Shown here: positions 1 through 64,000 of the stretch, in pieces | Layout of the letters: every line of letters begins with the position of its first letter | How positions within the stretch are numbered: the first letter of the stretch is position 1 | Assembly (NCBI GenBank): GCA_913061075.1 | Contig: CAJXSK010000002.1 | Location: 62,001 to 126,000 of the forward strand | Direction of reading: 5' to 3' | DNA from: an uncultured Piscirickettsiaceae bacterium | Lineage (GTDB): Bacteria; Pseudomonadota; Gammaproteobacteria; Methylococcales; Cycloclasticaceae | DNA length: 64,000 nucleotides | The notes under the pieces: model-generated | The model's database searches: none | Seen by the model: only the letters and a program-made list of their open reading frames with translations | What the model was told of the DNA's origin: nothing | Program-made: the position numbers and the translations under genes

Positions 1-52
1 ATAAGCTGATGGTGCCAGCGATAATTAATGCAGTTATTAGGGGCCTTTTCAT
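1..52 (-). CDS. 5' end of exported protein, probable redox partner of the VAO-type enzyme (partial)
   Basis: Only the first 17 codons are in the window. The ATG overlaps the stop of the upstream flavoenzyme gene (ATGA overlap at 49-52), so the two are translationally coupled. The peptide starts MKRPLITALI and continues hydrophobic (IAGTISL), the look of a Sec signal peptide. In 4-cresol dehydrogenase (PchCF) and eugenol hydroxylase the flavoprotein is paired with an exported c-type cytochrome, so a cytochrome subunit is the natural guess. No CxxCH is visible because the gene runs off the edge. Any other exported protein would look the same here. Confidence 0.5.
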   Translation of the reverse strand, partial: MKRPLITALIIAGTISL

Positions 53-1611
53 GAGTCATCTCTCATACGTTTTGGCCAAATACCCATTTTTCCGGGTGAT
101 AAAATACCGTTTGGATCGAGCTCGTCTTTAATCTTATGCTGGGTTTTTAATAAGGCGCTATCGTTCCAGCCATAAGAGTCGGCAATTTTGTCCATAAACG
201 ATAAATGAGTACGGTATTCGCCGTAACCATGGTTTGCAGCATCGTCAATAAGCACATCGAATAGATCGTGAGCACGTTTTTTCTCTTCTGCGTTCATGCG
301 GTCAAACATCAACATAAAGATATGATGTTGATCGCGCCAGCCGACTAAAAATTCGCCGATGTAATCAAAGCCGAATTCATGGGCGCGTTTGCGAATCATG
401 TCAAATTGGCGATAAGAGTCTTTGCCATCTACCGCTGAAATGGGTGAAAAGTTGATATGACCACCGCCACCAACCCAGTTAAGTAAGCTGAACTCTGTCA
501 TATTAGGTTTGCCGCGCATCAGTTCCACGCGGTAGTCCCAACCGGGGGTGCCTTTTCGCGTGTCATCGTAATGAAATTCTGCACCGGGAATTTTGCTAAA
601 TGTGTCACGAATCAAATCCATGTTGTTTTTCATTATCGGTGGCGGGCCATACACTGCTGCATAAAAATTCCAAACACCTAAGCCTAAATCTGCGCCCAGT
701 TTTTTCCGTGCGCTATCGGGCATTGGGCCTTTGCCGGTGTAGTACTGAGCCTTTGTGTGCGACATGGCAGCTTCCCATAGCAAATCCACCGTGGTGGCGG
801 CATTGGGGATGACCATATTGAGTTTTAACGGCTGAGCTAAATCAGTAATCAACTCAAGGTCTTGCTCATGCGGCAGCGTTACCATAAACGGTGTGTAGCC
901 GGGAGGTTCTGGCATGAGCCAAATGCCCATGCGGGTAATAACACCAAAGTTAGATTGGGTGAATAAGCCATCAACCCAAGGGCCTTGCCCATATTTATAC
1001 AGTGAGCTTGCTTTGCTATCGCCAGCAACACCGGTTTCAACAACAGTGCCATCAGCCAGTACCACTTGCATGCCGCATTGCATTAATAAATGGTCGCCAT
1101 ACGGGGTGTAGCCAGCGCCGTGGTCGGATGTATTACCAACAATGCCGCCCCAAGCAGGCGCGGCGCAATCAATCCAAAGTTTGTAGCCTTTTTCTTGAAT
1201 GTAATTGTACAAATCGTAGTAGCTTACGCCGGGTTCAACAACGGCATAACCATGCTTTTCATTGACTTCAATAATGCGGTTCATGCGCTTTAAATCCAGC
1301 ACGATATAGCCAGGTTTACGCGGGGCAGCACCACCGTAAGCAAAGTTTTTGCCAGTAGAAATAGTCCAAACCGGAATTTTATATTGGTTTACAACCGCAA
1401 GAATTTGTTGAATTTGCTCTAGCGTTTTTGGTGCAACGGCTGCCGAAGGCGCGAAGTCTTCATCCCGTGTTGTGTTGTACGGGTCGCGGTAACTGCGCAG
1501 TTCTTTTATGTCATCAGTAAATACAAACTCATCACCAATAATTTTTATAATCTCAGCGATAGCGCCGTTAAATTGTTCAAGATTAATGCCTTGCGGAAGC
1601 GGTTTATTCAT
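49..1611 (-). CDS. VAO/PCMH-family flavoprotein oxidising para-alkylphenols
   Basis: 520 aa, full length for the vanillyl-alcohol oxidase / 4-cresol dehydrogenase family, which oxidises the benzylic carbon of p-substituted phenols such as p-cresol, 4-ethylphenol or vanillyl alcohol. An N-terminal FAD_binding_4 domain (about 55-225; STGKNFAYGG) precedes the substrate/cap domain. Phenolate-binding residues are kept: Tyr92, and Tyr466-Arg467 in GEYRTH. The flavin-linkage region reads NWVGGGGHINFSPI. His385 aligns with the FAD-linking His422 of fungal VAO, while the position of the FAD-linking Tyr384 of PchF is Leu377. The C-terminus (DPNGILSPGKMGIWP) is also VAO-like. The loop that carries catalytic Asp170 in VAO (about 147-156) seems to lack that Asp; this is my hand alignment. 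There is no signal peptide. It lies 6 bp after the Tat-protein gene and overlaps a putative exported partner. The exact substrate and oxidase versus dehydrogenase mode are open. Confidence 0.85.
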   Translation of the reverse strand: MNKPLPQGINLEQFNGAIAEIIKIIGDEFVFTDDIKELRSYRDPYNTTRDEDFAPSAAVAPKTLEQIQQILAVVNQYKIPVWTISTGKNFAYGGAAPRKPGYIVLDLKRMNRIIEVNEKHGYAVVEPGVSYYDLYNYIQEKGYKLWIDCAAPAWGGIVGNTSDHGAGYTPYGDHLLMQCGMQVVLADGTVVETGVAGDSKASSLYKYGQGPWVDGLFTQSNFGVITRMGIWLMPEPPGYTPFMVTLPHEQDLELITDLAQPLKLNMVIPNAATTVDLLWEAAMSHTKAQYYTGKGPMPDSARKKLGADLGLGVWNFYAAVYGPPPIMKNNMDLIRDTFSKIPGAEFHYDDTRKGTPGWDYRVELMRGKPNMTEFSLLNWVGGGGHINFSPISAVDGKDSYRQFDMIRKRAHEFGFDYIGEFLVGWRDQHHIFMLMFDRMNAEEKKRAHDLFDVLIDDAANHGYGEYRTHLSFMDKIADSYGWNDSALLKTQHKIKDELDPNGILSPGKMGIWPKRMRDDS

Positions 1612-1617
1612 CGTTTA

Positions 1618-2211
1618 TTATGATTGGGTTGAGTTGCTTGGAATAAGAAGCCATGAGACTAAAACATGATTGTCACCGGCTTGCGATAAAGATTGGGTTC
1701 GGCTGTTAGCTGTGTTGTCGGCAGCTGTTGTGTTTTGTAACGTGGCTAAGTTGTCTGCTAGCCATGTTGGCCATTTGTCACCGGCATTACCAAGGGCTCG
1801 TGCAAGCAAAGGCGCTTTTTCGGCGCTGCTTGTTACTTGATGTGCCAATGTGTTGTTCGACACCGTGTGGGTGGCTGAATAGGCCGTGTGATAACCATGT
1901 TGACTTGCTAATTGTTGTAAAACAAAAAAGTCAGAATCACGCGTAATGCCGCTTACCCAGCCGTTAGGGTTTTCTCTGCAAAATGCGTTAAAGGTATCAA
2001 AATGTAAGCCAATATCAAGGCTGATATGGGCTTCTGCTTCGCTGAATTGTTTAGAAAACAAGCTAGCGTTAGAAGAATTCTCGTCAGCAAATATTAATAG
2101 TGCTTGTTCGTCTTGCGTATTTTTAATGGCAGTTAACGCAAGTGAAGCCGGGGCGGCTAGCGCTATATTGGCAGCCAATGTTGATTTAATAAACGTTCTT
2201 CTAGTAAGCAC
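1618..2211 (-). CDS. Tat-exported protein of unknown function
   Basis: 197 aa. The N-terminus MLTRRTFIKS followed by an Ala/Leu-rich stretch ending near ASLALT is a good twin-arginine signal (R-R-x-F-x-K), so the protein should be folded with or without cofactor before export. The mature part is about 165 aa, has one Cys (in FCRENP), and shows no cofactor motif or family I recognise. It lies 15 bp after the ubiX-like gene and 6 bp before the VAO-type flavoenzyme, so it is very probably co-transcribed with both. A role in maturation or export of the flavoenzyme would fit but is a guess. Codon use and base composition look like the neighbours. Confidence 0.7.
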   Translation of the reverse strand: MLTRRTFIKSTLAANIALAAPASLALTAIKNTQDEQALLIFADENSSNASLFSKQFSEAEAHISLDIGLHFDTFNAFCRENPNGWVSGITRDSDFFVLQQLASQHGYHTAYSATHTVSNNTLAHQVTSSAEKAPLLARALGNAGDKWPTWLADNLATLQNTTAADNTANSRTQSLSQAGDNHVLVSWLLIPSNSTQS

Positions 2212-2226
2212 AAAGTCTCCTATGCA

Positions 2227-2799
2227 TTATTTTTGTATACCTTGCCAGCGTTTTACGTGTTCCGTACCAATATCTAAAGTGTCTAAAATTCTACCCACAC
2301 TGTGGTTGACAAGGTCATCAATTGAGCTGGGCTTGCTGTAAAAAGCCGGTACAGGTGGTGCGATTATCGCGCCCATTTCAGAAAGGGTCGTCATGTTTCT
2401 TAAGTGCACCAAATTCAATGGTGTTTCTCGTACCATTAAAATTAACTTGCGGCGTTCTTTTAAAATCACGTCAGCAGCTCGGGAGACTAAATTGTCGGCA
2501 ATACCGTTGGCGATGCAGCCGAGTGTTTTCATTGAGCATGGTGCAATCACCATGCCGTGGGTTATAAATGAACCACTCGACAAGGTTGCGCCAATATCTT
2601 TTGGGCTATGCACAACATCGGCGAGTGAGGCGATGGATTGTTTGTCGATGCCCAGTTCATATTGGGCTGTTAGAGCGCCCGCATTGGAAAGAATCAGGTG
2701 GCTTTCAACATTATCGATGGTTTGCAGAATTTCAAGTAAACGAGTACCGTAAATAGAGCCGGTAGCACCGGTAATGGCGATGATGATTTTTTTCTTCAT
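2227..2799 (-). CDS. ubiX: Flavin prenyltransferase, UbiX/Pad1 family
   Basis: 190 aa, the normal UbiX length. The enzyme joins dimethylallyl phosphate to FMN to make prenylated FMN, the cofactor of UbiD-type decarboxylases. Family features are visible: N-terminal GATGSIYGTRLLE flavin-binding loop, MVIAPCSMKTLG (the conserved P-C-S-M-K-T segment), NLVSRAADVILKERRKLIL and ETPLNLVHLRNM near the prenyl site. No UbiD-type decarboxylase lies in the window. Its gene heads the leftward cluster with the Tat protein and VAO-type enzyme, which hints at an aromatic acid decarboxylase further left. It could equally be the housekeeping ubiquinone gene or a dedicated Pad1/EcdB paralogue. Confidence 0.88.
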   Translation of the reverse strand: MKKKIIIAITGATGSIYGTRLLEILQTIDNVESHLILSNAGALTAQYELGIDKQSIASLADVVHSPKDIGATLSSGSFITHGMVIAPCSMKTLGCIANGIADNLVSRAADVILKERRKLILMVRETPLNLVHLRNMTTLSEMGAIIAPPVPAFYSKPSSIDDLVNHSVGRILDTLDIGTEHVKRWQGIQK

Positions 2800-2826
2800 G
2801 CAGGTTTTATAATTGAATTTTTATTG

Positions 2827-2855
2827 ACCATATCGCTAAATATAAACACCGTCAA
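2827..2855 (-). promoter_or_regulatory. Candidate sigma70 promoter for the ubiX-VAO cluster
   Basis: Read on the minus strand, TTGACG (2855-2850) and TATGGT (2832-2827) are separated by 17 nt and stand about 30 nt before the ubiX start. The -35 is near consensus and the -10 matches four of six. I see no -24/-12 element here, so this cluster may not share the sigma54 control suggested for other clusters. Confidence 0.4.
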
Positions 2856-2873
2856 CTTTAAAGAGAATAGAAG

Positions 2874-3107
2874 ATGATTGAAAGCACAATTTCGTTAGCC
2901 GACAAAAAACAAATTATTACGGCGTTTCTTCAACAATGTAATAACTACAGCGATTCAATGTTGAAAAAATATGAGCAACAATTAAGGGATGATGAAACAA
3001 AAAATTCGGCGCCGCAAAAAATACACGATTGGAACGTGTACAAAGATTTTAATGAATATGCCATTAAAGAGCTAAAAGGGACTGAGCTAGATGAATGGTT
3101 TAGCTAA
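2874..3107 (+). CDS. Small acidic protein of unknown function
   Basis: 77 aa, rich in charged residues and predicted largely helical, with no signal peptide or membrane segment. I do not recognise a family. It is preceded by a purine-rich AAAGAGAATAGAAG leader that could bind ribosomes. It sits between the divergent ubiX cluster and the XylR-type activator gene, 91 bp upstream of the latter, in the same direction. Its stop codon overlaps the left arm of a perfect 14-bp inverted repeat. Possible roles are a small accessory to the activator or a lone catabolic helper, but nothing in the sequence decides this. Confidence 0.6.
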   Translation: MIESTISLADKKQIITAFLQQCNNYSDSMLKKYEQQLRDDETKNSAPQKIHDWNVYKDFNEYAIKELKGTELDEWFS

Positions 3108-3154
3108 TTTAATCATTTCGTAAAAATTTAAAAATTTAATGAAATGATTAAATT
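3106..3154. repeat. Perfect 14-bp inverted repeat upstream of the activator gene
   Basis: Arms AATTTAATCATTTC (3106-3119) and GAAATGATTAAATT (3141-3154) are exact reverse complements with a 21-nt spacer that is itself A/T-only apart from one G. It could be a weak terminator of the 77-aa gene, although no long T-run follows. It could also be a protein-binding site controlling the activator gene that starts 45 bp downstream. Confidence 0.6.
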
Positions 3155-3198
3155 TTAGGTGTAGGCTAGGGTTAACAAGCACTTAGCAACGGTGAATA

Positions 3199-4890
3199 AT
3201 GAGTAACACTGAATTTATAACACCTTCAATTGATGACTTAAAAGAACGTATTCGGTTCTCTTTCGAAACAGGGCATGTGTGGTTAGGCGAACAACGCATG
3301 TTGCTGATGCACAGCGAGGCGATGGGCTCTTTACGCAAAGAGCTGATCGAAACAGTCGGTATTGAACGTGCGAAAGGAATTTTGATGCGTACGGGGTTTC
3401 AAGCGGGAGTTGCTGATGCGAAGTTAGCCATACAATTGCGCCCAAGTGCTAGTCCTGAAGAGCAGTTTTTCGTTGGCCCTCAGCTACATCAACTAGAAGG
3501 TTTTGTACGCGTTACGCCGCTCAAATTCGAAATGGATTTAGAAAAAAATCAGTTCCATATGAAGTTGCTTTGGGGTAGTTCATACGAAAGTGAAGAGCAC
3601 GTAAAAGCATTCGGCCCATCTAAAGAATCAGTCTGTTGGATGGAAATAGGCTATGCCAGTGGTTACAGTTCGGATTATACAGGCCAATCGATATTATTTG
3701 CTGAACATGAATGCCGTGCTAGTGGACACGATTCATGCGTCAGTGAAGGCAGGCCCGTTGCCGAATGGGATAATCCAGAAGAACTCACAAAATATTACGA
3801 ATCACACAGCATCGTGGATCAAATTCTTGATTTGCGTGATGAAGTGGTGACATTGCGTTCTTCGCTGATCGATCAGGAAGAATCAAATTGCAAAGTAATA
3901 GGTACATCAACAGCTATTAAAGAAGCATTGACCTTGTTAGGCAAAGCGGTACAAGGGCCGGTGACAGTTTTATTATTAGGTGAAACGGGAGTAGGTAAAG
4001 AGCTGTTTGCGCGTTCATTACACCGCAGAAGTGATAGAGAAGAACAGCCGTTTATCGCCGTCAATTGTGCGGCAATCCCCGATGATTTATTAGAAGCAGA
4101 GCTTTTTGGTGTTGATAAAGGCGCATATACCGGCGCACATCAATCGCGAGAAGGCCGTTTTGAAAGGGCAGATGGCGGCACGTTATTTTTAGATGAAATT
4201 GGTGATTTATCGTATTCGGCACAAGCTAAATTATTGCGCGTGTTGCAAGAAGGAGAGCTAGAACGAGTAGGTGGCACCAATGTCGTGAATGTTGATGTGC
4301 GAGTGGTGGCTGCAACACACGCTAATTTGTTGGAGAAAGTAGAAAAAGGCGAGTTTAGACGAGATTTGTTTTACCGACTGAACGTGTTTCCCATTAGTAT
4401 TCCAGCCCTTAGAGAGCGACCAGGCGATATTAGGTTATTGGTGGACAGTTTTATCGATCGATATAAAGTCAAATACCATAAAGAAATAAAAGGCATTACA
4501 CAACACGCCATGGCGCAACTCGAAACTCACCCTTGGCCTGGCAATATTAGAGAGTTAGAAAATGTTATTGAACGCGGGGTTTTGTTGTGTGATAACGGAA
4601 AGAAAATAGAGCTGCAACATTTGTTTGCGATGATGGCCATTGAACAATCCCCAGAAGCTGCGGTGAGTCCAACTGGGGACTTAAAAGATATTAAAAAAGG
4701 TGTTTATAACCAATTTGTAGATATGTTTTTTGATGCGCAAAATAATTTATTTGAAATTGAAGAAACGATATTAAAAGAGGCGCTTAACCGGTCTAAAGGA
4801 AATATGTCCAAAGCAGCAAGAGCATTGGGGATGACACGTCCACAATTGGCTTATCGTTTGGGTAAGCTTGATGATAAGGAGGGTATCTGA
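3199..4890 (+). CDS. XylR/DmpR-type sigma54-dependent activator sensing aromatics
   Basis: 563 aa, the size of XylR, DmpR and TbuT. Domains in order: XylR_N effector domain (about 10-115), V4R domain (about 125-190, with the ECRASGHDSC cysteine motif), a short linker (about 205-230), sigma54-interaction AAA+ domain (235-465) and a Fis-type helix-turn-helix (about 530-560, MSKAARALGMTRPQLAYR). Walker A is GETGVGKE (261-268), the sigma54-contact loop is GAYTGA (308-313, a Phe-to-Tyr variant of GAFTGA) and Walker B is GGTLFLDE (326-333). Such proteins bind phenols or alkylbenzenes through the N-terminal domains and activate -24/-12 promoters from upstream sites. Three such promoters occur at 8380, 12543 and 26978, and the window holds no other sigma54 activator. 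The gene is convergent with the AraC-type gene with no spacer. Confidence 0.93.
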   Translation: MSNTEFITPSIDDLKERIRFSFETGHVWLGEQRMLLMHSEAMGSLRKELIETVGIERAKGILMRTGFQAGVADAKLAIQLRPSASPEEQFFVGPQLHQLEGFVRVTPLKFEMDLEKNQFHMKLLWGSSYESEEHVKAFGPSKESVCWMEIGYASGYSSDYTGQSILFAEHECRASGHDSCVSEGRPVAEWDNPEELTKYYESHSIVDQILDLRDEVVTLRSSLIDQEESNCKVIGTSTAIKEALTLLGKAVQGPVTVLLLGETGVGKELFARSLHRRSDREEQPFIAVNCAAIPDDLLEAELFGVDKGAYTGAHQSREGRFERADGGTLFLDEIGDLSYSAQAKLLRVLQEGELERVGGTNVVNVDVRVVAATHANLLEKVEKGEFRRDLFYRLNVFPISIPALRERPGDIRLLVDSFIDRYKVKYHKEIKGITQHAMAQLETHPWPGNIRELENVIERGVLLCDNGKKIELQHLFAMMAIEQSPEAAVSPTGDLKDIKKGVYNQFVDMFFDAQNNLFEIEETILKEALNRSKGNMSKAARALGMTRPQLAYRLGKLDDKEGI

Positions 4891-5901
4891 TTAGTCTTTG
4901 GATTTTTTATGCCGGAATTGTTGTGGGTTAATACCAAACCAGCGTTTAAAGCTGCGACGAAAATTAGCAGCGTCTCGGTAACCAAAAACCAGCGATAAAG
5001 CATCAATAGAGATATTACTGTAACGAAGGTAATAACTGGCTTGAAAAGCATACACCTCATCTTTAATACGTTGAAAAGATGTGTTTTGTTGCTTTAATTT
5101 ACGAATCAGCGTTCTGCTTGACATATTAAATAGTTCAGCCAGTTGTTCTATGGTTAGCACATCACCTAAGTGAGTTGAAAGGTAATCATGTACCTCTGTG
5201 CTCACATTAATGTTTCTTAATTGTTGATGGGCAGTTTCTCGGCATTGTTCCAATGCCATTTGGTACATCTGCAGGTCTGCATTCGGGTTTAGGGTGTCTT
5301 TTAAAGTCAGCGGCAGACGAATCTCAAGGTAGTCGGCATCAAAATATACAGGGCAGTGAAAATAGTCAGCATAGCTGTTTGCATAATCAGGGGTTGCGCT
5401 ATTAATATGTAACTCGGCCTCACCCATAGAACGGCCTAAAATGAATTCAATAACATGTTGTAACAGCATCAGCATGGCTTCAACGAACACCATGTGGGCC
5501 TCATCGAGGTTTTCAGTCAAGGTTAGCCGAATAATGTATTGATCGCCGCGGGTAATAGGGTTGTAGAAAATAAATGGCGTACGTATTTGGCTATAGCGTT
5601 GAAAAATGTCTATCGCATCAGATAATGTTGGGCTATTGATAGCAGCCCAACCTACAGAACCATGCGTGGATGGGTGAAGCAAAGAACCCAATAATAAGCC
5701 AATGGCGGGGTTTTTAGTGGCGTTTTTGGTATTTAAAATAACCTTAACAAACTGCTCTAGGGGAATGAGTTCGTTATCTAGCATGTTGTCCACAGTTAGG
5801 CCTGTTCCGTGCAAAACCTGATCAGCAGACACGCCTTGATTGGCTAGGGCCCGAATAGCCATTTGGACATAACTGTTCGGTAATGTTTTTAATTGAGACA
5901 T
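4891..5901 (-). CDS. AraC-family transcriptional regulator (OruR/ArgR-like)
   Basis: 336 aa from the start I prefer, Met at 5901. That ATG follows AGAGG at good spacing and begins MSQLKTLPNSYVQM, a typical start for this subfamily; the reading frame stays open to an ATG at 5949. The N-terminal two thirds resemble the arabinose-binding-like sensor domain of long AraC proteins. The C-terminus (about 235-335) carries the double helix-turn-helix with LAELFNMSSRTLIRKLKQ and FGYRDAANFRRSFKRWFG. It is divergent from a fatty-acid desaturase gene, and three overlapping TGTCA palindromes lie between them. Control of the desaturase and of itself is the likeliest role. The inducer is not evident. Confidence 0.88.
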   Translation of the reverse strand: MSQLKTLPNSYVQMAIRALANQGVSADQVLHGTGLTVDNMLDNELIPLEQFVKVILNTKNATKNPAIGLLLGSLLHPSTHGSVGWAAINSPTLSDAIDIFQRYSQIRTPFIFYNPITRGDQYIIRLTLTENLDEAHMVFVEAMLMLLQHVIEFILGRSMGEAELHINSATPDYANSYADYFHCPVYFDADYLEIRLPLTLKDTLNPNADLQMYQMALEQCRETAHQQLRNINVSTEVHDYLSTHLGDVLTIEQLAELFNMSSRTLIRKLKQQNTSFQRIKDEVYAFQASYYLRYSNISIDALSLVFGYRDAANFRRSFKRWFGINPQQFRHKKSKD

Positions 5902-5932
5902 GCGTTGACCTCTGATAAAAAAACGATTATTC

Positions 5933-5976
5933 GACACCAGTGTCACCAAATGACACCTTTATGTCAAATAATGACA
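5933..5976. promoter_or_regulatory. Nested TGTCA/TGACA palindromes, candidate AraC-type operator
   Basis: Three short palindromes overlap here: GACAC-CA-GTGTC (5933-5944), GTGTCA-CCAAA-TGACAC (5940-5956) and TGTCA-AATAA-TGACA (5962-5976). The centres of the last two are 21 bp apart, about two helical turns, so bound proteins would lie on the same DNA face. The block lies between the divergent AraC-type regulator and desaturase genes. Confidence 0.6.
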
Positions 5977-6047
5977 CTTCATCATCAACATTTAATTTGT
6001 TTTAATGTACGCGTAGAAAGCTAAAAATATAAATATTAGGAGATAGC

Positions 6048-6968
6048 ATGAGCACTGTTCAAGCAAATTCAACCGCCACAACTGATGAGGAGTTTGAATC
6101 ACTTCGTCGAGCGCCGACCTTAGCGATGCCAACATTTATTATATTTGTGGTGATAATGTGCAGTATTGGTGCGGTTTGGTATTACGCCTTAGCCGGTTCG
6201 TTACCCATGTGGCAAGGCGCTATTATCAATGGTTTATTAACGTATGGTCTATTCAGCGTTATTCACGATGCGTCTCACCATTCGCTATCAAGTAATAAGT
6301 TCATTAACGAAACCATAGGTAAGATTGGGTTGTTTTTCCTTTTTCCTTATGCGCCGATGGTGGCGTTAAGGTGGGTGCATAATCGGCATCATAATTATAC
6401 AAATGGTCCAATGGACCCAGATCGTTTTGAGCATGAGTCACCTTGGTGGCAGGTGCCTCTTAGGTGGTCGTTGTTTGATGGTTGGTATATTTATTACTTC
6501 TTAAAACATGGCGGTAAAGTTATGAAGAGGCATTGGTTGCAATTGGTCACGTATTACACAATGCTAGCGTTGTTATTTTCCGCATCATTGCATTTTGGCT
6601 ATGGCCATGAATTGTTCATGCTGTGGTTTATTCCATCACGTATTACGTTGTTTTTAATTGCGATTGTGTTTGTTATATTGCCGCATTACCCAGCTACGGT
6701 TAGCCAGACTGAAGATAAGTACATGGCATCGACTATGCGAATGGGTTGGGAATGGCTATTGAACCCTTTATTGGTTTATCAAAACTATCATTTGATTCAT
6801 CATCTTTGGCCTGAAATACCTTTTTATAAGATGCATCGAGCATGGGATTTAAAAAAGGATGAATTGGAGCAATATAATTTAAGCAAACAAACTGCATTTG
6901 GTTTAGTGCCCGCGAACATTGAATCACATGAGGCGTTTGACCATTCAAAGTATAAGCCTCAGGTGTAG
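6048..6968 (+). CDS. Membrane fatty-acid desaturase family protein
   Basis: 306 aa membrane di-iron enzyme of the FA_desaturase family. The three histidine clusters are visible: HDASHH (about 73-78), HNRHH (about 110-114) and HLIHH (about 247-251) near the C-terminus. Hydrophobic segments around 25-70 and 165-215 form the membrane core. Members introduce double bonds into acyl chains, or hydroxylate carotenoids or related lipids. The protein is clearly distinct from the XylM/AlkB-type enzyme at 19593. AGGAG precedes the ATG. The divergent AraC-type gene probably regulates it. In a solvent-exposed hydrocarbon degrader, adjustment of membrane fluidity is a reasonable role, but the substrate is not shown by the sequence. 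Confidence 0.85.
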   Translation: MSTVQANSTATTDEEFESLRRAPTLAMPTFIIFVVIMCSIGAVWYYALAGSLPMWQGAIINGLLTYGLFSVIHDASHHSLSSNKFINETIGKIGLFFLFPYAPMVALRWVHNRHHNYTNGPMDPDRFEHESPWWQVPLRWSLFDGWYIYYFLKHGGKVMKRHWLQLVTYYTMLALLFSASLHFGYGHELFMLWFIPSRITLFLIAIVFVILPHYPATVSQTEDKYMASTMRMGWEWLLNPLLVYQNYHLIHHLWPEIPFYKMHRAWDLKKDELEQYNLSKQTAFGLVPANIESHEAFDHSKYKPQV

Positions 6969-6996
6969 TGTTTATTTATTAACTAGGTTTAGAAAT

Positions 6997-7030
6997 AAAA
7001 AAGCCCGCATTAATGATGCGGGCTTTTTTT
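6997..7030. terminator. Bidirectional rho-independent terminator
   Basis: GCCCGCAT (7003-7010), loop TAATG and ATGCGGGC (7016-7023) form an 8-bp stem, flanked by an A-run on the left and a T-run on the right. It ends the desaturase gene and, read from the other strand, the alcohol dehydrogenase gene. Confidence 0.92.
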
Positions 7031-7082
7031 GTGTTGCATACGCTTAAACCCCTCACGTTTTAAGGAGTAGGATTAAGTTTTT

Positions 7083-8144
7083 CTAAGGCCTAATCAGCAT
7101 CTTCAATGCATTGTCAGATTTCTCATAAAACGTCTTAAACGCCTTATCAATATTATCTAAACTGAATTCATGAGAGAAATACTCCATGGGGTTAATAACG
7201 CTGCGTTCTAACAACCGAAGCCCTTCCCACATATAAGGTTGTACATTAGCAAAACCATTCATGTGCAGGCTAATGTCGCGCAAGAATACATCAGCCAATA
7301 CTAAGTTAAATTCAGCATCACAAAATACACCAATGGCTGCAATGGTGCCTCCTGGTCGAATAATGTCTAAGCTCATTTGTAAAGTTTCAGGGTAACCGAC
7401 GACCTCAATCACTTTATCAAAGCCACGTCCGCTAGTGAGTGCCAGAGCTTCTTCTTTCCAGCCTTCTTTTGTTGAATTGAACGTGGTGGCGCCTTTTTTA
7501 GCGACAACATCAAGTCGGTAATCAAGCGTATCAATACACACCACATGACCAGCTGATTTACTCAAAGCAATATCAGTAGACAAAAGACCAGTAGGGCCAC
7601 AACCTATAATAGCAACGTTCTCTCCGGGCTGAATATCGGCAAGTTTATTCGCAATAATGGCAGAAGGTAAGCTACAGGAAAGTGACAAAGCAGATGCATC
7701 ATCAATGGCATCAGGCACCTTAATTACATGCCCTTCAGCGTGGGGTAAAATCATCGCTTCGGTATGCGTGCCGTTTAAATCGCCAAAAGGTACGCCAAAG
7801 CCATAGACTGCTTTTTGGGTGGTTTCGCAATGCGCTGTTTGGCCTACTTCGCACATGTAACATTCACCACAAGAGCAGGAATATGCCATTGAAACGCGGT
7901 CGCCCACTTTAAACTTGCCAACACTGCTGCCTACGTCGCTAACGCGTCCAATCAGCTCATGGCCAATTTGAGAATGCCCGCGTTCCATAATGGGGTCCAT
8001 CGCACCGCGGTATAAATGTAAATCTGAACCACATATAGAGGTGGCGTTAACTTCCACTAAAATTTGGTGTGGCTCGCTAATGCTTGGGTCGGCTTTTTCG
8101 CCGCAACGAATATCTTCAGGACCGTAATATATAGCTGTTTTCAT
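7083..8144 (-). CDS. Zinc-dependent medium-chain alcohol dehydrogenase
   Basis: 353 aa MDR-superfamily enzyme. Catalytic-zinc ligands Cys38 (ICGSD) and His62-Glu63 (GHEL) and the structural-zinc quartet Cys92/95/98/106 are present. The NAD-binding GCGPTG motif follows in the Rossmann domain, so both zinc sites and cofactor binding look intact. Members oxidise primary or secondary alcohols, and in aromatic pathways they turn benzyl-type alcohols into aldehydes. The substrate cannot be read from the sequence. AGGAG stands at good distance from the start. The gene is convergent with the desaturase (shared terminator) and divergent from the MaoC-oxidoreductase operon, whose -24/-12 promoter points the other way. 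Confidence 0.85.
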   Translation of the reverse strand: MKTAIYYGPEDIRCGEKADPSISEPHQILVEVNATSICGSDLHLYRGAMDPIMERGHSQIGHELIGRVSDVGSSVGKFKVGDRVSMAYSCSCGECYMCEVGQTAHCETTQKAVYGFGVPFGDLNGTHTEAMILPHAEGHVIKVPDAIDDASALSLSCSLPSAIIANKLADIQPGENVAIIGCGPTGLLSTDIALSKSAGHVVCIDTLDYRLDVVAKKGATTFNSTKEGWKEEALALTSGRGFDKVIEVVGYPETLQMSLDIIRPGGTIAAIGVFCDAEFNLVLADVFLRDISLHMNGFANVQPYMWEGLRLLERSVINPMEYFSHEFSLDNIDKAFKTFYEKSDNALKMLIRP

Positions 8145-8379
8145 GTGATTCTCCTGTTTTAAGGCTTATTGTAATTAGTCTGGTGGTTTACTGTAGCAGA
8201 ATGCATGCCGCTTTCAATTGTCTTTTGAATCGATAAGTAAGTTATTGGCCTGTTATTTAATAAGGTAAGTTTTACCATTTGAGCGAATTAGCTGACGTCT
8301 TTTGCTTAATTGCAATACCTTTTAAAACGTTGTTTATCAAGTAATGTGACTCTTGGCCTTTAAATGCACGATAAAGCTT

Positions 8380-8396
8380 GTGGCATTAAATTTGCG
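8380..8396 (+). promoter_or_regulatory. Sigma54 (-24/-12) promoter of the MaoC-oxidoreductase operon
   Basis: GTGGCATTAAATTTGCG has GG at 8382-8383 and GC at 8394-8395, exactly 10 nt apart, within good TGGCA and TTTGC boxes. The predicted start near 8407 leaves about 26 nt of leader containing AAAGGGG before the ATG at 8433. A palindrome GGTAA-GTT-TTACC (8264-8276) lies about 110 bp upstream, where an activator site would be expected. The match of this palindrome to XylR/DmpR sites is poor. Confidence 0.75.
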
Positions 8397-8432
8397 TTGG
8401 TAACTTAGATAAATAATAAAAAAGGGGAAAAC

Positions 8433-8891
8433 ATGTCCATTCCAAAGCCAAGCAATTGCATGAGCATTGACGATTTAAGTATCGGTATGAAGGCCGAAAA
8501 GGTCTACACAATTAGCCATGAAGATGTGGTTAATTTTTCTAAACTGTCAGGTGACTGGAATCCAGCGCATCACGATGAAGAATACGCGGCGGCGAGTATA
8601 TTCAAACAACGCGTGACGCATGGCATGTTTTCGGTAATCCAGTTTTCAGGCATATTGGGGATGGATTTACCCGGGCTTGGAACCTTGTGGTTAAAACAAA
8701 GCGTTGAATTTCTGCGTCCCGGGTTTTTTGATAATGAATACCGCGCCGTGGTGGAAGTTATCGCCATCAATAAAGAAAATAATACTGTCACCTTTAGCAC
8801 TGAGTGTTTTGATAAGGAAGGCAGTAAATTCGTTAAAGGGGAGGCCGTTGTTAAGCCGATTCCTGCAAAACTAAAACAAGCCAGTCAATAG
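8433..8891 (+). CDS. MaoC-family (R)-specific enoyl-CoA hydratase-like protein
   Basis: 152 aa, a single hot-dog domain of the MaoC/PhaJ type. The hydratase signature is present: GDWNPAHHDEEYA then VTHGM, holding the catalytic Asp/His pair typical of R-hydratases. It hydrates enoyl-CoA double bonds or dehydrates 3-hydroxyacyl-CoA. It is the first gene after the -24/-12 promoter and 10 bp ahead of the fused 2-oxoacid oxidoreductase, so it may act on the CoA thioester that enzyme makes. Not every MaoC protein is catalytic on CoA esters; some are dehydratases in other pathways. Confidence 0.8.
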   Translation: MSIPKPSNCMSIDDLSIGMKAEKVYTISHEDVVNFSKLSGDWNPAHHDEEYAAASIFKQRVTHGMFSVIQFSGILGMDLPGLGTLWLKQSVEFLRPGFFDNEYRAVVEVIAINKENNTVTFSTECFDKEGSKFVKGEAVVKPIPAKLKQASQ

Positions 8892-8901
8892 GTGAGAGAA
8901 A

Positions 8902-11900
8902 ATGTCTGATTCAAATTCTAAAGATTACAAATTTATTCGCGAAGAAGGCCCTGTATTTCTATCGGGTAACCAAGCCTATTTACGGGTTGTATTTGAACAG
9001 CAGCGTCGTGACCGTGATGCCGGTTTAAATACGGGTGGCTTTATTTCCGGTTACCGAGGCTCACCGTTTGGTAATTTCGATACGGAATGTAAAGGTGTTG
9101 AAGCCTCTTTAAATGAGCGCGATATTCATTTTAATCCGGGTGTTAATGAAGCGATGGCAGCGACGGCTATTTGGGGTTCGCAGCAGATTGACTTTTTTGA
9201 AGGCCAACAGTTTGAAGGTGCGTTTGGCCTTTGGTACGGTAAAGGCCCAGGCGTAGATCAAGCAGCGGATGCGCTTCACCATGCCAACTTATGGGGAACG
9301 AGTAAACACGGCGGCGTGGTGATGGCAGTGGGTGATGACCCAATGAGTCGTTCATCCAGTATTCAACAACAAAGTGAATATGTACTGTCAGGCTTATGTA
9401 TTCCGATCATGCATTGTTCATCGGTGCAAGATATTTATGACTATGGCCTTATTGCCTATCAAATGTCGCGTTATGCGGGTGTTTGGATGGCGGTTAAGTC
9501 GGTGTCCGATATCGCTGAGTCTTGGTACATGGTGGATATTGATCCTAAGCGTACAGAGACGGTATTACCCGACCCAAGCGACTTTGTTATTCCAGAAAGC
9601 GGCGTGCACACACGTTGGCCGGATAATTCAGTTAACCAAGATGAGCGCATGGTTAATGCGCGTTTGCCTGCCGTTAAAGCCTTCACACGCGCAAATAAAT
9701 TAAACAAAGTAACACTGGATGCTCAAAAGCGCCGTGTGGGTATTATCACCGCCGGCAAAAGTTACCTTGATACGCTAGAAGCATTGGATGACTTACGTAT
9801 TGATGAAGCGATGCGCGATGAGCTTGGTTTGGCGGTGTTTAAAATAGCCGTTATTTGGCCAATGGAAGAAACGTTAGTACGTGAGTTCGCCGAATCGGTA
9901 GACGAAATTTTAGTCATTGAAGAATCGCGTCCGTTCCTAGAAACACAAGTTAAAGACATCTTATTTGATATGTCAATGGATATTCGTCCGTTGGTGATGG
10001 GTAAAAAAGGCCGTGATCAACAAACACAGTTCCCATCTAATGGTGAATTAACACCAGCACTTATTTCTAAAGCACTGGTTAATTGGTTAAAGCCTTATAA
10101 AACGACTGACTCCATGACTAAATGGATTGATGTGTTAGATAACACCGAAAAGCAACTTAGCGTGCCACGTAATACGGTGGAGCGTACACCGTATTTTTGT
10201 TCGGGTTGTCCGCACAGTTCGTCCACTAAGTTACCGGAAGGCTCAAGCGAACAGCTTATTGGTATTGGCTGTCATTTTCTCGTTGGTTTAATGGACAGAA
10301 ATGGCACCACTTATACGCAAATGGGTGGCGAAGGTGCCACCTGGGCAGGTGCGTCACCGTTCCTTAGCAATAGACACACCTTTGTTAATTTAGGTGACGG
10401 TACGTTTTACCATTCAGGTTCTACGGCTATCCGTCAGGCTATCGCGTCGGAAATAAATATTACCTATAAAATTCTGTTCAACGATGCTGTGGCGATGACA
10501 GGTGGACAATCTTTTGATGGCCCCTTGTCTGTAGAAGGCATTACACAACAAATGCATTCTGAAGGCGCTGCTCGAGTGGTGGTAGTTTCAAGAGAACCTG
10601 AGGCGTTGAATAAATCATTATTTGCACCGGGTACAGATGTGTATCACCGTGATGATTTACAACAAGTGATGAAAGAATTAGCAGACACAAAAGGTGTCAC
10701 CATTCTTGTTTACGAACAAACCTGTGCGACAGAATTACGCCGCCGTCGTAAACGTAAAATTGTGGAAGCCCCTAAAAAACTCACGTTCATTAACTCACGT
10801 GTGTGTGAAGGCTGTGGTGATTGCGGTGTTCAATCAAATTGCCTGTCTGTTCAGCCGTTAGAAACAGAGCTAGGTCGCAAGCGTGTTATTGACCAATCAG
10901 GTTGTAACTTAGACTTCAGCTGCGTGAAAGGTTTTTGCCCAAGCTTTGTGACGATTGAAGGTGGAGAATTGGCAAAAGGCAATGCGGTGAGTTTGTCGGA
11001 TGATGTGTTCGCTGCTTTACCAGAGCCTACACCTAAACCATTAGACGGCGTCTTCGGTTCATTGGTTTGCGGTATTGGTGGAACTGGTGTTGTGACTATT
11101 TCATCGATGATTGGTGAAGCGGCAAAAGCAGAAGGCTTTGCTTCGCAAGTGCTGGATTTAACGGGTATGGCGCAAAAATTTGGCGCGGTGTATTGTCACC
11201 TTAAAGTGGCGAATAATGTTGAAGATCTTAACTCAACACGTTTATCTATTGGTAAAGCAGACTTGCTAATTGGCGCAGATATTGTGACCAGCGCAAGCGA
11301 TGAAGGCATGTCACTGTTACGTGAAGGGCACACTAAAGGTGTGGTCAATTCACACGGTATTGTAACGGGTGCATTTACTCGTGATGGTGACTTTACTATT
11401 CCTGTGGATGATATGAAACAAGCACTAGAACGTTTCACGGGTGCAGATAACTGTAGTTTCTTTGATTCAACAGACGTATCAGAAACACTCACCGGCAATA
11501 CCATTGGCGCGAACATGATGTTGTTAGGTTACGCTTGCCAAAAAGGTTGGTTACCGGTTAAGCGTCAGTCATTGGAAGATGCAATTACAGAAAACGGTGT
11601 AGCAGTAGCTTACAATCAGCGGGTATTTAAAATAGGTCGCTTAATGGCGCATGAGCCAGAAGCTGTTCAAGCGTTAATGGATCAAGGTGCGCCAACACCT
11701 GAATGGGAAGTGCTTTCAGCCACAACGGATGAGTTGATTGCGCGCCGCAAAAAGGATCTTGTTAGCTATCAAAACACGGCTTACTCCAATAAGTATGCGG
11801 CATTGGTATATAAAGTGCGTGAGGCTGAAGCGAAGCTGTCGGGTAACTCGGATGATATTACCGAATCAGCGGCACGTTATCTGTATAAATTGATGGCGTA

Positions 11901-12393
11901 TAAAGATGAGCTAGAAGTGGCGCGTTTGTACACCGATGGCACATGGAAAAAACAACTGGAAGAAAAATTCGCTGGTGATTACAAAATAAAATTCCATATG
12001 GCGCCACCACTTATTTCAAAACGTGACCCCATTTCAGGGCACCTTAAAAAACGTGAATTTGGCGGGTGGATGTTATCGGCATTAAAAATGGCGTCACTGT
12101 TTAAAGGGATGCGTAGCAGTCCATTAAACCCATTTGGTTATTCTCAAGAACGTAAAGAAGATAAAGCAATGTTGGACCAGTACGAAGGCGTGCTAAATCA
12201 AATTATTGATGGGTTAAGTGAAAATAATAAGGAAGCCGCATTAGAAATGGCGCGTGTACCAGAGTTTATTCGAGGTTATGGGCACGTGAGAACGCAAAAT
12301 ATTGAATCTGCCGTTCGTCGTTGGAAAAGTCTAGATGATCAATTTAGAAACCCTAAAAAGATTATAAAGGTAGCTATGGGAACAACGGCGTAA
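8902..12393 (+). CDS. Fused indolepyruvate ferredoxin oxidoreductase-family enzyme
   Basis: 1163 aa, the single-chain proteobacterial form. Members convert 2-oxoacids, classically aryl pyruvates, with CoA to acyl-CoA and CO2 while reducing ferredoxin. Domains in order: pyruvate-oxidoreductase-like pyrimidine domain (about 15-240), TPP-binding domain with LGDGTFYHSG and downstream FNDAVAMTGG (about 495-545), cysteine-rich FeS segments (CEGCGDCGVQSNC near 635 and CVKGFCP near 675), gamma-type domain starting GIGGTGVV (about 720-905), and a C-terminal helical extension of about 200 aa. It follows the MaoC-type gene by 10 bp behind a -24/-12 promoter. Placement inside an aromatic-degradation island suggests an arylpyruvate or similar oxoacid as substrate; that is inference. 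The partner ferredoxin is not obvious nearby. Confidence 0.87.
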   Translation: MSDSNSKDYKFIREEGPVFLSGNQAYLRVVFEQQRRDRDAGLNTGGFISGYRGSPFGNFDTECKGVEASLNERDIHFNPGVNEAMAATAIWGSQQIDFFEGQQFEGAFGLWYGKGPGVDQAADALHHANLWGTSKHGGVVMAVGDDPMSRSSSIQQQSEYVLSGLCIPIMHCSSVQDIYDYGLIAYQMSRYAGVWMAVKSVSDIAESWYMVDIDPKRTETVLPDPSDFVIPESGVHTRWPDNSVNQDERMVNARLPAVKAFTRANKLNKVTLDAQKRRVGIITAGKSYLDTLEALDDLRIDEAMRDELGLAVFKIAVIWPMEETLVREFAESVDEILVIEESRPFLETQVKDILFDMSMDIRPLVMGKKGRDQQTQFPSNGELTPALISKALVNWLKPYKTTDSMTKWIDVLDNTEKQLSVPRNTVERTPYFCSGCPHSSSTKLPEGSSEQLIGIGCHFLVGLMDRNGTTYTQMGGEGATWAGASPFLSNRHTFVNLGDGTFYHSGSTAIRQAIASEINITYKILFNDAVAMTGGQSFDGPLSVEGITQQMHSEGAARVVVVSREPEALNKSLFAPGTDVYHRDDLQQVMKELADTKGVTILVYEQTCATELRRRRKRKIVEAPKKLTFINSRVCEGCGDCGVQSNCLSVQPLETELGRKRVIDQSGCNLDFSCVKGFCPSFVTIEGGELAKGNAVSLSDDVFAALPEPTPKPLDGVFGSLVCGIGGTGVVTISSMIGEAAKAEGFASQVLDLTGMAQKFGAVYCHLKVANNVEDLNSTRLSIGKADLLIGADIVTSASDEGMSLLREGHTKGVVNSHGIVTGAFTRDGDFTIPVDDMKQALERFTGADNCSFFDSTDVSETLTGNTIGANMMLLGYACQKGWLPVKRQSLEDAITENGVAVAYNQRVFKIGRLMAHEPEAVQALMDQGAPTPEWEVLSATTDELIARRKKDLVSYQNTAYSNKYAALVYKVREAEAKLSGNSDDITESAARYLYKLMAYKDELEVARLYTDGTWKKQLEEKFAGDYKIKFHMAPPLISKRDPISGHLKKREFGGWMLSALKMASLFKGMRSSPLNPFGYSQERKEDKAMLDQYEGVLNQIIDGLSENNKEAALEMARVPEFIRGYGHVRTQNIESAVRRWKSLDDQFRNPKKIIKVAMGTTA

Positions 12394-12396
12394 GCT

Positions 12397-12477
12397 ATTT
12401 AATGATTTAATGATTTAATGATTTAATGATTTAATGATTTAATGATTTAATGACTTATATGACTTAATGATTTAATG
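12397..12477. repeat. 8-bp tandem repeat, seven perfect ATTTAATG units plus degenerate copies
   Basis: Seven exact head-to-tail copies of ATTTAATG run from 12397 to 12452. An altered unit, ACTTAATG (12462-12469) and one more perfect copy (12470-12477) follow. The array starts just after the oxidoreductase stop codon and ends about 67 bp before the -24 element of the next promoter, so copy-number change could alter promoter geometry. Confidence 0.95.
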
Positions 12478-12542
12478 TCGCATAGGTTCTGAATGTTAAG
12501 TGTGCGGCTTATCATGGTTGGATTTATGGTTTAGAGTAATTC

Positions 12543-12559
12543 TTGGCATATTTTGTGCC
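12543..12559 (+). promoter_or_regulatory. Sigma54 (-24/-12) promoter of the envelope cluster
   Basis: TTGGCATATTTTGTGCC has GG at 12545-12546 and GC at 12557-12558 with the required 10-nt gap. The -24 box TTGGCA is excellent; the -12 box TGTGCC is weaker. The predicted transcript start near 12570 leaves about 29 nt with a GAGGGG ribosome site before the ATG at 12599. Confidence 0.72.
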
Positions 12560-12598
12560 TTGAAACTGGAATTAAGAAATGATTCATCGAGGGGAAAT

Positions 12599-13591
12599 AT
12601 GAAATTTCGTGCGTTGTTAGTACCGCTAGCTTGCTTAACGTTAATAGCCTGTGAAGCGCCGTTGGTATTAGACGGAGTTGAGCAATCTAAAAAACAACCA
12701 ATTCACCGAACCGACCGTATTCAAACAGCGGCCGCCTTGGGTGATGATGTGGTGATTGCAGGCATTGGTTTTATTTTAAATTCTAACGATGCAGGTAAAA
12801 CGTGGCAACGCACTCAACCTGAAGGTTTACCGGCATTTATTAGTGGGGCTATTTGCCCCGATAAAACGCAAGTAGTTGTAACGGCTGAAAAGCAGGCTTG
12901 GGTCTCAACGGATAGCGGTAAAACATGGCAAACTAATAATCTGGACACAGAAGAAGCGCCACAGCACCTTAGTTGTGGGCCAGATAATCGATTATGGGTT
13001 GCGGCCAGTTTTAGCACCTTACTAAACAGTACCGATCAAGGTAAAACGTGGCAGCAAACAACGTTTGATGAAGATTTAATTTTCACTTTTATTAAATTTT
13101 TCGATGCGCAAAATGGCGTGGCAGTCGGTGAGTTTGGTAGTGTTTATAGTACCGAAGATGGCGGTGAAAATTGGTTGCCAAAAGAAGAGTTTATTCCCAA
13201 TGAGTTTTTCCCATTAGCGGTTGATTTTACTGACAGTCAACATGGCTGGGTCGGTGGTTCAAGCGGTGTTATTTTCCATACAGCAGATGGCGGCGCAACG
13301 TGGGTTAAAGAAGACACCGGTACTGATGCACCCATTTATGGCTTGTCAGCAAGCCCATTGGGCGTATATGCAGCCGGTGGTTTTGGCACGTTTTTAGAAA
13401 GGCAGTCAGAAGTAGACGGCGTTGCTGCATGGAAACGTTCATCGGCGGTTACAACACGCTTTTATCTACGTGCAATTGCGCCACTGGGTGATAATAAGGT
13501 TATTTTAGGTGGTGGAGCGGGAACGCTTCAAGCAATGATTGATGATGGCTCAGGTCAACTGGTCATTGCCAACATTAAGGAAGGGGAGTAA
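12599..13591 (+). CDS. YCF48/BNR-repeat lipoprotein of the envelope cluster
   Basis: 330 aa from the ATG at 12599, which is preceded by GAGGGG. An upstream in-frame ATG at 12500 would put the lipobox about 50 residues in and would start before the predicted promoter. The N-terminus MKFRALLVPLACL ends in a lipobox LIAC, so this is a lipoprotein. At least five Asp-box/BNR-like repeats follow (NDAGKTW, TDSGKTW, TDQGKTW, TEDGGENW, TADGGATW), predicting a beta-propeller like the YCF48/HCF136 assembly factors. Its gene ends 2 bp before the MMPL transporter gene. In many hydrocarbon- and steroid-degrading proteobacteria this four-gene set occurs together. Function is inferred as a periplasmic scaffold or partner of the transporter. 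Confidence 0.85.
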   Translation: MKFRALLVPLACLTLIACEAPLVLDGVEQSKKQPIHRTDRIQTAAALGDDVVIAGIGFILNSNDAGKTWQRTQPEGLPAFISGAICPDKTQVVVTAEKQAWVSTDSGKTWQTNNLDTEEAPQHLSCGPDNRLWVAASFSTLLNSTDQGKTWQQTTFDEDLIFTFIKFFDAQNGVAVGEFGSVYSTEDGGENWLPKEEFIPNEFFPLAVDFTDSQHGWVGGSSGVIFHTADGGATWVKEDTGTDAPIYGLSASPLGVYAAGGFGTFLERQSEVDGVAAWKRSSAVTTRFYLRAIAPLGDNKVILGGGAGTLQAMIDDGSGQLVIANIKEGE

Positions 13592-13593
13592 TT

Positions 13594-15933
13594 GTGGGTG
13601 CGATAACAAATCAACTTAAAAAAATTGATCGCTTAGTCTTTGCATTTCCAAAAGTAACGGCAGGCGTTATTTTGGCGATTACTGCATTCTTCGCTATGCA
13701 AATTCCAGCCGTGAAAATGGTTTCAAACTTTGCTGATTTATTGCCGCAAGGGCATGAGTATATTCAAACGCATAATACGTTGACTGAAACATTTGGTGGC
13801 GCGAACACGGTTATCGTAGATATAAAAGTGGATGAAGGCACTATTTTCACCAACGATGTATTGGCTAGAATTAAACGCCTAACCGATAAAGTGGATGCGC
13901 TGCCTGCGGTCAACCATAACTTGGTGAACAGCTTAACGCACAGGAATACGCGCCGTGTTTGGCTAAACGAATACGGCACCATGAAGTCAGCACCTTATTA
14001 CGATCCGTTAAAAGAACACTATACGGACGAAGAATTGCAAACCATGCAAAACCAAGTGGTGGCAAACCCTCGTGTTTACGGATTGCTGGTTTCTCCAGAT
14101 TTAAAATCCGCGCTTATTAAAGGCACGCTGAATGAAGGTGATCTTGACTACGAAGAAGTATTTACAGCGCTTACAAAATTACGTGATGAAGAAAAGGCAG
14201 ATGGCTTAACCATTTATGCCAGTGGACAGCCTGTTTTGGTTGGTTGGGTAACGTCTTATGTGAGCGAAGTGATTCAGATTTTTGGTTACACAATTGCCAT
14301 TTTATTGTTGTTGTTAATTGCTTATTTTAGAAAATTCTACGGTTTATTATTACCGCTTATCGGTATTGCACTAACCACTACATGGGGTTTGGGTATGTTG
14401 TCCTTATTGGGCTACAACCTAGATCCTTTAATGTTGGTTGTACCATTTTTAGTGTCGGCCAGAGCCATGTCGCATGGTGTGCAAATTGTAGAAAGGTTCT
14501 ACACTGAATTGGGTGAAAGTGGCAATAAAGAAGAGGCTGCAAGAAATACCTTTGAAGGTCTATTTAGACCGGGTTCTTTGGGCGTTATTTCCGATGCGAT
14601 TGGTTTGTTACTTATTTCATTAGGTACCGTGCCTATTAACGACAAACTAGCTATTTACGCCTCACTTTGGGCGGGCAGTGTGATTGTTACGGTGCTGATA
14701 TTCTTACCTGTAGTGCTGCAAATTCTTCCGCAAAAAGGTGAAAGGCCAACAGAGCATCCGTTATTGGAAAAATTATTTCCAGTCGTGTCAAAAATCTCAT
14801 GTACACGTAAAGGTGCGTTAGCAACCTTATTCGTCTCATTGGGTTTGGTGATTGGTGGAGCCTACTTAAGTTCCAAAGTACAAATTGGTGAGTCAGAATC
14901 TGGTTCTCCTTTATTGTATGCAGACCATGATTACAATGTGTCAGCTAACGCCATTAACAGTGCGTTTCCAGGTTCTGAAGAAATGTTTATTCTTGCGCAT
15001 TCAGATAAGCCCCATGGTTTGAAACAACCGGATGCGATTAAAGCCTTGGCTGATTTCCAGAATTACATGATGCTCGACCCAGACCTGGGTGGCACTAAAG
15101 GTCTACCGGACTTGCTGTCGCAGGCAAGCCGTATTATTCGTAATGATGACCCGCGTTGGTTAGTGTACCCAAAAGACGAATTTGAATCTGGCGGTTTAAT
15201 GTTCGCCTATATGATGTCTAGTCCAATTCCGGGTGCGTTGTTAGAGTTCATTGACCCTGATGAACAAAACGCCAATATCGTTTTCTATTATAAAGACCAT
15301 AAAGGCGAAACCATTCGTCGTGCAATACACATGGTTAAAGAATGGAGCAACAGTGCAGCGGCGCAAGTTGAAGGTTTCTCATTGAAACTGGCCGGTGGCT
15401 TAATTGGGGTAACAGCAGCGGTAAACGAAGCATCATATGAAACCAATGTCGTTGTTATTCCTCTGGTTTTTTTATTAATTCTTGTATTTGTAACAGCGTT
15501 TTACTGGTCTGTTCACGCGGGTTGGCTCATGTTATTAGCAATGGGTTTCGCTACCACATTAACTTACGCCTACATGGGTATCGTTGGTTTAGGCATTAAT
15601 GTGAATACCGTGCCTATTTTGGCCGCAGGTATCGGCATTGGTGTGGATTACTCTATTTACATAATGGATAAAATTAAAGAACAGTACGCCAAACTTGGTA
15701 GCTTTGAAGCAGCTATTGAAAAAGCGATTAATACCACCGGTGTGGCGATTGGGTTTACTGCGTTCTCGTTAATAGCCGGTGTGATTATGTGGGTGCTGTT
15801 ATCCACTATGCGTTTCCAGGCAGATGCGGCGATGTTGCTCATCGTTATGTTATTGCTTAATGCTTTGGCAGCAATGTTCTTAGTGCCAGCTTGGGTGATG
15901 ACGTTTAAGCCAAAATTTATTCAGGAAAAGTAA
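13594..15933 (+). CDS. MMPL/RND-superfamily transporter
   Basis: 779 aa starting at GTG, 2 bp after the lipoprotein gene and preceded by AAGGAAGGGGAG. The layout is the RND/MMPL one. One membrane segment lies near 20-40, then a large periplasmic domain (about 45-225), a block of five segments (about 230-390), another segment near 405-425, a second periplasmic domain (about 430-620) and a last block of five (about 625-770). The motif GIGVDYSIYIMDKIKE in the second block is typical of the family. MMPL and HpnN-like proteins move lipids or other hydrophobic molecules using the proton gradient. No membrane-fusion protein or TolC gene accompanies it, so the DUF1302 and DUF1329 proteins presumably complete the path. 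Direction of transport cannot be told from sequence. Confidence 0.87.
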   Translation: MGAITNQLKKIDRLVFAFPKVTAGVILAITAFFAMQIPAVKMVSNFADLLPQGHEYIQTHNTLTETFGGANTVIVDIKVDEGTIFTNDVLARIKRLTDKVDALPAVNHNLVNSLTHRNTRRVWLNEYGTMKSAPYYDPLKEHYTDEELQTMQNQVVANPRVYGLLVSPDLKSALIKGTLNEGDLDYEEVFTALTKLRDEEKADGLTIYASGQPVLVGWVTSYVSEVIQIFGYTIAILLLLLIAYFRKFYGLLLPLIGIALTTTWGLGMLSLLGYNLDPLMLVVPFLVSARAMSHGVQIVERFYTELGESGNKEEAARNTFEGLFRPGSLGVISDAIGLLLISLGTVPINDKLAIYASLWAGSVIVTVLIFLPVVLQILPQKGERPTEHPLLEKLFPVVSKISCTRKGALATLFVSLGLVIGGAYLSSKVQIGESESGSPLLYADHDYNVSANAINSAFPGSEEMFILAHSDKPHGLKQPDAIKALADFQNYMMLDPDLGGTKGLPDLLSQASRIIRNDDPRWLVYPKDEFESGGLMFAYMMSSPIPGALLEFIDPDEQNANIVFYYKDHKGETIRRAIHMVKEWSNSAAAQVEGFSLKLAGGLIGVTAAVNEASYETNVVVIPLVFLLILVFVTAFYWSVHAGWLMLLAMGFATTLTYAYMGIVGLGINVNTVPILAAGIGIGVDYSIYIMDKIKEQYAKLGSFEAAIEKAINTTGVAIGFTAFSLIAGVIMWVLLSTMRFQADAAMLLIVMLLLNALAAMFLVPAWVMTFKPKFIQEK

Positions 15934-15956
15934 GGCTTATTTAAAAGGCAATAAAA

Positions 15957-15987
15957 CCGTACGAAAGTTGTTGCTAATTTCGTACGG
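15957..15987. repeat. Inverted repeat between the MMPL and DUF1302 genes
   Basis: Arms CCGTACGAAA (15957-15966) and TTTCGTACGG (15978-15987) are perfect 10-bp complements around an 11-nt loop. There is no T-run, so this is not a classic terminator. It may be an mRNA-processing or stability hairpin, or an operator. A 12-bp palindrome GCTTATATAAGC (16015-16026) follows closely. Confidence 0.7.
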
Positions 15988-16063
15988 AGTAGTATAAAGG
16001 CAACATAAGGGTGGGCTTATATAAGCTTGTTTGCATAAAAATAATATTTAAAAGGGGATAAAC

Positions 16064-18052
16064 ATGAAGAACTCTAGATGGCATCTTAAGCCATTAACGG
16101 TAGCTTTTGCACTCGTAGGATTAGTTGGCCTATCGTCGCAACAAGCTGTTGCGTCAATCGACACAGGCGATGATACAACTGAACTCAGTGGTTTTGTTGA
16201 AAATGCAACGTACTTTAGAGATAGCGTTGGTTTAACAAAATTCCGTAATACACTTCAATTAGAAGGTACAAAATTACTCGGTAATTTGGGTGCGTTTAGC
16301 GAAGTGAGCATCAATGGCACGTTCAGGGCCACTTATGATGGTGTGTATGACCTTAACTCAAATGAGTTCGGTGATGATGCGGGTGGTTCAGTGTTGTTAG
16401 AGAGTCTAGTTGATTTTGGCGCAGGGAACTTAGTACCTAATGGCGGCGGGATACCATTAGGTACTCTTACGCCGGCTGGCCTTGTAAATGATGGCTTGAT
16501 TGTTTTAGGCGAGCACCTGCATGATGCTGATGGTGGTGTTACATTCCCAGTCCCTGTTCGTCCATGTGATGAGGATTCACGTGGTTGCTTAGGTGGCTAT
16601 ATGGATGATGATTTGGATGATTTGCGTTATTCAGATTTTAATGACCGTTGGGACTTTATTCGTGAATTGTATATTAATGCAACTATTGATATGGATAGCG
16701 GTACAGCCTTCAACTTGCAAGTAGGTAAAAAACAAGAAGTTTGGGGTCGTACTGATTTGTTCCGTGTGTTGGATGTTCTAAATCCAGTTGATTTCTCAAG
16801 ACAAAACATCTATGACGAATTAGAAGACATTCGTATTCCACTTTGGATGGCCACTGCAGAATGGCAGTTCGGCGCAAATGATGTGCTTGATGACATGAAT
16901 GTTCAGTTTGTGTGGATATTCGATAAATTCCGTCCAAACAGGCTAGGACAGGCTGGTACGCCATACCAAATTTTAGATGCCGGTTCATTGTTTAGAGGGC
17001 TAAATAACTGTTGGGACAATGGTTGTACGGTATCAAACTTTGCTGGCGGAAATACAACAACTAACTTTGGCCCAGGCGTTCTCGGTATTCGTGATGTGCA
17101 TCTACCAGATTGGTCTCTTGAAAACTCTCAGTTAGGTGCGAAATTTGAGGGTGTATACAGAGATATTGGTTTCTCATTAAACGCATTTTATACTCGTTCG
17201 CAACTGCCTTCACTGCGTGGTGGTATACCATCAGACAACCCATTTACAGGTGGTGGATTACCTGGGTTACCACCTGAAGGTGCTTTTGGTCCAGAACCAC
17301 AAGTTTATCCATACTTAATTTCGTTTGATATTCACTTCCCACGTGTTGTACTTGTAGGTGGTTCGTTAGATTATTATGCTGATTCACTAAAAACAGCTTT
17401 CCGCGGTGAGTTGGCTTGGACGAAGGGTGAGGAATTTGCTAATACATTAAAACCACGTTTGTTCTCAGAGTCTGAAGTAGTTCGTTGGGTAATTGGTGCC
17501 GATCACAACTTCTTTATTCGTTCAATCAATAAGAACAAAGCGTTCTTAGCGTCGTTCCAAACATTTGGTCAACATATTTTAGATCATGATCGTGAAAATG
17601 GACCGTTAGGCGAAGTTGGAATTCCAGATAGAGAGAATAACTATATTTCTACTCTATTGCTAAAAGGTTGGTGGTTCCAAGATCGTGTTAGCCCACAAAT
17701 TATTCAAGCGTATGACTGGGGTGCTAATGCATATGTTGTCTCTCCTTCTGTGGATTGGTTGATTAATGATAGTTGGCGTCTACAGGTTGCGGCTAACTTG
17801 AAATTTGGTGATGGCGCACGTAAGTTCTCAGATTGTCGTACTTGTAACCCATTTTCGCCATTTACAGCAACACCATTGCATAACAATGCGGTTGCGCTTC
17901 CATCACCACCATTCCCTCCTGGAACGTTTGCTGCTGATGCAGGCGATATTGGTTTAGGTGGTTTTGAACCACTAGGTCGTTTCCAATCTGGCCCTATCGG
18001 TATGGCGCAAAAAGAAGACGAAATTCAAATTTCACTTCGTTACCGCTTCTAG
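16064..18052 (+). CDS. DUF1302-family outer-membrane beta-barrel protein
   Basis: 662 aa. The N-terminus MKNSRWHLKP plus a hydrophobic stretch ending QQAVA-S is a Sec signal peptide. The chain ends ISLRYRF, with the C-terminal Phe and alternating pattern expected of an outer-membrane barrel. The motif VGKKQEVWGRTDLFRVLDVLNP is characteristic of DUF1302 proteins. Paired cysteines occur in CDEDSRGC, CWDNGC and CRTC, probably forming disulfides in the periplasm or on loops. No biochemical function is established for the family. Its constant linkage with DUF1329, YCF48-like and MMPL genes, as here, suggests a channel for hydrophobic solutes. AAGGGG precedes the ATG. A terminator follows the gene. 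Confidence 0.88.
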   Translation: MKNSRWHLKPLTVAFALVGLVGLSSQQAVASIDTGDDTTELSGFVENATYFRDSVGLTKFRNTLQLEGTKLLGNLGAFSEVSINGTFRATYDGVYDLNSNEFGDDAGGSVLLESLVDFGAGNLVPNGGGIPLGTLTPAGLVNDGLIVLGEHLHDADGGVTFPVPVRPCDEDSRGCLGGYMDDDLDDLRYSDFNDRWDFIRELYINATIDMDSGTAFNLQVGKKQEVWGRTDLFRVLDVLNPVDFSRQNIYDELEDIRIPLWMATAEWQFGANDVLDDMNVQFVWIFDKFRPNRLGQAGTPYQILDAGSLFRGLNNCWDNGCTVSNFAGGNTTTNFGPGVLGIRDVHLPDWSLENSQLGAKFEGVYRDIGFSLNAFYTRSQLPSLRGGIPSDNPFTGGGLPGLPPEGAFGPEPQVYPYLISFDIHFPRVVLVGGSLDYYADSLKTAFRGELAWTKGEEFANTLKPRLFSESEVVRWVIGADHNFFIRSINKNKAFLASFQTFGQHILDHDRENGPLGEVGIPDRENNYISTLLLKGWWFQDRVSPQIIQAYDWGANAYVVSPSVDWLINDSWRLQVAANLKFGDGARKFSDCRTCNPFSPFTATPLHNNAVALPSPPFPPGTFAADAGDIGLGGFEPLGRFQSGPIGMAQKEDEIQISLRYRF

Positions 18053-18064
18053 GAATAACGACAG

Positions 18065-18095
18065 CGGCGCTCAGTTGAGCGCCGTTGTGTTTTCC
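18065..18095 (+). terminator. Hairpin/terminator after the DUF1302 gene
   Basis: CGGCGCTCA (18065-18073), GT and TGAGCGCCG (18076-18084) form a perfect 9-bp GC-rich stem, followed by TTGTGTTTT. It probably attenuates rather than fully isolates the DUF1329 gene 45 bp further on. It could set DUF1302 to DUF1329 stoichiometry. Confidence 0.75.
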
Positions 18096-18139
18096 AAATA
18101 TAATCAGAATATTAAAAAAGTTTTAAGGAGATTTACAAC

Positions 18140-19450
18140 ATGAAAAAATTAACAAAAGGTTTACTTGGAGCGGCTTTATTAAGCGTCGCTGCAAGCGCAT
18201 CAGCGGTAACCGATGCAGATATTGATAAGTCGTTTAAACCCTACACAAACGGCTTTCCAACAGTTGAAGGTGTTGTGCCAGGTTTAGTGATTAATAAAGA
18301 CAATGTGGATACATACGCCAGTGTTTTAGACGAAGGTATGATTAAACACATTAAAGACGGTTGGGTAGAAATTACTGTCGGTGAGCCAATGGATTTTGTG
18401 CTTAACCAAGGGTATATCGATGCGACTAAAGCGGGTGCAAAAAACCATAAATTAGGCGCTAAAGTAGGTGAGATTGAAGGTTATGTGGCCGGCCGTCCAT
18501 TTCCAATTGAGCCAAGTTTAGATGACCCACGTGCTGGTGAAAAAATGGCATGGAACTTCCAGTACGGTTATAACTGGGGCGATGGTGCTGCGATTTCACC
18601 TTTCTATTGGAAGTATCGTAATATGAATACGGGGCAAATCGAACGTACGATTAAGTTTAATTTTTACTTTTTAAATTTTGCTCACCGTGTAAACCATGAG
18701 CCAAAACCTGAGTTTCCAAAAAACCCAGGTGAATTGTTCCGTGGTATTTATTTGAATGTTGAAGAACCGTTTGATGTTAAAAACACGCAGCTTCTTATTC
18801 ACCGTTCACAAAATGATTTGAAACGTGATAACGCTTGGTTGTATCTTGGTTTTCAACGTCGCGTGCGTAGATTGGCAACAGGCCAAGTAACGGATTCATT
18901 CTTGGGTTCTGACCTTATGATTGAGGATTTCGAGGGCTACAACGGTCGTATATCTGATATGAATTGGACATTCAAAGGTACAAGGACGATGTTGTTACCT
19001 ATGTATGACTCTTCTAAGCAAAAACGTACAGCCGAGTTTAATGAGTCTGATGGCTACACATATTCTACGTATCACGGTAAAGGCGGCTGTTTCCCTAACG
19101 TAACGTATTCTTTAAGAAAGGTGTATGTTGTTGAATCTGACCCAGTTGATCCTAACCATCCTATTGGCAGACGTATGCATTATATGGATGCACAAACCTT
19201 TACATTACCTCGTACGGTTACTTACGATCGCCAAGGTAAATATTGGAAATCTTGGATGATTGGCCAAGCACACCCAGATTCACACCACCCCGTTAACAAA
19301 GGTACAGGTGTTTCTGTTGATGATTCGTTTGGTATGATGGACGTACAAAGCATGCATTGCACAACAGGTCAATTTAAAGGCCTTGTTGATCCAAGTTTAG
19401 TTAAGAAGAAACAATTCAGCGTCCAGTATATGCGCTCATTTGGTAAGTAA
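18140..19450 (+). CDS. DUF1329-family periplasmic protein
   Basis: 436 aa. The signal peptide is MKKLTKGLLG plus a hydrophobic core ending SASA-V. The mature protein matches the DUF1329 family, which has a LolA/LolB-like fold and is therefore expected to hold a hydrophobic ligand or lipid in a beta-sheet groove. Aromatic residues are frequent, for example NFQYGYNWGDG and FYFLNFAHR. It sits 88 bp after the DUF1302 gene and completes the envelope cluster; strong AAGGAG precedes the ATG. I infer that it shuttles a hydrophobic molecule between the MMPL transporter and the outer-membrane protein. A terminator closes the unit. Confidence 0.87.
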   Translation: MKKLTKGLLGAALLSVAASASAVTDADIDKSFKPYTNGFPTVEGVVPGLVINKDNVDTYASVLDEGMIKHIKDGWVEITVGEPMDFVLNQGYIDATKAGAKNHKLGAKVGEIEGYVAGRPFPIEPSLDDPRAGEKMAWNFQYGYNWGDGAAISPFYWKYRNMNTGQIERTIKFNFYFLNFAHRVNHEPKPEFPKNPGELFRGIYLNVEEPFDVKNTQLLIHRSQNDLKRDNAWLYLGFQRRVRRLATGQVTDSFLGSDLMIEDFEGYNGRISDMNWTFKGTRTMLLPMYDSSKQKRTAEFNESDGYTYSTYHGKGGCFPNVTYSLRKVYVVESDPVDPNHPIGRRMHYMDAQTFTLPRTVTYDRQGKYWKSWMIGQAHPDSHHPVNKGTGVSVDDSFGMMDVQSMHCTTGQFKGLVDPSLVKKKQFSVQYMRSFGK

Positions 19451-19471
19451 TTTTTTTAGCTAAAAAGAATG

Positions 19472-19502
19472 AAGAAAGCCGGCTTGTAGCCGGCTTTCTT
19501 TT
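19472..19502 (+). terminator. Rho-independent terminator after DUF1329 gene
   Basis: A 13-bp stem, AAGAAAGCCGGCT (19472-19484), loop TGT and AGCCGGCTTTCTT (19488-19500), runs into two further T residues. It ends the envelope cluster. Confidence 0.93.
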
Positions 19503-19508
19503 GCGATA

Positions 19509-19553
19509 TTGACAGTGAATATAATCATAATAAAATAACAAGATTCTTGTTAT
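19509..19553 (+). promoter_or_regulatory. Sigma70 promoter with palindromic operator before the XylM-like gene
   Basis: TTGACA (19509-19514) is a consensus -35 and TAAAAT (19531-19536) a near-consensus -10 at 16 nt. A perfect palindrome ATAACAAG-ATT-CTTGTTAT (19535-19553) begins within the -10 box and covers the start region, the usual place for a repressor operator. This unit therefore does not look sigma54-dependent. Confidence 0.65.
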
Positions 19554-19592
19554 AGTTGATTAGAGATAACAGGCAGTAAAAAAGGAGAACTA

Positions 19593-20660
19593 ATGGATTA
19601 TTTAAAATACTTATTACCCGCCAGTTTCTTGTTTATTACCGGTGTAGGGGTGTTAATTGGTGGTATTGCAACTTGGTTGGGGATGCTGTTATTCCCAATC
19701 GTTGCTTTTATAGAGTACTTTCTAAAAGATGATTTTAGCGTACGCAAAATGAGTAATGCGGGCGCTGTATTTATGTTGTATTTGCAACTGATTCCTTGGG
19801 TTTTTCTTTGGTACGCACTGTGGGTGTTTTTAGGTGCCGACTATTCGTGGTACGCTTGGCTGGGCGCTGTGTTATCAACGGCGTTGATAACAGCGGCTGT
19901 AGGCCTGCCAGTTTCGCATGAGTTATTTCATTCTATTGAAGGTGTTGCCCGATTCACCGGGAATTTATTTGCCGTGACGTTAATGGCAGGTGATGTGGAG
20001 TTAGAACATAGAATGGGGCATCATATTGAGACGTCTAGCATTTTAGATATTGATACACCGTTTAGAGGTGAATCGTGTTATGCATTTATTCCGCGCTTAT
20101 TGCCGTATTTTCATATAGCTTCATGGGAAATGGAGAAGAAACGGTTTGTGTCTAAAGGAAAAAGTCATTGGTCGTTAGGCAATAGAATATTATGGGCTTG
20201 GGTAGCTTATGTGATTTTACTGACATTTTTTGCATTAACCGTTAGCTTATCAGCAGCATTGACTGTATTGACTATTTCAATGGTTGGGCAGTGTATTGTT
20301 TGCCTGTTTAGCTATGTGCAGCATTACGGTTTAATACGCGTACCGGGCACCCCGATTGAGAAAAGACACGCACTTAACCATATTCGCCCGTTATCACGGG
20401 TATTAACGTTTGAGATTGTGACGCATTCACAGCACCACACCAACCCGACGGTTCCGTACTATGAACTAACCCCGTACAAAGATGTTATTCGCCCGGGCAG
20501 TGCTTATGGCTATTTCTTGATGACCTTAATGCCGCCGTTATGGCATAAAAAAATGCGCGTTCACCTTCAAGAATGGGATGAGAAATACGCCTCTGAAGAA
20601 GAGTTGGTGTTGGCAAAAGAGGCAAATGCTAAAGCAGGTTGGGTAGGGTTGCTTAATTGA
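19593..20660 (+). CDS. XylM/AlkB-type integral-membrane di-iron hydroxylase
   Basis: 355 aa, close to XylM and CymAa in length and pattern. Six or so hydrophobic segments surround the histidine boxes: HELFH (109-113), HRMGHH (139-144), VQHYG (His244) and HSQHH (278-282). XylM-type enzymes oxidise methyl groups of toluene, xylenes or p-cymene to benzyl alcohols; AlkB relatives take alkanes. The HELFH and QHYG context suits the aromatic branch, but I cannot prove the substrate. The usual partner, a XylA-type ferredoxin-FAD reductase, is not adjacent. Candidates in the window are the reductases at 26022 and 30531. It has a strong AAAGGAG site, and the ring-hydroxylating dioxygenase follows after about 100 bp. 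Confidence 0.87.
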   Translation: MDYLKYLLPASFLFITGVGVLIGGIATWLGMLLFPIVAFIEYFLKDDFSVRKMSNAGAVFMLYLQLIPWVFLWYALWVFLGADYSWYAWLGAVLSTALITAAVGLPVSHELFHSIEGVARFTGNLFAVTLMAGDVELEHRMGHHIETSSILDIDTPFRGESCYAFIPRLLPYFHIASWEMEKKRFVSKGKSHWSLGNRILWAWVAYVILLTFFALTVSLSAALTVLTISMVGQCIVCLFSYVQHYGLIRVPGTPIEKRHALNHIRPLSRVLTFEIVTHSQHHTNPTVPYYELTPYKDVIRPGSAYGYFLMTLMPPLWHKKMRVHLQEWDEKYASEEELVLAKEANAKAGWVGLLN

Positions 20661-20762
20661 AAAGTGAGTTAAGTCATCTATAAATATTAAAACTTGGCGA
20701 TGAACCAGAAAAAGCTGTTTAATAAGACATTCAATTTAGAAAAACTTAATGGGGCGTAAGTC

Positions 20763-22121
20763 ATGGGAAAGAAGCAAATCAATTTTGAAGGTTTTTTGAT
20801 AGAGGATAAAGAGAAAGGTATTTATCGCGCTGATCGAAAAGTGTTTACTGATGAAGATGTTTTTGACATGGAAATGAAAACCATTTTTGAAAAGAACTGG
20901 GTTTACCTTTGCCATGAAAGCCAGATTAAAAACCCTAATGATTTCTTCACAACGTACATGGGCCGTCAGCCAGTTATTATCACGCGTGATAAAGAGGGCG
21001 AAATACACGGCTTTATTAATGCCTGTTCACACCGTGGTGCACAGCTTGTAAATAGGGCGTGTGGCAACAAACGCAAAATGGTTTGTCCGTTCCACATGTG
21101 GACTTACGATATGAAAGGCAAACTGCTGGACTGCGGCGAGCATAAAAATAATGTTGGTTATAGCGAAAATTTCAATAAAGATGATTTGGGACTTCAGACA
21201 ATAGGCAATATTGAAAGCTATCGTGGCTTTGTGTTTGGTGTGTTGGATGACAATGCAAGTAGCTTAAAGGAATTTTTGGGTGAAACAACAGTAGCGATTG
21301 ACCTTATGGTTGATCAAGCGGATAAGGGCCTTGAAGTAATTCCCGGCATTACAACTTATACCTATAACGGTAATTGGAAGTTACAAGCCGAAAATGGTGT
21401 GGACGGTTACCACTTAGAAGCTATTCATGGTAATTATGTGATGACGTTAGCTAACCGCAAAAAAATTCAAGCGCAAAATGACCCTGTTAAAGCAGCAGAT
21501 GTTAGTGCGATGACGTCAGGCTCAACGGATGAGTTACCAGGTGGTTACTACCACTTAGGAAACGGTCACGTTATGTTATGGGCAAAATTCCCAAATGCTG
21601 AAGATCGTCCGCTTTATGTTGGCGGGAAAATGCCAGCGCTTAAAGAAGAGTTTGGAGAAGAAAGAGCAGAGTTTATGGCAGGCTTTTTACGGAACACCTG
21701 CATCTATCCAAACGTGTTCTTAATGGATCAAATGAGCACACAGATTCGTCATTTCCGCCCTATCGCTGTTAATAAAACAGAAGTGACAACGTATTGTATT
21801 GCGCCAGTAGGAGAATCTGATGACGCGCGTGAACGCCGGATTCGCCAGTATGAGGATTTCTTTAATGCAACAGGCATGGCAACACCGGATGATTTAACCG
21901 CATTCAATAATAGCCAGCTAGGTTTTATGGGTGCAAAACAACGTTGGAGTGATATGTGTCGCGGAGCAATGAATACGGTTGCAGGGCCTGAAAAGGTTGC
22001 TAAAAGCGTCGGCCTTAATCCGGTTGAGTCTGGCACTAACTTAGAAGATGAAGGAATTATGGTCGCGCAACATAAGCGGTGGGCTGAGATGATGATTAAA
22101 GGCCAAGCGGAGGAAAAATAG
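20763..22121 (+). CDS. Ring-hydroxylating dioxygenase alpha subunit, benzoate/toluate type
   Basis: 452 aa, the length of BenA/XylX. The Rieske centre is complete: Cys88-x-His90 in ACSHRGAQL and Cys108-x2-His111 in VCPFHMW; the usual Gly after the second His is Met. The mononuclear iron site follows as NGVDGYHLEAIHG, with Asp214, His217 and His222. N-terminal similarity to BenA (EMKxIFExNWVYL, HESQI, NDFFTTYxGRQP) is high. It adds both atoms of O2 to the carboxylated ring carbon pair of benzoate-like acids, giving a cis-diol acid. This would fit downstream of XylM-type methyl oxidation. Cumate, terephthalate or anthranilate-type substrates are not excluded. Confidence 0.88.
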   Translation: MGKKQINFEGFLIEDKEKGIYRADRKVFTDEDVFDMEMKTIFEKNWVYLCHESQIKNPNDFFTTYMGRQPVIITRDKEGEIHGFINACSHRGAQLVNRACGNKRKMVCPFHMWTYDMKGKLLDCGEHKNNVGYSENFNKDDLGLQTIGNIESYRGFVFGVLDDNASSLKEFLGETTVAIDLMVDQADKGLEVIPGITTYTYNGNWKLQAENGVDGYHLEAIHGNYVMTLANRKKIQAQNDPVKAADVSAMTSGSTDELPGGYYHLGNGHVMLWAKFPNAEDRPLYVGGKMPALKEEFGEERAEFMAGFLRNTCIYPNVFLMDQMSTQIRHFRPIAVNKTEVTTYCIAPVGESDDARERRIRQYEDFFNATGMATPDDLTAFNNSQLGFMGAKQRWSDMCRGAMNTVAGPEKVAKSVGLNPVESGTNLEDEGIMVAQHKRWAEMMIKGQAEEK

Positions 22122-22613
22122 ATGGACGCGTTATTAAAAGAACAAGCAGTAGACGTGATTATTAACGAGGCTGCAGCCCTTGATCATAAACGTTGGGAAG
22201 AGTGGATTAATTTATACACAGAAGATGCGACCTATTGGATGCCATCATGGGTTGATGAATATACTCAAACCAGTAATCCAAAACGTGAGATTTCATTAAT
22301 TTATTACAGTAATCGTTCAGGCCTTGAAGATAGGGTGTTTAGAATTAAAACAGACTTATCTTTTTCTTCGAGCCCGTTGCCTCGCACATGCCATGTTAAT
22401 ACTAATTTTAGAGTGTCTGAAAATGAAGCGGGTGACGTCGTTGTTCATTCTTCTTGGGTAACGCACAGTTATAACTTGAAAGTGGCTCGCAATGCTTTTG
22501 GTGTGCAAGAGCATCATTTGCGTAAAGTAGATGGTGAGTTAAAAATCTGTTATAGAAAAATCACGTTACATAATGATATTGTTGATACGGTACTAGATAT
22601 TTATAATATTTAA
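22122..22613 (+). CDS. Ring-hydroxylating dioxygenase beta subunit
   Basis: 163 aa small subunit (BenB/XylY type) with the SnoaL-like cone fold expected for Ring_hydroxyl_B. Features include EAAALDHKRWEEWINLYTEDATYWMP and a C-terminal YRKITLHND. It starts directly after the alpha-subunit stop, with AAGCGGAGG just upstream, so 1:1 expression is likely. It supports assembly of the alpha3beta3 oxygenase and has no redox centre. No reductase (BenC) or diol dehydrogenase (BenD) gene follows; instead there is a terminator. Confidence 0.9.
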   Translation: MDALLKEQAVDVIINEAAALDHKRWEEWINLYTEDATYWMPSWVDEYTQTSNPKREISLIYYSNRSGLEDRVFRIKTDLSFSSSPLPRTCHVNTNFRVSENEAGDVVVHSSWVTHSYNLKVARNAFGVQEHHLRKVDGELKICYRKITLHNDIVDTVLDIYNI

Positions 22614-22623
22614 TCTATAAAGT

Positions 22624-22660
22624 AAAAAAAGCCCTGGGGACTATGTTGCCGGGGCTTTTT
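22624..22660 (+). terminator. Terminator after dioxygenase genes
   Basis: A-run, GCCCTGG and CCGGGGC arms around a short loop, then TTTTT. It closes the XylM-like/dioxygenase unit. Confidence 0.85.
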
Positions 22661-22689
22661 ATTGCCTTAATTTGGTGAAATGTAGTGTT

Positions 22690-22905
22690 AACCCCCCCGT
22701 CCCAACCTTCCCCCTGTGAAGGGGAAGGGGTAAAAGCAACCCACATGCTGCTCTAAATTTCCCTCCCGCCTTTAAGGGGGGGGGAAGCAACTCAAATGTA
22801 ACTGTTCCTAAAGTTCCCCTCACCTTTAAGGGGAAGAGGAGAAATTAAGCCAAATCCCCAAATACCATCCCACCTTTAAGGGGGAGGGCTAGGGTGGGGA
22901 TAACA
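22690..22905. repeat. Array of four REP-like C/G-rich palindromes
   Basis: The 370 bp between the dioxygenase and HpaB-type genes hold no ORF. They hold four related C-rich/G-rich hairpins, at about 22706-22730, 22767-22795, 22813-22842 and 22867-22902. The last three share CCTTTAAGGGG cores, flanked by CCC and GGG runs. The composition is far from the AT-rich surroundings. This is the look of a dispersed intergenic palindromic element, arranged here as a cluster. Confidence 0.75.
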
Positions 22906-22983
22906 TATCAGACGTTAATGTAGCTGTAACAAAATTTACGGTCCCTCTGCTTTCCTCAACATTAACAGAAAGCAAGTTCATCT

Positions 22984-24540
22984 CTATAAATTGTGTTTGT
23001 TTTTCAAAATACTAATATCATCAGGGTTAATCAAATCTGGTGCCGTCCAGCCATTAAGGTCATACTCACCTAGGCATTTATCTGCAAACCCTGTTAATTC
23101 ACCGGCTAAGCCAGACATTTTTGCGCCACCTAGTAGTTGTAATCGGATATCTTCATGATTTCCCGCATAGTTGCGTTCGTATAATTCATGACGGCTGCCA
23201 AATTCGCTGCCAATTGAATCCCATAACAATTTCAAGACTTTTACACGTTGTTCAGCTGATATGCCATTTGAGCCACGTACAAAACGATCCAAGAAAGGCC
23301 TGATTTCAGGGTTTTTGAAATCGGCGGCATGAGAAGGTAAATATATAAGCGCAGCGCCTAAGTCTTTTTGAATCAAATCTTTAATCATGGGGTACGCCAT
23401 TGGTGCAAAAACGCGATAAGCGCTAGCCGCTTCTGCATTGACTTGTACTGCACCATTCTCACCCCAAGGTGATGGGTTGCGTGCCATCGCATCTGTTAGG
23501 CTCCAAAATAAGTTACGCCAAGCGAGCACTTCGCCAATTCTTCCTTGTACGCCACGAAATTGATCTGCGCCGGTTGTTTCAACAGCTTTCATTAACAGGC
23601 CGGTAATAAAGTCTAATTTAACCGCTAGGCGAGTACAGCCGTGGAACAATGCGCGCATCATAAAGCCTGAGCCAAATATAAAGCGGTTAACGACGTCAAT
23701 ATCGCGGTAGGCAAATACGTTTTCCCAAGGCACTAATACTTTATCTAAAACGAGAATAGAATCGTTTTCATCCATACGGCTTGATAGCGGGTAATCATAA
23801 GGTGAACCCATTGCGCCAGCTGCGTATTCATAGGATGTACGACAGATAATTTTCAAGCCAGGTGAGTTCATTGGCAGCGTGAAAATCACGGCATAATTAG
23901 GGTCTTTAACAGGGACGCCGTATAAACCAACAAAATTTTGATGGGTTAATGCGGAGTTTGTAGCGACCACTTTAGCGCCAGATACAATAATGCCAGCATC
24001 GGTTTCTTTTTCAACGTGAATGCAAATGTCCTCAATTTCCGCAGTGCCTTTGTCTCGATCAATTGGTGGGTTAACAATCGCGTGGTTCCAATACAATAAG
24101 TTTTCTTGTGTTTCTTTATACCAGCGGCGAGCATTGCCTTCATATTCACCAAAAAACTCGGGCATAGCACCCATTGATGCAATGAAGCTGGCTTTGTAAT
24201 CAGGTGCGCGCCCCATCCAGCCGTAGCCAATGCGTTGCCATTCGGCAATGGCGTCACGTGAAGCGACAAGGTCATCGACGGATTTTGGTGCTTTGAAAAA
24301 AGGTTGTGTATAGCCGCCGCTGTCGGTATCGGTGGGCGATCTTAATATGCTGGACTTGGATTCATCATGCATAGCATCGTACATGCGTGCTGTCATGCGA
24401 GCAGAATTTCTGAAGGCGGGGTGTGTAGTGACGTTTTTAACGCGCTCACCAAAAATATAAACTTCTCTACCATCATCTAAGCTTTCTAGGTATTCATCGC
24501 CCGTCATGGGTTTTTTTACAGTGTTTTTATCTTCGCTCAC
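22984..24540 (-). CDS. HpaB-family FADH2-dependent aromatic 3-monooxygenase
   Basis: 518 aa oxygenase component of the 4-hydroxyphenylacetate 3-monooxygenase (HpaB/PvcC/PheA) family, full length. The N-terminal signature [23 protein letters not shown] and [12 protein letters not shown] is typical. The acyl-CoA-dehydrogenase-like core carries the ICRTSYEY and [24 protein letters not shown] segments. It uses reduced FAD made by a separate reductase to put a hydroxyl ortho to a phenolic OH. A reductase candidate lies at 26022. The true substrate may be 4-hydroxyphenylacetate or another p-substituted phenol. It is transcribed away from the HsaA-like gene, sharing a 230-bp divergent promoter region. 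Confidence 0.87.
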
Positions 24541-24770
24541 GTTGTTCTCCGTAAAATTTGAAATATTAAAATTAAAGCAGTTTTGTTATTTTTTTAGCCT
24601 TGATAATAGCCGCGCTTTAATTGCTTTAATGTATAAGGTTTCATTGCTTAATAAAAGCACTTTGTGTGCAGGTAGTGATTGGCATCATTAATCTAATATA
24701 AAGTGCTGGCATATTGCGCATTGAACGCTTATTATTCAGTGAAAATTAAAAATTAAAGAGGGAGTGATAA
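24541..24770. promoter_or_regulatory. Divergent intergenic region with a split inverted repeat
   Basis: Between the two flavin monooxygenase genes lies an exact 8-bp inverted repeat, AGCACTTT (24656-24663) and AAAGTGCT (24700-24707), with 36 bp between the arms. It could be a looped operator for a regulator of both genes. I found no convincing -24/-12 pair (GG and GC never 10 nt apart) and only weak sigma70 boxes. Confidence 0.35.
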
Positions 24771-25940
24771 ATGGCTGTAATAGAACATGACGAATGGATA
24801 AGGCGGGCTGATTTAATTGGTAAAAAAGCAGAGCCGATGGTGGCGGAAGCAGAGAAAACCGGCTGTTTTTCATTAGAATTACGCGATTATGTTCATGAGC
24901 TTGAAATGCATAAAGCGTTAAGGCCATTGCAGTATGGCGGTTCAGGTATTGGTGCATTTACGTTCTCTGAAATTGTTCGGACGATTGCTAATTACAATGC
25001 ATCGGCTGCGTGGTTGGTTTATTTCGTTGTGTTGCACGAGCAATGGGTTGCCTTTTTGGACGAGAAGGGCCGTCAAGAAGTGTACGACAGTGATAAATTA
25101 ACCGGTGATATTTTTATGCCGTTAGGGCAAATCGAATACGTAGACGGTGGTGTTAGAATCTCCGGTCAATGGTCATTTGGTAGCGGTGTGTTATGGAATG
25201 ACTGGATGGGCTTGGGCGCTATTGTTCAGGTGCCGGGTGAAGATCCGCAACCTTGTTTGGTAAATGTTGAAAAGGCTCAGCTTGAAGTGATTGAAGACTG
25301 GAACCCGTTTGGCCTTCGTGGCACGGGCAGTCACAGTGTGAAAGTAGATGATGTGTTTGTGCCTTGGCACCGTATTCTTCCTGTTTTAAACGCGAAAAAT
25401 AAAGGTGAGCCAGTGGGCGGGCATTATTCGGATGAACCGATTTTCAAAGTACCGTTTATGGCGTTTTTCTGTTTAGGCTTTCCTGCTATTTCAACGGGTA
25501 TTGCACAACGGGTGGCGCGTGACTTAAAAGTACGCGTAGAAGGTCGTCAACGTATTTTATATAACATGAAAGAGTGGGAGTCACCGATTGCGCAACGTAA
25601 CCTTGCTGAAGTTATGGTGAAAGTAGACGCTATTGAGGCAATGAATACGCGTTATATTGACCAGTTGGAAGACTGGATCGAAGCGGGTACGCCGATTGTT
25701 TCTGAAGAAGAGAAAAACAAAATGAGCGCTTGGCGTTCTCATGTTGGTAAAGAAGCGTCTGATTTGGCCTTTCATGCGATGAGCTTATTAGGTGCCTCTG
25801 CTACAGGCAGTGGCGACCCACTTGAAACGGCGGCTCGGGATGCCTTTATGGTGTACATCCATTTAGGCCAAATTTATGAAGACAACATGATGGCTTACGG
25901 TAGAACCCAGTTTGGTTTATCAGGGCATCCGTTGTTGTAA
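24771..25940 (+). CDS. Acyl-CoA-dehydrogenase-like flavin monooxygenase (HsaA/HpaH C2 type)
   Basis: 389 aa group D flavin monooxygenase, the oxygenase half of a two-component system. Similarity in plan is to HsaA (steroid phenol hydroxylation) and the C2 component of Acinetobacter 4-hydroxyphenylacetate hydroxylase. Features are ISGQWSFGSGVLWNDWMGLGA, FGLRGTGSHSVKVDDVFVP and the C-terminal FHAMSLLGASATGSGDPLE with the DAFM helix. Being non-covalent, it needs FMNH2 or FADH2 from a reductase, probably the Fre-like protein encoded 81 bp downstream. The substrate is an aromatic of unknown type. GAGGGAG precedes the ATG. A terminator-like hairpin lies between it and the reductase gene. Confidence 0.83.
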   Translation: MAVIEHDEWIRRADLIGKKAEPMVAEAEKTGCFSLELRDYVHELEMHKALRPLQYGGSGIGAFTFSEIVRTIANYNASAAWLVYFVVLHEQWVAFLDEKGRQEVYDSDKLTGDIFMPLGQIEYVDGGVRISGQWSFGSGVLWNDWMGLGAIVQVPGEDPQPCLVNVEKAQLEVIEDWNPFGLRGTGSHSVKVDDVFVPWHRILPVLNAKNKGEPVGGHYSDEPIFKVPFMAFFCLGFPAISTGIAQRVARDLKVRVEGRQRILYNMKEWESPIAQRNLAEVMVKVDAIEAMNTRYIDQLEDWIEAGTPIVSEEEKNKMSAWRSHVGKEASDLAFHAMSLLGASATGSGDPLETAARDAFMVYIHLGQIYEDNMMAYGRTQFGLSGHPLL

Positions 25941-25970
25941 TTCGTTAGATGAAGCAATAAATTAATATCG

Positions 25971-26001
25971 GCCGCATAAAATGTTTTGTGCGGCTTTTTT
26001 T
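25971..26001 (+). terminator. Terminator/attenuator between monooxygenase and reductase genes
   Basis: GCCGCATAAAA (25971-25981) pairs with TTTTGTGCGGC (25984-25994) through a TG loop (one T-G wobble) and runs into seven Ts. It ends 20 bp before the reductase ATG, so the reductase would be expressed by read-through or its own promoter. Confidence 0.88.
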
Positions 26002-26021
26002 AGTTAACACGAGAGTTTTAA

Positions 26022-26741
26022 ATGAATGTAACGCATACCGGTCAAGTGACCTATTCAGCACCTGTTAGCAAGGGCATTATTTTACTGAGAATTAAATTAA
26101 CAGAGCCAAATTCAGTTGATTTTAAAGCCGGTCAATATTTGGCCGTATTATTGCCGGATTCAGATAAGGTCGCTTATTATTCGATTGCTTCTTCGCCTAA
26201 AAAAGCGGGCGAGGTTGAGTTGCTGGTTAAGGAAGATGAGTTTGGTGCAGGCGCGCTTTATTTGTATTCATTAAAAGAAGGTGATTCGTTACAACTGCAT
26301 ATGCCAATGGGCAGTGCTTTTTTACGCGAAGACAGTGACCGTAATGTGGTGTTTGTGGCGGGTGCGTCAGGCGCGAGTTATATACGCTCCATGATTCATT
26401 TTTTAGACGAATCCAATCATTTGGAACACCGTGAAGTTCATTATTTTCTAGGGTGCCGTGAAGAGGATGAGTTGTTGGAATCAGATTACATGCACGCCCT
26501 AGCAGACAAATACCAAGGTTTTCATTATCACCCTGCATTGTCCCATCGAGAGGATTGGGAGGGGCATACGGGGTTAATCACCGAGGTGGTGGAACGTTTA
26601 ATGCCCAGCGATATGTCTGAATGGGAGGCTTATTCAGCCGGTTCCCCTGCCATGGTTAAAGCGGTGGCGGACTTGTTGATTGCAAATAAAAATTTGATGC
26701 CAGCTAATTTTTTATCAGATATGTACACGCCAGAAATTTAA
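26022..26741 (+). CDS. Fre/LuxG-like NAD(P)H-flavin reductase
   Basis: 239 aa, with only the FAD-binding barrel and NAD-binding domain of the ferredoxin-reductase superfamily; no 2Fe-2S domain. Visible are the flavin motif YYSIASSP (an RxYSxxS-like loop with Tyr-Tyr in place of Arg-x), FVAGASGASYIRSM for nucleotide binding and EAYSAGSPAMV near the C-terminus. Length and plan match E. coli Fre. It should supply reduced flavin to the HsaA-like and perhaps HpaB-like oxygenases. Some relatives (AscD/XylA C-terminal parts) pass electrons to iron-sulfur partners, so service to the Rieske dioxygenase or XylM-like enzyme is possible but less likely. Confidence 0.8.
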   Translation: MNVTHTGQVTYSAPVSKGIILLRIKLTEPNSVDFKAGQYLAVLLPDSDKVAYYSIASSPKKAGEVELLVKEDEFGAGALYLYSLKEGDSLQLHMPMGSAFLREDSDRNVVFVAGASGASYIRSMIHFLDESNHLEHREVHYFLGCREEDELLESDYMHALADKYQGFHYHPALSHREDWEGHTGLITEVVERLMPSDMSEWEAYSAGSPAMVKAVADLLIANKNLMPANFLSDMYTPEI

Positions 26742-26886
26742 CCTTGCCGCTTCGAGAGAGCTCGCGCTAACGTGGTAGGTTGTTTGTATTTCTTATGCCG
26801 TTAAAAGTGCTTGAGTCTTGGGCTATAGGCACGTATTGTTAACAGTTCGACGCTCTAATTTAAAAGCGAATAAATAGTGTTAGTTT

Positions 26887-26902
26887 TTTATCATATGATG
26901 AA
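26887..26902. promoter_or_regulatory. Candidate XylR/DmpR-type upstream activator site
   Basis: TTTATCATATGATGAA matches the TTGATCAATTGATCAA-type palindrome bound by XylR/DmpR relatives at 12 of 16 positions and has a perfect ATCATATGAT core. It stands about 80-90 bp before the -24 box at 26980. A second site, usual for this class, was not found. Confidence 0.6.
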
Positions 26903-26977
26903 ATTTTATCCTCTAAAGATGTTACGTATACGGTTGAGTTTTATGAAGCCATTAATAGAGGCAAGGGTTTAGCGTTG

Positions 26978-26994
26978 ATGGCATATATATTGCT
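26978..26994 (+). promoter_or_regulatory. Sigma54 (-24/-12) promoter of the phenol hydroxylase/meta operon
   Basis: ATGGCATATATATTGCT has GG at 26980-26981 and GC at 26992-26993, 10 nt apart, with TGGCA and ATTGCT boxes near consensus. The predicted transcript start is about 27005, only 2 nt before the first ATG of the operon. Confidence 0.78.
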
Positions 26995-27006
26995 CTATAT
27001 AACAAG

Positions 27007-27276
27007 ATGACTATGACAAACAAAGATATTTCAGGTATTCCAGGGCAACGCTATGTGCGGGTAACGAATGTTGTTAACGAAAAATACGTAGAGTTTGAAT
27101 TTGCAATAGCCGACCCAACTATTAATGTTGAGTTGGTATTGCCTTTCGAGCATTTTAAAAAGTTTTGTGAAACCAATCAGGTGAAGCACTTAACGCCTGA
27201 ACAAGAGGCAGCTGTTGACTACGATAAGTTGAAATGGCGGTTCGGTGTTCCAGGCTTTGACGAAAACGATTTATAA
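27007..27276 (+). CDS. dmpK: Phenol hydroxylase assembly protein P0 (DmpK type)
   Basis: 89 aa, like DmpK/PhK P0 (about 92 aa), which is needed to build the active phenol hydroxylase but is not part of the purified enzyme. The N-terminus MTMTN resembles DmpK, and YVEFEFAIADP and KWRFGVPG are family motifs. It is the first gene of the operon, as in other multicomponent phenol hydroxylases. A second ATG at 27013 is also possible. No Shine-Dalgarno sequence precedes either ATG, and the predicted transcript would begin only 2-8 nt upstream, so translation may be leaderless. Confidence 0.9.
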   Translation: MTMTNKDISGIPGQRYVRVTNVVNEKYVEFEFAIADPTINVELVLPFEHFKKFCETNQVKHLTPEQEAAVDYDKLKWRFGVPGFDENDL

Positions 27277-27312
27277 ACAATAAGATTAATATTTAAAGGT
27301 TAGGAGATATAC

Positions 27313-28323
27313 ATGAGTATTGAGATTTCAGCAAAAACCATACAGCCAGTTAGATTGTCGTATGGCAATTTAAAAGAAAGGTTTGGTGATAAGAAGCCAG
27401 CTTCTCGTTATCAAGAAGCTGTTTATGATGTACAGCCCACGACAAATTTTCAATACCTTCCAATTTGGAATACAAAGCACGAGCTTTACGATAAAAGTAA
27501 AACAGCCATAGTGATGGAGGATTGGTACAGCTTTGCTGATCCGCGCCAATATTATTATGGCACTTATACAATTGCTCGTTCTAAGCAGCAAGACGTGGCA
27601 GAGCATAACTTTTCTTTTGTCGATAAGCGTGATTTGTTTGATTCTGTACCAGAAGAAGTAAAACAAGCGGCGCGTGAAATTTTAGTGCCGTTGCGTCATG
27701 TTGAGTGGGCGGCGAACATGAATAACTGCCAAATTACGGATGAGTGTTATGGTTCAAACTTTAGTACGCTTGCCATGTTTAACGCAATGGATAGATTGGG
27801 GATGGCTCAATATGTAACGCGCCTTGGTTTGTTATTAGACGGTAATGAAGAAACATCGTTGGACGCAGGCAAGCAAGCTTGGATGGAAGCACCTGAATGG
27901 CAAGGTTTACGACACGCAATCGAAGATATGTTTGTACTGGATGATTGGTTTGAATTGATGGTTGCGCAAAACTTCGTACTTGACGGGTTAGTGTTTCCGC
28001 TTCTTTATGATCGTTTTGAAAAAAAATTAACGGTAGAAGGCGGCGCAACTATCGCTATGCTGACTGAGTTTATGGATGATTGGTACAAAGAAACGGTACG
28101 TTGGACAAATGCATTGGCAAAAGTAACCGCAAAAGAGTCAGAAGCCAATCAAGAATTATTAAGCAAATGGACCAATAAGTGGACCGATAGATTAGTGGGT
28201 GCGTTGGAGCCAGTGGCCGCTAAAGCATTCGGCGCTGATGGTATTGAGCAATTAACAAAAGTTAAAGAAGAGTTGCTAGCTCGCCTGACTAAAAGTGGCG
28301 TTACTGGATTAAAAAGGAGTTAA
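27313..28323 (+). CDS. dmpL: Phenol hydroxylase P1 / beta oxygenase subunit (DmpL type)
   Basis: 336 aa, normal for the DmpL/PhL subunit of soluble di-iron monooxygenases. It has the ferritin-like helical fold but lacks the full iron-ligand set, supporting the alpha subunit in the (alpha-beta-gamma)2 hydroxylase. Typical are ARSKQQDVAEHNFSFVDKR, VPLRHVEWAANMNNCQI and the C-terminal helical tail. AGGAG lies upstream; the P2 gene starts 2 bp after its stop, so the subunits are coordinately made. Confidence 0.93.
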   Translation: MSIEISAKTIQPVRLSYGNLKERFGDKKPASRYQEAVYDVQPTTNFQYLPIWNTKHELYDKSKTAIVMEDWYSFADPRQYYYGTYTIARSKQQDVAEHNFSFVDKRDLFDSVPEEVKQAAREILVPLRHVEWAANMNNCQITDECYGSNFSTLAMFNAMDRLGMAQYVTRLGLLLDGNEETSLDAGKQAWMEAPEWQGLRHAIEDMFVLDDWFELMVAQNFVLDGLVFPLLYDRFEKKLTVEGGATIAMLTEFMDDWYKETVRWTNALAKVTAKESEANQELLSKWTNKWTDRLVGALEPVAAKAFGADGIEQLTKVKEELLARLTKSGVTGLKRS

Positions 28324-28325
28324 GT

Positions 28326-28604
28326 ATGTTAGATAAGAAAAATACGGTATTTTTAATTGTTCAAGATAATGAAGATGCGCGCCCAATTATTGAAGCGGTA
28401 GAACAAGATAATCCAGACGCTAACATTCAATATCAGCCGGGAATGGTTCGTATGGAAGGAGCGGGTCAGTTGGTTGTTAACCGTGAGACAGTAGAAGAGC
28501 AAATCGGGCGTGAATGGGATGTGCAAGAACTTCATCTTGTTCTAGTGTCATTGGCGGGTAACGTTGATGAAGACGAAGATAAATTTGAACTTAGCTGGCA
28601 CTAA
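28326..28604 (+). CDS. dmpM: Phenol hydroxylase effector protein P2 (DmpM type)
   Basis: 92 aa, the MmoB/DmpM regulatory component with no cofactor. It binds the hydroxylase and tunes oxygen activation and product release. The family pattern is seen in VFLIVQDNEDARPIIEAVE, QPGMVRMEGAGQL and TVEEQIGREWDVQELHLVLVSLAGNV (given as pieces). It lies between the beta and alpha subunit genes as in the dmp operon. A similar but distinct effector is encoded at 40783 for the second monooxygenase. Confidence 0.93.
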   Translation: MLDKKNTVFLIVQDNEDARPIIEAVEQDNPDANIQYQPGMVRMEGAGQLVVNRETVEEQIGREWDVQELHLVLVSLAGNVDEDEDKFELSWH

Positions 28605-28630
28605 CTGCCAGAGTTAAAGAGGATAATAAG

Positions 28631-30148
28631 ATGCCAGCAAAAAAATTAAATTTACGTAAGCGTTACGAGTTACTAACGCGTGGAATGGGATGGGAAACAA
28701 CACATCAAGATATGGATGATGTGTTTCCTTACGATTCATTTGAAGGAATTAAGATTACAGATTGGGATAAATGGGAAGACCCGTTCCGTTTAACGATGGA
28801 TGCTTATTGGAAATTCCAAGCTGAAAAAGAGAAAAAACTGTACGCAGTTATTGATAGCTTCGCGCAAAACAACGGCCAAACTAACTTGTCCGATGCCAGC
28901 TACTTGAGTGCGATTAAATTATTTATTACGGGTGTTACGCCGCTAGAATATGGTGCTCACCGTGGGTTTGCTCATTTGGGTCGCCACTTCCGTGGTGATG
29001 GTGCGCGTATTGCTTGCCAAATGCAGGCGATAGATGAGTTGCGTCATGCGCAAACTCAAATTCATACAATTAGTCATTACAATAAGCACTTCAATGGGTT
29101 GCACGACCCGTTCCATCAGTTTGACCGTGTGTGGTATTTGTCTGTGCCTAAGTCATTTGTTGAAGATGCAATGACAGCTGGTCCATTTGAATTTATTACA
29201 TCAATTTCATTCGCATTTGAATACGTGCTAACTAATATGTTGTTTGTGCCGTTTATGTCTGGCGCAGCTTACAACGGTGATATGGCGACGGTAACCTTTG
29301 GTTTCTCAGCACAGTCTGATGAGTCGCGCCATATGACGCTAGGTCTTGAAATTATTAAATTTATGCTTGAACAACATGAAGATAATTTACCAATCGTTCA
29401 ACGCTGGATGGATAAGCATTTCTGGAGAGCGTATCGTTTATTAGCGTTAGTGTCAGCAATGCAAGATTACATGCTTACTAATAGCCCGCTGTCTTGGAAA
29501 GAAGCGTGGGATGTGTACTTCGTTGAAAACGGCGGTGCGTTATTTGAAGATTTATCCCGTTATGGTTTGAAAATGCCTAAGTATCATGAGTTGGCCACGG
29601 CGGAAGCAGAGCATTTGAGTCATCAAGTATGGTCAGTCTTTTGCCTGCTTGGTAATGCAACGGGTTTCCATACGTTCTTACCAACAGAAGAAAAAATGGA
29701 TTGGTTGTCAGAAAAGTATCCAAATACGTTTGATAAATACTATCGTCCACGTTTTGAGCATTGGGCAAAGCAAAAAGAAGAGGGAACATTTCAATATTTA
29801 GCAGCGTTGCCTCAGTTATGCCAAGTATGTCAAATTCCAATGATTTTCACCGAAGTGGAAACAGATCCGATGCAGCTTAGCTTTAGAGTATCTGAATATA
29901 AGGGTGATAAATACAATACTTGTTCAGACGGTTGTAAAGATATCTTTGATCATGAGCCTGAAAAATATGCACAGGCATGGTTGCCAGTCCATCAAATTTT
30001 CCAAGGTAACAGTGGTGGAGCAACCATCCCAGAAGTGCTTGAGTGGTATAAATTCGCACCAGAAGATGGCGGCGATTATATCGGTTCTCAAGATCATGCG
30101 CGTTGGCAGGAATGGAAAGGCGCAGACGATAAAGTGAAACAGGCTTAA
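28631..30148 (+). CDS. dmpN: Phenol hydroxylase P3 / alpha oxygenase subunit (DmpN type)
   Basis: 505 aa catalytic subunit. The carboxylate-bridged di-iron ligands are all visible: Glu106 (LEYG), Glu136-x2-His139 (DELRH), Glu197 (FEYVLTN) and Glu231-x2-His234 (DESRH). It inserts one oxygen atom into phenol or methylphenols, giving catechols that feed the catechol 2,3-dioxygenase encoded downstream. The C-terminal YHS-like segment with CQVCQIP and CSDGCKDIF cysteines is usual for this family. Start preceded by AAAGAGGATAATAAG. Confidence 0.95.
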   Translation: MPAKKLNLRKRYELLTRGMGWETTHQDMDDVFPYDSFEGIKITDWDKWEDPFRLTMDAYWKFQAEKEKKLYAVIDSFAQNNGQTNLSDASYLSAIKLFITGVTPLEYGAHRGFAHLGRHFRGDGARIACQMQAIDELRHAQTQIHTISHYNKHFNGLHDPFHQFDRVWYLSVPKSFVEDAMTAGPFEFITSISFAFEYVLTNMLFVPFMSGAAYNGDMATVTFGFSAQSDESRHMTLGLEIIKFMLEQHEDNLPIVQRWMDKHFWRAYRLLALVSAMQDYMLTNSPLSWKEAWDVYFVENGGALFEDLSRYGLKMPKYHELATAEAEHLSHQVWSVFCLLGNATGFHTFLPTEEKMDWLSEKYPNTFDKYYRPRFEHWAKQKEEGTFQYLAALPQLCQVCQIPMIFTEVETDPMQLSFRVSEYKGDKYNTCSDGCKDIFDHEPEKYAQAWLPVHQIFQGNSGGATIPEVLEWYKFAPEDGGDYIGSQDHARWQEWKGADDKVKQA

Positions 30149-30167
30149 GCCGCATAGGAGCATAGAT

Positions 30168-30527
30168 ATGGCAGTTATTGCAAAAGACGGTTATGTAGAC
30201 ATCGTCAGAGATAAAGTAGAAAATTTTCACGGCAACCAACTGGTTCACGTGTCTTGGGATGATCATTTGTTGTTTTCAGCAGCACAAGCGTTTCCGTTAC
30301 CACCAGAAATGCCGTTTCAGGCATTGGTGTCTGAAGTGATGGCAAGCGTTTTTTCTTATCACGAAGATTATGAAAAAATTGATTGGGCAGCGGTTAAGTG
30401 GATGTTGGATGGTGAGAATTTTACCCCAGAGATGGATAAATCGTTAAAAGACAACGGTGTTTGTCATAAGTCTTTAATTCGTTTCAAAACACCGGGCTTA
30501 ATGGGTATTAATGGAACTAGGTTATAA
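30168..30527 (+). CDS. dmpO: Phenol hydroxylase P4 / gamma subunit (DmpO type)
   Basis: 119 aa, the small third subunit of the hydroxylase. Recognisable segments are DIVRDKVENFHGNQLVHVSWDD (in pieces), FPLPPEMPFQALV and the C-terminal HKSLIRFKTPGL. It has no redox centre and stabilises the oxygenase complex. AGGAG is upstream; the reductase gene follows 3 bp after the stop. Confidence 0.93.
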   Translation: MAVIAKDGYVDIVRDKVENFHGNQLVHVSWDDHLLFSAAQAFPLPPEMPFQALVSEVMASVFSYHEDYEKIDWAAVKWMLDGENFTPEMDKSLKDNGVCHKSLIRFKTPGLMGINGTRL

Positions 30528-30530
30528 GCG

Positions 30531-31595
30531 ATGAGTTATGAAGTCACGATTGAACCGTTAGGCGTTACGATTGAAGTTGAAGACGACCAAACTATATTGG
30601 ATGCAGCGTTAAGGCAAGGTGTTTACTTGCCGCATGCCTGTGGGCACGGTTTGTGTGGTACCTGTAAAGTGGACGTGCTGGAAGGTGAGTTTGCGATTGG
30701 TGATGAAGCATCGCCATTTTCTTTAATGGATTTTGAGCGTGAAGAAAAATGCTTAACGTGTTGCACCGTACCTGAGTCTGACCTTGTCATTGAAGCGGAC
30801 GTAGAAGAAGAGCCTGACGCAGCGAATATTCCCGTACGTGACTTTACTGGTACAGTCGTTAAGATTGAGAAATTAACACCTAGAATCGTTGGTGTGTTTT
30901 TAGAAATTGAAGGCGATGAAGTGGAATTTCAATCAGGCCAATATGCAAACTTGAATATTCCTGGCCTAGATACGCCGCGTCCATTTTCAATGGCGCAATC
31001 ACCCAATGAAAAAACAATTCTTGAATTCGATATTGCCTTAATACCAGGTGGTGAAGGCACAACGTGGATTCATAATGAATTAAAAGTAGGTGATACGCTT
31101 GAATTGTCTGCACCTTATGGACATTTCTTCCTAAGAACGTCCGATGATAAACCAATGGTGTTCTTTGGTGGTGGTTCTGGTTTAGCGAGCCCTAAATCAA
31201 TGGTTCTAGATTTGTTGGAGTCGGGTGATACGCGTGAAATTATATTGTTCCAAGGTGCTAGAAATATAGAAGAACTTTACTATAAAGATTTGTTCGAAGA
31301 GTTAGCGACTAAGCATGATAATTTCACCTATGTGCCAGGTTTGTCAGGCCCTGATGTTGAGCCTGAATGGGAAGGCCCGACGGGCTATATCCACGAGGTG
31401 GCGAAAGAGCACATGGATAATAAGTTTGAAGGCTATCGCGCCTATATGTGTGGTCCGCCAGTAATGATTGATGCGTGCATTACGATGCTAATGCGCGGTC
31501 GTTTGTTTGAAAAAGATATGTTTATGGAAAAATTCTTTAGCGCGGCTGATGCGGAATCTGAAAGTAAAAAGAGTCCATTATTTAGGAATATTTAG
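30531..31595 (+). CDS. dmpP: Phenol hydroxylase reductase P5 (DmpP type)
   Basis: 354 aa NADH-dependent reductase. An N-terminal plant-type 2Fe-2S domain carries Cys37, Cys42, Cys45 and Cys77 (HACGHGLCGTC then CLTCC), followed by the FAD domain (RPFSMAQSP) and NAD domain (FFGGGSGLASPKS, YMCGPPVM). It moves electrons from NADH to the di-iron hydroxylase. It is the only reductase of this type in the operon. Since the second (tmo-like) monooxygenase lacks a TmoF gene, this protein could serve both, although TmoC-type Rieske ferredoxin would then have to accept electrons from it. Confidence 0.93.
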   Translation: MSYEVTIEPLGVTIEVEDDQTILDAALRQGVYLPHACGHGLCGTCKVDVLEGEFAIGDEASPFSLMDFEREEKCLTCCTVPESDLVIEADVEEEPDAANIPVRDFTGTVVKIEKLTPRIVGVFLEIEGDEVEFQSGQYANLNIPGLDTPRPFSMAQSPNEKTILEFDIALIPGGEGTTWIHNELKVGDTLELSAPYGHFFLRTSDDKPMVFFGGGSGLASPKSMVLDLLESGDTREIILFQGARNIEELYYKDLFEELATKHDNFTYVPGLSGPDVEPEWEGPTGYIHEVAKEHMDNKFEGYRAYMCGPPVMIDACITMLMRGRLFEKDMFMEKFFSAADAESESKKSPLFRNI

Positions 31596-31603
31596 TCTTT
31601 AGC

Positions 31604-31906
31604 ATGGCGTTTCAAATTACGATTGAGGATACAGGCGAACAGTTTGCTTGTAGTGAAACGAAACATGTATTGGCAGGTATGCAGAAATTAGGTAAGAAAG
31701 GCATTCCGGTAGGTTGTAGAAGTGGTGGTTGTGGTGTGTGTAAAGTCCAAGTGTTATCAGGTGAATACACATCAAAAAAAATGAGTAGAGACCATGTGTC
31801 TGCTGAGGAAGAAAGCGAGGGAGTTGTATTGGCCTGTCGGGTTTTTCCAACATCTGACATCACATTAAGTGTCATTGGTCATTTACGCAAAGCAGTAACG
31901 CGGTAA
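31604..31906 (+). CDS. dmpQ: XylT/DmpQ-type 2Fe-2S ferredoxin
   Basis: 100 aa ferredoxin with Cys38, Cys43, Cys46 and Cys78 (GCRSGGCGVC then ACR), the plant-type 2Fe-2S spacing. In the xyl and dmp operons this protein re-reduces the iron of catechol 2,3-dioxygenase after oxidative or 4-methylcatechol inactivation. Its place directly before the dioxygenase gene, as here, supports that role. It follows the reductase gene by 8 bp. No strong ribosome site is visible, only a weak TTTAG-rich leader. Confidence 0.9.
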   Translation: MAFQITIEDTGEQFACSETKHVLAGMQKLGKKGIPVGCRSGGCGVCKVQVLSGEYTSKKMSRDHVSAEEESEGVVLACRVFPTSDITLSVIGHLRKAVTR

Positions 31907-31920
31907 ACTGAAAAGTTCGC

Positions 31921-31944
31921 ACCATTTTGTTTATTCTAAATGGT
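31921..31944 (+). repeat. Short inverted repeat before the catechol dioxygenase gene
   Basis: ACCATTT (31921-31927) and AAATGGT (31938-31944) are perfect complements with a 10-nt loop. There is no T-run, so it is more likely an mRNA hairpin than a terminator. It lies 31 bp before the dioxygenase ATG and could protect or separate that message. Confidence 0.5.
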
Positions 31945-31975
31945 ACAAAAATTAATTATTGATAGGAGATATATC

Positions 31976-32896
31976 ATGGCTATGACAGGAATTTTACGTC
32001 CAGGGCACGTCCAACTAAGAGTGTTGGATATGGAAGAATCACTTAAGCATTATGTTGAAGATATGGGCTTGATCGAAACTGATCGAGATGATCAAGGTCG
32101 TGTTTACCTTAAATGTTGGGATGAGCAAGATAAGTATTCTGTGGTGTTGGAGCCGTCTGACCGCTCTGGTATGGACCACATGGCGTTTAAAGTGGCGACT
32201 GAGCAAGACTTATGGCGTTATGAATCAAATGTTAAAAACTTTGGCATTGAAACTAAAAGAATTCCGGCCGGTGAATTGAATGGTTGTGGTGAAAGAGTTC
32301 GTTTTGTTGCACCAGCAGGTCACACGTTTGAATTGTTTGCTGAAAAAGAGCAAGTAGGTAACGGAATTAGTACGACTAATCCAGCACCATGGCCAAGGGG
32401 CTTAAAAGGGATGGAGCCTATTCGTTTTGACCATTGCTTATTCTATGGTAATAACTTTGAAGAAAACTTTAAGTTCTTTACTGAAGCGTTAGAATTTCAA
32501 TTAACCGAACAAATTGTGGACGGAGAATTACAGCTTGCGGCATTTTTAACGTGTAGCACTAAAGCACACGATATTGCTTTTATCCGTTCAGAAGAGGCAG
32601 GGCAACTGCATCATGCTTCATTCTTGTTGGGGTCTTGGGAAGGTGTTTTAAAAGCGGGTGATATTATTTCTATGGAAGACATTCCATTAGAAACAGGCCC
32701 AACACGCCACGGTTTAACGCGTGGTCAAACAATTTACTTCTTTGACCCTTCAGGTAACCGCAATGAAGTGTTTGCTGAAGACAGTTATGTGTACCCAGAT
32801 AGCCCAGTGCTAACGTGGACGGCAGATAATGTTGGTCAAGCTATTTTCTATCACTCACGTCAGCTGGTGGATAGTTTTATGAGTGTGACTACTTAA
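31976..32896 (+). CDS. dmpB: Catechol 2,3-dioxygenase (extradiol, DmpB/XylE type)
   Basis: 306 aa from the ATG at 31976, which has AGGAGAT at good spacing; an in-frame ATG at 31940 would add 12 unlikely residues. It is a two-domain vicinal-oxygen-chelate enzyme. The Fe(II) ligands are visible as His153 (FDHCLFYG), His213 or the adjacent His212 (LHHASF) and Glu264 (NRNEVFAE). It cuts the ring next to the two hydroxyls of catechol or methylcatechols to give 2-hydroxymuconic semialdehyde or the ketone analogue. Both onward routes are encoded: dehydrogenase at 33342 and hydrolase at 43265. Confidence 0.94.
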   Translation: MAMTGILRPGHVQLRVLDMEESLKHYVEDMGLIETDRDDQGRVYLKCWDEQDKYSVVLEPSDRSGMDHMAFKVATEQDLWRYESNVKNFGIETKRIPAGELNGCGERVRFVAPAGHTFELFAEKEQVGNGISTTNPAPWPRGLKGMEPIRFDHCLFYGNNFEENFKFFTEALEFQLTEQIVDGELQLAAFLTCSTKAHDIAFIRSEEAGQLHHASFLLGSWEGVLKAGDIISMEDIPLETGPTRHGLTRGQTIYFFDPSGNRNEVFAEDSYVYPDSPVLTWTADNVGQAIFYHSRQLVDSFMSVTT

Positions 32897-32900
32897 TCGC

Positions 32901-33320
32901 ATGTCAAACAGTATTACGAAAAAAAATATTTCAACACAAGCTGCTTGTACTGCGGTACAGGCGGCCGTTGAAAAAGCAAAAGAACTAGGTATTGGTATTA
33001 ATGCCTGTGTTGTTGACAGTTCCGCGACAGAAATTGCTTTTTTGCGGATGAATAATTCATTCTTACCATCCATGGGTATCGCTAAAGATAAAGCCTATAC
33101 ATCGGCTGGTTTTGGTTTTCCAACTATGGGTTGGGCTGGTGCGCTTGAAGGTAATACGCAATTGCAAGCGGGTATTGTTGCGCGGCCAAGGGTTGTTACA
33201 TTTGGTGGCGGCTTACCGATTATGGAAGGCGATGAACTGATTGGGGCGATTGGTGTCTCGGGTGGTTCAGAAGAAGAAGATATTGTCTGTGCTCAAGCAG
33301 GCATAGATTCAATTAAATAA
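32901..33320 (+). CDS. HbpS/GlcG-family (DUF336) protein
   Basis: 139 aa protein of the GlcG/HbpS family. Family features are the N-terminal AACTAVQAAVEKAKELG, FGGGLPIMEGDELIGAIGVSGG and a C-terminal DIVCAQAGI. Some members bind haem or sense redox stress; the role in catabolic operons is not settled. It begins 4 bp after the catechol dioxygenase stop and precedes the semialdehyde dehydrogenase, a position where such genes are often found in other meta-cleavage operons. Protection of the oxygen-sensitive dioxygenase or handling of an intermediate are guesses. Confidence 0.85.
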   Translation: MSNSITKKNISTQAACTAVQAAVEKAKELGIGINACVVDSSATEIAFLRMNNSFLPSMGIAKDKAYTSAGFGFPTMGWAGALEGNTQLQAGIVARPRVVTFGGGLPIMEGDELIGAIGVSGGSEEEDIVCAQAGIDSIK

Positions 33321-33341
33321 CAAAGAATTAGGTAAATAATT

Positions 33342-34793
33342 ATGAGAGAAGTTAAAGGATTTATAAACGGTGAATATGTTACTTCTGGCGAGTTTGGTGA
33401 TGTTTTCTCACCAATAACAGGTGAGTTAGTTTGCAAATATCATCAAACCAGTATTGAGCAAGTTGGTGAAGCCGTTGATGCTGCTAATGCTGCATTGAAA
33501 GGCCCTTGGGCTGGTTATTCAATACAAGATCGCGTTGATGTTTTATATAAAATTGCCGATGGCATTAATGCGCGTTTTGATGAATTTCTTGAAGCCGAAT
33601 GTTTAGACACAGGTAAGCCTTTCTCTTTAGCAAGTCATATTGATATTCCACGTGGTGCGGCAAACTTTAAAATCTTTGCAGATACGATCAAAAACGCAGC
33701 AGACGAAGCGTTCCATATGCCTACACCTGATGGTACGGGTGCTCTTAACTACACGGTTCGTAAGCCAAAAGGTGTCATTGGCGTTATTGGGCCTTGGAAT
33801 TTACCTTTATTGTTAATGACATGGAAAATCGCACCTGCTTTAGCGTGCGGAAATACAGTTGTTGTTAAGCCGTCTGAAGAAACGCAATTAACATCAAGCC
33901 TATTGGGCGAAGTAATGAATGATGCAGGCGTACCAAAAGGTGTTTATAACGTTATTTTGGGTAAGGGCAGTAAACTTGGTGAAGCGCTTATTACAAACCC
34001 AGGTTTGGATGCAATTACCTTTACAGGATCCACCTCAACGGGTGAACGAATTGCTAAAGCGGCATCTGTTGGCGTGCGTGACTCTTCATTAGAGTTGGGT
34101 GGTAAAAATGCAGGCATCGTCTTTGCAGATTGCGATATGGATAAAGCAATTGAAGGCACATTACGTTCAGCATTCGCTAACTGTGGCCAAGTTTGTTTAG
34201 GTACAGAGCGTTTATACGTAGAGCGTCCGATTTTTGACGAGTTTGTTGCACGTTTAAAAGAAGGTGCAGAAGCACTTAAACTAGGGCGTTCAGAAGATTC
34301 TGATACAACCATGGGGCCGCTTATTAGTAAGTCTCATCGCGAAAAAGTGTTGAGTTACTTTAAAGCAGCGACAGATGAAGGCGCAACAGTGGTAACAGGT
34401 GGTGGTATTCCTGACATGCCTGAAGACTTAGCGGATGGTTATTGGATTCAGCCAACTATTTGGACTGGCTTGCCGGAAACTGCAACGGTTGTTAAAGAAG
34501 AAATCTTTGGCCCTTGTACGCATATCAGCCCGTTTGATACAGAAGATGAAGCCATTAAATTAGCTAATGATTCGCCATACGGTTTAGCAGCTTCTGTTTG
34601 GTCAGAAAACGTATCACGCGCGCACAGAGTATCTGCGCAAATGGATGTGGGTATTTGTTGGGTGAATAGCTGGTTCCTACGTGACTTACGCACACCGTTT
34701 GGTGGCGCTAAGCAATCAGGAACGGGCCGTGAAGGTGGTCATTATTCGTTAGAGTTCTACACAGAGCTTACTAACGTTTGTATTAAATTATAA
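33342..34793 (+). CDS. dmpC: 2-Hydroxymuconic semialdehyde dehydrogenase
   Basis: 483 aa NAD-dependent aldehyde dehydrogenase, right length for DmpC/XylG. The catalytic Glu lies in ELGGKNAG and the nucleophile Cys in FANCGQVCLGTE; FTGSTSTGERIA is the cofactor-binding loop. It oxidises the ring-fission semialdehyde from catechol to 2-hydroxymuconate (the 4-oxalocrotonate branch), then tautomerase and decarboxylase act. Position after the dioxygenase and before the hydratase gene fits this. An ordinary aldehyde dehydrogenase could look similar, but the operon context settles it. Confidence 0.92.
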   Translation: MREVKGFINGEYVTSGEFGDVFSPITGELVCKYHQTSIEQVGEAVDAANAALKGPWAGYSIQDRVDVLYKIADGINARFDEFLEAECLDTGKPFSLASHIDIPRGAANFKIFADTIKNAADEAFHMPTPDGTGALNYTVRKPKGVIGVIGPWNLPLLLMTWKIAPALACGNTVVVKPSEETQLTSSLLGEVMNDAGVPKGVYNVILGKGSKLGEALITNPGLDAITFTGSTSTGERIAKAASVGVRDSSLELGGKNAGIVFADCDMDKAIEGTLRSAFANCGQVCLGTERLYVERPIFDEFVARLKEGAEALKLGRSEDSDTTMGPLISKSHREKVLSYFKAATDEGATVVTGGGIPDMPEDLADGYWIQPTIWTGLPETATVVKEEIFGPCTHISPFDTEDEAIKLANDSPYGLAASVWSENVSRAHRVSAQMDVGICWVNSWFLRDLRTPFGGAKQSGTGREGGHYSLEFYTELTNVCIKL

Positions 34794-34802
34794 GGAACAA
34801 CA

Positions 34803-35588
34803 ATGGATCAAGATAAAATCATTCAATACGGTGACGAGCTGTATAACGCGTTAATTACACGTCAAACCATCGCGCCTATTACTGAACGTTCACCGGACGT
34901 AACGATTGAAGATGCCTATAAAATTCAGCATCAAATGCTTAAACGCCGTATAGATGCAGGTGAAAGCATTGTCGGTAAAAAAATTGGTGTGACCAGTAAA
35001 GTAGTCATGAACATGTTGGGCGTATACCAGCCAGATTTTGGTTATTTGTTAACCGATATGATTATTTCAGAAGGCCAAGAAATTCCAGTCTCTGAAAAAA
35101 TGATTCAACCAAAAGCTGAAGGCGAAATTGCGTTCATTCTAAAGAAAGATTTATGTGGCCCAGGGCTGACTAGCGCAGACATCCTAGCGGCAACAGAAGC
35201 AGTCATGCCTTGTTTTGAAATTGTTGATTCTCGTATCACAGATTGGAAAATTAAAATTCAAGACACCATCGCAGATAACGCATCATGTGGTTATTTGGTG
35301 TTAGGCGGTACAGCAGTAGACCCACGTAAAGTAGATTTAGGCGTGTGTGGCCTTGTGTTAGAGAAAAATGGCGAACTTATGCACACAGGTGCTGGCGCAG
35401 CGGCGTTAGGTTCACCAGTGAATGCGATGGTATGGTTGGCTAATACAATGGGTGCATTAGGCGTTACCCTGAAAGCAGGTGAGGTTATTTTGTCTGGTGC
35501 GTTATGTGCGATGGTCGATGCAAAAGCGGGTGATTCAATGCGCGTAAGCATTGGTGGTATCGGTTCATGCGGCGTTCGCTTCGTATAA
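34803..35588 (+). CDS. dmpE: 2-Oxopent-4-enoate hydratase
   Basis: 261 aa, DmpE/XylJ type, metal-dependent. It adds water to 2-hydroxypenta-2,4-dienoate to form 4-hydroxy-2-oxovalerate. Family landmarks are GKKIGVTSKVVMNMLGVYQPDFGYL (in pieces), PKAEGEIAFIL with the metal-binding Glu pair, and VDSRITDWKIKIQDTIADN. It is a paralogue of the decarboxylase at 37555, with which such hydratases form a complex. The gene starts 9 bp after the dehydrogenase gene with AAGGAA upstream. Confidence 0.93.
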   Translation: MDQDKIIQYGDELYNALITRQTIAPITERSPDVTIEDAYKIQHQMLKRRIDAGESIVGKKIGVTSKVVMNMLGVYQPDFGYLLTDMIISEGQEIPVSEKMIQPKAEGEIAFILKKDLCGPGLTSADILAATEAVMPCFEIVDSRITDWKIKIQDTIADNASCGYLVLGGTAVDPRKVDLGVCGLVLEKNGELMHTGAGAAALGSPVNAMVWLANTMGALGVTLKAGEVILSGALCAMVDAKAGDSMRVSIGGIGSCGVRFV

Positions 35589-35604
35589 TTTAGGAGAATA
35601 AGAA

Positions 35605-36513
35605 ATGGCAATTAATTGTGCAATGATTGGTTCCGGTAATATCGGTACCGACTTAATGGCAAAGCTTAAACGCAGCGCTAACTTAAACCCAGTTTGGATG
35701 GTGGGTATTGACGAAAATTCTGACGGTTTATTAAAAGCGCGCGAAGCGGGCTTGAAAACAACGCACGAAGGTGTTGACGGGCTGTTAAAGCATATTGAAG
35801 AAGATAATATTCAGATCGCATTCGATGCAACCTCTGCTTATGTGCACGGTGAAAACAACCGTAAACTTCAAGAAAAAGGTGTGTTGGTTATTGATTTAAC
35901 ACCCGCTGCGATTGGCCCTTTCTGTGTGCCACCCGTTAACTTGAAAGACCACGTGGGTGAGCAAGAAATGAACGTGAACATGGTAACGTGTGGCGGTCAG
36001 GCAACTATTCCAATGGTAGCGGCAGTTAGCCAAGTTCAAGCGGTTGAGTACGGTGAGATTATTGCGACTATTTCATCAAAATCTGCAGGACCTGGAACAC
36101 GTAAAAATATTGATGAATTTACGTTTACAACATCAGGTGCTGTTGAAAAAGTTGGCGGCGCCAAAAAAGGTAAAGCGATTATTATTCTGAACCCTGCCGA
36201 GCCACCGTTAATGATGCGCGATACAGTTCATTGTTTAACAGAAACAGAGCCAGATCAGGAAGCGATTACCGCGTCTGTTCACGCAATGATTAAAGAAGTA
36301 CAAAAATACGTGCCAGGGTATACATTAAAAAATGGCCCTATCTTTGATGGTAACCGTGTCAGTATCTTTTTGGAAGTTGAAGGCTTAGGTGACTACCTTC
36401 CGAAGTATGCAGGTAACTTAGATATTATGACGGCTGCAGCAACACGTACCGCCGAAATGTTTGCCGACGAAATAGAAGCAGGCAGACTGACGCTAACCAA
36501 GCTAAGTGCTTAG
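35605..36513 (+). CDS. dmpF: Acetaldehyde dehydrogenase, acylating
   Basis: 302 aa, DmpF/BphJ type. It turns acetaldehyde, channelled from the aldolase, into acetyl-CoA with NAD and CoA. The N-terminal Rossmann motif is [10 protein letters not shown], the catalytic Cys lies in [12 protein letters not shown], and the C-terminus has the [20 protein letters not shown] segment in pieces. The adjacent aldolase gene begins 6 bp later; the two proteins form a heterocomplex. AGGAG precedes the ATG. Confidence 0.95.
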
Positions 36514-36519
36514 GAGAGG

Positions 36520-37545
36520 ATGATGGACTTAAAAGGCAAAAAAATAAGATTACATGACAATGCGCTACGTGATGGAATGCATTCAGTTGGGCATCAATTT
36601 ACGCTAGACGACATGGTGCGTATGGCGACTGCTCTTGATGATTCGGGTATGTCACTTATTGAAGTCACACATGGTGATGGATTGGGTGGCTCGTCCGTTA
36701 ACTACGGTTTTGGTCTTCATACCAATAAAGAATATTTAGATGCAGTTATTCCTAAAATGAAGAACGCAAAAATTTCTGCGTTGTTATTGCCCGGTCTTGG
36801 AACAGTTGAAGACCTCATTATGGCTGCAGATTGTGGTATTTCTACAATAAGGGTTGCAACACACTGTACGGAAGCTGATGTGTCAGAACAGCATATCAAA
36901 AAAGGCCGAGAACTGGGTTTAGACACAGTTGGCTTTTTAATGATGGCACACATGACACAACCTGAGGCGTTATTAGAGCAAGCTCAGAAGATGGTTGATT
37001 ATGGTGCAAACTGTATTTACGCCACGGATTCAGCGGGTTATTTGTTACCGGACGATGTAACGTCACGGATAGGTATCTTGCATGATGCGTTTGGTGATGA
37101 TATTGAAATCGGTTTTCATGGACATCACAACATGGCAATGGGTATTGCAAATTCATTAGCTGCTGTAGAAGCAGGTGCAAGCCGTATTGATGGTTCTGTA
37201 GCCGGTTTTGGTGCAGGTGCAGGCAATACACCGCTAGAAGTGTTCGTTGCTGTATGCGATCGGATGGGTATTGATACGGGTGTGGATGTGGACAAAATAA
37301 TGGATGTTGCTGAAGATATCGCGCTGCCATTAATGCCAACACCAACACGTATTGATCGTGACGCATTAACGTTGGGTTATGCCGGTGTGTACTCGTCTTT
37401 CTTATTGCACGCAAAACGTGCTGAGAAAAACCACGGTGTACCAGCAAAAGATATATTAATGGAACTGGGAAGAATGGGTGCTGTGGGCGGTCAAGAAGAT
37501 ATGATCGAAGACGTGGCGCTAAACATTAAAAAGAAATTAGCTTAG
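36520..37545 (+). CDS. dmpG: 4-Hydroxy-2-oxovalerate aldolase
   Basis: 341 aa, DmpG/BphI class II aldolase (HMGL-like TIM barrel plus C-terminal communication domain). It splits 4-hydroxy-2-oxovalerate into pyruvate and acetaldehyde. Metal and catalytic motifs: [12 protein letters not shown] with Arg-Asp, [11 protein letters not shown], and [15 protein letters not shown] with the metal-binding His pair. ATG codons at 36520 and 36523 are both usable; AGGAGAGG is immediately before. It acts in complex with the acylating dehydrogenase encoded upstream. Confidence 0.95.
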
Positions 37546-37554
37546 GGGATTACC

Positions 37555-38346
37555 GTGGCATTAGATACAGCAACACTTGAGAAAATAGCAGCGCATTTAG
37601 AAGATGCGGAATTAAATTGTAATGAAGTAATTAAAATTACAGATGATTACCCAGATATCACATGGGAAGAATGTGATGAAATTCAATGGATAAATCGTCG
37701 TCGTAAAGAAGCGCGCGGCACCAAAATAGTGGGCATGAAAATGGGCCTGACCTCCATGGCTAAAATGCGCCAAATGGGTGTTGATAAGCCATGTTATGGT
37801 TATTTAGCTGACTATTTTAGTGTGCCAGATGGTGGAGAAATTAAAATATCTGAACTGATTCATCCAAAAGTAGAAGCAGAAGTTGCATTTGTAACAAAAA
37901 AAGAACTGAGCGGCCCAGGTTGTCATATTGGCGACGTGCTATCAGCAACAGATTTTATTATGCCAGCTGTTGAAATTATCGATTCTCGTTACAAAGACTT
38001 TAAGTTTGACATTAAAAGTGTGCAAGCAGACAATTCTTCATCTGCACGGTTTGTAACAGGTGGTCGTATGCGTCCGGTTAGTGAACTAGACCTTAAAACA
38101 CTTGGCGTGGTGATGGAAATTAATGGAGAAGTCGTGGATCTTGGCGCAGGTGCTGCAATTCTAGGCCACCCCGCTGCTGCTATTGCTCATTTAGCAAATA
38201 TGTTAGCTGAACGTGGCGAAGTGATTCCAGCAGGTACCTTTATTATGGCGGGTGCAATCACGGCCGCTACTGCTGTTAAACCAGGCGATAACGTAACAGT
38301 ACGTTACCAAGATTTAGGCACTCTTAGCATGCGTTTTGTAGAGTAA
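37555..38346 (+). CDS. dmpH: 4-Oxalocrotonate decarboxylase
   Basis: 263 aa starting at GTG, with TAGGGGA upstream. DmpH/XylI type, related in sequence to the hydratase at 34803. It removes CO2 from 2-oxo-3-hexenedioate to give 2-hydroxypenta-2,4-dienoate. Conserved parts include GMKMGLTSMAKMRQMGVDKPCYGYL (in pieces), HPKVEAEVAFV with metal-binding Glu residues and IDSRYKDFKFDI. It lies between aldolase and tautomerase as in the dmp operon. Confidence 0.93.
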   Translation: MALDTATLEKIAAHLEDAELNCNEVIKITDDYPDITWEECDEIQWINRRRKEARGTKIVGMKMGLTSMAKMRQMGVDKPCYGYLADYFSVPDGGEIKISELIHPKVEAEVAFVTKKELSGPGCHIGDVLSATDFIMPAVEIIDSRYKDFKFDIKSVQADNSSSARFVTGGRMRPVSELDLKTLGVVMEINGEVVDLGAGAAILGHPAAAIAHLANMLAERGEVIPAGTFIMAGAITAATAVKPGDNVTVRYQDLGTLSMRFVE

Positions 38347-38359
38347 TAAGGAGTTAATT

Positions 38360-38551
38360 ATGCCAATAGCAACTATTAATATTGTAGAAGGTAGAACAGA
38401 TGAGCAAAAAGCATTGCTCATTAGAAATATGACAGATGCAATTTGTGAATCACTGGGGTCACCCATTGAGGCAGTTCGTGTTATTGTTAACGAAATGCCA
38501 AAAACACAATTTGGAATTGCGGGTAAAACAGCGAAAGAACTGAGTAGATAA
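38360..38551 (+). CDS. dmpI: 4-Oxalocrotonate tautomerase
   Basis: 63 aa, 62 after removal of the initiator Met, the classic size. The N-terminal Pro, exposed after Met removal (M-PIATINIVEGR), is the catalytic base; Arg12 and the later Arg in AVRVIVNEMP complete the active site. It isomerises 2-hydroxymuconate to its oxo form. It begins 13 bp after the decarboxylase gene, with AAGGAG upstream, and is the last meta-pathway gene before the second monooxygenase. Confidence 0.95.
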   Translation: MPIATINIVEGRTDEQKALLIRNMTDAICESLGSPIEAVRVIVNEMPKTQFGIAGKTAKELSR

Positions 38552-38578
38552 GACTTATTAAATTAAGAGGAGAACAAT

Positions 38579-40075
38579 ATGTATCAAATACCTAGAGCAG
38601 AATGGTATGACTTAACCCGTGCTACTAACTGGACATACAGTTATGTGACGGAAGACGAAATGTTTCCAGAAGAAATGAGTGGAGCACGTGGTATTCCTAT
38701 CGAAGAGTGGGAAACATACGATGAACCTTATAAAGTTTCATACCCAGAATATGTCGCTATTCAGCGCGAGAAAGATGCGGGTGCCTATTCAGTTAAAGCA
38801 GCGCTAGAACGTGATGCATACGTTGACCGTGCAGACCCAGGTTGGATTTCAACCATGATTGCTCATTACGGTGCGATTGCGGTAAATGAATACGCAGCGA
38901 GTTTAGCTGAGGGCAGAATGGCGCGTTTCGCTAAGGCTCCGGGTAACCGAAATATGGCGACGTTTGGTACGTTGGATGAAAATCGTCATGGACAAATTCA
39001 ACTCTTCTTCCCGCACGCAAATATCAAACGTAGCCGTCAATGGGACTGGGCGCATAAAGCGATGCACACAAATGATTGGGCATCTATAGCTGCTCGAGCA
39101 TTTTTTGATGACATCATGTTATGTCGTGATGCAGTCGCCGTGTCTATTATGTTGACCTTTGGTTTTGAAACTGGCTTTACTAATATGCAGTTTTTAGGGT
39201 TAGCAGCAGATGCGTCTGAAGCAGGTGACCATACGTTCGCCAGCTTGATATCAAGTGTGCAAACAGATGAAGCGCGTCACGCTCAGCAAGGTGGGCCGTC
39301 ATTAAAAATCTTAATTGCTAATGGCCATAAAGAAGAAGCTCAAAAATTAGTAGACGTGTCAATTTGGCGTGCTTGGAAGCTGTTCTCTGTGTTAACGGGC
39401 CCAATTATGGATTACTACACACCGTTAGAACACAGATCCCAATCATTTAAAGAGTTTATGGTTGAATGGATTATTATCCAATTCGAACGTCAACTGGCTG
39501 ATTTAGGCTTAGATGCCCCTTGGTTCTGGGATGATTTGGTCAATGACCTTGATGTTACACATCACGGTATGCACCTAGGTGTTTGGTATTGGCGCCCAAC
39601 CGTATGGTGGAACCCTGCAGCTGGTGCATCACCTGAGGACCGTGAGTGGCTTGAGGAAAAGTACCCAGGTTGGAATAAAACATGGGGCAAATGTTGGGAT
39701 GTTATTACAGACAACTTAAACAATGGCCGTGAAGATCTTACTTTACCTGAAACACTCCCATATGTTTGTAATATGTGTCAATTGCCCATTGTTGGTACAC
39801 CAGGTAATGAATGGAACGTACAAGATTTCCCTCTGGAATTTGAAGGTCGTTTGTATCACTTTGGTTCTAAGGCTGATCGCTGGTGCTTTGAACAAGACCC
39901 TGAGCGTTATAAAGAACACCAAAACTTGATTGACCGGTTCTTGGCAGGTGAAATTCAACCTGCCGATTTACCAGGTGCATTGGCTTATATGGGTTTAGGT
40001 CCAGGTGAAATGGGTAAAGATGCGCATGATTATGCATGGGCAGAAGCTTTCAAAAAACAAGCAGAAGTAGCTTAA
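38579..40075 (+). CDS. tmoA: Toluene-4-monooxygenase-type hydroxylase alpha subunit
   Basis: 498 aa, co-linear with TmoA (about 500 aa). Di-iron ligands: Glu104, Glu134-x2-His137 (DENRH), Glu197 and Glu231-x2-His234 (DEARH), plus Thr201 in GFTNMQF. Of the regiospecificity residues known from T4MO and ToMO work, Ile100 and Ala107 are kept. Position 103 is Asn, where T4MO has Gly and ToMO has Glu. It hydroxylates benzene, toluene or similar rings to phenols and cresols, which the phenol hydroxylase of the same operon can convert to catechols. AGAGGAG precedes the ATG. It follows the tautomerase gene by 27 bp with no terminator, so it appears to belong to the same transcript. Confidence 0.93.
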   Translation: MYQIPRAEWYDLTRATNWTYSYVTEDEMFPEEMSGARGIPIEEWETYDEPYKVSYPEYVAIQREKDAGAYSVKAALERDAYVDRADPGWISTMIAHYGAIAVNEYAASLAEGRMARFAKAPGNRNMATFGTLDENRHGQIQLFFPHANIKRSRQWDWAHKAMHTNDWASIAARAFFDDIMLCRDAVAVSIMLTFGFETGFTNMQFLGLAADASEAGDHTFASLISSVQTDEARHAQQGGPSLKILIANGHKEEAQKLVDVSIWRAWKLFSVLTGPIMDYYTPLEHRSQSFKEFMVEWIIIQFERQLADLGLDAPWFWDDLVNDLDVTHHGMHLGVWYWRPTVWWNPAAGASPEDREWLEEKYPGWNKTWGKCWDVITDNLNNGREDLTLPETLPYVCNMCQLPIVGTPGNEWNVQDFPLEFEGRLYHFGSKADRWCFEQDPERYKEHQNLIDRFLAGEIQPADLPGALAYMGLGPGEMGKDAHDYAWAEAFKKQAEVA

Positions 40076-40085
40076 CTAAACAGCT

Positions 40086-40103
40086 CCCCGCCTGAGGGCG
40101 GGG
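40086..40103 (+). repeat. GC-rich hairpin between tmoA- and tmoB-like genes
   Basis: CCCCGCC (40086-40092), loop TGAG and GGCGGGG (40097-40103) make a very stable stem in an AT-rich region, 10 bp after the alpha-subunit stop. No T-run follows. It probably stabilises the upstream message or reduces read-through. Confidence 0.8.
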
Positions 40104-40122
40104 GCTAGATAAGGAGAAAAAA

Positions 40123-40383
40123 ATGGCAGCATTTCCGATTAATTCAAATTTCCAAGGTGACTTTGTGATGCAACTGGTACCAGTTGATACCGATGACACG
40201 ATGGATCAAGTAGCAGAAAAATGCGCGTACCACTCTGTGGGTCGCCGTGTGGCACCACAACCAGAGAAAGTTATGCGCGTTAGATTACACAATGCAAACG
40301 ATAATTTTCCTCGTGATATGAAGGTATCTGATGCAGGTTGGCGACCAACTGAAACGTTAGACATTATCTTTGCAGATCAATAA
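40123..40383 (+). CDS. tmoB: Toluene monooxygenase gamma subunit (TmoB type)
   Basis: 86 aa, as for TmoB/TouB, a ubiquitin-like small subunit of the hydroxylase. Features are the start AAFPINSNFQGDFVMQLVPVD (in pieces), VGRRVAPQP and the C-terminal WRPTETLDIIFA. It has no cofactor. AAGGAG precedes the ATG, and the Rieske ferredoxin gene follows after 17 bp. Confidence 0.92.
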   Translation: MAAFPINSNFQGDFVMQLVPVDTDDTMDQVAEKCAYHSVGRRVAPQPEKVMRVRLHNANDNFPRDMKVSDAGWRPTETLDIIFADQ

Positions 40384-40400
40384 AGCTAGGGGGAATAGAT

Positions 40401-40739
40401 ATGGCTTTTGAAAAAATATGTACGGTAGATGATGTTTGGGAAGGCGATATGGATGCCTTTGAAACAAAAAATGGAACACAAGTACTTGTTTTAGGTGTTG
40501 ATGGCGGAGGTTTTAAATCGTTCCAAGCGATTTGCCCGCACCAAGAAATTGAATTGGTAGAAGGTGAATTTGATGGAAAAGTGCTCACCTGTAAAGCCCA
40601 TCTTTGGCAGTTTGATACTGCGAATGGTCAAGGTTTGAATCCAACCGATTGTAAAATTGCAGAGTACCCGATAAAAACTGAAGGCGACGACATATTCGTC
40701 GATATTGAAGGGATTGAACCCTTCACTGCGCATTCATAA
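40401..40739 (+). CDS. tmoC: Toluene monooxygenase Rieske ferredoxin (TmoC type)
   Basis: 112 aa. The Rieske 2Fe-2S ligands are Cys45-x-His47 (CPHQE) and Cys64-x2-His67 (CKAHLW). In T4MO this protein carries electrons from the reductase TmoF to the di-iron hydroxylase. Its presence marks the second monooxygenase as the four-component toluene type, unlike the phenol hydroxylase, which is reduced directly. The matching reductase gene is absent from this operon. Confidence 0.94.
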   Translation: MAFEKICTVDDVWEGDMDAFETKNGTQVLVLGVDGGGFKSFQAICPHQEIELVEGEFDGKVLTCKAHLWQFDTANGQGLNPTDCKIAEYPIKTEGDDIFVDIEGIEPFTAHS

Positions 40740-40782
40740 ATAACCGCTTTACCTGAAAGGCTGAACATAAAAGAGAATAACT

Positions 40783-41091
40783 ATGTCAAATTTAAACGAT
40801 GCATACAAACAGAATAAAGTAGGTCCAATCTTTAATGGTGGTGATGTTGCTCAAGCTGCTATTGAAGCAGCAGAGTGGGATAACCCAGATAAAGAAATTA
40901 CCATCGATGATAAAGGCGCATACGTAAGAATTTCAGCTGAACAAGAGATGATTATCACGCGTGAATCTATGGAAGAGGCATTAGGCCGTGATTTTCAAAT
41001 GAATGAAATTGAAATTCATTTGGGTTCTATGGCAGGGCAAATTGAGGTAACGCCTGAACAAATCCGTTTTTTCTTTGAAAAAACATTATAA
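40783..41091 (+). CDS. tmoD: Toluene monooxygenase effector protein (TmoD type)
   Basis: 102 aa cofactorless effector of the MmoB/TmoD family, similar to TmoD in length. Typical segments are VGPIFNGGDVAQAAIEAAEWDNP (in pieces), ITRESMEEALGRDFQMNEIEIHLGSMAGQI (in pieces) and the C-terminal FFFEKTL. It docks on the hydroxylase to control substrate access and catalysis. AGAG precedes the ATG. Confidence 0.92.
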   Translation: MSNLNDAYKQNKVGPIFNGGDVAQAAIEAAEWDNPDKEITIDDKGAYVRISAEQEMIITRESMEEALGRDFQMNEIEIHLGSMAGQIEVTPEQIRFFFEKTL

Positions 41092-41106
41092 GTTAGGATA
41101 AAAATT

Positions 41107-42099
41107 ATGAGTGATTCAGCAGAAACATTAAAACCGTTAAAAACGTGGTCTCATCTTTCAAAGCAACGAAAAAGACCAAGTGAATATGAAATCGTTTCAA
41201 CTAACCTTCATTTTCACACGAACAACAAAGAGAAGCCTTTTGAAGTAGGGCAAGATGCGCAAATGAACGATTGGTACTTAAAGTACCGTAATAATAGCCC
41301 ATTAACACATGATGATTGGGATGCGTTTAGAGATCCTGAGCAGCTGGTTTATAGAACGTACAATATTCTTCAAGAAGGCCAAGAAGCTTATGTGACTGGG
41401 TTACTTAATCAGTTTAGCGAACGTGGTAATGACCAGATGATATCGAAAGAATGGGCATCTGATTTGGCGCGGTTATACACGCCTTCTCGTTACTTGTTCC
41501 ACGCGTTACAAATGTGTGCATCTTATCTTCATCAAATGTCACCAGCGAGTACGATTTCAAACTTATCAACCTACCAAGCTGCTGATCATTTACGTTGGGT
41601 AACGCACAGTGCGTACCGTACATGTGAGTTGGGTAAAACTTGGGACGATGCAGGATTTGGCAAAAACGAGCGCGAGCATTGGGAAAAAGATGCGGCTTGG
41701 CAGGGTTTTAGAGAACTGGCTGAAAAAACATTGGTGATTTGGGACTGGGCAGAAGCAACCGTTGTTTTAGAAGTGGTTCTAAAACCGGCTGTATCCGCGG
41801 CTGTACAAAAACAACTTGGTTTAGCTGGTGCTGAAAATGGCGATACATTATTGTCATTACTTAATGATGCGCAAATGCGTGATGCAGAACGTCACCAACG
41901 CCAAACCAAATCGTTGATGGAGTTTGCAATGGCCAATGAAGCCAACGCAACGACTATCCAGGGCTGGGTTGATAAATGGCAGCCATTAGCGGATAAAGCA
42001 GTAGAAGCATACTGTGCTGCGTTAACTGATTTACCAGATGCTACTGAAGAAGCGAAAGCTTATATGGCGTCTGTAAGGCAGTCATTTGGTTTAAAGTAA
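41107..42099 (+). CDS. tmoE: Toluene monooxygenase beta subunit (TmoE type)
   Basis: 330 aa, as for TmoE/TouE. It is a helical ferritin-like subunit without the full set of iron ligands, pairing with the TmoA-like subunit. Recognisable are LKTWSHLSKQRKRPSEYEIV (in pieces), the start of the fold at THDDWDAFRDPEQLVYRTYN, and RDAERHQRQTKSLM near the C-terminus. A terminator follows, so this is the end of the roughly 15-kb operon. No tmoF-like gene follows. Confidence 0.93.
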   Translation: MSDSAETLKPLKTWSHLSKQRKRPSEYEIVSTNLHFHTNNKEKPFEVGQDAQMNDWYLKYRNNSPLTHDDWDAFRDPEQLVYRTYNILQEGQEAYVTGLLNQFSERGNDQMISKEWASDLARLYTPSRYLFHALQMCASYLHQMSPASTISNLSTYQAADHLRWVTHSAYRTCELGKTWDDAGFGKNEREHWEKDAAWQGFRELAEKTLVIWDWAEATVVLEVVLKPAVSAAVQKQLGLAGAENGDTLLSLLNDAQMRDAERHQRQTKSLMEFAMANEANATTIQGWVDKWQPLADKAVEAYCAALTDLPDATEEAKAYMASVRQSFGLK

Positions 42100-42114
42100 G
42101 TTATTTATTTTAAC

Positions 42115-42150
42115 AAAAGCCGTGTAATCAACTGATTACACGGCTTTTTT
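42115..42150 (+). terminator. Terminator of the phenol/meta/tmo operon
   Basis: AGCCGTGTAATCA (42118-42130), loop AC and TGATTACACGGCT (42133-42145) form a perfect 13-bp stem, followed by TTTTTT. This is a strong rho-independent terminator. Confidence 0.95.
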
Positions 42151-42186
42151 ATCCGAACACGCATACTTAAAAAAACTTAACATTGA

Positions 42187-42192
42187 TATAAT
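42187..42192 (+). promoter_or_regulatory. Candidate -10 box before the luciferase-like gene
   Basis: A perfect TATAAT stands 32 bp before the ATG at 42225. No good -35 box lies at 16-18 nt. Following the strong terminator, a promoter is needed here. Confidence 0.4.
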
Positions 42193-42224
42193 TCTTCAAT
42201 TACCTACAAATAATTAGAGCCCTG

Positions 42225-43250
42225 ATGAGTAACTTGAAATTAAGCGTATTAGATCAATCACCTGTACATGATAATCAGCCTGAATCACACGGTTTATTTA
42301 CCACTGTAGAGTTGGCTAAAGCCTGTGATGAAGTGGGTTATCACCGTTATTGGGTAGCAGAGCATCACGATACGCCTGGCTATGCCAGCCCTTGCCCTGA
42401 GATGATGGTGAGTAATGTTGCACACGCCACAAAACGTATCCGCGTGGGCAGTGGTGGCGTCATGTTACCCCACTATGCGTCTTTTAAAGTCGCAGAAACT
42501 TTTAAAATGCTTGAAGCATTTCACCCGGGGCGTATCGATGTAGGTGTGGGCCGCGCACCCGGTGGTAACCCAATTTCTTCTGGCGCAATTTCATCACCTA
42601 GGCAAACTATTCCGCCGGAGTACTACCCAAGTCAAACACAAGATTTAATCGGCTATTTAAAAAATGGCTTACCGTCTGACCACCCTTTTTGCAACGCAAC
42701 AGTTGTACCTAAAGATGTAGCTGCCCCTCCTGTTTGGATGCTGGGTTCCAGTGATGGCAGTGCGGAAATGGCCGGTGTTTTAGGCGCAGGTTTTGTGTTG
42801 GCGTTATTTATTGGTACACACGATAGGCCACCTGAAATTATTCAACGTTATCGAAACGCCTTCCAAACAGGTGGTAGTCTTGGAAAGCCAGAAGCGATTA
42901 TTGCGGTTGCCTCTATTTGTGCGGATTCTAAAGAAGAAGCTGAATTTATCGCCGCAAGTCATACCTATTGGAAAGTACAGGCGTTTAGGCATGGCACACG
43001 GGACGCGCTGTTTTCACCAGAAGTTGTGATGGATAAGAAGAAACAGTTATCGTTGTCGGATCAAGCCTATTATGATGAAACGTTGGCAACAATGGTGACG
43101 GGTACGCCAGAACAGTGTCAGTCTCGCTTGGAGAAAATAGCCGATTTATATAAAGTGGATGAATTGATGATTGTGAATGTTACCCATTCATTTGCTCCAC
43201 GAATTGAGTCATACAAAAAATTAGCAGCACAATTTAATCTAAATAACTAA
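42225..43250 (+). CDS. Luciferase-like (LLM-class, MsnO8-type) flavin oxidoreductase
   Basis: 341 aa TIM-barrel protein of the bacterial luciferase-like monooxygenase superfamily. MsnO8-type marks are LSVLDQSPV at the start, YWVAEHHDTPGYASPCPE, VGSGGVMLPHYASFKVAE and GRIDVGVGRAPGG. Relatives use FMNH2 or F420; most of this subgroup has no known substrate. It precedes the dmpD-type hydrolase by 14 bp. The gene pair lies just outside the terminator of the aromatic operon, so a link to aromatic metabolism is likely but unproven. Confidence 0.83.
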   Translation: MSNLKLSVLDQSPVHDNQPESHGLFTTVELAKACDEVGYHRYWVAEHHDTPGYASPCPEMMVSNVAHATKRIRVGSGGVMLPHYASFKVAETFKMLEAFHPGRIDVGVGRAPGGNPISSGAISSPRQTIPPEYYPSQTQDLIGYLKNGLPSDHPFCNATVVPKDVAAPPVWMLGSSDGSAEMAGVLGAGFVLALFIGTHDRPPEIIQRYRNAFQTGGSLGKPEAIIAVASICADSKEEAEFIAASHTYWKVQAFRHGTRDALFSPEVVMDKKKQLSLSDQAYYDETLATMVTGTPEQCQSRLEKIADLYKVDELMIVNVTHSFAPRIESYKKLAAQFNLNN

Positions 43251-43264
43251 CACTGGAGATCATT

Positions 43265-44092
43265 ATGAGTAGTAATCCTGAAATAGCAAAAAGCATACAA
43301 ACAGGCGCGTTTAAAACCAATTACCACGATGTAGGCGAAGGCGATCCGGTTTTCATGATTCATGGTTCAGGCCCTGGCGTGACAGCATGGGCAAACTGGC
43401 GTTTGGTGATTCCTGAATTAGCAAAACATCACCGTGTGATTGCACCCGATATGGCAGGTTTTGGTTTTACAGAACGGCTTGATGATTATGAATACACGAT
43501 GGAAAACTGGGTACAGCACGCCATTGATTTAATGGACGCGTTGGGAATCGAAAAAGCGCACCTTGTCGGTAATTCATTTGGCGGTGGTTTAGCCATTGCA
43601 TTGGCGATCAAACACCCAGAACGTGTTAATCGCCTATTATTAATGGGTGCGGCAGGTGTTAGTTTTGAATTAACGCCAGGCTTAGATGAAGTATGGGGCT
43701 ATGAACCATCAGTTGCTAATATGCGCAAAATGATGGATTTATTTGCCTATAACCGTAACTTGGTGACAGACGAACTGGCTGAATTGCGTTACAAAGCGAG
43801 TATTCAACCAGGGTTCCAAGAATCCTTTAGTGCGATGTTCCCTGCACCACGCCAGCGTTGGGTAGAAGCGTTGGCTAGTGACCCTGAAGACATTAAAAAA
43901 ATTCAGCACGAAACACTAATGGTTCATGGACGTGAAGACATAGTCGTGCCACCGATCACATCAACAACGTTATTTGATTTGATCCCTAACTCACAGTTAC
44001 ACATGTTTGGTTGCTGTGGGCATTGGACACAAATTGAACATAACGCGCGATTCATTGAATTGGCGTTAGACTTTTTTGCTGAAGAAAAATAA
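43265..44092 (+). CDS. dmpD: 2-Hydroxymuconic semialdehyde hydrolase-type alpha/beta hydrolase
   Basis: 275 aa, the size and sequence pattern of DmpD/XylF/TodF. The oxyanion region HGSGPGVTAWANWR is the hallmark of meta-cleavage product hydrolases. The catalytic triad is Ser104 (GNSFGG), Asp in GREDIVVPP and His in CGHWTQIEH. It hydrolyses ring-fission ketones and semialdehydes to 2-hydroxypenta-2,4-dienoate and a carboxylic acid, the route needed for 3-methylcatechol products. In the dmp operon this gene sits between dmpC and dmpE; here it has been displaced beyond the operon terminator. AACACTGGAG precedes the ATG. Confidence 0.9.
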   Translation: MSSNPEIAKSIQTGAFKTNYHDVGEGDPVFMIHGSGPGVTAWANWRLVIPELAKHHRVIAPDMAGFGFTERLDDYEYTMENWVQHAIDLMDALGIEKAHLVGNSFGGGLAIALAIKHPERVNRLLLMGAAGVSFELTPGLDEVWGYEPSVANMRKMMDLFAYNRNLVTDELAELRYKASIQPGFQESFSAMFPAPRQRWVEALASDPEDIKKIQHETLMVHGREDIVVPPITSTTLFDLIPNSQLHMFGCCGHWTQIEHNARFIELALDFFAEEK

Positions 44093-44106
44093 AGCAAGGT
44101 AGAACA

Positions 44107-45066
44107 TTGAAATTTGCTGTTATTGGTGCGGGCGGTATAGGTTGTTACTATGCTGCCCGTTTATTAAATGCGGGTAATGACGTTGCCCTAATTGCCCGTG
44201 GTAAGCATTTGCAAGCGATGCAAGAGAATGGCTTGACTGTTAAACACGCCGAGCTCAATTTCAAACAGGCTGTTCAAGCATTTAGTTTAGACGAATGGTT
44301 TGATCAAACGCTAGTAAATCAAGTTGATGTGATTGTCGTGTGTTTAAAGGCCATGCAGACGCAGGCGTTTGCTGAACAGTTAAGCCGTTGGTTTAAACAA
44401 AGCCAAACAACGAATTTGCCTTTGGTGTTGTCTTTACAAAATGGAGTAGAAAATGAAAAATACCTCGTTGATGCCTTACCAAAAGATTTGGTACTGGGCG
44501 GGATTGCAAGGCGAATTGGCGCGCACATTATTGAACCAGGCGTGGTGGAATCGATTGGGCCAGCACAAGTTATTTTAGGTTTGTGGCCTAACCATCAAAA
44601 ATTGAATGCATCGTTATCAACAAAAATCACTGGGTTAGCCGAGTGTTTTAATGAGGCGCATATTCCAACAGAAGTAGCTGCAGATATTAATAAAGAATTG
44701 TGGCGGAAGCTAATCATCAATAATGGGGTTAACCCTTTGTGTGCATTATTAGAACTAAAAACGGGTGATGCTACACCGCGTGCAGATTTAAAGCCCTTAA
44801 TACGCAGCGCGATGGAAGAGGCGGTATTAGCGGCTAAGGCTAACGGTGTCGAGTTATCGAGACATGATTTAGAAGAAATGCTCGAGCTAATCTCAACCTT
44901 TGATTCAATTAAACCATCCATGCTGGTAGACCGCGAAAAGAATCGACCACTTGAAATTGAAGAGATATGTGGCGTGGTTATTCGTGGTTGTGAAAAGTTG
45001 GGTGGTGAAGCACCATACAATAAAACGATTTCAACATTGCTCAGTGTTCTTGTTAACAAACAATAG
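44107..45066 (+). CDS. PanE/ApbA-family ketopantoate reductase-like protein
   Basis: 319 aa, starting at TTG with AAGGTAGAACA upstream. The N-terminal NADP-binding GAGGIGCYYAARL and the catalytic Lys/Asn/Glu region (ELWRKLIINNGVNPLCALL) identify the 2-dehydropantoate 2-reductase family. The canonical enzyme makes pantoate for CoA. Several paralogues reduce other 2-oxoacids, and the position next to a meta-pathway hydrolase gene leaves that possible. The permease gene begins 2 bp after its stop. Confidence 0.82.
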   Translation: MKFAVIGAGGIGCYYAARLLNAGNDVALIARGKHLQAMQENGLTVKHAELNFKQAVQAFSLDEWFDQTLVNQVDVIVVCLKAMQTQAFAEQLSRWFKQSQTTNLPLVLSLQNGVENEKYLVDALPKDLVLGGIARRIGAHIIEPGVVESIGPAQVILGLWPNHQKLNASLSTKITGLAECFNEAHIPTEVAADINKELWRKLIINNGVNPLCALLELKTGDATPRADLKPLIRSAMEEAVLAAKANGVELSRHDLEEMLELISTFDSIKPSMLVDREKNRPLEIEEICGVVIRGCEKLGGEAPYNKTISTLLSVLVNKQ

Positions 45067-45068
45067 GC

Positions 45069-46379
45069 GTGATTAATTCTCTGAACCGTATTGCGGGTTG
45101 GCTCTTATTTACGGGGCTTGTGTTAACAATATCCAATCAATTTTTGAACGTGTCGCCGATATGGCTGGAAGGAACGTTAGTTTGGTCAGCTGGTATTATT
45201 CTGTTTTTTAAGCTCGCAGCAAAACAAAAACTAATTATCTCGGTGATAGGTGGATTTGCTCTACTGAGTTGGCTAATCGCATGGCAAACAGGCGATGCGA
45301 GCCAATTATTGGGTGCATTAACGATGAATCAATCAATGATTGTGATGTTGATGGGGGTGCAGTTTCTTCAGCTGGTCGCTATGCCTGACAGTGAAATAAA
45401 TGAAACCTTGCCGACGGGTAAAAAAGCGTTCATAAAAACGTTCTTGGGTTTGCATTTATTTGGTTCGGTTATCAATATGTCAGCGGTTATTTTAGTGGCT
45501 GATCGTTTAACGTCCGTAACCCCCTTAACAAAACAGCAGCAGGTTTTGCTGACCAGGGCGTTTACCTCAGCAGCGAGTTGGTCACCCTTTTTTGCTGCAT
45601 TTGCAGCGGCCATGGTATTCGCACCAAATGCTTCGTTAACAATCGTTATTTTGACGGGACTAGGATTGGCATGCGTGGCATTTTTAATTACTTACGCGGA
45701 TGTTATGAGGAAGAATGAGACTGCGATTGATGAATTTGTTGGCTACCCCATGCGGTTTCAAGCACTTTGGCTTCCAGCGGTATTGGCATTAACGGTGATG
45801 GTTTTTCATGAATTGATGCCGGATATTAAAGTGATATTGTTAATTGCGTTGTTAGCGGTGTTAATAAGTGGCTCTGTTTTATTTTTTCGCGCAGGATTGG
45901 TGATGGCCTCCAAACAACTATTGAGACAGGTAACGGTTGAATTGCCCAGTATGAAAAATGAAATATCTTTATTTTTAATAGCGGGTGTTTTTGGAGCTGG
46001 CTTGGCAGCGGTTTTGGATAATTTATCAATCAACGTTCCCTTTGCCGAGTTTGATGGCATTGTGGCATCGGTTGTTATGTTGACTATGTTTGTTCTGGCG
46101 CTGTTTGGCGTACACCCTATCGTGAGTATTGCGGTTATTGGGCATTGGATTAGCACGACAGAACCAAACCAAACTTTATTGGCGATGACATTTTTAATGT
46201 CTTGGGCCTTATGTGTTTCTACCAGTCCGATGTCTGGCATCAACTTGGCATTGCATGGTCGTTATGGGGTGTCGGGACGAGAGATTTTCAGCTGGAATTT
46301 ACCGTACGCTATTAAAATGTATTTAATGGCGAGTGCCGTGTTATTGCTTACTGGTTATTTTTTAGGAATTGGACAATAG
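45069..46379 (+). CDS. Polytopic inner-membrane permease of unknown specificity
   Basis: 436 aa starting at GTG, directly after the PanE-like gene (2-bp gap). About 10-12 hydrophobic segments span almost the whole chain, with a re-entrant-looking stretch around TRAFTSAASWSPFFAAFAAAM and a second copy-like region FLMSWALCVSTSPMSGINLAL near the C-terminus. Such inverted paired motifs occur in ion-transporter-superfamily carriers. I do not recognise the substrate. Coupling to the reductase gene suggests an organic acid, but this is weak evidence. Confidence 0.7.
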   Translation: MINSLNRIAGWLLFTGLVLTISNQFLNVSPIWLEGTLVWSAGIILFFKLAAKQKLIISVIGGFALLSWLIAWQTGDASQLLGALTMNQSMIVMLMGVQFLQLVAMPDSEINETLPTGKKAFIKTFLGLHLFGSVINMSAVILVADRLTSVTPLTKQQQVLLTRAFTSAASWSPFFAAFAAAMVFAPNASLTIVILTGLGLACVAFLITYADVMRKNETAIDEFVGYPMRFQALWLPAVLALTVMVFHELMPDIKVILLIALLAVLISGSVLFFRAGLVMASKQLLRQVTVELPSMKNEISLFLIAGVFGAGLAAVLDNLSINVPFAEFDGIVASVVMLTMFVLALFGVHPIVSIAVIGHWISTTEPNQTLLAMTFLMSWALCVSTSPMSGINLALHGRYGVSGREIFSWNLPYAIKMYLMASAVLLLTGYFLGIGQ

Positions 46380-46414
46380 GGATATTGAATGCGGTTATTA
46401 AGAAACTCGCTCAT

Positions 46415-46444
46415 TTGCTAAATACCCAGTATCATACGTAGTAT
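46415..46444 (+). promoter_or_regulatory. fabAB promoter with two ATAC-N3-GTAT palindromes
   Basis: TTGCTA (46415-46420) and TAGTAT (46439-46444), 18 nt apart, are plausible -35/-10 boxes. Two adjacent 11-bp palindromes, ATACCCAGTAT (46422-46432) and ATACGTAGTAT (46434-46444), fill the spacer and -10 box, where a repressor would block transcription. Confidence 0.5.
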
Positions 46445-46490
46445 TAATTAAAAGAGGCCAAGTCCTCAACATCCATAAGGAAATAGTGTT

Positions 46491-47015
46491 TTGACAGATA
46501 CCCAAAGACAGAACTCGTTTAACCAAGAAGAATTACTAAGTTGCGGACGTGGTGAATTATTTGGCCCAGGTAACGCGCAATTGCCAATGCCAAACATGTT
46601 GATGGTAGATAGAGTTACTTCTATTACTGAAGACGGTGGCGCTAATGGCAAAGGTCAAATCATTGCTGAGTTGGATATTAACCCTGACTTATGGTTTTTT
46701 GATTGTCATTTTCCTGGTGACCCAGTAATGCCAGGTTGCTTAGGCTTGGACGCGATGTGGCAATTGGTTGGCTTCTTCTTAGGTTGGAAGGGCGGGTTAG
46801 GTAAAGGTCGTGCGTTAGGTGTTGGCGAGTTGAAGTTTACTGGCCAGGTTTTACCTACGGCTAAAAAAGTAACGTATAGAATCGATTTAAAAAGAGTCAT
46901 TATGCGCAAACTTGTTATGGGTATTGCAGATGCAGTAATGGAAGTGGATGGTAAAGTGATTTACGAAGGCAAAGATTTGCGTGTAGGTTTATTTCAATCA
47001 ACTGAAAACTTCTAA
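46491..47015 (+). CDS. fabA: 3-Hydroxydecanoyl-ACP dehydratase/isomerase
   Basis: 174 aa, standard FabA size, starting at TTG with ATAAGGAAATAG upstream. The active-site His73 lies in [12 protein letters not shown] and Asp87 in [10 protein letters not shown]. It dehydrates 3-hydroxydecanoyl-ACP and isomerises the trans-2 to cis-3 double bond, starting unsaturated fatty-acid synthesis anaerobically. It pairs with fabB 13 bp downstream, the typical gammaproteobacterial arrangement. Confidence 0.95.
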
Positions 47016-47028
47016 GTAGGAACTAAAT

Positions 47029-48246
47029 ATGAGACGTGTTGTTATTACGGGAATGGGTATTGTGTCATCACTGGGTAGTGATGCAGATGCAGTTGCTAAG
47101 TCGTTAAGAGCGGGAAAATCAGGTATTAGCTTTGTTGAAGAATACAAAGAAAAAGGGTTTCGAAGCCATGTGGCGGGTGTGCCGCAGATTGACCTTGCTG
47201 ACCATATTGACCGTAAAGCCAAACGTTTTATGGGTGATGCTGCCGGGTTTGCCTATGTATCCATGCAGCAAGCGATTGATGACGCTGGTTTAACAGAAGA
47301 AGAGGTCTCAAACCCTAAAACAGGGCTTATTATGGGTTCTGGTGGCGCATCAACTAAAAATGTTGATGATGCAATTAACTTATTAAATACAAAAGGTATT
47401 CGTCGTGTTGGGCCGTATATGGTGCCAAGAACGATGAGCAGTACTGTGTCAGCTGGGCTTGCTACACCGTACAAAATCAAAGGTGTTAATTATTCCATTA
47501 CATCAGCGTGCGCAACCAGCTCGCATTGTATTGGTAATGCGATGGAGTTGATTCAGCTCGGCAAACAAGACCGTGTGTTTGCTGGCGGTGGTGAAGAAGA
47601 ACATTGGTCATTAACGATGATGTTTGATGCCATGGGTGCGCTGTCGACTAAACGAAACGATGCGCCAGAAACAGCATCTCGTGCTTATGATGCAGATCGT
47701 GATGGTTTTGTTATTGCTGGCGGCGGCGGTGCGGTTGTTGTTGAAGCCTTAGATGTTGCGTTGGCTCGTGGCGCAAAAATTTATGCTGAACTAGTGGGCT
47801 ATGGTGCAACGTCGGATGGCTACGATATGGTAGCGCCATCAGGTGAAGGTGCAACGCGTTGTATGCAAATGGCGTTAGAAAATGTCGATTCACCGATTGA
47901 TTACATCAATGCGCATGGCACCAGTACGCCAGTGGGTGATATGGCTGAATTGAAGGCCGTTAAAGTCGTGTTTGGTGACAGTACGCCACCAATTGGCTCA
48001 ACAAAATCATTGTCAGGTCATTCATTAGGTGCGGCGGGTGTGCAAGAAGCTATTTATTGTATGTTGATGATGAAAGATAACTTCATAACAGCATCGGCAA
48101 ATATCGATAATTTGGATGAAGCGGCTGAAGGCGTGAATATCGTTCAAGAAGCGCAAACAGATGTGCAGTTGAATACGGTGATGTCGAACAGTTTTGGTTT
48201 TGGTGGAACGAATGCGACATTGGTGATGAAGCGATACGAAGCCTAG
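47029..48246 (+). CDS. fabB: 3-Oxoacyl-ACP synthase I
   Basis: 405 aa condensing enzyme. The nucleophile Cys161 sits in [12 protein letters not shown]; the two catalytic His residues are in [12 protein letters not shown] and [11 protein letters not shown]. It elongates the cis-3-decenoyl chain made by FabA. Overlap in expression with fabA is expected from the short gap. A strong bidirectional terminator follows. Confidence 0.95.
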
Positions 48247-48260
48247 AGTTAACGTTTTAA

Positions 48261-48296
48261 ATATAAAAAAGCCGCTCAATGAGCGGCTTTTTTGTT
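48261..48296. terminator. Bidirectional terminator between fabB and the FKBP gene
   Basis: A-run, GCCGCTC (48271-48277), loop AAT and GAGCGGC (48281-48287), then TTTTTT. It serves both convergent genes. Confidence 0.93.
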
Positions 48297-48311
48297 TGGT
48301 ATGAGAATTAC

Positions 48312-48920
48312 TTACGCGGCTTTAATAGCCAATAATTCCATTTCAAAAATAAGTGTTTCGTTTGGCCCAATTGCACCACCGGCACCGTGTTCACCATAAG
48401 CTAAGTTAGATGGAATAAATACTTTCCATTTTGTACCGACTTCCATTAGCTGTAGTGCTTCTTGCCAGCCTTGAATAACACCATTAACTGGGAATGTAGC
48501 TGGTTCGCCACGTTTAATTGAACTATCAAAAACAGTACCATTGATCAAAGAACCTTCGTAGTGAACATCCACCGTGTCCGTTGCTTCTGGTTTTTTGCCA
48601 TCGCCTTGATTGAGAACAATGTACTGCATGCCGCTGTCTAGCGTTTGAACGCCTTCTTTAGTGCTATTTTCTGTTAAGAATGTAGCGCCTATTTCTGCAT
48701 TGCCGCCTTTTACTTCGCCAGCTTTTTCTTGCATATCTTTTTGAAATTGTTCAATAACAGATTGCATTTCAGCAGGGCTTAATAAGCTAGCATCGCCATT
48801 GAGTGCATGTGTAACACCTAAAACAAGTGCTTCTGTTTCTACGTCTAATTTATCTTGTTGAATGCCTGCGCCAATTTGTTGGCCCATTGTATAGCTTAGT
48901 TTTTGCTTGTCAGTTTCCAC
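48312..48920 (-). CDS. fklB: FKBP-type peptidyl-prolyl isomerase, FklB/Mip-like
   Basis: 202 aa, near E. coli FklB. The N-terminal helical dimerisation region (about 5-75, KLSYTMGQQIGAGI) is followed by the FKBP domain (about 110-200). That domain has VDVHYEGSLINGTVFDSS, GVIQGWQEALQLM and IPSNLAYGEHGAGGAIGPNETLIFEMEL in family order (given in pieces). There is no signal peptide, so it acts in the cytoplasm, helping fold proteins at proline bonds. GAGGAC lies upstream of the start. Confidence 0.9.
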   Translation of the reverse strand: METDKQKLSYTMGQQIGAGIQQDKLDVETEALVLGVTHALNGDASLLSPAEMQSVIEQFQKDMQEKAGEVKGGNAEIGATFLTENSTKEGVQTLDSGMQYIVLNQGDGKKPEATDTVDVHYEGSLINGTVFDSSIKRGEPATFPVNGVIQGWQEALQLMEVGTKWKVFIPSNLAYGEHGAGGAIGPNETLIFEMELLAIKAA

Positions 48921-49039
48921 TTTGTCCTCTTTACGGTCATAATAAAACGCAACATTCTACACGAATATCGGTATTGAGTGGTTTGACAAGAGGGTTTTCG
49001 GCGTAGAAAGTAAAAAGGGCTGGTGTGGAGAAAGACTGG

Positions 49040-49306
49040 TTATGCTTTTATATCAATAATGCTACCAATAATATCCCCGGCTGTTTGTGCAACCTTAGCG
49101 GATGCTTGAACCTGTAGTTCAGCTTGTTTTAGCTCAATAATATTGCTGGTGGTATCTTGTGTACTACTTTCATTGCTCAGCTGCTCAGCACTAGCAAGTT
49201 TAGAGCTAGCTTCGTTAGCTTGGCTGATGCCTTTATTAATGCCAATTAAGGCATTATGACTGATTGATCCAACGTCCATAATCGTAGTTAAAAATTGTTT
49301 TGACAA
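49040..49306 (-). CDS. Small helical protein resembling flagellar/motility-associated proteins
   Basis: 88 aa, no cysteines, helical and rich in Ala, Ser and Gln. The C-terminal stretch LKQAELQVQASAKVAQTAGDIIGSIIDIKA (two pieces of a heptad-like helix) resembles the C-terminal helix of flagellar axial and YjfB-type putative motility proteins. No flagellar genes lie nearby. A TATAAT-like box is present just upstream on the minus strand. Treat function as unknown. Confidence 0.55.
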   Translation of the reverse strand: MSKQFLTTIMDVGSISHNALIGINKGISQANEASSKLASAEQLSNESSTQDTTSNIIELKQAELQVQASAKVAQTAGDIIGSIIDIKA

Positions 49307-49324
49307 GTTAATTATATTAACTAA

Positions 49325-49364
49325 CCTGAGTAAGACTGTGTGCTAGTTCACGATTTTACTCAGG
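49325..49364 (-). repeat. Inverted repeat downstream of maeB
   Basis: CCTGAGTAA (49325-49333) and TTACTCAGG (49356-49364) are perfect 9-bp arms with a 22-nt loop, 18 bp beyond the maeB stop on the minus strand. A weak T-rich tail suggests a possible terminator. Confidence 0.5.
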
Positions 49365-49381
49365 GTTATGCTGATAACACC

Positions 49382-51646
49382 TCAATCTTTGCAATGTTCA
49401 GCTGAGCATAAGGCTGTCATATTCAATATACGCCTGACGGAGGCGAGTGGTTTAAGGACGTGTGCTGGCTTTTCAATACCAAGAAGAATTGGCCCAATGG
49501 TGATGCCGTCACCCAAAATTCGAAGCAAGTTGAACGAAATGTTAGCGGCATCTAGGTTTGGAAAAATAAATAAGTTGGCTTCGCCATTTAATTTGGAATT
49601 GTTCACCAATTCATTTCTTAAGTTTTCTAATAACGCTGCATCGGCCTGTATTTCCCCTTCAACTTCAATGTTGGGGTGTTGCTCATGAAGTATTTGGACC
49701 ACATCAGCCATTTTTTTAGCTTCGTTAGATTGGCTGCTACCAAAGTTTGAATGAGATAACATGGCGACTTTGGGTGTTATACCAAAACGTTGGACATATT
49801 CTGATGCCTGAAGGGTCATGGCAACTAATTCATCAGTTTGAGGGTTGCTGTTGACCATCGTGTCACAAAAGAAATAGACACCTTTTTGGAGAACAATTGC
49901 ATTTAGGGCTGCTACAGTTTTCTTGCCCTTTTCTTTATCTAAAATATCAGTGATATGGTCAAGGTGCTTATGATAGTTCCCCACCATGCCGCAAATCATT
50001 GCATCGGCTCTATTAAGTCTAACGAGTAAAGAGGCTATCACTGTGTTCTTAGTGCGAACATAGGTTTCAGCTAACCCAGATGAGACGCCTTTTCTGTCCT
50101 TTGCTTGGTGGTAGGCTTGCACGCATTCTTCAAAGAAGGGATTGTTATCCGGTTCAATGATGGTGATGTCCTTTTCTATAGAAAACGTTAAACCAAGGCT
50201 TGTGATGTTTTCTTGAATGATGGATTTTCGTCCAATGAGGATAGGTTTTGCTAATTCGCCGTTTAAAACTTCTTGTACAGCGCGAAGAACTTTTTCATTT
50301 TCACCTTCAGCATAAACAACCCGCTTTGGTGTAAGCTTTGCGCGTTCGAAAATAGGTTTCATGACCATACCAGAGCGGTACACGTAACGTTCTAGAGAGG
50401 CTTTGTAGTGTTCAAAATCTTCAATTGGTTTGGTGGCGACACCGCTAGCCATAGCAGCTTTGGCGACAGCTAAAGGGATTTCTATAATTAAGTTTGGATC
50501 AAACGGCCGGGGGATAAGGTATTCAGGGCCAAAAACAGGGGTTTGGCCGGCGTAGTTGTCATAATCATCGTTAACCGCCCTATGTGCCAGCGAGGAAATG
50601 GCTTCTATGCAGGCTAATTTCATTTCTTTGTTGATGGTGGTAGCACCTACATCTAACGCACCCCTAAAAATATAAGGGAAACATAATACATTGTTTACTT
50701 GGTTCGGGTAATCGGAACGTCCCGTTGCAATAATGGCATCATCTCTTACTGCTTTTATTTCTTCTGGCAATATTTCAGGTGCCGGGTTGGCCAATGCAAA
50801 AATAATGGGTGATGGGGCCATGCTGGCGACCATGTTTTGTGTCATCATACCGGCACGAGAAACACCTAAGAAAATATCGGCACCGTTTAAGGCTTCAGCT
50901 AATGTTCTTAAGTCAGTCTTGGCAGCATAGCGTTGTTTGCGGTCATCCATGCCTTCAATGCGTCCGTCATAAATGATGCCTTTGCTGTCACTGACTAAGA
51001 TATTTTCTTGCTTCATGCCCATGTCAATTAGCATGTCTAAACAGGCGATACCAGCCGCACCAGCGCCAGATGCGACTAACTTAACGTCAGCAATATTTTT
51101 GTTGGCTACTTTTAAGCCGTTGAGTATGGCTGCTGCGGTAATAATGGCAGTGCCATGTTGGTCATCATGAAAAACGGGGATGTCCATGCGTTCGCTGAGT
51201 TTCTTTTCAATAAAAAAGCACTCAGGCGCTTTAATGTCTTCAAGGTTTATGCCGCCAAATGTTGGGGCAAGACTGGCGACAATATCGACGAACTTGTCGG
51301 GGTCCTTTTCATCTATTTCTATATCAAAAACATCAACACCACCGAATTTTTTAAATAATACGCCTTTGCCTTCCATAACAGGCTTTGATGCGAGAGGGCC
51401 AATATCACCTAGCCCGAGCACGGCAGTACCATTCGTGATAACAGCGACTAGATTGCTTCGAGAAGTATATAGGCCTGCAGTTGAAGGGTCTTTTGCAATT
51501 TCTAAACAAGGCTCAGCGACACCAGGCGAATAGGCCAACGCCAGGTCTGTTTGATTACTCAACGCCTTGGTTGGAGTAACTTCTATTTTTCCTGGTTTTG
51601 GGTGCTGGTGGTAATACAGCGCGTTTTTGATAAGTTTTTCAGACAT
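49382..51646 (-). CDS. maeB: NADP-dependent malic enzyme with phosphotransacetylase-like domain
   Basis: 754 aa, the hybrid MaeB form. An N-terminal malic enzyme domain (about 1-420) has [18 protein letters not shown] and the NADP-binding [15 protein letters not shown]-terminal phosphate acetyl/butyryltransferase-like domain (about 430-750) is regulatory and not catalytic in studied members. It decarboxylates malate to pyruvate with NADP reduction, useful when acetyl-CoA and pyruvate from aromatic breakdown feed the TCA cycle. It is divergent from the ABC exporter genes. Confidence 0.95.
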
Positions 51647-51765
51647 GGCAAAAAGATATTAAATTGGTTTGATATGAATCGGGGATTATACGGTAAACTA
51701 AAAAACTAATTTTCCCCGTTGTGTGTTTATTGCGCCAACGATATTTAACGTTAATAGTTTTACTC

Positions 51766-52686
51766 ATGAATGCTCTAGAAATAAAAAATTTAAAGAAAAC
51801 GTATAAAAATGGTTTTACTGCTGTAAAAGGCATCGATCTGGACGTAAAAAAAGGTGATTTTTTTGCGTTGCTGGGTGCAAACGGGGCTGGTAAATCCACA
51901 ACCATTGGCATCATCGCTTCATTGGTTAATAAAACATCAGGTTCTGTAAAGGTATTTGGGCACAATTTGGATGAGGATCCGGACGCAGTCAAAAGGTCCA
52001 TAGGTCTAGTGCCACAAGAGTTTAATTTTAATCAGTTTGAGAACGTATTTGATATTGTTGTATCGCAAGCGGGCTACTACGGAATTCCACGAAAAAAAGC
52101 ACTTGAACGTGCTGAAATTTGTTTAAAACAACTCGAAATTTGGGATAAACGAAACGAGCCTTCAAGAGAGCTGTCTGGCGGAATGAAAAGACGCTTAATG
52201 ATAGCCCGTGCGTTAGTTCATGAGCCAGCATTATTGATTTTAGATGAGCCAACAGCGGGTGTTGATATTGAGATAAGGCGTTCAATGTGGGCGTTTTTTA
52301 AGAAGATCAATGAGGCTGGAACAACAATAATTTTAACAACGCATTACTTAGAAGAAGCAGAAAGTTTATGCAAGCATATCGCTATTATCAATAAAGGTGA
52401 GGTGATTGAAAACACCGATATGAAAGGGCTGTTGCAAAAAGCAGATGAGGAAGTGTTTGTTTTAAGTCTTGAAAATACGCCTAACGAAGTACCCATTATT
52501 TTAGGGTGCGACATTGCTGTGATCGACGAAACAACATGGCAAGTGAGCGTGCTTAAGGAAACGGGAATACATGCGCTTTTTATTGAGTTAAACCGTTTGT
52601 CTATTAAAGTGACCGGTGTGCGGAATGAGTCAAACCGGCTTGAGCAGCTGTTTATGAAGTTGTTATCTAACAAGGAGGAGCAATAA
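51766..52686 (+). CDS. ABC exporter ATP-binding protein (YadG-like)
   Basis: 306 aa from the ATG at 51766; a start at 51721 would add an unlikely 15 residues. Walker A GANGAGKST, signature LSGGMKRRL and Walker B LLILDEPTAG are intact, with the switch His in TTHYLEEAE. It belongs to the DrrA/YadG class that works with a two-chain ABC-2 permease, encoded by the next gene with no gap. The cargo is unknown; drug, lipid or polysaccharide export are all possible. Ribosome site weak. Confidence 0.9.
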   Translation: MNALEIKNLKKTYKNGFTAVKGIDLDVKKGDFFALLGANGAGKSTTIGIIASLVNKTSGSVKVFGHNLDEDPDAVKRSIGLVPQEFNFNQFENVFDIVVSQAGYYGIPRKKALERAEICLKQLEIWDKRNEPSRELSGGMKRRLMIARALVHEPALLILDEPTAGVDIEIRRSMWAFFKKINEAGTTIILTTHYLEEAESLCKHIAIINKGEVIENTDMKGLLQKADEEVFVLSLENTPNEVPIILGCDIAVIDETTWQVSVLKETGIHALFIELNRLSIKVTGVRNESNRLEQLFMKLLSNKEEQ

Positions 52687-53460
52687 ATGTTTAGAAAAGA
52701 GTATTTAGTTGCTTTGCAGACGATTACATTTAAAGAGGTTAAGCGTTTTACGCGTATTTGGGTGCAAACGTTGTTGCCGTCAATTATTACAACAAGCTTA
52801 TACTTTTTAATTTTTGGCACCTTGATTGGCTCAAGAATTGGCCAAATGAAAGGGTATGACTACATGGAGTTTATCGTTCCTGGGCTGATTTTAATGGCAG
52901 TTATTAGTAATGCGTATTCAAATGTGGTCTCTTCGTTTTATGGGTCGAAGTTTCAACACAACATTGAAGAAATGTTGGTTGCGCCAATGCCTGGGTGGGT
53001 TATTTTAGCGGGGTATATTTCTGGTGGTGTTATGCGCGGCTTAATTGTTGGGGTTTTAGTCACTATCGTGTCGTTGTTTTTTACGGATTTACGTATTGCC
53101 CACCCTGTCATGATGGTGGTTGTCTTTTTGCTAACGGGCGTGCTTTTTTCGTGTGCGGGGTTTATTAACGCGGTTTATGCAAAAAGTTTTGATGACATAT
53201 CAATAGTGCCCACCTTTGTGCTGACGCCACTGATCTATTTAGGCGGTGTATTTTATTCTATTGACATGCTGCCGATGTTCTGGCAAACGGTATCTTTATT
53301 GAACCCAGTGTTGTATATGATTGATGTCTTTAGATACAGTATTTTGGGTACTTCAGATATACCGTTGGTATATGGTTTTTCTGTTATCGCGCTGTTTATA
53401 ACAGCACTTTTAGTTATAAGCTTACGCTTGTTAAGCAAGGGCATAGGCATTAGAGACTAA
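52687..53460 (+). CDS. ABC-2 type permease (YadH-like)
   Basis: 257 aa with six predicted membrane segments, the normal YadH size. ABC-2 features include MKGYDYMEFIVPGLILMAVISNAYSN (in pieces) and PLIYLGGVFYSIDMLP before the last helices. It is the membrane partner of the ATPase encoded immediately before it; AAGGAGGAG in the end of that gene serves as ribosome site. Confidence 0.9.
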   Translation: MFRKEYLVALQTITFKEVKRFTRIWVQTLLPSIITTSLYFLIFGTLIGSRIGQMKGYDYMEFIVPGLILMAVISNAYSNVVSSFYGSKFQHNIEEMLVAPMPGWVILAGYISGGVMRGLIVGVLVTIVSLFFTDLRIAHPVMMVVVFLLTGVLFSCAGFINAVYAKSFDDISIVPTFVLTPLIYLGGVFYSIDMLPMFWQTVSLLNPVLYMIDVFRYSILGTSDIPLVYGFSVIALFITALLVISLRLLSKGIGIRD

Positions 53461-53526
53461 ATATTCTCGATTGAATGATGCAGTGCAATGCTGTAAAATT
53501 GCAAAAATTTTATTGTTGTTTTGCAC

Positions 53527-53532
53527 TATAAT
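53527..53532 (+). promoter_or_regulatory. Candidate -10 box of the nqr operon
   Basis: Perfect TATAAT about 90 bp before nqrA, without a clear -35. AGTGCAA (53482-53488) and TTGCACT (53521-53527) form a 7-bp inverted repeat whose right arm touches the -10 box. Confidence 0.4.
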
Positions 53533-53617
53533 TATATGAGCCACTTGGCCGATTTCGCGTAGTTTCATGTGGCGACGTTGGAGCAAGTAAAATCCAATCA
53601 AACATAATAAAACCTAA

Positions 53618-54963
<1,346 letters not shown>

Positions 54964-54964
<1 letters not shown>

Positions 54965-56169
54965 TGTCTCGAGTAAGGAATTATTTAGATTCAATACATC
55001 CGACTTTTGCTAAAGGCGGGAAACTTGAAAAGTACTATGCCATTTATGAAATGGTAGATACTTTTTTATATACACCGAGCGACGTTACTTCCGGTACAAC
55101 ACATGTGCGAGATGCAATTGACCTAAAACGCATCATGACGTACGTGTTTATTGCCGCATTACCGTGCGTCATCATGGCAATGTGGAATACTGGTCACCTT
55201 GCGAATATGGCGATGGCTGATTTAGGGATGACATCGTTAGACACATGGCGCGGTTTAGTGACTAATTTGGTCGGTTATGATGCCGACAGTATATTAGCCT
55301 GTATGGTGCATGGCGCAATGTATTACGTGCCAATCTACCTGGTTACTTTAATTGTGGGTGGTGTTTGGGAAATACTTTTTGCGGTTGTGCGTGGGCACGA
55401 AGTTAACGAAGGTTTCTTTGTTACCTCCATGCTTTTCTCTTTGATTTTACCAGCGACTACGCCACTTTGGCAGGTTGCCTTAGGTATTTCTTTTGGTGTG
55501 GTTATTGGTAAAGAAGTGTTTGGTGGAACAGGCAAAAACTTCTTAAACCCTGCGTTAACTGGGCGTTGTTTTTTATTCTTTGCTTATCCAGCACAAATGT
55601 CTGGCGACGCTATTTGGACAGCCGTTGATGGGTTCAGTGGAGCGACCGCATTGGGTATGGCGGCGGAAGGTGGTATTGAGGCTGTGATGGCTTCAGGTAT
55701 TACTTGGATGGATGCTTTCGTCGGCACAATGCAAGGATCAATTGGTGAAACGTCTACGATTGCGTGCCTCATTGGTGCCTGCTTCCTGTTATACACACGT
55801 ATTGCTTCATATCGCATTATGCTCGGTGTATTGGCTGGCATGATAGTGACCAGCACAATGTTTAACTTTATTGGTAGTGAAACTAACCCTATGTTTGCCA
55901 CACCTTGGTATTGGCATGCGGTATTGGGTGGTTTTGCCTTTGGTGCTATATATATGGCCACAGACCCAGTAAGTGCCGCGATGACAAATACGGGGCGTTG
56001 GGTCTACGGTATTTTAATTGGCTTAATGGTGATCTTGATTCGTGTCGTAAACCCGGCTTTTCCAGAAGGCATGATGTTGGCGATTCTTTTCGCAAACATG
56101 TTTGCGCCATTGATTGACTACTTCGTTGTTCAGTCGAACATTAAAAGACGGGAGAAAAGAAATGCCTAA
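54964..56169 (+). CDS. nqrB: Na+-NQR subunit B
   Basis: 401 aa membrane subunit with about ten helices. The covalent-FMN threonine motif is SGATALGMA (DGFSGATAL), and the segment [19 protein letters not shown] is conserved. It is a core part of the sodium path. Starts at the ATG overlapping the nqrA stop (TAATG), with GAAGGAGGGG upstream. Confidence 0.95.
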
Positions 56170-56983
56170 TGAGAATCAAGAGAAGAAGGCTAGTTCTTTG
56201 AATTTTCTAGCGCTATCTAATGACAGTACAGCTAAAACATTCATTATGGCAACGTTGGTTTGTTTAGTTTGTGCCGTGTTTGTATCGGTTTCTGCTGTTG
56301 CTTTAAAACCGTTACAAATACTTAATAAAGAATTAGATAAGAAAAAGAACATTTTGCAAGTGGCTGGCTTATATCAAGATGGCGATGATATAGAAGCAGC
56401 GTTTTCCAAAATTGAAATTAAGTTGATTGATCTAGAAACAGGTGAATACACAACTGAGCTTGATGCCGCTACGTATGATGAAATAAAAGCAGCTAAAGAC
56501 CCTACACTTAATGTTCAAATACCAAAAGAAAAAGATCTGGGTAGTATTCGAATGCGCCCTAAATTGATGCCCGTTTATCAAGTGAAAGATGGCGATAAAG
56601 TAACACAGCTTATTTTACCAATTAATGGTTATGGCTTATGGTCAACGTTATACGGGTTCCTTGCAGTGGAAAATGACGGCCAAACAATTGTTGGCTTGAG
56701 TTATTACCAGCATGCAGAGACGCCAGGCTTAGGTGGTGAAGTTGATAACCCTAAATGGAAAAGTTTATGGTCTGGCAAGAAAATTTATGGGCCAGATGGC
56801 AACGTTGCGATTGACGTGGTTAAAGGTTCAGTGGCACCGGGTGCGAAGGGCGGTGAATTTCAAGTGGATGGTTTAGCAGGTGCAACGCTAACAAGTCGTG
56901 GTGTAGGTAATATGCTGAAGTATTGGATGGGTGCTGAAGGTTATCAACAGTACTTGAATAAAATTCAAGCAAACGGAGTATAA
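56162..56983 (+). CDS. nqrC: Na+-NQR subunit C
   Basis: 273 aa from the ATG at 56162, just inside the end of nqrB; an earlier in-frame ATG at 56114 lies deeper in nqrB and is less likely. One N-terminal membrane helix (about 28-52) anchors a periplasmic domain. The second covalent FMN threonine is in [13 protein letters not shown]. It passes electrons toward NqrB. Confidence 0.94.
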
Positions 56984-56984
56984 A

Positions 56985-57647
56985 ATGAGTAATGAATCAA
57001 AAAAAATCATACTAGATCCGTTAATTGATAATAACCCGATTGGCTTACAAGTTTTAGGTATTTGTTCTGCTTTAGCGGTTACAACAAATTTAGGCACTGC
57101 ATTGGTGATGAGCCTTGCGCTTACGTCAGTATGTGCGTGTTCAAACTTATCAATTAGCATGATTCGAAACCATGTGCCGGGTGCTATTCGAATTATTGTT
57201 CAAATGACCATTATTGCTTCTTTGGTTATTGTTGTTGACCAGGTATTGAAAGCTTATGTTTATGACCTAAGTAAACAGCTATCAGTTTTTGTTGGGTTGA
57301 TTATTACTAACTGTATTGTGATGGGGCGAGCAGAAGCATTTGCGATGAAAAACCCACCAGGTGTAAGCTTTTTAGATGGAATTGGTAACGGGCTAGGCTA
57401 TTCAGTGGTGTTGATATTTGTCGGCGTTTTTCGTGAGCTATTTGGTTCAGGTAAATTGTTTGGAATCGAAATTCTGACAACAGTTAACGAAGGTGGTTGG
57501 TACGTGCCGAATGGTTTGATGTTATTACCTCCTAGTGCGTTCTTTATCATTGGTTTAATGATTTGGGGGATTCGTGCAATGCGCCCTGCGCAAGTAGAAG
57601 CACCTGATTTCAAGATCAAAGAAGTTAATGGAACGGAGACTATTTAA
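56985..57647 (+). CDS. nqrD: Na+-NQR subunit D
   Basis: 220 aa, six membrane helices, homologous to NqrE and RnfE. Conserved are [34 protein letters not shown] and [10 protein letters not shown]. With NqrE it holds an iron centre in the membrane. It begins 1 bp after the nqrC stop. Confidence 0.95.
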
Positions 57648-58255
57648 TGGAAGCGTATATTAGTTTATTTGTCCGTGCAGTATTCGTAGAGAATCTTGCG
57701 TTAGCTTTCTTCTTAGGCATGTGTACTTTCTTAGCGGTGTCTAAGAAGGTCTCAACAGCCATGGGTTTAGGTGTTGCGGTGATTTTGGTGCAAACATTAA
57801 CGATGCCCCTGAATAATATTTTGTATCACGGTTTATTAAAAGACGGTGCGTTAGCGTGGGCTGGTTTACCTGATGTTGATTTAAACTTCTTGGGCTTAAT
57901 TGTTTACATCGGTGTGATTGCGGCGGTGGTTCAAATCCTTGAAATGGCGATGGATAAATTTACGCCCGCGTTATACAACGCGTTAGGTGTTTTCTTACCG
58001 CTCATTACAGTGAATTGTGCCATTTTAGGTGGCTCATTATTCATGGTAGAACGTGACTATGGGTTTGGTGAGAGCGTCGTGTTTGGTTTAGGTAGTGGCT
58101 TAGGCTGGGCGCTTGCTATAACAGCAATTGCCGGCATAAGAGAGAAACTGAAATATGCCGATGTGCCCGATGGTTTACAAGGGTTAGGTATTACATTTAT
58201 CACGGCAGGCTTAATGGCGATGGCCTTTATGGCTTTCTCCGGCATTCAACTGTAA
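57647..58255 (+). CDS. nqrE: Na+-NQR subunit E
   Basis: 202 aa, six helices, paired in fold with NqrD. Family marks: [23 protein letters not shown] (in pieces) and [17 protein letters not shown]. The start overlaps the nqrD stop (TAATG). The Cys residues at CTFL and NCAIL are the conserved iron-site candidates. Confidence 0.95.
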
Positions 58256-58268
58256 TTAGGAACTCGGT

Positions 58269-59492
58269 ATGTTAGAAATTGGTTTAGGTATTTCGTTTTT
58301 CACAGGCATCGTCTTAATACTGGTTGTTATTATTTTAGCGGCTAAGTCTAAGTTAGTAGCCCAAGGTAATGTAAGCGTTCTTATCAACGGTGAAAAAGAA
58401 GTTAAGGCCGCTGTGGGTAGCAAGCTCCTTGGAGCGCTGGCAGATGCACAACTTTTTGTGCCATCAGCATGCGGTGGTGGTGGTACATGTGGTCAGTGCA
58501 AGGTACGCGTTCAAGAAGGTGGTGGATCAATGCTTCCAACGGAAGGAACGCACATTAATAAAGGCCAAGAAAGAGATGGTGAGCGTTTGTCGTGTCAGTT
58601 AACTGTTAAACAGGACATGAAAATTACGGTACCTGAAGAGGTATTTGGTGTTAAAAAGTGGGAATGTACAGTTAAATCTAACCACAACGTTGCAACATTC
58701 ATTAAAGAACTTGTGCTCGACCTTCCAGAAGGCGAAGACGTAGGTTTTCGTGCAGGTGGTTATATCCAAATAGAATGTCCACCACATGTGGTTGATTACA
58801 AAGATTTCGATATTGAAGAAGAGTACCGAGGCGACTGGGATCACTTCAATGTATGGCGCTATAAATCGACAGTTGAAGAAGATGTGCTTCGCGCCTATTC
58901 AATGGCGAGTTATCCTGAAGAAAAAGGCATTATTATGCTGAATGTGCGTATTGCTACACCGCCTCCACGTGGTGGGGATGATATCCCTCCTGGTAAAATG
59001 TCGTCTTACATCTTTAATTTAAAACCCGGCGATAAAGTAACGATATCTGGACCATATGGTGAGTTCTTTGCTAAAGAGACTAAAGCCGAAATGGTATTTA
59101 TTGGTGGTGGTGCTGGTATGGCACCTATGCGTTCTCATTTGTTTGACCAACTTCGCCGGATAAAAACAGATCGTAAAATATCATTCTGGTACGGTTCAAG
59201 AAGCTTAAAAGAAATGTTCTACGTAGAAGATTTCGATATGCTGGCAAAAGAAAATGATAATTTTGAGTGGCACGTGGCCTTATCTGACCCTCAACCTGAA
59301 GATAATTGGGATGGCTTAAGTGGTTTTATTCATGAGGTTATTTTAGAACAATACCTTAAAAACCACCCTGCGCCAGAAGATTGTGAATTCTATATGTGTG
59401 GCCCTCCAATGATGAATTCAGCGGTTATTAAAATGCTTCAAGATTTAGGTGTTGAAGACGATAATATAATGCTTGATGATTTTGGTGGTTAA
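58269..59492 (+). CDS. nqrF: Na+-NQR subunit F, NADH-oxidising
   Basis: 407 aa. An N-terminal helix is followed by a plant-type 2Fe-2S domain ([13 protein letters not shown] and a later SCQL Cys), then FAD (RAYSMASYP) and NAD domains ([22 protein letters not shown]). It takes electrons from NADH and feeds the membrane subunits. AGGAA precedes the ATG. Confidence 0.96.
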
Positions 59493-60542
59493 TTGAAATT
59501 CATTAAACGACCCGTTAAGAACGTACTGTTTTTAACGGGTTTTTTTATACTTGTTACGCTCGCAGGTTGTGAATCACAACAAAGCCTGTCTACCTCTTTC
59601 AGGGGTGGGACGATGGGCACAACTTATCATATTAAAGTCTCATCAGAACTGTCTTCGCAAGAGACGGTTGTTATGGAAAAAGCTATTGATGATGTGCTGT
59701 TACAAGTGAATGAATCTTTTTCTACGTATATAGAAACGTCAGAAGTATCAACATTTAATCAAAATAAGAGTCATGAAGAGCAGGTTAAGTCAGCAGAATT
59801 TATACGTGTCCTTGAAGAAGCGTTACGTATTAGTGATGCCACTCAAGGCGCATACGATATTACAGTTGGGCCTTTAGTAAATTTATGGGGTTTTGGCCCG
59901 AGCTTTCAAGCAGACGACGTACCAACCGATGCCGAGATTAAACAGGCGAAACTAGCGGTTGGCTATAAGAATATTGTTGTTAATAATACTCGGAAAGCTA
60001 TAAAAAAATTAAACCCTGACATATACATAGACTTCTCATCAATTGCTAAAGGCTATGGTGTTGATAAAGTGGCTAATTTTATCGAATCAAAAGGTCATGC
60101 CAATTATATGGTTGAAATTGGTGGTGAGATGCGGGTTAAAGGAAATAACCCTGAGGGTAATAAATGGCGAATAGCTGTTGAAAATCCAGATTCAGTAGAA
60201 AGGTCTATACATCAAGTTATTAACGTAAGTGATACAGCCATTGCAACGTCTGGAGATTATCGAAATTTTTTCGAAAAAGATGGCGTTAAATATTCGCATA
60301 CGATTGACCCAACAACTGGTCGGCCAGTTCAGCTTAGTTTGGCGTCAGTTACTGTTTTAGCAGATAGCAGTATGACTGCAGATGCATGGGCAACCGCTTT
60401 TATGGTGTTAGGCAGCAAAAAAGGGTACGATTTAGCCATTGAAGCTAATTTAGCGGTATTGTTTTTAGTGAAAGATGGGGATAGTTTAAAAGAATTGAAA
60501 ACCCCTAAATTTAAGACAATGATTAAGGAATTAAAATCATGA
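59493..60542 (+). CDS. apbE: FAD:protein FMN transferase
   Basis: 349 aa beginning at TTG, immediately after the nqrF stop. The N-terminus ends in lipobox LAGC, so it is a periplasm-facing lipoprotein. GGTMGTTYHI, DFSSIAKGYGVD and SHTIDPTTGRPV are ApbE signatures. It attaches FMN to the threonines of NqrB and NqrC, hence its place in the operon. Confidence 0.94.
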   Translation: MKFIKRPVKNVLFLTGFFILVTLAGCESQQSLSTSFRGGTMGTTYHIKVSSELSSQETVVMEKAIDDVLLQVNESFSTYIETSEVSTFNQNKSHEEQVKSAEFIRVLEEALRISDATQGAYDITVGPLVNLWGFGPSFQADDVPTDAEIKQAKLAVGYKNIVVNNTRKAIKKLNPDIYIDFSSIAKGYGVDKVANFIESKGHANYMVEIGGEMRVKGNNPEGNKWRIAVENPDSVERSIHQVINVSDTAIATSGDYRNFFEKDGVKYSHTIDPTTGRPVQLSLASVTVLADSSMTADAWATAFMVLGSKKGYDLAIEANLAVLFLVKDGDSLKELKTPKFKTMIKELKS

Positions 60543-60727
60543 ATACATTTTTAATTACATTTTTAGTTTTTATGCTTTTCGTTGCGGCAATGGCAGTTGG
60601 TATCATTTTTAGTAATAGAACAATTAAAGGCAGCTGTGGTGGTTTAAATAACGTTGATGGCTTAGAAGGCGATTGTATGCTCTGCAGTAATAAGACGTGT
60701 GAAAAAAAAGCAACAGTAAAGACGTGA
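60539..60727 (+). CDS. nqrM: Na+-NQR maturation protein
   Basis: 62 aa, overlapping the apbE stop by four bases. One N-terminal membrane helix and a Cys-rich tail (SCGG, CMLCSNKTCEKK) match NqrM (DUF539), which is needed to insert iron at the NqrD/NqrE cysteines. Last gene of the nqr unit. Confidence 0.93.
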   Translation: MNTFLITFLVFMLFVAAMAVGIIFSNRTIKGSCGGLNNVDGLEGDCMLCSNKTCEKKATVKT

Positions 60728-60837
60728 TAACAACCTGTTTGATAAATTAGGTGGCGTTTTTTTAATTATCTTGCACGTTCGAAGGGAAAGCCGTGATTAG
60801 TTTTAAGAACGGTCAATTTAATATAAGTGAGGGATGT

Positions 60838-61239
60838 ATGCTTAAGTCGGTATTAGTAAAAGATTACATGGCAAAAAATTTAACAACGTTTACGCCTGAA
60901 ATGGATATATCAGAAGCTATTAAGTACCTTAATAAACATAAAATATCGGGTGCTCCTGTCGTTAATGATCGAGGCCAATTGGTTGGAATGCTGTCAGAGC
61001 AAGATTGCTTACAAGTAGCGCTCCAATCTACGTACTATGAAGATTGGGTGGGCGGAGAGGTGTCTCAATATATGACGTCTCCGGTTAAAACAGTGTCCGA
61101 CTCAGCCAGTGTGGTAGATTTAGCAGAGAAATTTATAAATTCTTCATATAAGCGTTACCCTGTTCTCGATGAAGACGGTAGTTTGGTTGGGCAGATTAGT
61201 CGAAGTGATGTGCTTCGTGCGTTAGATATACTTTGGTAG
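60838..61239 (+). CDS. Two-CBS-domain protein
   Basis: 133 aa from the ATG at 60838 (GAGGG upstream); a GTG at 60793, preceded by AAGGG, would add 15 residues and cannot be excluded. Two CBS motifs span about 10-65 and 75-130, with VKDYMAKNLTTFTPE, SGAPVVNDRGQLVGMLSEQD and YPVLDEDGSLVGQISRSDVLR. Stand-alone CBS pairs bind adenine nucleotides and regulate partners, unknown here. The sbcB start is 3 bp beyond the stop. Confidence 0.85.
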   Translation: MLKSVLVKDYMAKNLTTFTPEMDISEAIKYLNKHKISGAPVVNDRGQLVGMLSEQDCLQVALQSTYYEDWVGGEVSQYMTSPVKTVSDSASVVDLAEKFINSSYKRYPVLDEDGSLVGQISRSDVLRALDILW

Positions 61240-61242
61240 ACC

Positions 61243-62685
61243 TTGTCTGATACGTTTTATTGGTACGATTACGAGACGACAGGAATCGATGCCGCTAAAG
61301 ACCGTGTTGTTCAGTTTGCAGGCATAAGAACAGATGTAGACTTTAACCCTGTCGCTGAACCAGACGTATTTTACTGCAAGCTTCATAACGATATATTACC
61401 GCATCCGGAGGCTTGCCTCGTCACTGGTATTTCGCCTCAATTAGCTAATGAGAAAGGTCTACTCGAATGCGAATTTATAAAGCGCGTACATCAACAATTT
61501 AGCACGCCACAAACCTGTGTTGTTGGATACAACAGTATTCGGTTTGATGATGAATTTACGCGTCATTTGTTATATAGAAATTTTTTCGACCCGTACGCGC
61601 GCGAATGGAAATCGGGCAATTCGCGTTGGGATTTAATAGATGTCGTTAGAATGACCCATGCGTTGCGCCCTGAAGGCATTAACTGGCCAAAACGGGATGG
61701 AGATTTGCCAAGCTTTAGATTAGAAGCACTAACTAAAGCCAATGGAATTTCACATGAATCTGCCCACGATGCACTGTCTGATGTACACGCAACAATTGCC
61801 TTAGCAAAACTGATTAAGCAAAAACAGCCTAAATTATATTCTTGGGGCTTAGGTTTGCGTGATAAGAAACAAGCCGGTGCAAACCTTGATTTAATAAATC
61901 ATACGGCGATTGCACATGTGTCGAGTAAGTACCCAGCAAGCCAAGCCTGTTTAGGCGTTGTGGCGCCATTAATAACTCATCCCATTAACAAAAATGGCGT
62001 CGTGGTTGTTGATTTGTCAGTGGACCCACAAGCATTGATTGATTTATCGGCGGACGAAATATACCAACGGCTATATACAGCAACAGCTGATTTGGCTGAT
62101 GGTGAACAGCGCATTCCACTGAAAACTATACATTTAAACAAGTCCCCAATGTTAGCGCCGCTGAATACCTTAACGGATGAACTAAAAAGGAAATTAGATA
62201 TTGATTTAGTGCAATGCGAAGCAAATCGGCAAACCATTTTAAAGGCTGATATAGCGGACAAATTATCCGCGGTGTTTATCATTAATGAATTTGAAACACA
62301 AAATGACCCTGACTTCATGTTGTATGGGGGCGGTTTCTTTAGTCATTCTGATGCGCGTCATATGGCACATATCCGTCAGACACCTAAAGAGAAACTAGCA
62401 ACACTGGATTTACCTTTTGAAGACGATCGATTACCAGAAATGCTGTTTCGTTATCGTGCAAGAAATTTCCCTGAAACATTAACAGAGGAAGAGAAGAAAA
62501 AATGGCATGTATACCGACAACAAACATTGAACAACGATAAAAAAGATGGGCGATTAACGCTAATCAGTTATTTTGAGAGATTGGACGAGTTGATTTCAGA
62601 AGATAGTTGGAGCGAAGACCAGCAGGTCTTGTTAGAAGACTTGGTAAGCTATGGCGAACAACTTGCAGACAGTTTAGAAAGCTAA
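61243..62685 (+). CDS. sbcB: Exodeoxyribonuclease I
   Basis: 480 aa, the length of E. coli ExoI, starting at TTG. The DEDDh exonuclease sites are DYETTG (Asp and Glu), GYNSIRFDDEF and HDALSDVHATI. The C-terminal SH3-like and helical domains (PEMLFRYRARNFPETL) complete the protein. It digests single-stranded DNA 3'-5' in repair and recombination. Confidence 0.95.
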   Translation: MSDTFYWYDYETTGIDAAKDRVVQFAGIRTDVDFNPVAEPDVFYCKLHNDILPHPEACLVTGISPQLANEKGLLECEFIKRVHQQFSTPQTCVVGYNSIRFDDEFTRHLLYRNFFDPYAREWKSGNSRWDLIDVVRMTHALRPEGINWPKRDGDLPSFRLEALTKANGISHESAHDALSDVHATIALAKLIKQKQPKLYSWGLGLRDKKQAGANLDLINHTAIAHVSSKYPASQACLGVVAPLITHPINKNGVVVVDLSVDPQALIDLSADEIYQRLYTATADLADGEQRIPLKTIHLNKSPMLAPLNTLTDELKRKLDIDLVQCEANRQTILKADIADKLSAVFIINEFETQNDPDFMLYGGGFFSHSDARHMAHIRQTPKEKLATLDLPFEDDRLPEMLFRYRARNFPETLTEEEKKKWHVYRQQTLNNDKKDGRLTLISYFERLDELISEDSWSEDQQVLLEDLVSYGEQLADSLES

Positions 62686-62705
62686 TGCTGTCAACAGGGC
62701 TGTGA

Positions 62706-62736
62706 TTGTTGATAGAATGCAGGCACTAATCAACAA
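62706..62736 (+). repeat. Inverted repeat before the 94-aa gene
   Basis: TTGTTGAT (62706-62713) and ATCAACAA (62729-62736) are perfect 8-bp arms with a 15-nt loop, ending 24 bp before the next ATG. It may be an operator, a weak terminator of sbcB or an RNA leader structure. Confidence 0.45.
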
Positions 62737-62759
62737 CATAATTTTAATTAGGACCAAAA

Positions 62760-63044
62760 ATGGCTGAAACAGTAGAAGAATTAACCGTTAGTTATACTGA
62801 TGGCGGTATTGAAACAGTAAAAGAACTAGATAAAGTTGTTCTTTCTAAAGGTGCTTGGGCGACAATCATCTATAAGCATCAAGATTGGAATCGGACTAAA
62901 GAAGAGTACGGTCCAGACAAATTTACAATTCGTCGTTATCAAAAACGTAACGGTGAGTATCAGCAAAAATCAAAGTTTAATATTTCCAGTGCTGCTCAAG
63001 CGGAAGGGATTATTGCGGCGTTACAAGGCTGGATTAAGGCTTAA
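62760..63044 (+). CDS. Small conserved-looking protein of unknown function
   Basis: 94 aa, cytoplasmic, no Cys. Alternating short strands (VEELTVSYTDGG, TIIYKHQDWN, FTIRRYQKRNGEYQQKSKFNISS) and a C-terminal helix (AAQAEGIIAALQGWIKA) suggest a small beta-sheet plus helix fold that could bind nucleic acid, given the basic-aromatic strand. I do not recognise the family by name. TTAGGACC provides a ribosome site. Convergent with the metallo-hydrolase, whose stop overlaps its last codons. Confidence 0.75.
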   Translation: MAETVEELTVSYTDGGIETVKELDKVVLSKGAWATIIYKHQDWNRTKEEYGPDKFTIRRYQKRNGEYQQKSKFNISSAAQAEGIIAALQGWIKA

Positions 63045-64000
63045 CTGATAATAATTCACCCGGCGCTAGAATAGAAAAAGCCTTGTTGTCTAAATGATGA
63101 GTGACAATAGCTTTTTCTAAATCACTGAGAGCAGATTCTGGGCTGTCATCGCCCAGCTTAAACGTTCCATAATGGATTGGTACGCTTATGTTGGCCTTCA
63201 GGTCAATATGAGCTAATACAGCTTCTTCGGGGCTTGTATGGGCGCGCTGCATAAACCACTGAGGTTTGTATGCCCCAATGGGCAATAATGCGACGCTTGG
63301 AGGCCCCAATCGTTCTTTAACTAGTTTGAAATGTGCTTGATACGCGGTGTCGCCAGCGTAAAAGACAGATTGCTGAAGGCCTTGAATATAAAACCCGGAC
63401 CATAGGGCGCGATTTGCATCAAATAATGTACGTTTTGACCAATGTTGTGCAGGTGTGGCGGTAATCTTCACACTGTTTATAGAATGGGCCTGCCACCAAT
63501 CCAATTCAACAATATTAGTAATGCCAGCGCTTTCTAGGTAATGTTTATTTGCTAAGGGTGTAATAAATACAGGCTGATAAAGGCTGTTAAGTTGTTCCAA
63601 AGACGCTAAGTCCATATGGTCATAATGATTGTGGCTAATAACAACAGCGTCAATGGGGGGTAGTTCACTAATAGGTATTGGCGGTGGCATCTGACGTTGT
63701 GGCCCAAGCCAGCTAAACGGACTAGCACGCTCTGACCAAATAGGGTCGGTTAAAATATTGATGCCATCCACTTGAACAAGGACGGTCGCATGGTTAACCC
63801 ACGTTACGTTTAATGACGTAGGACGTTTATTTAGTAACGTGTTGGTTTTGTTAGTTAGATTAGTCCAAGGTTCTAGGTTGCGGTTAAAAAACCATGTGAG
63901 AAAGTCTTTAGCGCTACGTTGCCCTTTTGAGTCTATGACTAAATTATGGAAATGTTCACCATCATAATGGTTGCTAGCACCACCATGATGCAGCTTACTT
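63034..64000 (-). CDS. MBL-fold metallo-hydrolase, UlaG/RomA/NAPE-PLD-like (N-terminus beyond window)
   Basis: 322 codons are visible and the frame stays open to the window edge, so the true start lies outside; the in-frame GTG at 63771 is internal. Upstream residues include SLNVTWVNHATVLVQVDG, typical of this family. The metal site HNHYDHMD is clear, with further ligands in FYAGDTAY and SVPIHYGTF. LLPIGAYKPQWFMQRAHTSPEEA is a hallmark of NAPE-PLD/RomA-like lactonase or phospholipase relatives. The substrate is unknown. Its 3' end overlaps that of the 94-aa gene by 11 bp. Confidence 0.87.
   Translation of the reverse strand, partial: SKLHHGGASNHYDGEHFHNLVIDSKGQRSAKDFLTWFFNRNLEPWTNLTNKTNTLLNKRPTSLNVTWVNHATVLVQVDGINILTDPIWSERASPFSWLGPQRQMPPPIPISELPPIDAVVISHNHYDHMDLASLEQLNSLYQPVFITPLANKHYLESAGITNIVELDWWQAHSINSVKITATPAQHWSKRTLFDANRALWSGFYIQGLQQSVFYAGDTAYQAHFKLVKERLGPPSVALLPIGAYKPQWFMQRAHTSPEEAVLAHIDLKANISVPIHYGTFKLGDDSPESALSDLEKAIVTHHLDNKAFSILAPGELLSVKP

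Follow-up and report, generated by a model that had tools for sequence, protein, structure and literature searches.

What is a perfect array of short tandem repeats doing between the end of one operon and the sigma54 promoter of a predicted hydrocarbon exporter? The window, by which we mean the whole stretch of 64,000 nucleotides that was analyzed, carries such an array in a Cycloclasticus genome (the source genome), and the array might be a control site, the remains of one, or a spacer of variable length. Our answer, to which we assign a probability of about 0.5, is that slippage in this lineage expanded an old activator site (UAS) and that the resulting cluster of weak registers is still functional. 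The features on which the argument rests are collected in Table 1.

Table 1. Positions within the window of the array, the neighboring genes and the candidate control elements
Feature	Positions	Strand	Remarks
UAS-like site upstream of activator gene	3109..3124	+	9.9 bits
UAS-like site upstream of activator gene	3136..3151	+	13.9 bits
XylR/DmpR/MobR-type sigma54 activator	3199..4890	+	XylR_N, V4R, Sigma54_activat, HTH_8
MaoC-IOR gene pair	8433..12393	+	between ADH and YCF48 in source genome and G007 only
(ATTTAATG)7 perfect run	12397..12453	+	57 bp (7.1 units); sequence, TRF, shuffle comparison
Six overlapping UAS-like 16-mers (TTAATGATTTAATGAT/C)	12399..12454	+	8-bp steps, 7.6 bits each; candidate function
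Degenerate units extending array	12454..12477	+	TRF array end at 12477
Sigma54 -24/-12 promoter TGGCATATTTTGTGC	12544..12558	+	kept at equivalent place in 5/6 relatives with YCF48 gene
YCF48/BNR (COG4447-like, AmeC-like) protein	12599..13591	+	first cluster gene
RND/MMPL transporter, HAE3-like (AmeD-like)	13594..15933	+	
DUF1302 protein (AmeA-like)	16064..18052	+	
DUF1329 protein (AmeB-like)	18140..19450	+	
UAS TTTATCATATGATGAA of phenol hydroxylase promoter	26887..26902	+	reference site
Sigma54 promoter, phenol hydroxylase operon	26979..26993	+	

The repeat array

The array was detected by TRF at 12397 to 12477 with a period of 8, 10.0 copies, 94% matches and a score of 139; the second-best of the 17 TRF rows within the window scored 50. 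The initial annotation had described seven perfect 8-bp units followed by degenerate copies, in agreement with these figures. Dinucleotide shuffling of the window, repeated 100 times, gave period-8 runs of 21 at most, versus the 57 bp observed. No other copy of three tandem units was found in the 2.26-Mb genome, no perfect array of period 5 to 12 exceeded 3.6 copies in 400 kb sampled from it, and a search for the repeat in plasmids gave no matches. The two-unit pattern, with up to two mismatches, had 26 near-matches in the 17 other genomes of the genus, 4 of which lay in the orthologous promoter. The array starts three bases past the stop codon of an indolepyruvate-oxidoreductase-like gene (IOR, 8902 to 12393). 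Being short, perfect, tandem and located at a promoter, it has the form expected of phase-variable repeats. Unit number varies between species, from about three in G002 and G007 to seven perfect units in the source genome; in G002 the short repeat is identical in two near-identical contigs, probably representing two strains. A coding or frameshift switch was ruled out, as the unit gives stop codons in every frame.

The ATTTAATG unit consists of A and T except for one G, and it had been suggested that such units might bend DNA or bind IHF-like proteins. Phased curvature would not be expected, because repeats every 8 bp do not keep step with a helix of ~10.5 bp per turn and no unit contains an A-tract of at least 4. 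The composition, together with an AraC-type gene close by (4891 to 5949), would also suit sites for another protein, whether H-NS-like, IHF-like or the AraC-type regulator itself. We consider this very unlikely: the IHF consensus does not fit the units by eye, and the likely operator of the AraC-type regulator is a 21-bp-spaced repeat beside its own gene (5949 to 5988), unlike the array.

The sigma54 promoter and the predicted exporter cluster

Between the end of the array and the -24/-12 element at 12544 we counted 66 bases, so that the 67 bp given in the initial annotation was right within one base. The array lies 67 to 147 bp before the -24 box, which puts it at roughly -93 to -173 relative to the expected start, and occupies the zone, ~100 to 200 nt upstream of a -12/-24 promoter, in which UASs are located. 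A lone -24/-12 consensus is no better than chance (23 matches with at most one mismatch versus 22.7 expected). By a home-made weighting, a good element was observed before the first cluster gene in six of the seven genomes carrying an ortholog, the source genome included, the exception being G007. The sigma54 promoter predicted at 12544, which had already been proposed from the sequence of this locus, is supported by this conservation.

A full-length YCF48 ortholog was found in 7 of the 61 genomes searched, all within the genus's 18, and the best named matches to the gene were Cycloclasticus MAGs (93%, 85% and 75% identical). No convincing sigma54 box was found near the YCF48 gene in distant relatives (Dechloromonas, Motiliproteus and others; 6 of 54 loci), where the best scores were 15.5 to 18, and the comparison was therefore confined to the genus.

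The genes downstream encode COG4447, RND, DUF1302 and DUF1329 proteins, that is, envelope and efflux functions, consistent with the envelope cluster named earlier. The same kinds of protein make up the hydrocarbon exporter AmeABCD of Castellaniella defragrans, described as an outer-membrane protein, two periplasmic proteins (AmeC being COG4447) and an HAE3-type RND pump (PMC6394551). The likeness is one of protein kinds, and the exporter function in Cycloclasticus is predicted.

The predicted activator and its site

A single protein in the source genome has an XylR_N domain, and it is encoded in the same cluster, giving any XylR/DmpR-type UAS at this locus one candidate cognate activator. Its best NCBIfam match was the phenol regulator MobR, under the model cut-off (601 versus 999 bits). 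An XylR_N activator was present in all seven genomes with an exporter ortholog and in 12 of the 18 in the genus, and its recognition helix, M[TS]RPQLAYRLGK, was conserved across the six genomes compared.

Activators of the XylR/DmpR/AphR type are described as binding UAS pairs, which are palindromes, usually 29 to 42 nt apart, before sigma54 promoters (PMC6449761, PMC3900584), and a site spacing of three helical turns is reported for XylR and DmpR (PMC6449761). According to the same source, the AphR motif is GCTTGATCATTTGATCATGC and AphR is the predicted regulator of the same four-gene exporter set in Betaproteobacteria (PMC6449761). In Aromatoleum, a solvent-efflux cluster is reported to depend on the sigma54 activator EtpR (PMC4630880), and further regulators treated in the literature include MphR (PMC3063778) and DmpR (PMC7264223).

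For the UAS model TTNATCAWWTGATNAA, only phenol hydroxylase promoters (10 genomes) were used, with no training UAS from an exporter promoter. In the source genome the phenol hydroxylase operon begins at 27007. A sigma54-like element is conserved before phenol hydroxylase in all 10 genus genomes with a strong first-subunit match, and the palindrome, with one or two differences, stands 78 to 127 bp before the -24 box in every one of these promoters; it resembles the AphR motif as published (PMC6449761). The ten sites were chosen by eye out of a palindrome listing and gave leave-one-out scores of 16.1 to 23.4 bits. Genome-wide, the pattern with at most one mismatch was mildly enriched (16 sites versus 8 for the reversed control), and single matches therefore mean little. 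UAS-like sites were also present before the activator gene in all five genomes checked (best 7.5 to 18.2 bits), these being the source genome, G005, G007, G008 and G017, which suggests that the activator may be autoregulated. In the source genome the sites at 3109 to 3151 form a near-perfect inverted repeat just before the gene.

The array as a possible set of weak activator sites

Judged by the palindromic core of XylR/DmpR-type UASs, each register of the array scored 7.6 bits, with a shuffle p of 0.12 taken alone. A score this high was attained by about 6% of the AT-rich pieces of 220 bp taken from the genome, and the ATTTAATG unit ranked 3 of 35 permuted units. Two pairs of registers lie 32 bp apart, or ~three helical turns, as in paired sites; within the genus, however, 9 of the 10 phenol hydroxylase promoters have one strong UAS only, which we counted against a role for paired registers. 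Counted against the enhancer reading as a whole were the nonsignificance of single registers, the losses in G007 described below, and the arrangement of the array units as direct repeats versus the palindromes of the reference sites.

Outside the array, no activator site above 3.8 bits was found between 11400 and 12544. The initial annotation had placed the array where an activator must loop to the promoter. The part of this proposal that holds is that an enhancer-binding protein probably acts in this zone; the idea of the array as a looping spacer is unsupported, since the best sites are the array units themselves. A phase-variable spacer, in which unit number would alter how far the promoter lies from a separate activator site, or on which helical face, is for the same reason improbable, the sequence upstream of the array being coding as well. 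Perfect seven-unit 8-bp arrays are nonetheless of the slippage-prone kind, and control by spacing is known from the account of Neisseria nadA (PMC2791445).

The predicted enhancer zone across the genus

Matches to the UAS model were observed in the ADH-YCF48 intergenic region of all five relatives in which the promoter is retained, with 21.6 bits in G013, 18.1 in G005, 13.2 in G017, 11.1 in G002 and 8.2 in G008 and shuffle p values of 0.002 to 0.026 in all five. The score in G007 was 1.7 bits (p = 0.21). The match in G002, TTAATGATTTGATGAT, is that genome's own degenerate 8-bp repeat, one base off the register TTAATGATTTAATGAT, and this repeat can be aligned to those of the source genome and G007.

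An 8-bp periodicity was kept in the exporter upstream regions despite sequence divergence: lag-8 self-similarity was top or tied among lags 4 to 15 in all seven YCF48 upstream regions (p 0.002 to 0.037), with lag 8 tying with lags 9 and 12 in G005. Elsewhere such periodicity was rare: p fell below 0.05 for one of the 10 phenol hydroxylase regions, for neither of the 2 MaoC regions, and for one of 30 sigma54-like promoters in the source genome (30 loci of 51 matches). A lag-8 score of at least 9 was reached by none of 2,000 AT-rich pieces; these pieces overlap and are not independent, and the seven species, being related, are likewise not independent.

Motifs of the form ATGAC-N4-ATCAT, which are FNR/CRP-like, were noted in the enhancer zone of G008 (L040, 9645 to 9897) and G017 (L039, 10211 to 10480). 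They may be UAS half-sites or sites of another regulator; an FNR-like reading was set aside, the UAS model being preferred by judgement.

The MaoC-IOR insertion

The YCF48 gene is the divergent neighbor of an alcohol dehydrogenase gene in five of the seven genomes (G002, G005, G008, G013 and G017). IOR occurs in 7 of the 18 genus genomes and is located elsewhere in five. The possibility that the array is part of the IOR 3' end was ruled out: no such repeat follows IOR in the four compared genomes that have it elsewhere (the fifth, L215, was left out), and the array therefore did not arrive with IOR.

G007, the nearest relative, still has three units, but its UAS score is gone and so is the sigma54 promoter; the promoter can evidently disappear when MaoC-IOR stands upstream. 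The G007 region (L036, 12173 to 12303) contains three GTTTAATG units but no sigma54 box before YCF48; by eye, a long-loop hairpin accompanied by a T-run is visible there. A scan found neither a terminator nor a sigma70 promoter between IOR and YCF48 in the source genome or G007. Because no terminator-like site was found, read-through from IOR into the exporter cluster is possible in the source genome.

These observations bear on whether the enhancer has decayed. After MaoC-IOR landed upstream, transcription from the sigma54 promoter of MaoC, for which there is a candidate at 8381 to 8395, might have come to extend into the cluster, and an unconstrained UAS remnant would then have been expanded neutrally by slippage. 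The array registers score far under intact UASs, and G007, with the same insertion, lost UAS and promoter alike, a loss that we also counted against retained function. We regard decay as possible but on the doubtful side. The -24/-12 box at 12544 remains intact in the source genome, and the array outscores all the sigma54-like promoter regions examined in the genome but that of phenol hydroxylase (31 rows, 30 of 51 matches).

A proposed course for the array

Descent of the array from a UAS seems to us quite likely, given the matches in relatives; that it binds the activator and functions at present has at best an even chance. On the reading we prefer, expansion of an old enhancer, the ancestral zone ~120 to 180 bp before the sigma54 start of the YCF48 cluster would have held a UAS for the activator encoded at 3199 to 4890. 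The UAS TTNATCAWWTGATNAA consists of two 8-bp near-repeats, which could have served as a slippage template, and the resulting array would be in register; with this intrinsic near-repeat of the XylR-type site, slippage would be prone to build arrays there. On the branch to G002, G007 and the source genome, the site would have turned into TTAATGATTTRATGAT or a more decayed form, and in the source genome the altered site would have been amplified to seven perfect units. Upon meeting an aromatic effector, the activator would bind the array and contact the sigma54 polymerase at 12544, switching on the Ame-type exporter when aromatics are present. Several weak registers and two 32-bp-spaced pairs might offset their individual weakness.

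A stronger form of this proposal is an enhancer set by repeat number, in which every unit supplies one weak UAS register, n units supply ~n-5 phased pairs, and efflux is switched or graded with their number. In this form, which we think unlikely, fewer than six units would give zero phased pairs and seven would give two, a count that rests on four units making 32 bp, or ~three helical turns.

Relation to known systems

Repeat-tuned promoters are already known (PMC2791445, PMC4081817). An expansion of a sigma54 enhancer by tandem repeats was not found in the literature searched, which mostly excluded subscription journals. As described, the UAS pairs of XylR, DmpR and AphR share with the present locus the activator class, a position 100 to 200 nt upstream and the predicted exporter target set, and share with the sites of its relatives a 16-bp palindromic core, whereas in the source genome weak registers overlap at 8-bp steps within a direct-repeat array. 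The array stands at the place of the activator's predicted binding site in related species and looks like a stretched, probably weakened form of that switch site before an efflux cluster. The nadA repeat of Neisseria meningitidis is likewise a short slippable repeat upstream of a promoter and beside regulator sites, but in the published account it spaces repressor operators and exists in variants (PMC2791445), whereas the repeat in the source genome is itself the candidate activator site. The T-tract rheostat of Helicobacter pylori sabA is comparable in that repeat length could grade promoter output; it is described as a homopolymer by the core promoter that alters RNA polymerase contacts, with no sigma54 enhancer (PMC4081817).

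At this locus a microsatellite is connected with an enhancer for a well-studied class of activators, and the 8-bp near-repeat of the UAS suggests why arrays arise there. If functional, the array would be a case, from a genus important in marine oil degradation, in which slippage tunes a sigma54 enhancer through site number, not spacing; if not, it would illustrate clearly how an enhancer decays once an operon has been inserted. Were the repeat-number model true, the internal 8-bp periodicity of XylR-type enhancers would predispose them to such tuning.

Two minor observations concern sequences apart from the promoter. At least three ATTTAATG units are present in each of two IMG/VR viral contigs, L157 (~4255) and L158 (~1526), in unrelated contexts, so that an independent origin of the unit is possible. 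The 21-bp direct repeat at 5949 to 5988 has AATGACAC half-sites, lies between the AraC-type gene and a fatty-acid-desaturase-like gene (6048), and is likely, by prediction, an AraC-family operator.

Follow-up and report, generated by a model that had tools for sequence, protein, structure and literature searches.

A four-gene envelope cassette in an aromatic island

The window, by which we mean the whole 64,000-nucleotide stretch of DNA that was analysed, belongs to a 2.26 Mb genome in 20 contigs, and the source genome is Cycloclasticus, an oil-degrading marine bacterium. MMPL orthologues that are 89–98% identical occur in records labelled Cycloclasticus and in one labelled Methylococcaceae UBA975, which groups within the same genus. 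Between 12599 and 19450, genes for a YCF48-type propeller lipoprotein, an MMPL protein, a DUF1302 protein and a DUF1329 protein follow one another on the + strand. All four pass their Pfam cut-offs, and the envelope cluster described in the initial annotation is present where it was placed.

12599–13591, + strand: YCF48-type beta-propeller lipoprotein, AmeC/PhnL-like (PSII_BNR 8.6e-18; Ycf48 PDB chains 4e-20; lipobox LIAC)
13594–15933, + strand: MMPL/RND transporter, HAE3-like and AmeD-like (MMPL 4e-20; predicted TM segment with a GVDY motif)
16064–18052, + strand: DUF1302 outer-membrane beta-barrel, AmeA-like, with signal sequence (DUF1302 2.7e-36)
18140–19450, + strand: DUF1329 periplasmic protein, AmeB-like (DUF1329 5.8e-73; LolA-like domain at ~125–435, plus an extra ~125 N-terminal residues)
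19472–19500, unstranded: intrinsic terminator hairpin ending the operon (13 pairs; T/A runs on both sides)

The first gene was read from ATG 12599, which gives the lipobox LIAC, and the GTG at 12500 of the mechanically called ORF was rejected as its start. The best NCBIfam match of the MMPL protein, TIGR00921 (HAE3), scores 116 bits and so lies below the 352 cut-off, and the likeness of this protein to AmeD is one of family rather than of direct sequence comparison. In alignment with MmpL3, its GIGVDY segment falls on GLGIAIDY, where the Asp-Tyr pair of MmpL3 serves proton relay.

Because the DUF1302 sequence found no match among solved structures, fold comparison was used instead. The AlphaFold model (pLDDT 75.9) has a barrel of about 18 strands, as counted from the DSSP string, and its best matches are OccK/OprD-family channels at Z of about 22–23. 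Among these are OccK2 (Z 22.9, rmsd 2.9 over 299 residues), a vanillate-bound OpdK structure and a BenF-like porin; AlgE follows at 21. By its model, then, this protein is an OprD/OccK-like barrel, in keeping with the outer-membrane barrel claimed at the outset; the model resembles the uptake porins OprD/OccK as much as exporters such as AlgE, and likeness of fold does not show direction. The LolA/LolB fold claimed for the DUF1329 protein is likewise borne out in its model (pLDDT 90.2): residues 125–435 match LolA3 of Porphyromonas gingivalis with Z 25.0 (rmsd 2.0 over 238), and the model matches the DUF1329 protein structure 4z48 with Z 23.3, as against Z 8–10 for classical LolA and LolB.

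The hairpin after the DUF1329 gene is found at the same place in three relatives, making four genomes in all. The next gene (19593) does encode a membrane protein, of the FA_desaturase family by Pfam, as the initial annotation of a membrane hydroxylase had it. However, we rejected this gene as a member of the unit, because the conserved terminator lies between; its counterpart is missing from that place in L043 and L044. A Pfam and NCBIfam scan of the four-gene operon and neighbouring genes found no membrane-fusion protein (MFP) or TolC-type gene, which agrees with the architecture originally described. The cassette therefore does not have the partner genes (MFP and TolC-type) of classical HAE1 tripartite efflux; it combines DUF1302, DUF1329, YCF48 and MMPL genes in one cassette, as AmeABCD does, and a trans-envelope set of four proteins is supported. 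The MMPL and DUF1302 genes are separated by 130 bases, and within this gap lies an inverted repeat, CCGTACGAAA...TTTCGTACGG (15957–15986), that is not clearly conserved in relatives.

The location in an aromatic island is also supported, and the island includes a XylR_N/V4R/sigma54 activator gene. Two soluble di-iron monooxygenase systems occur in this one island: a dmpK-P-like phenol hydroxylase with a sigma54-type promoter (27009–31595) and a second Phenol_Hydrox-family pair (38579–42099). Between an alcohol dehydrogenase gene and the cassette, positions 8433–12393 contain MaoC-like and indolepyruvate ferredoxin oxidoreductase-family genes; this insertion occurs only in the window and in L041/L051, four other relatives being without it, and a separate GG-N10-GC element belongs to it at 8380.

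Promoter and candidate activator

Several putative control elements accompany the cassette and the phenol hydroxylase operon.

3199–4890, + strand: XylR/DmpR/MobR-type sigma54-dependent activator, the likely regulator (Pfam XylR_N, V4R, Sigma54_activat and the Fis-type HTH domain HTH_8)
12397–12477, unstranded: 10-copy tandem octamer ATTTAATG (TRF), at the site where relatives carry XylR-type palindromes
12543–12558, + strand: sigma54 -24/-12 element TTGGCATATTTTGTGC, ~55 bases before the first start codon (rpoN in genome)
26887–26902, + strand: TTTATCATATGATGAA, a XylR/AphR-type palindrome ahead of dmpK and putative enhancer in the same regulon (13/16 match to TTGATCATTTGATCAA; score reached in 0/500 shuffles)
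26978–26994, + strand: sigma54-like promoter ATGGCATATATATTGCT before the phenol hydroxylase operon (score 14.6)

The element at 12543–12558 has the form TTGGCA-N8-GC with correct GG-N10-GC spacing. As sole evidence of a promoter we rejected it: GG-N10-GC-like sites are as numerous in shuffled sequence as in the window, and the site alone is not above chance. The promoter is accepted because its position is conserved across orthologues: YGGYA-N7-TGC stands 50–62 bases before the start codon in six of the seven orthologous Cycloclasticus cassettes. The chance of finding it at that place is 0.0001–0.002 per locus, and none of 20,000 shuffles of the orthologous loci put it in two or more of them together. 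The sites were already known when the pattern was drawn up, and the genomes are relatives of one another, so the figure should not be read as a strict probability. The exception is the closest relative, L041, in which no sigma54 element was found before the cassette (upstream of 9305); a terminator-like hairpin stands where the element is lost.

Beyond the genus, a -24/-12 site also precedes the cassette in Marinobacterium lacunae (L063), Alteromonas antoniana (L064), Paraglaciecola polaris (L066) and a Niveispirillum MAG (L086, at -128), with a XylR-type gene 2–3 kb upstream of the cassette in the last three. Where the cassette comes after meta-cleavage genes, as it does in Rhodocyclales-type loci, no local -24/-12 site was found. 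With rpoN in the genome and GG-N10-GC at a conserved place, the cassette promoter is, to judge from sequence, of sigma54 type, and the promoter proposed in the initial annotation is thus upheld through conservation of position and not by the single site.

The candidate activator at 3199–4890 has MobR as its best NCBIfam match, at 601 bits against a cut-off of 999. The palindrome recognized by the AphR class is GCTTGATCATTTGATCATGC (PMC6449761), and L045 (TTTATCATTTGATAAA) and L046 have clear counterparts ~117 bases ahead of the -24 region, with a score reached by none of 500 shuffles. At the dmpK promoter in the window, a sigma54 site and a XylR-type palindrome occur together. The window's own cassette promoter yielded no significant XylR-type palindrome (P 0.37), and the octamer copies were rejected in this role as they score no better than chance. 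The nearest relatives, L041 and L042, have about 3 octamer copies, and the array is possibly an expanded remnant of activator half-sites. A genome-wide search with a pattern drawn from the dmpK site and those of relatives (≤2 mismatches) gave 31 matches against 19 in the reversed control, which is too weak to define a regulon; the only exact match was the dmpK site, which had helped define the pattern.

Since the window promoter is without a significant palindrome, we infer control of the cassette by the 3199 activator from the class and position of the latter. The cassette may share its effector with the degradation genes, a suggestion that goes back to the initial annotation.

Related cassettes and known systems

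The order YCF48-MMPL-DUF1302-DUF1329 (C-D-A-B in Ame terms) recurs in 28 of the 40 closest loci; of the other 12, six are truncated at a contig end or sit on very short contigs, five are without one detectable gene and one is rearranged. Genes for phenol hydroxylase, catechol dioxygenase or hydroxymuconic semialdehyde dehydrogenase are found in 13 of these loci. The MMPL proteins of the cassette group form a single monophyletic clade (36 rows, SH-aLRT 100).

The closest described counterpart is AmeABCD of Castellaniella defragrans, which shares DUF1302, DUF1329/LolA-like, YCF48/COG4447 and HAE3 RND proteins, a place in a hydrocarbon-catabolism island and the lack of MFP and TolC (PMC6394551). 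Deletion of ameABCD lowered tolerance to apolar monoterpenes and raised Nile Red accumulation, while growth on perillyl alcohol, perillyl aldehyde and acetate + limonene was normal (PMC6394551); because the Nile Red difference appeared only with CCCP, this evidence for efflux is modest. AmeABCD differs from the cassette in its monoterpene substrates, in that sigma54 control is not reported for it (PMC6394551) and in its order, A-B-C-D, so that the C-D-A-B order here and in 28/40 close loci marks a sister arrangement and not the ame order itself. A second cassette of the same Cycloclasticus genome (L035) does have the A-B-C-D order.

A cassette of the same families (COG4447-COG1033-PF07044-DUF1302) is assigned to the AphR/AphS/AphT regulon; AphR control is predicted in Burkholderia sp. 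383, and cassettes of this type adjoin phenol genes in Methylibium and others (PMC6449761). These are betaproteobacterial, their control is a prediction only and no transport data accompany them (PMC6449761). In Aromatoleum aromaticum EbN1, an 'efflux' cluster requires the sigma54-dependent EtpR and substrate for expression, and thus shares with the cassette solvent efflux beside an aromatic pathway and a sigma54-dependent regulator (PMC4630880); it differs in serving an anaerobic p-ethylphenol pathway, and the likeness drawn here to ebA326-ebA335 is one of setting and regulation. The statement in the initial annotation that no mechanism is settled for these four families was overstated, as it overlooked both the AmeABCD deletion phenotype (PMC6394551) and the predicted AphR control (PMC6449761).

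Other systems are more partial matches. The phn/nanopod cluster of Delftia Cs1-4 has adjacent YCF48 (PhnL), DUF1302 and DUF1329 genes within a PAH cluster but is linked to vesicle/nanopod formation (PMC3110197, PMC3958437). The benzene degrader ORM2a has YCF48, DUF1302, DUF1329 and MMPL proteins that are only distantly similar (PMC13101534). In P. putida, PP_0765/PP_0766 (DUF1302 and DUF1329) work genetically with the periplasmic and RND proteins PP_2018/PP_2019, with contacts predicted; these lie at two separate loci, have a Tween 20 phenotype and adjoin no aromatic island (PMC10866462). The lipid exporters MmpL3 and HpnN share the MMPL fold and a GxxxDY transmembrane segment with the cassette protein, whereas their substrates are lipids and they have no dedicated barrel or DUF1329 partner. 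The cassette type has therefore already been described in other hydrocarbon degraders, including its predicted control by a XylR/DmpR-type regulator; the present cassette is a new member of the AmeABCD-like type, in which the promoter is well conserved and the genes stand in a distinct order.

Direction of transport

Our analysis favours, with a probability of about one half, a single operon for proton-driven, AmeABCD-type trans-envelope export of the island's hydrophobic aromatics or membrane-active intermediates. The MMPL protein would take the compound out of the inner membrane, driven by the proton gradient, and the LolA-like DUF1329 protein would ferry it through the periplasm inside a hydrophobic cavity. 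The propeller lipoprotein may dock this carrier to the pump, and the DUF1302 barrel would let the compound out of the cell. A XylR/MobR-type activator, probably that at 3199–4890, would turn the operon on when aromatics are present. Export is favoured by the one-strand gene set, conserved terminator and -24/-12 element, by the C-D-A-B order beside aromatic genes and the MMPL clade, by the LolA-like and porin-like folds and the MmpL3-like D-Y segment, and by the Ame deletion phenotype and the EtpR-dependent EbN1 cluster. The growth loss on Tween 20 (PP_0765/0766) and the phenanthrene defect (PhnL) speak against it, as they fit uptake or vesicles, and the missing sigma54 site in the nearest relative, L041, counts against its promoter.

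The better placed of two serious alternatives, though less probable than export, is that under solvent stress the set delivers a membrane lipid to the outer membrane, or that it drives the formation of outer-membrane vesicles as proposed for Delftia phn. When phnL (YCF48) was disrupted, extracellular vesicle protein fell by 96% and growth on phenanthrene was slower (PMC3958437), and nanopods contain DUF1302 and DUF1329 proteins (PMC3110197); still, vesicle effects could be indirect and the phnL disruption may be polar. The DUF1329 model has a lipoprotein/lipid-carrier fold, and the related HpnN and MmpL3, also among the matches here, carry lipids (PMC6394551), but the conserved unit contains no lipid-synthesis gene.

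Uptake, the other serious alternative, seems slightly less probable still. Here DUF1302 would admit the hydrophobic substrate, DUF1329 would shield it as far as the inner membrane and the MMPL protein would import or recycle it. PP_0765/0766 and PP_2018/2019 are required for growth of P. putida on Tween 20, and co-folding predicted contacts of DUF1329 both with the barrel and with the pump pair (PMC10866462); among solved structures, porins of OprD/OccK type, which take up substrates, come nearest to the DUF1302 model, and the cassette is probably regulated together with catabolic genes. However, RND/MMPL proteins of known direction export, and the normal growth of the ameABCD mutant on perillyl compounds and acetate + limonene fits toxicity rather than loss of uptake (PMC6394551). 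Uptake could also be served by the three FadL/TodX-family genes of the genome, which favours export, and there are three full-length HAE1 RND proteins, so that neither uptake nor drug efflux needs the cassette by default.

A chance or decayed site at 12543, with transcription constitutive or by read-through from the MaoC-IOR operon, is improbable: the site departs from consensus (GTGCC for TTGCW), is of a kind no more frequent in the window than chance allows and is missing from L041, and the upstream block has an element of its own at 8380, but the position and core of the site are conserved in 6/7 orthologues and in four unrelated genera.

Should export hold, it would represent an RND route with a lipid-carrier shuttle rather than a continuous tube, and would help account for the solvent tolerance of obligate PAH degraders. 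DUF1302 and DUF1329 are common among hydrocarbon degraders, and the cassette offers a clean case: a single operon whose promoter is conserved and of a known type, for which a candidate regulator can be named and related genera are at hand for comparison (Alteromonas, Paraglaciecola, Marinobacterium and Aromatoleum). It is conceivable, albeit a long shot, that the whole C-D-A-B clade in aromatic degraders is a sigma54-controlled exporter in which a soluble LolA-like carrier replaces the MFP and an OprD-like barrel replaces TolC, and that in this genome octamers replaced the activator palindromes, with repeat number tuning expression.

The Cycloclasticus genome carries four further MMPL sets, on contigs C5, C6 and C17. 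L035 (C5) has the order DUF1302-DUF1329-YCF48-MMPL, L036 has YCF48-MMPL-unassigned protein-DUF1329, and L037 and L038 are MMPL/LolA-like pairs near Rieske-type oxygenase genes; such genes lie close to three of the four sets (L036, L037 and L038). This distribution suggests one pump set per substrate class. Among the loci compared, four (L101, L110, L116 and L125) come from records titled Klebsiella pneumoniae MAG, yet their MMPL loci group with environmental Gammaproteobacteria (L125 with deltaproteobacterial MAGs), and these records are probably mislabelled or mis-binned.
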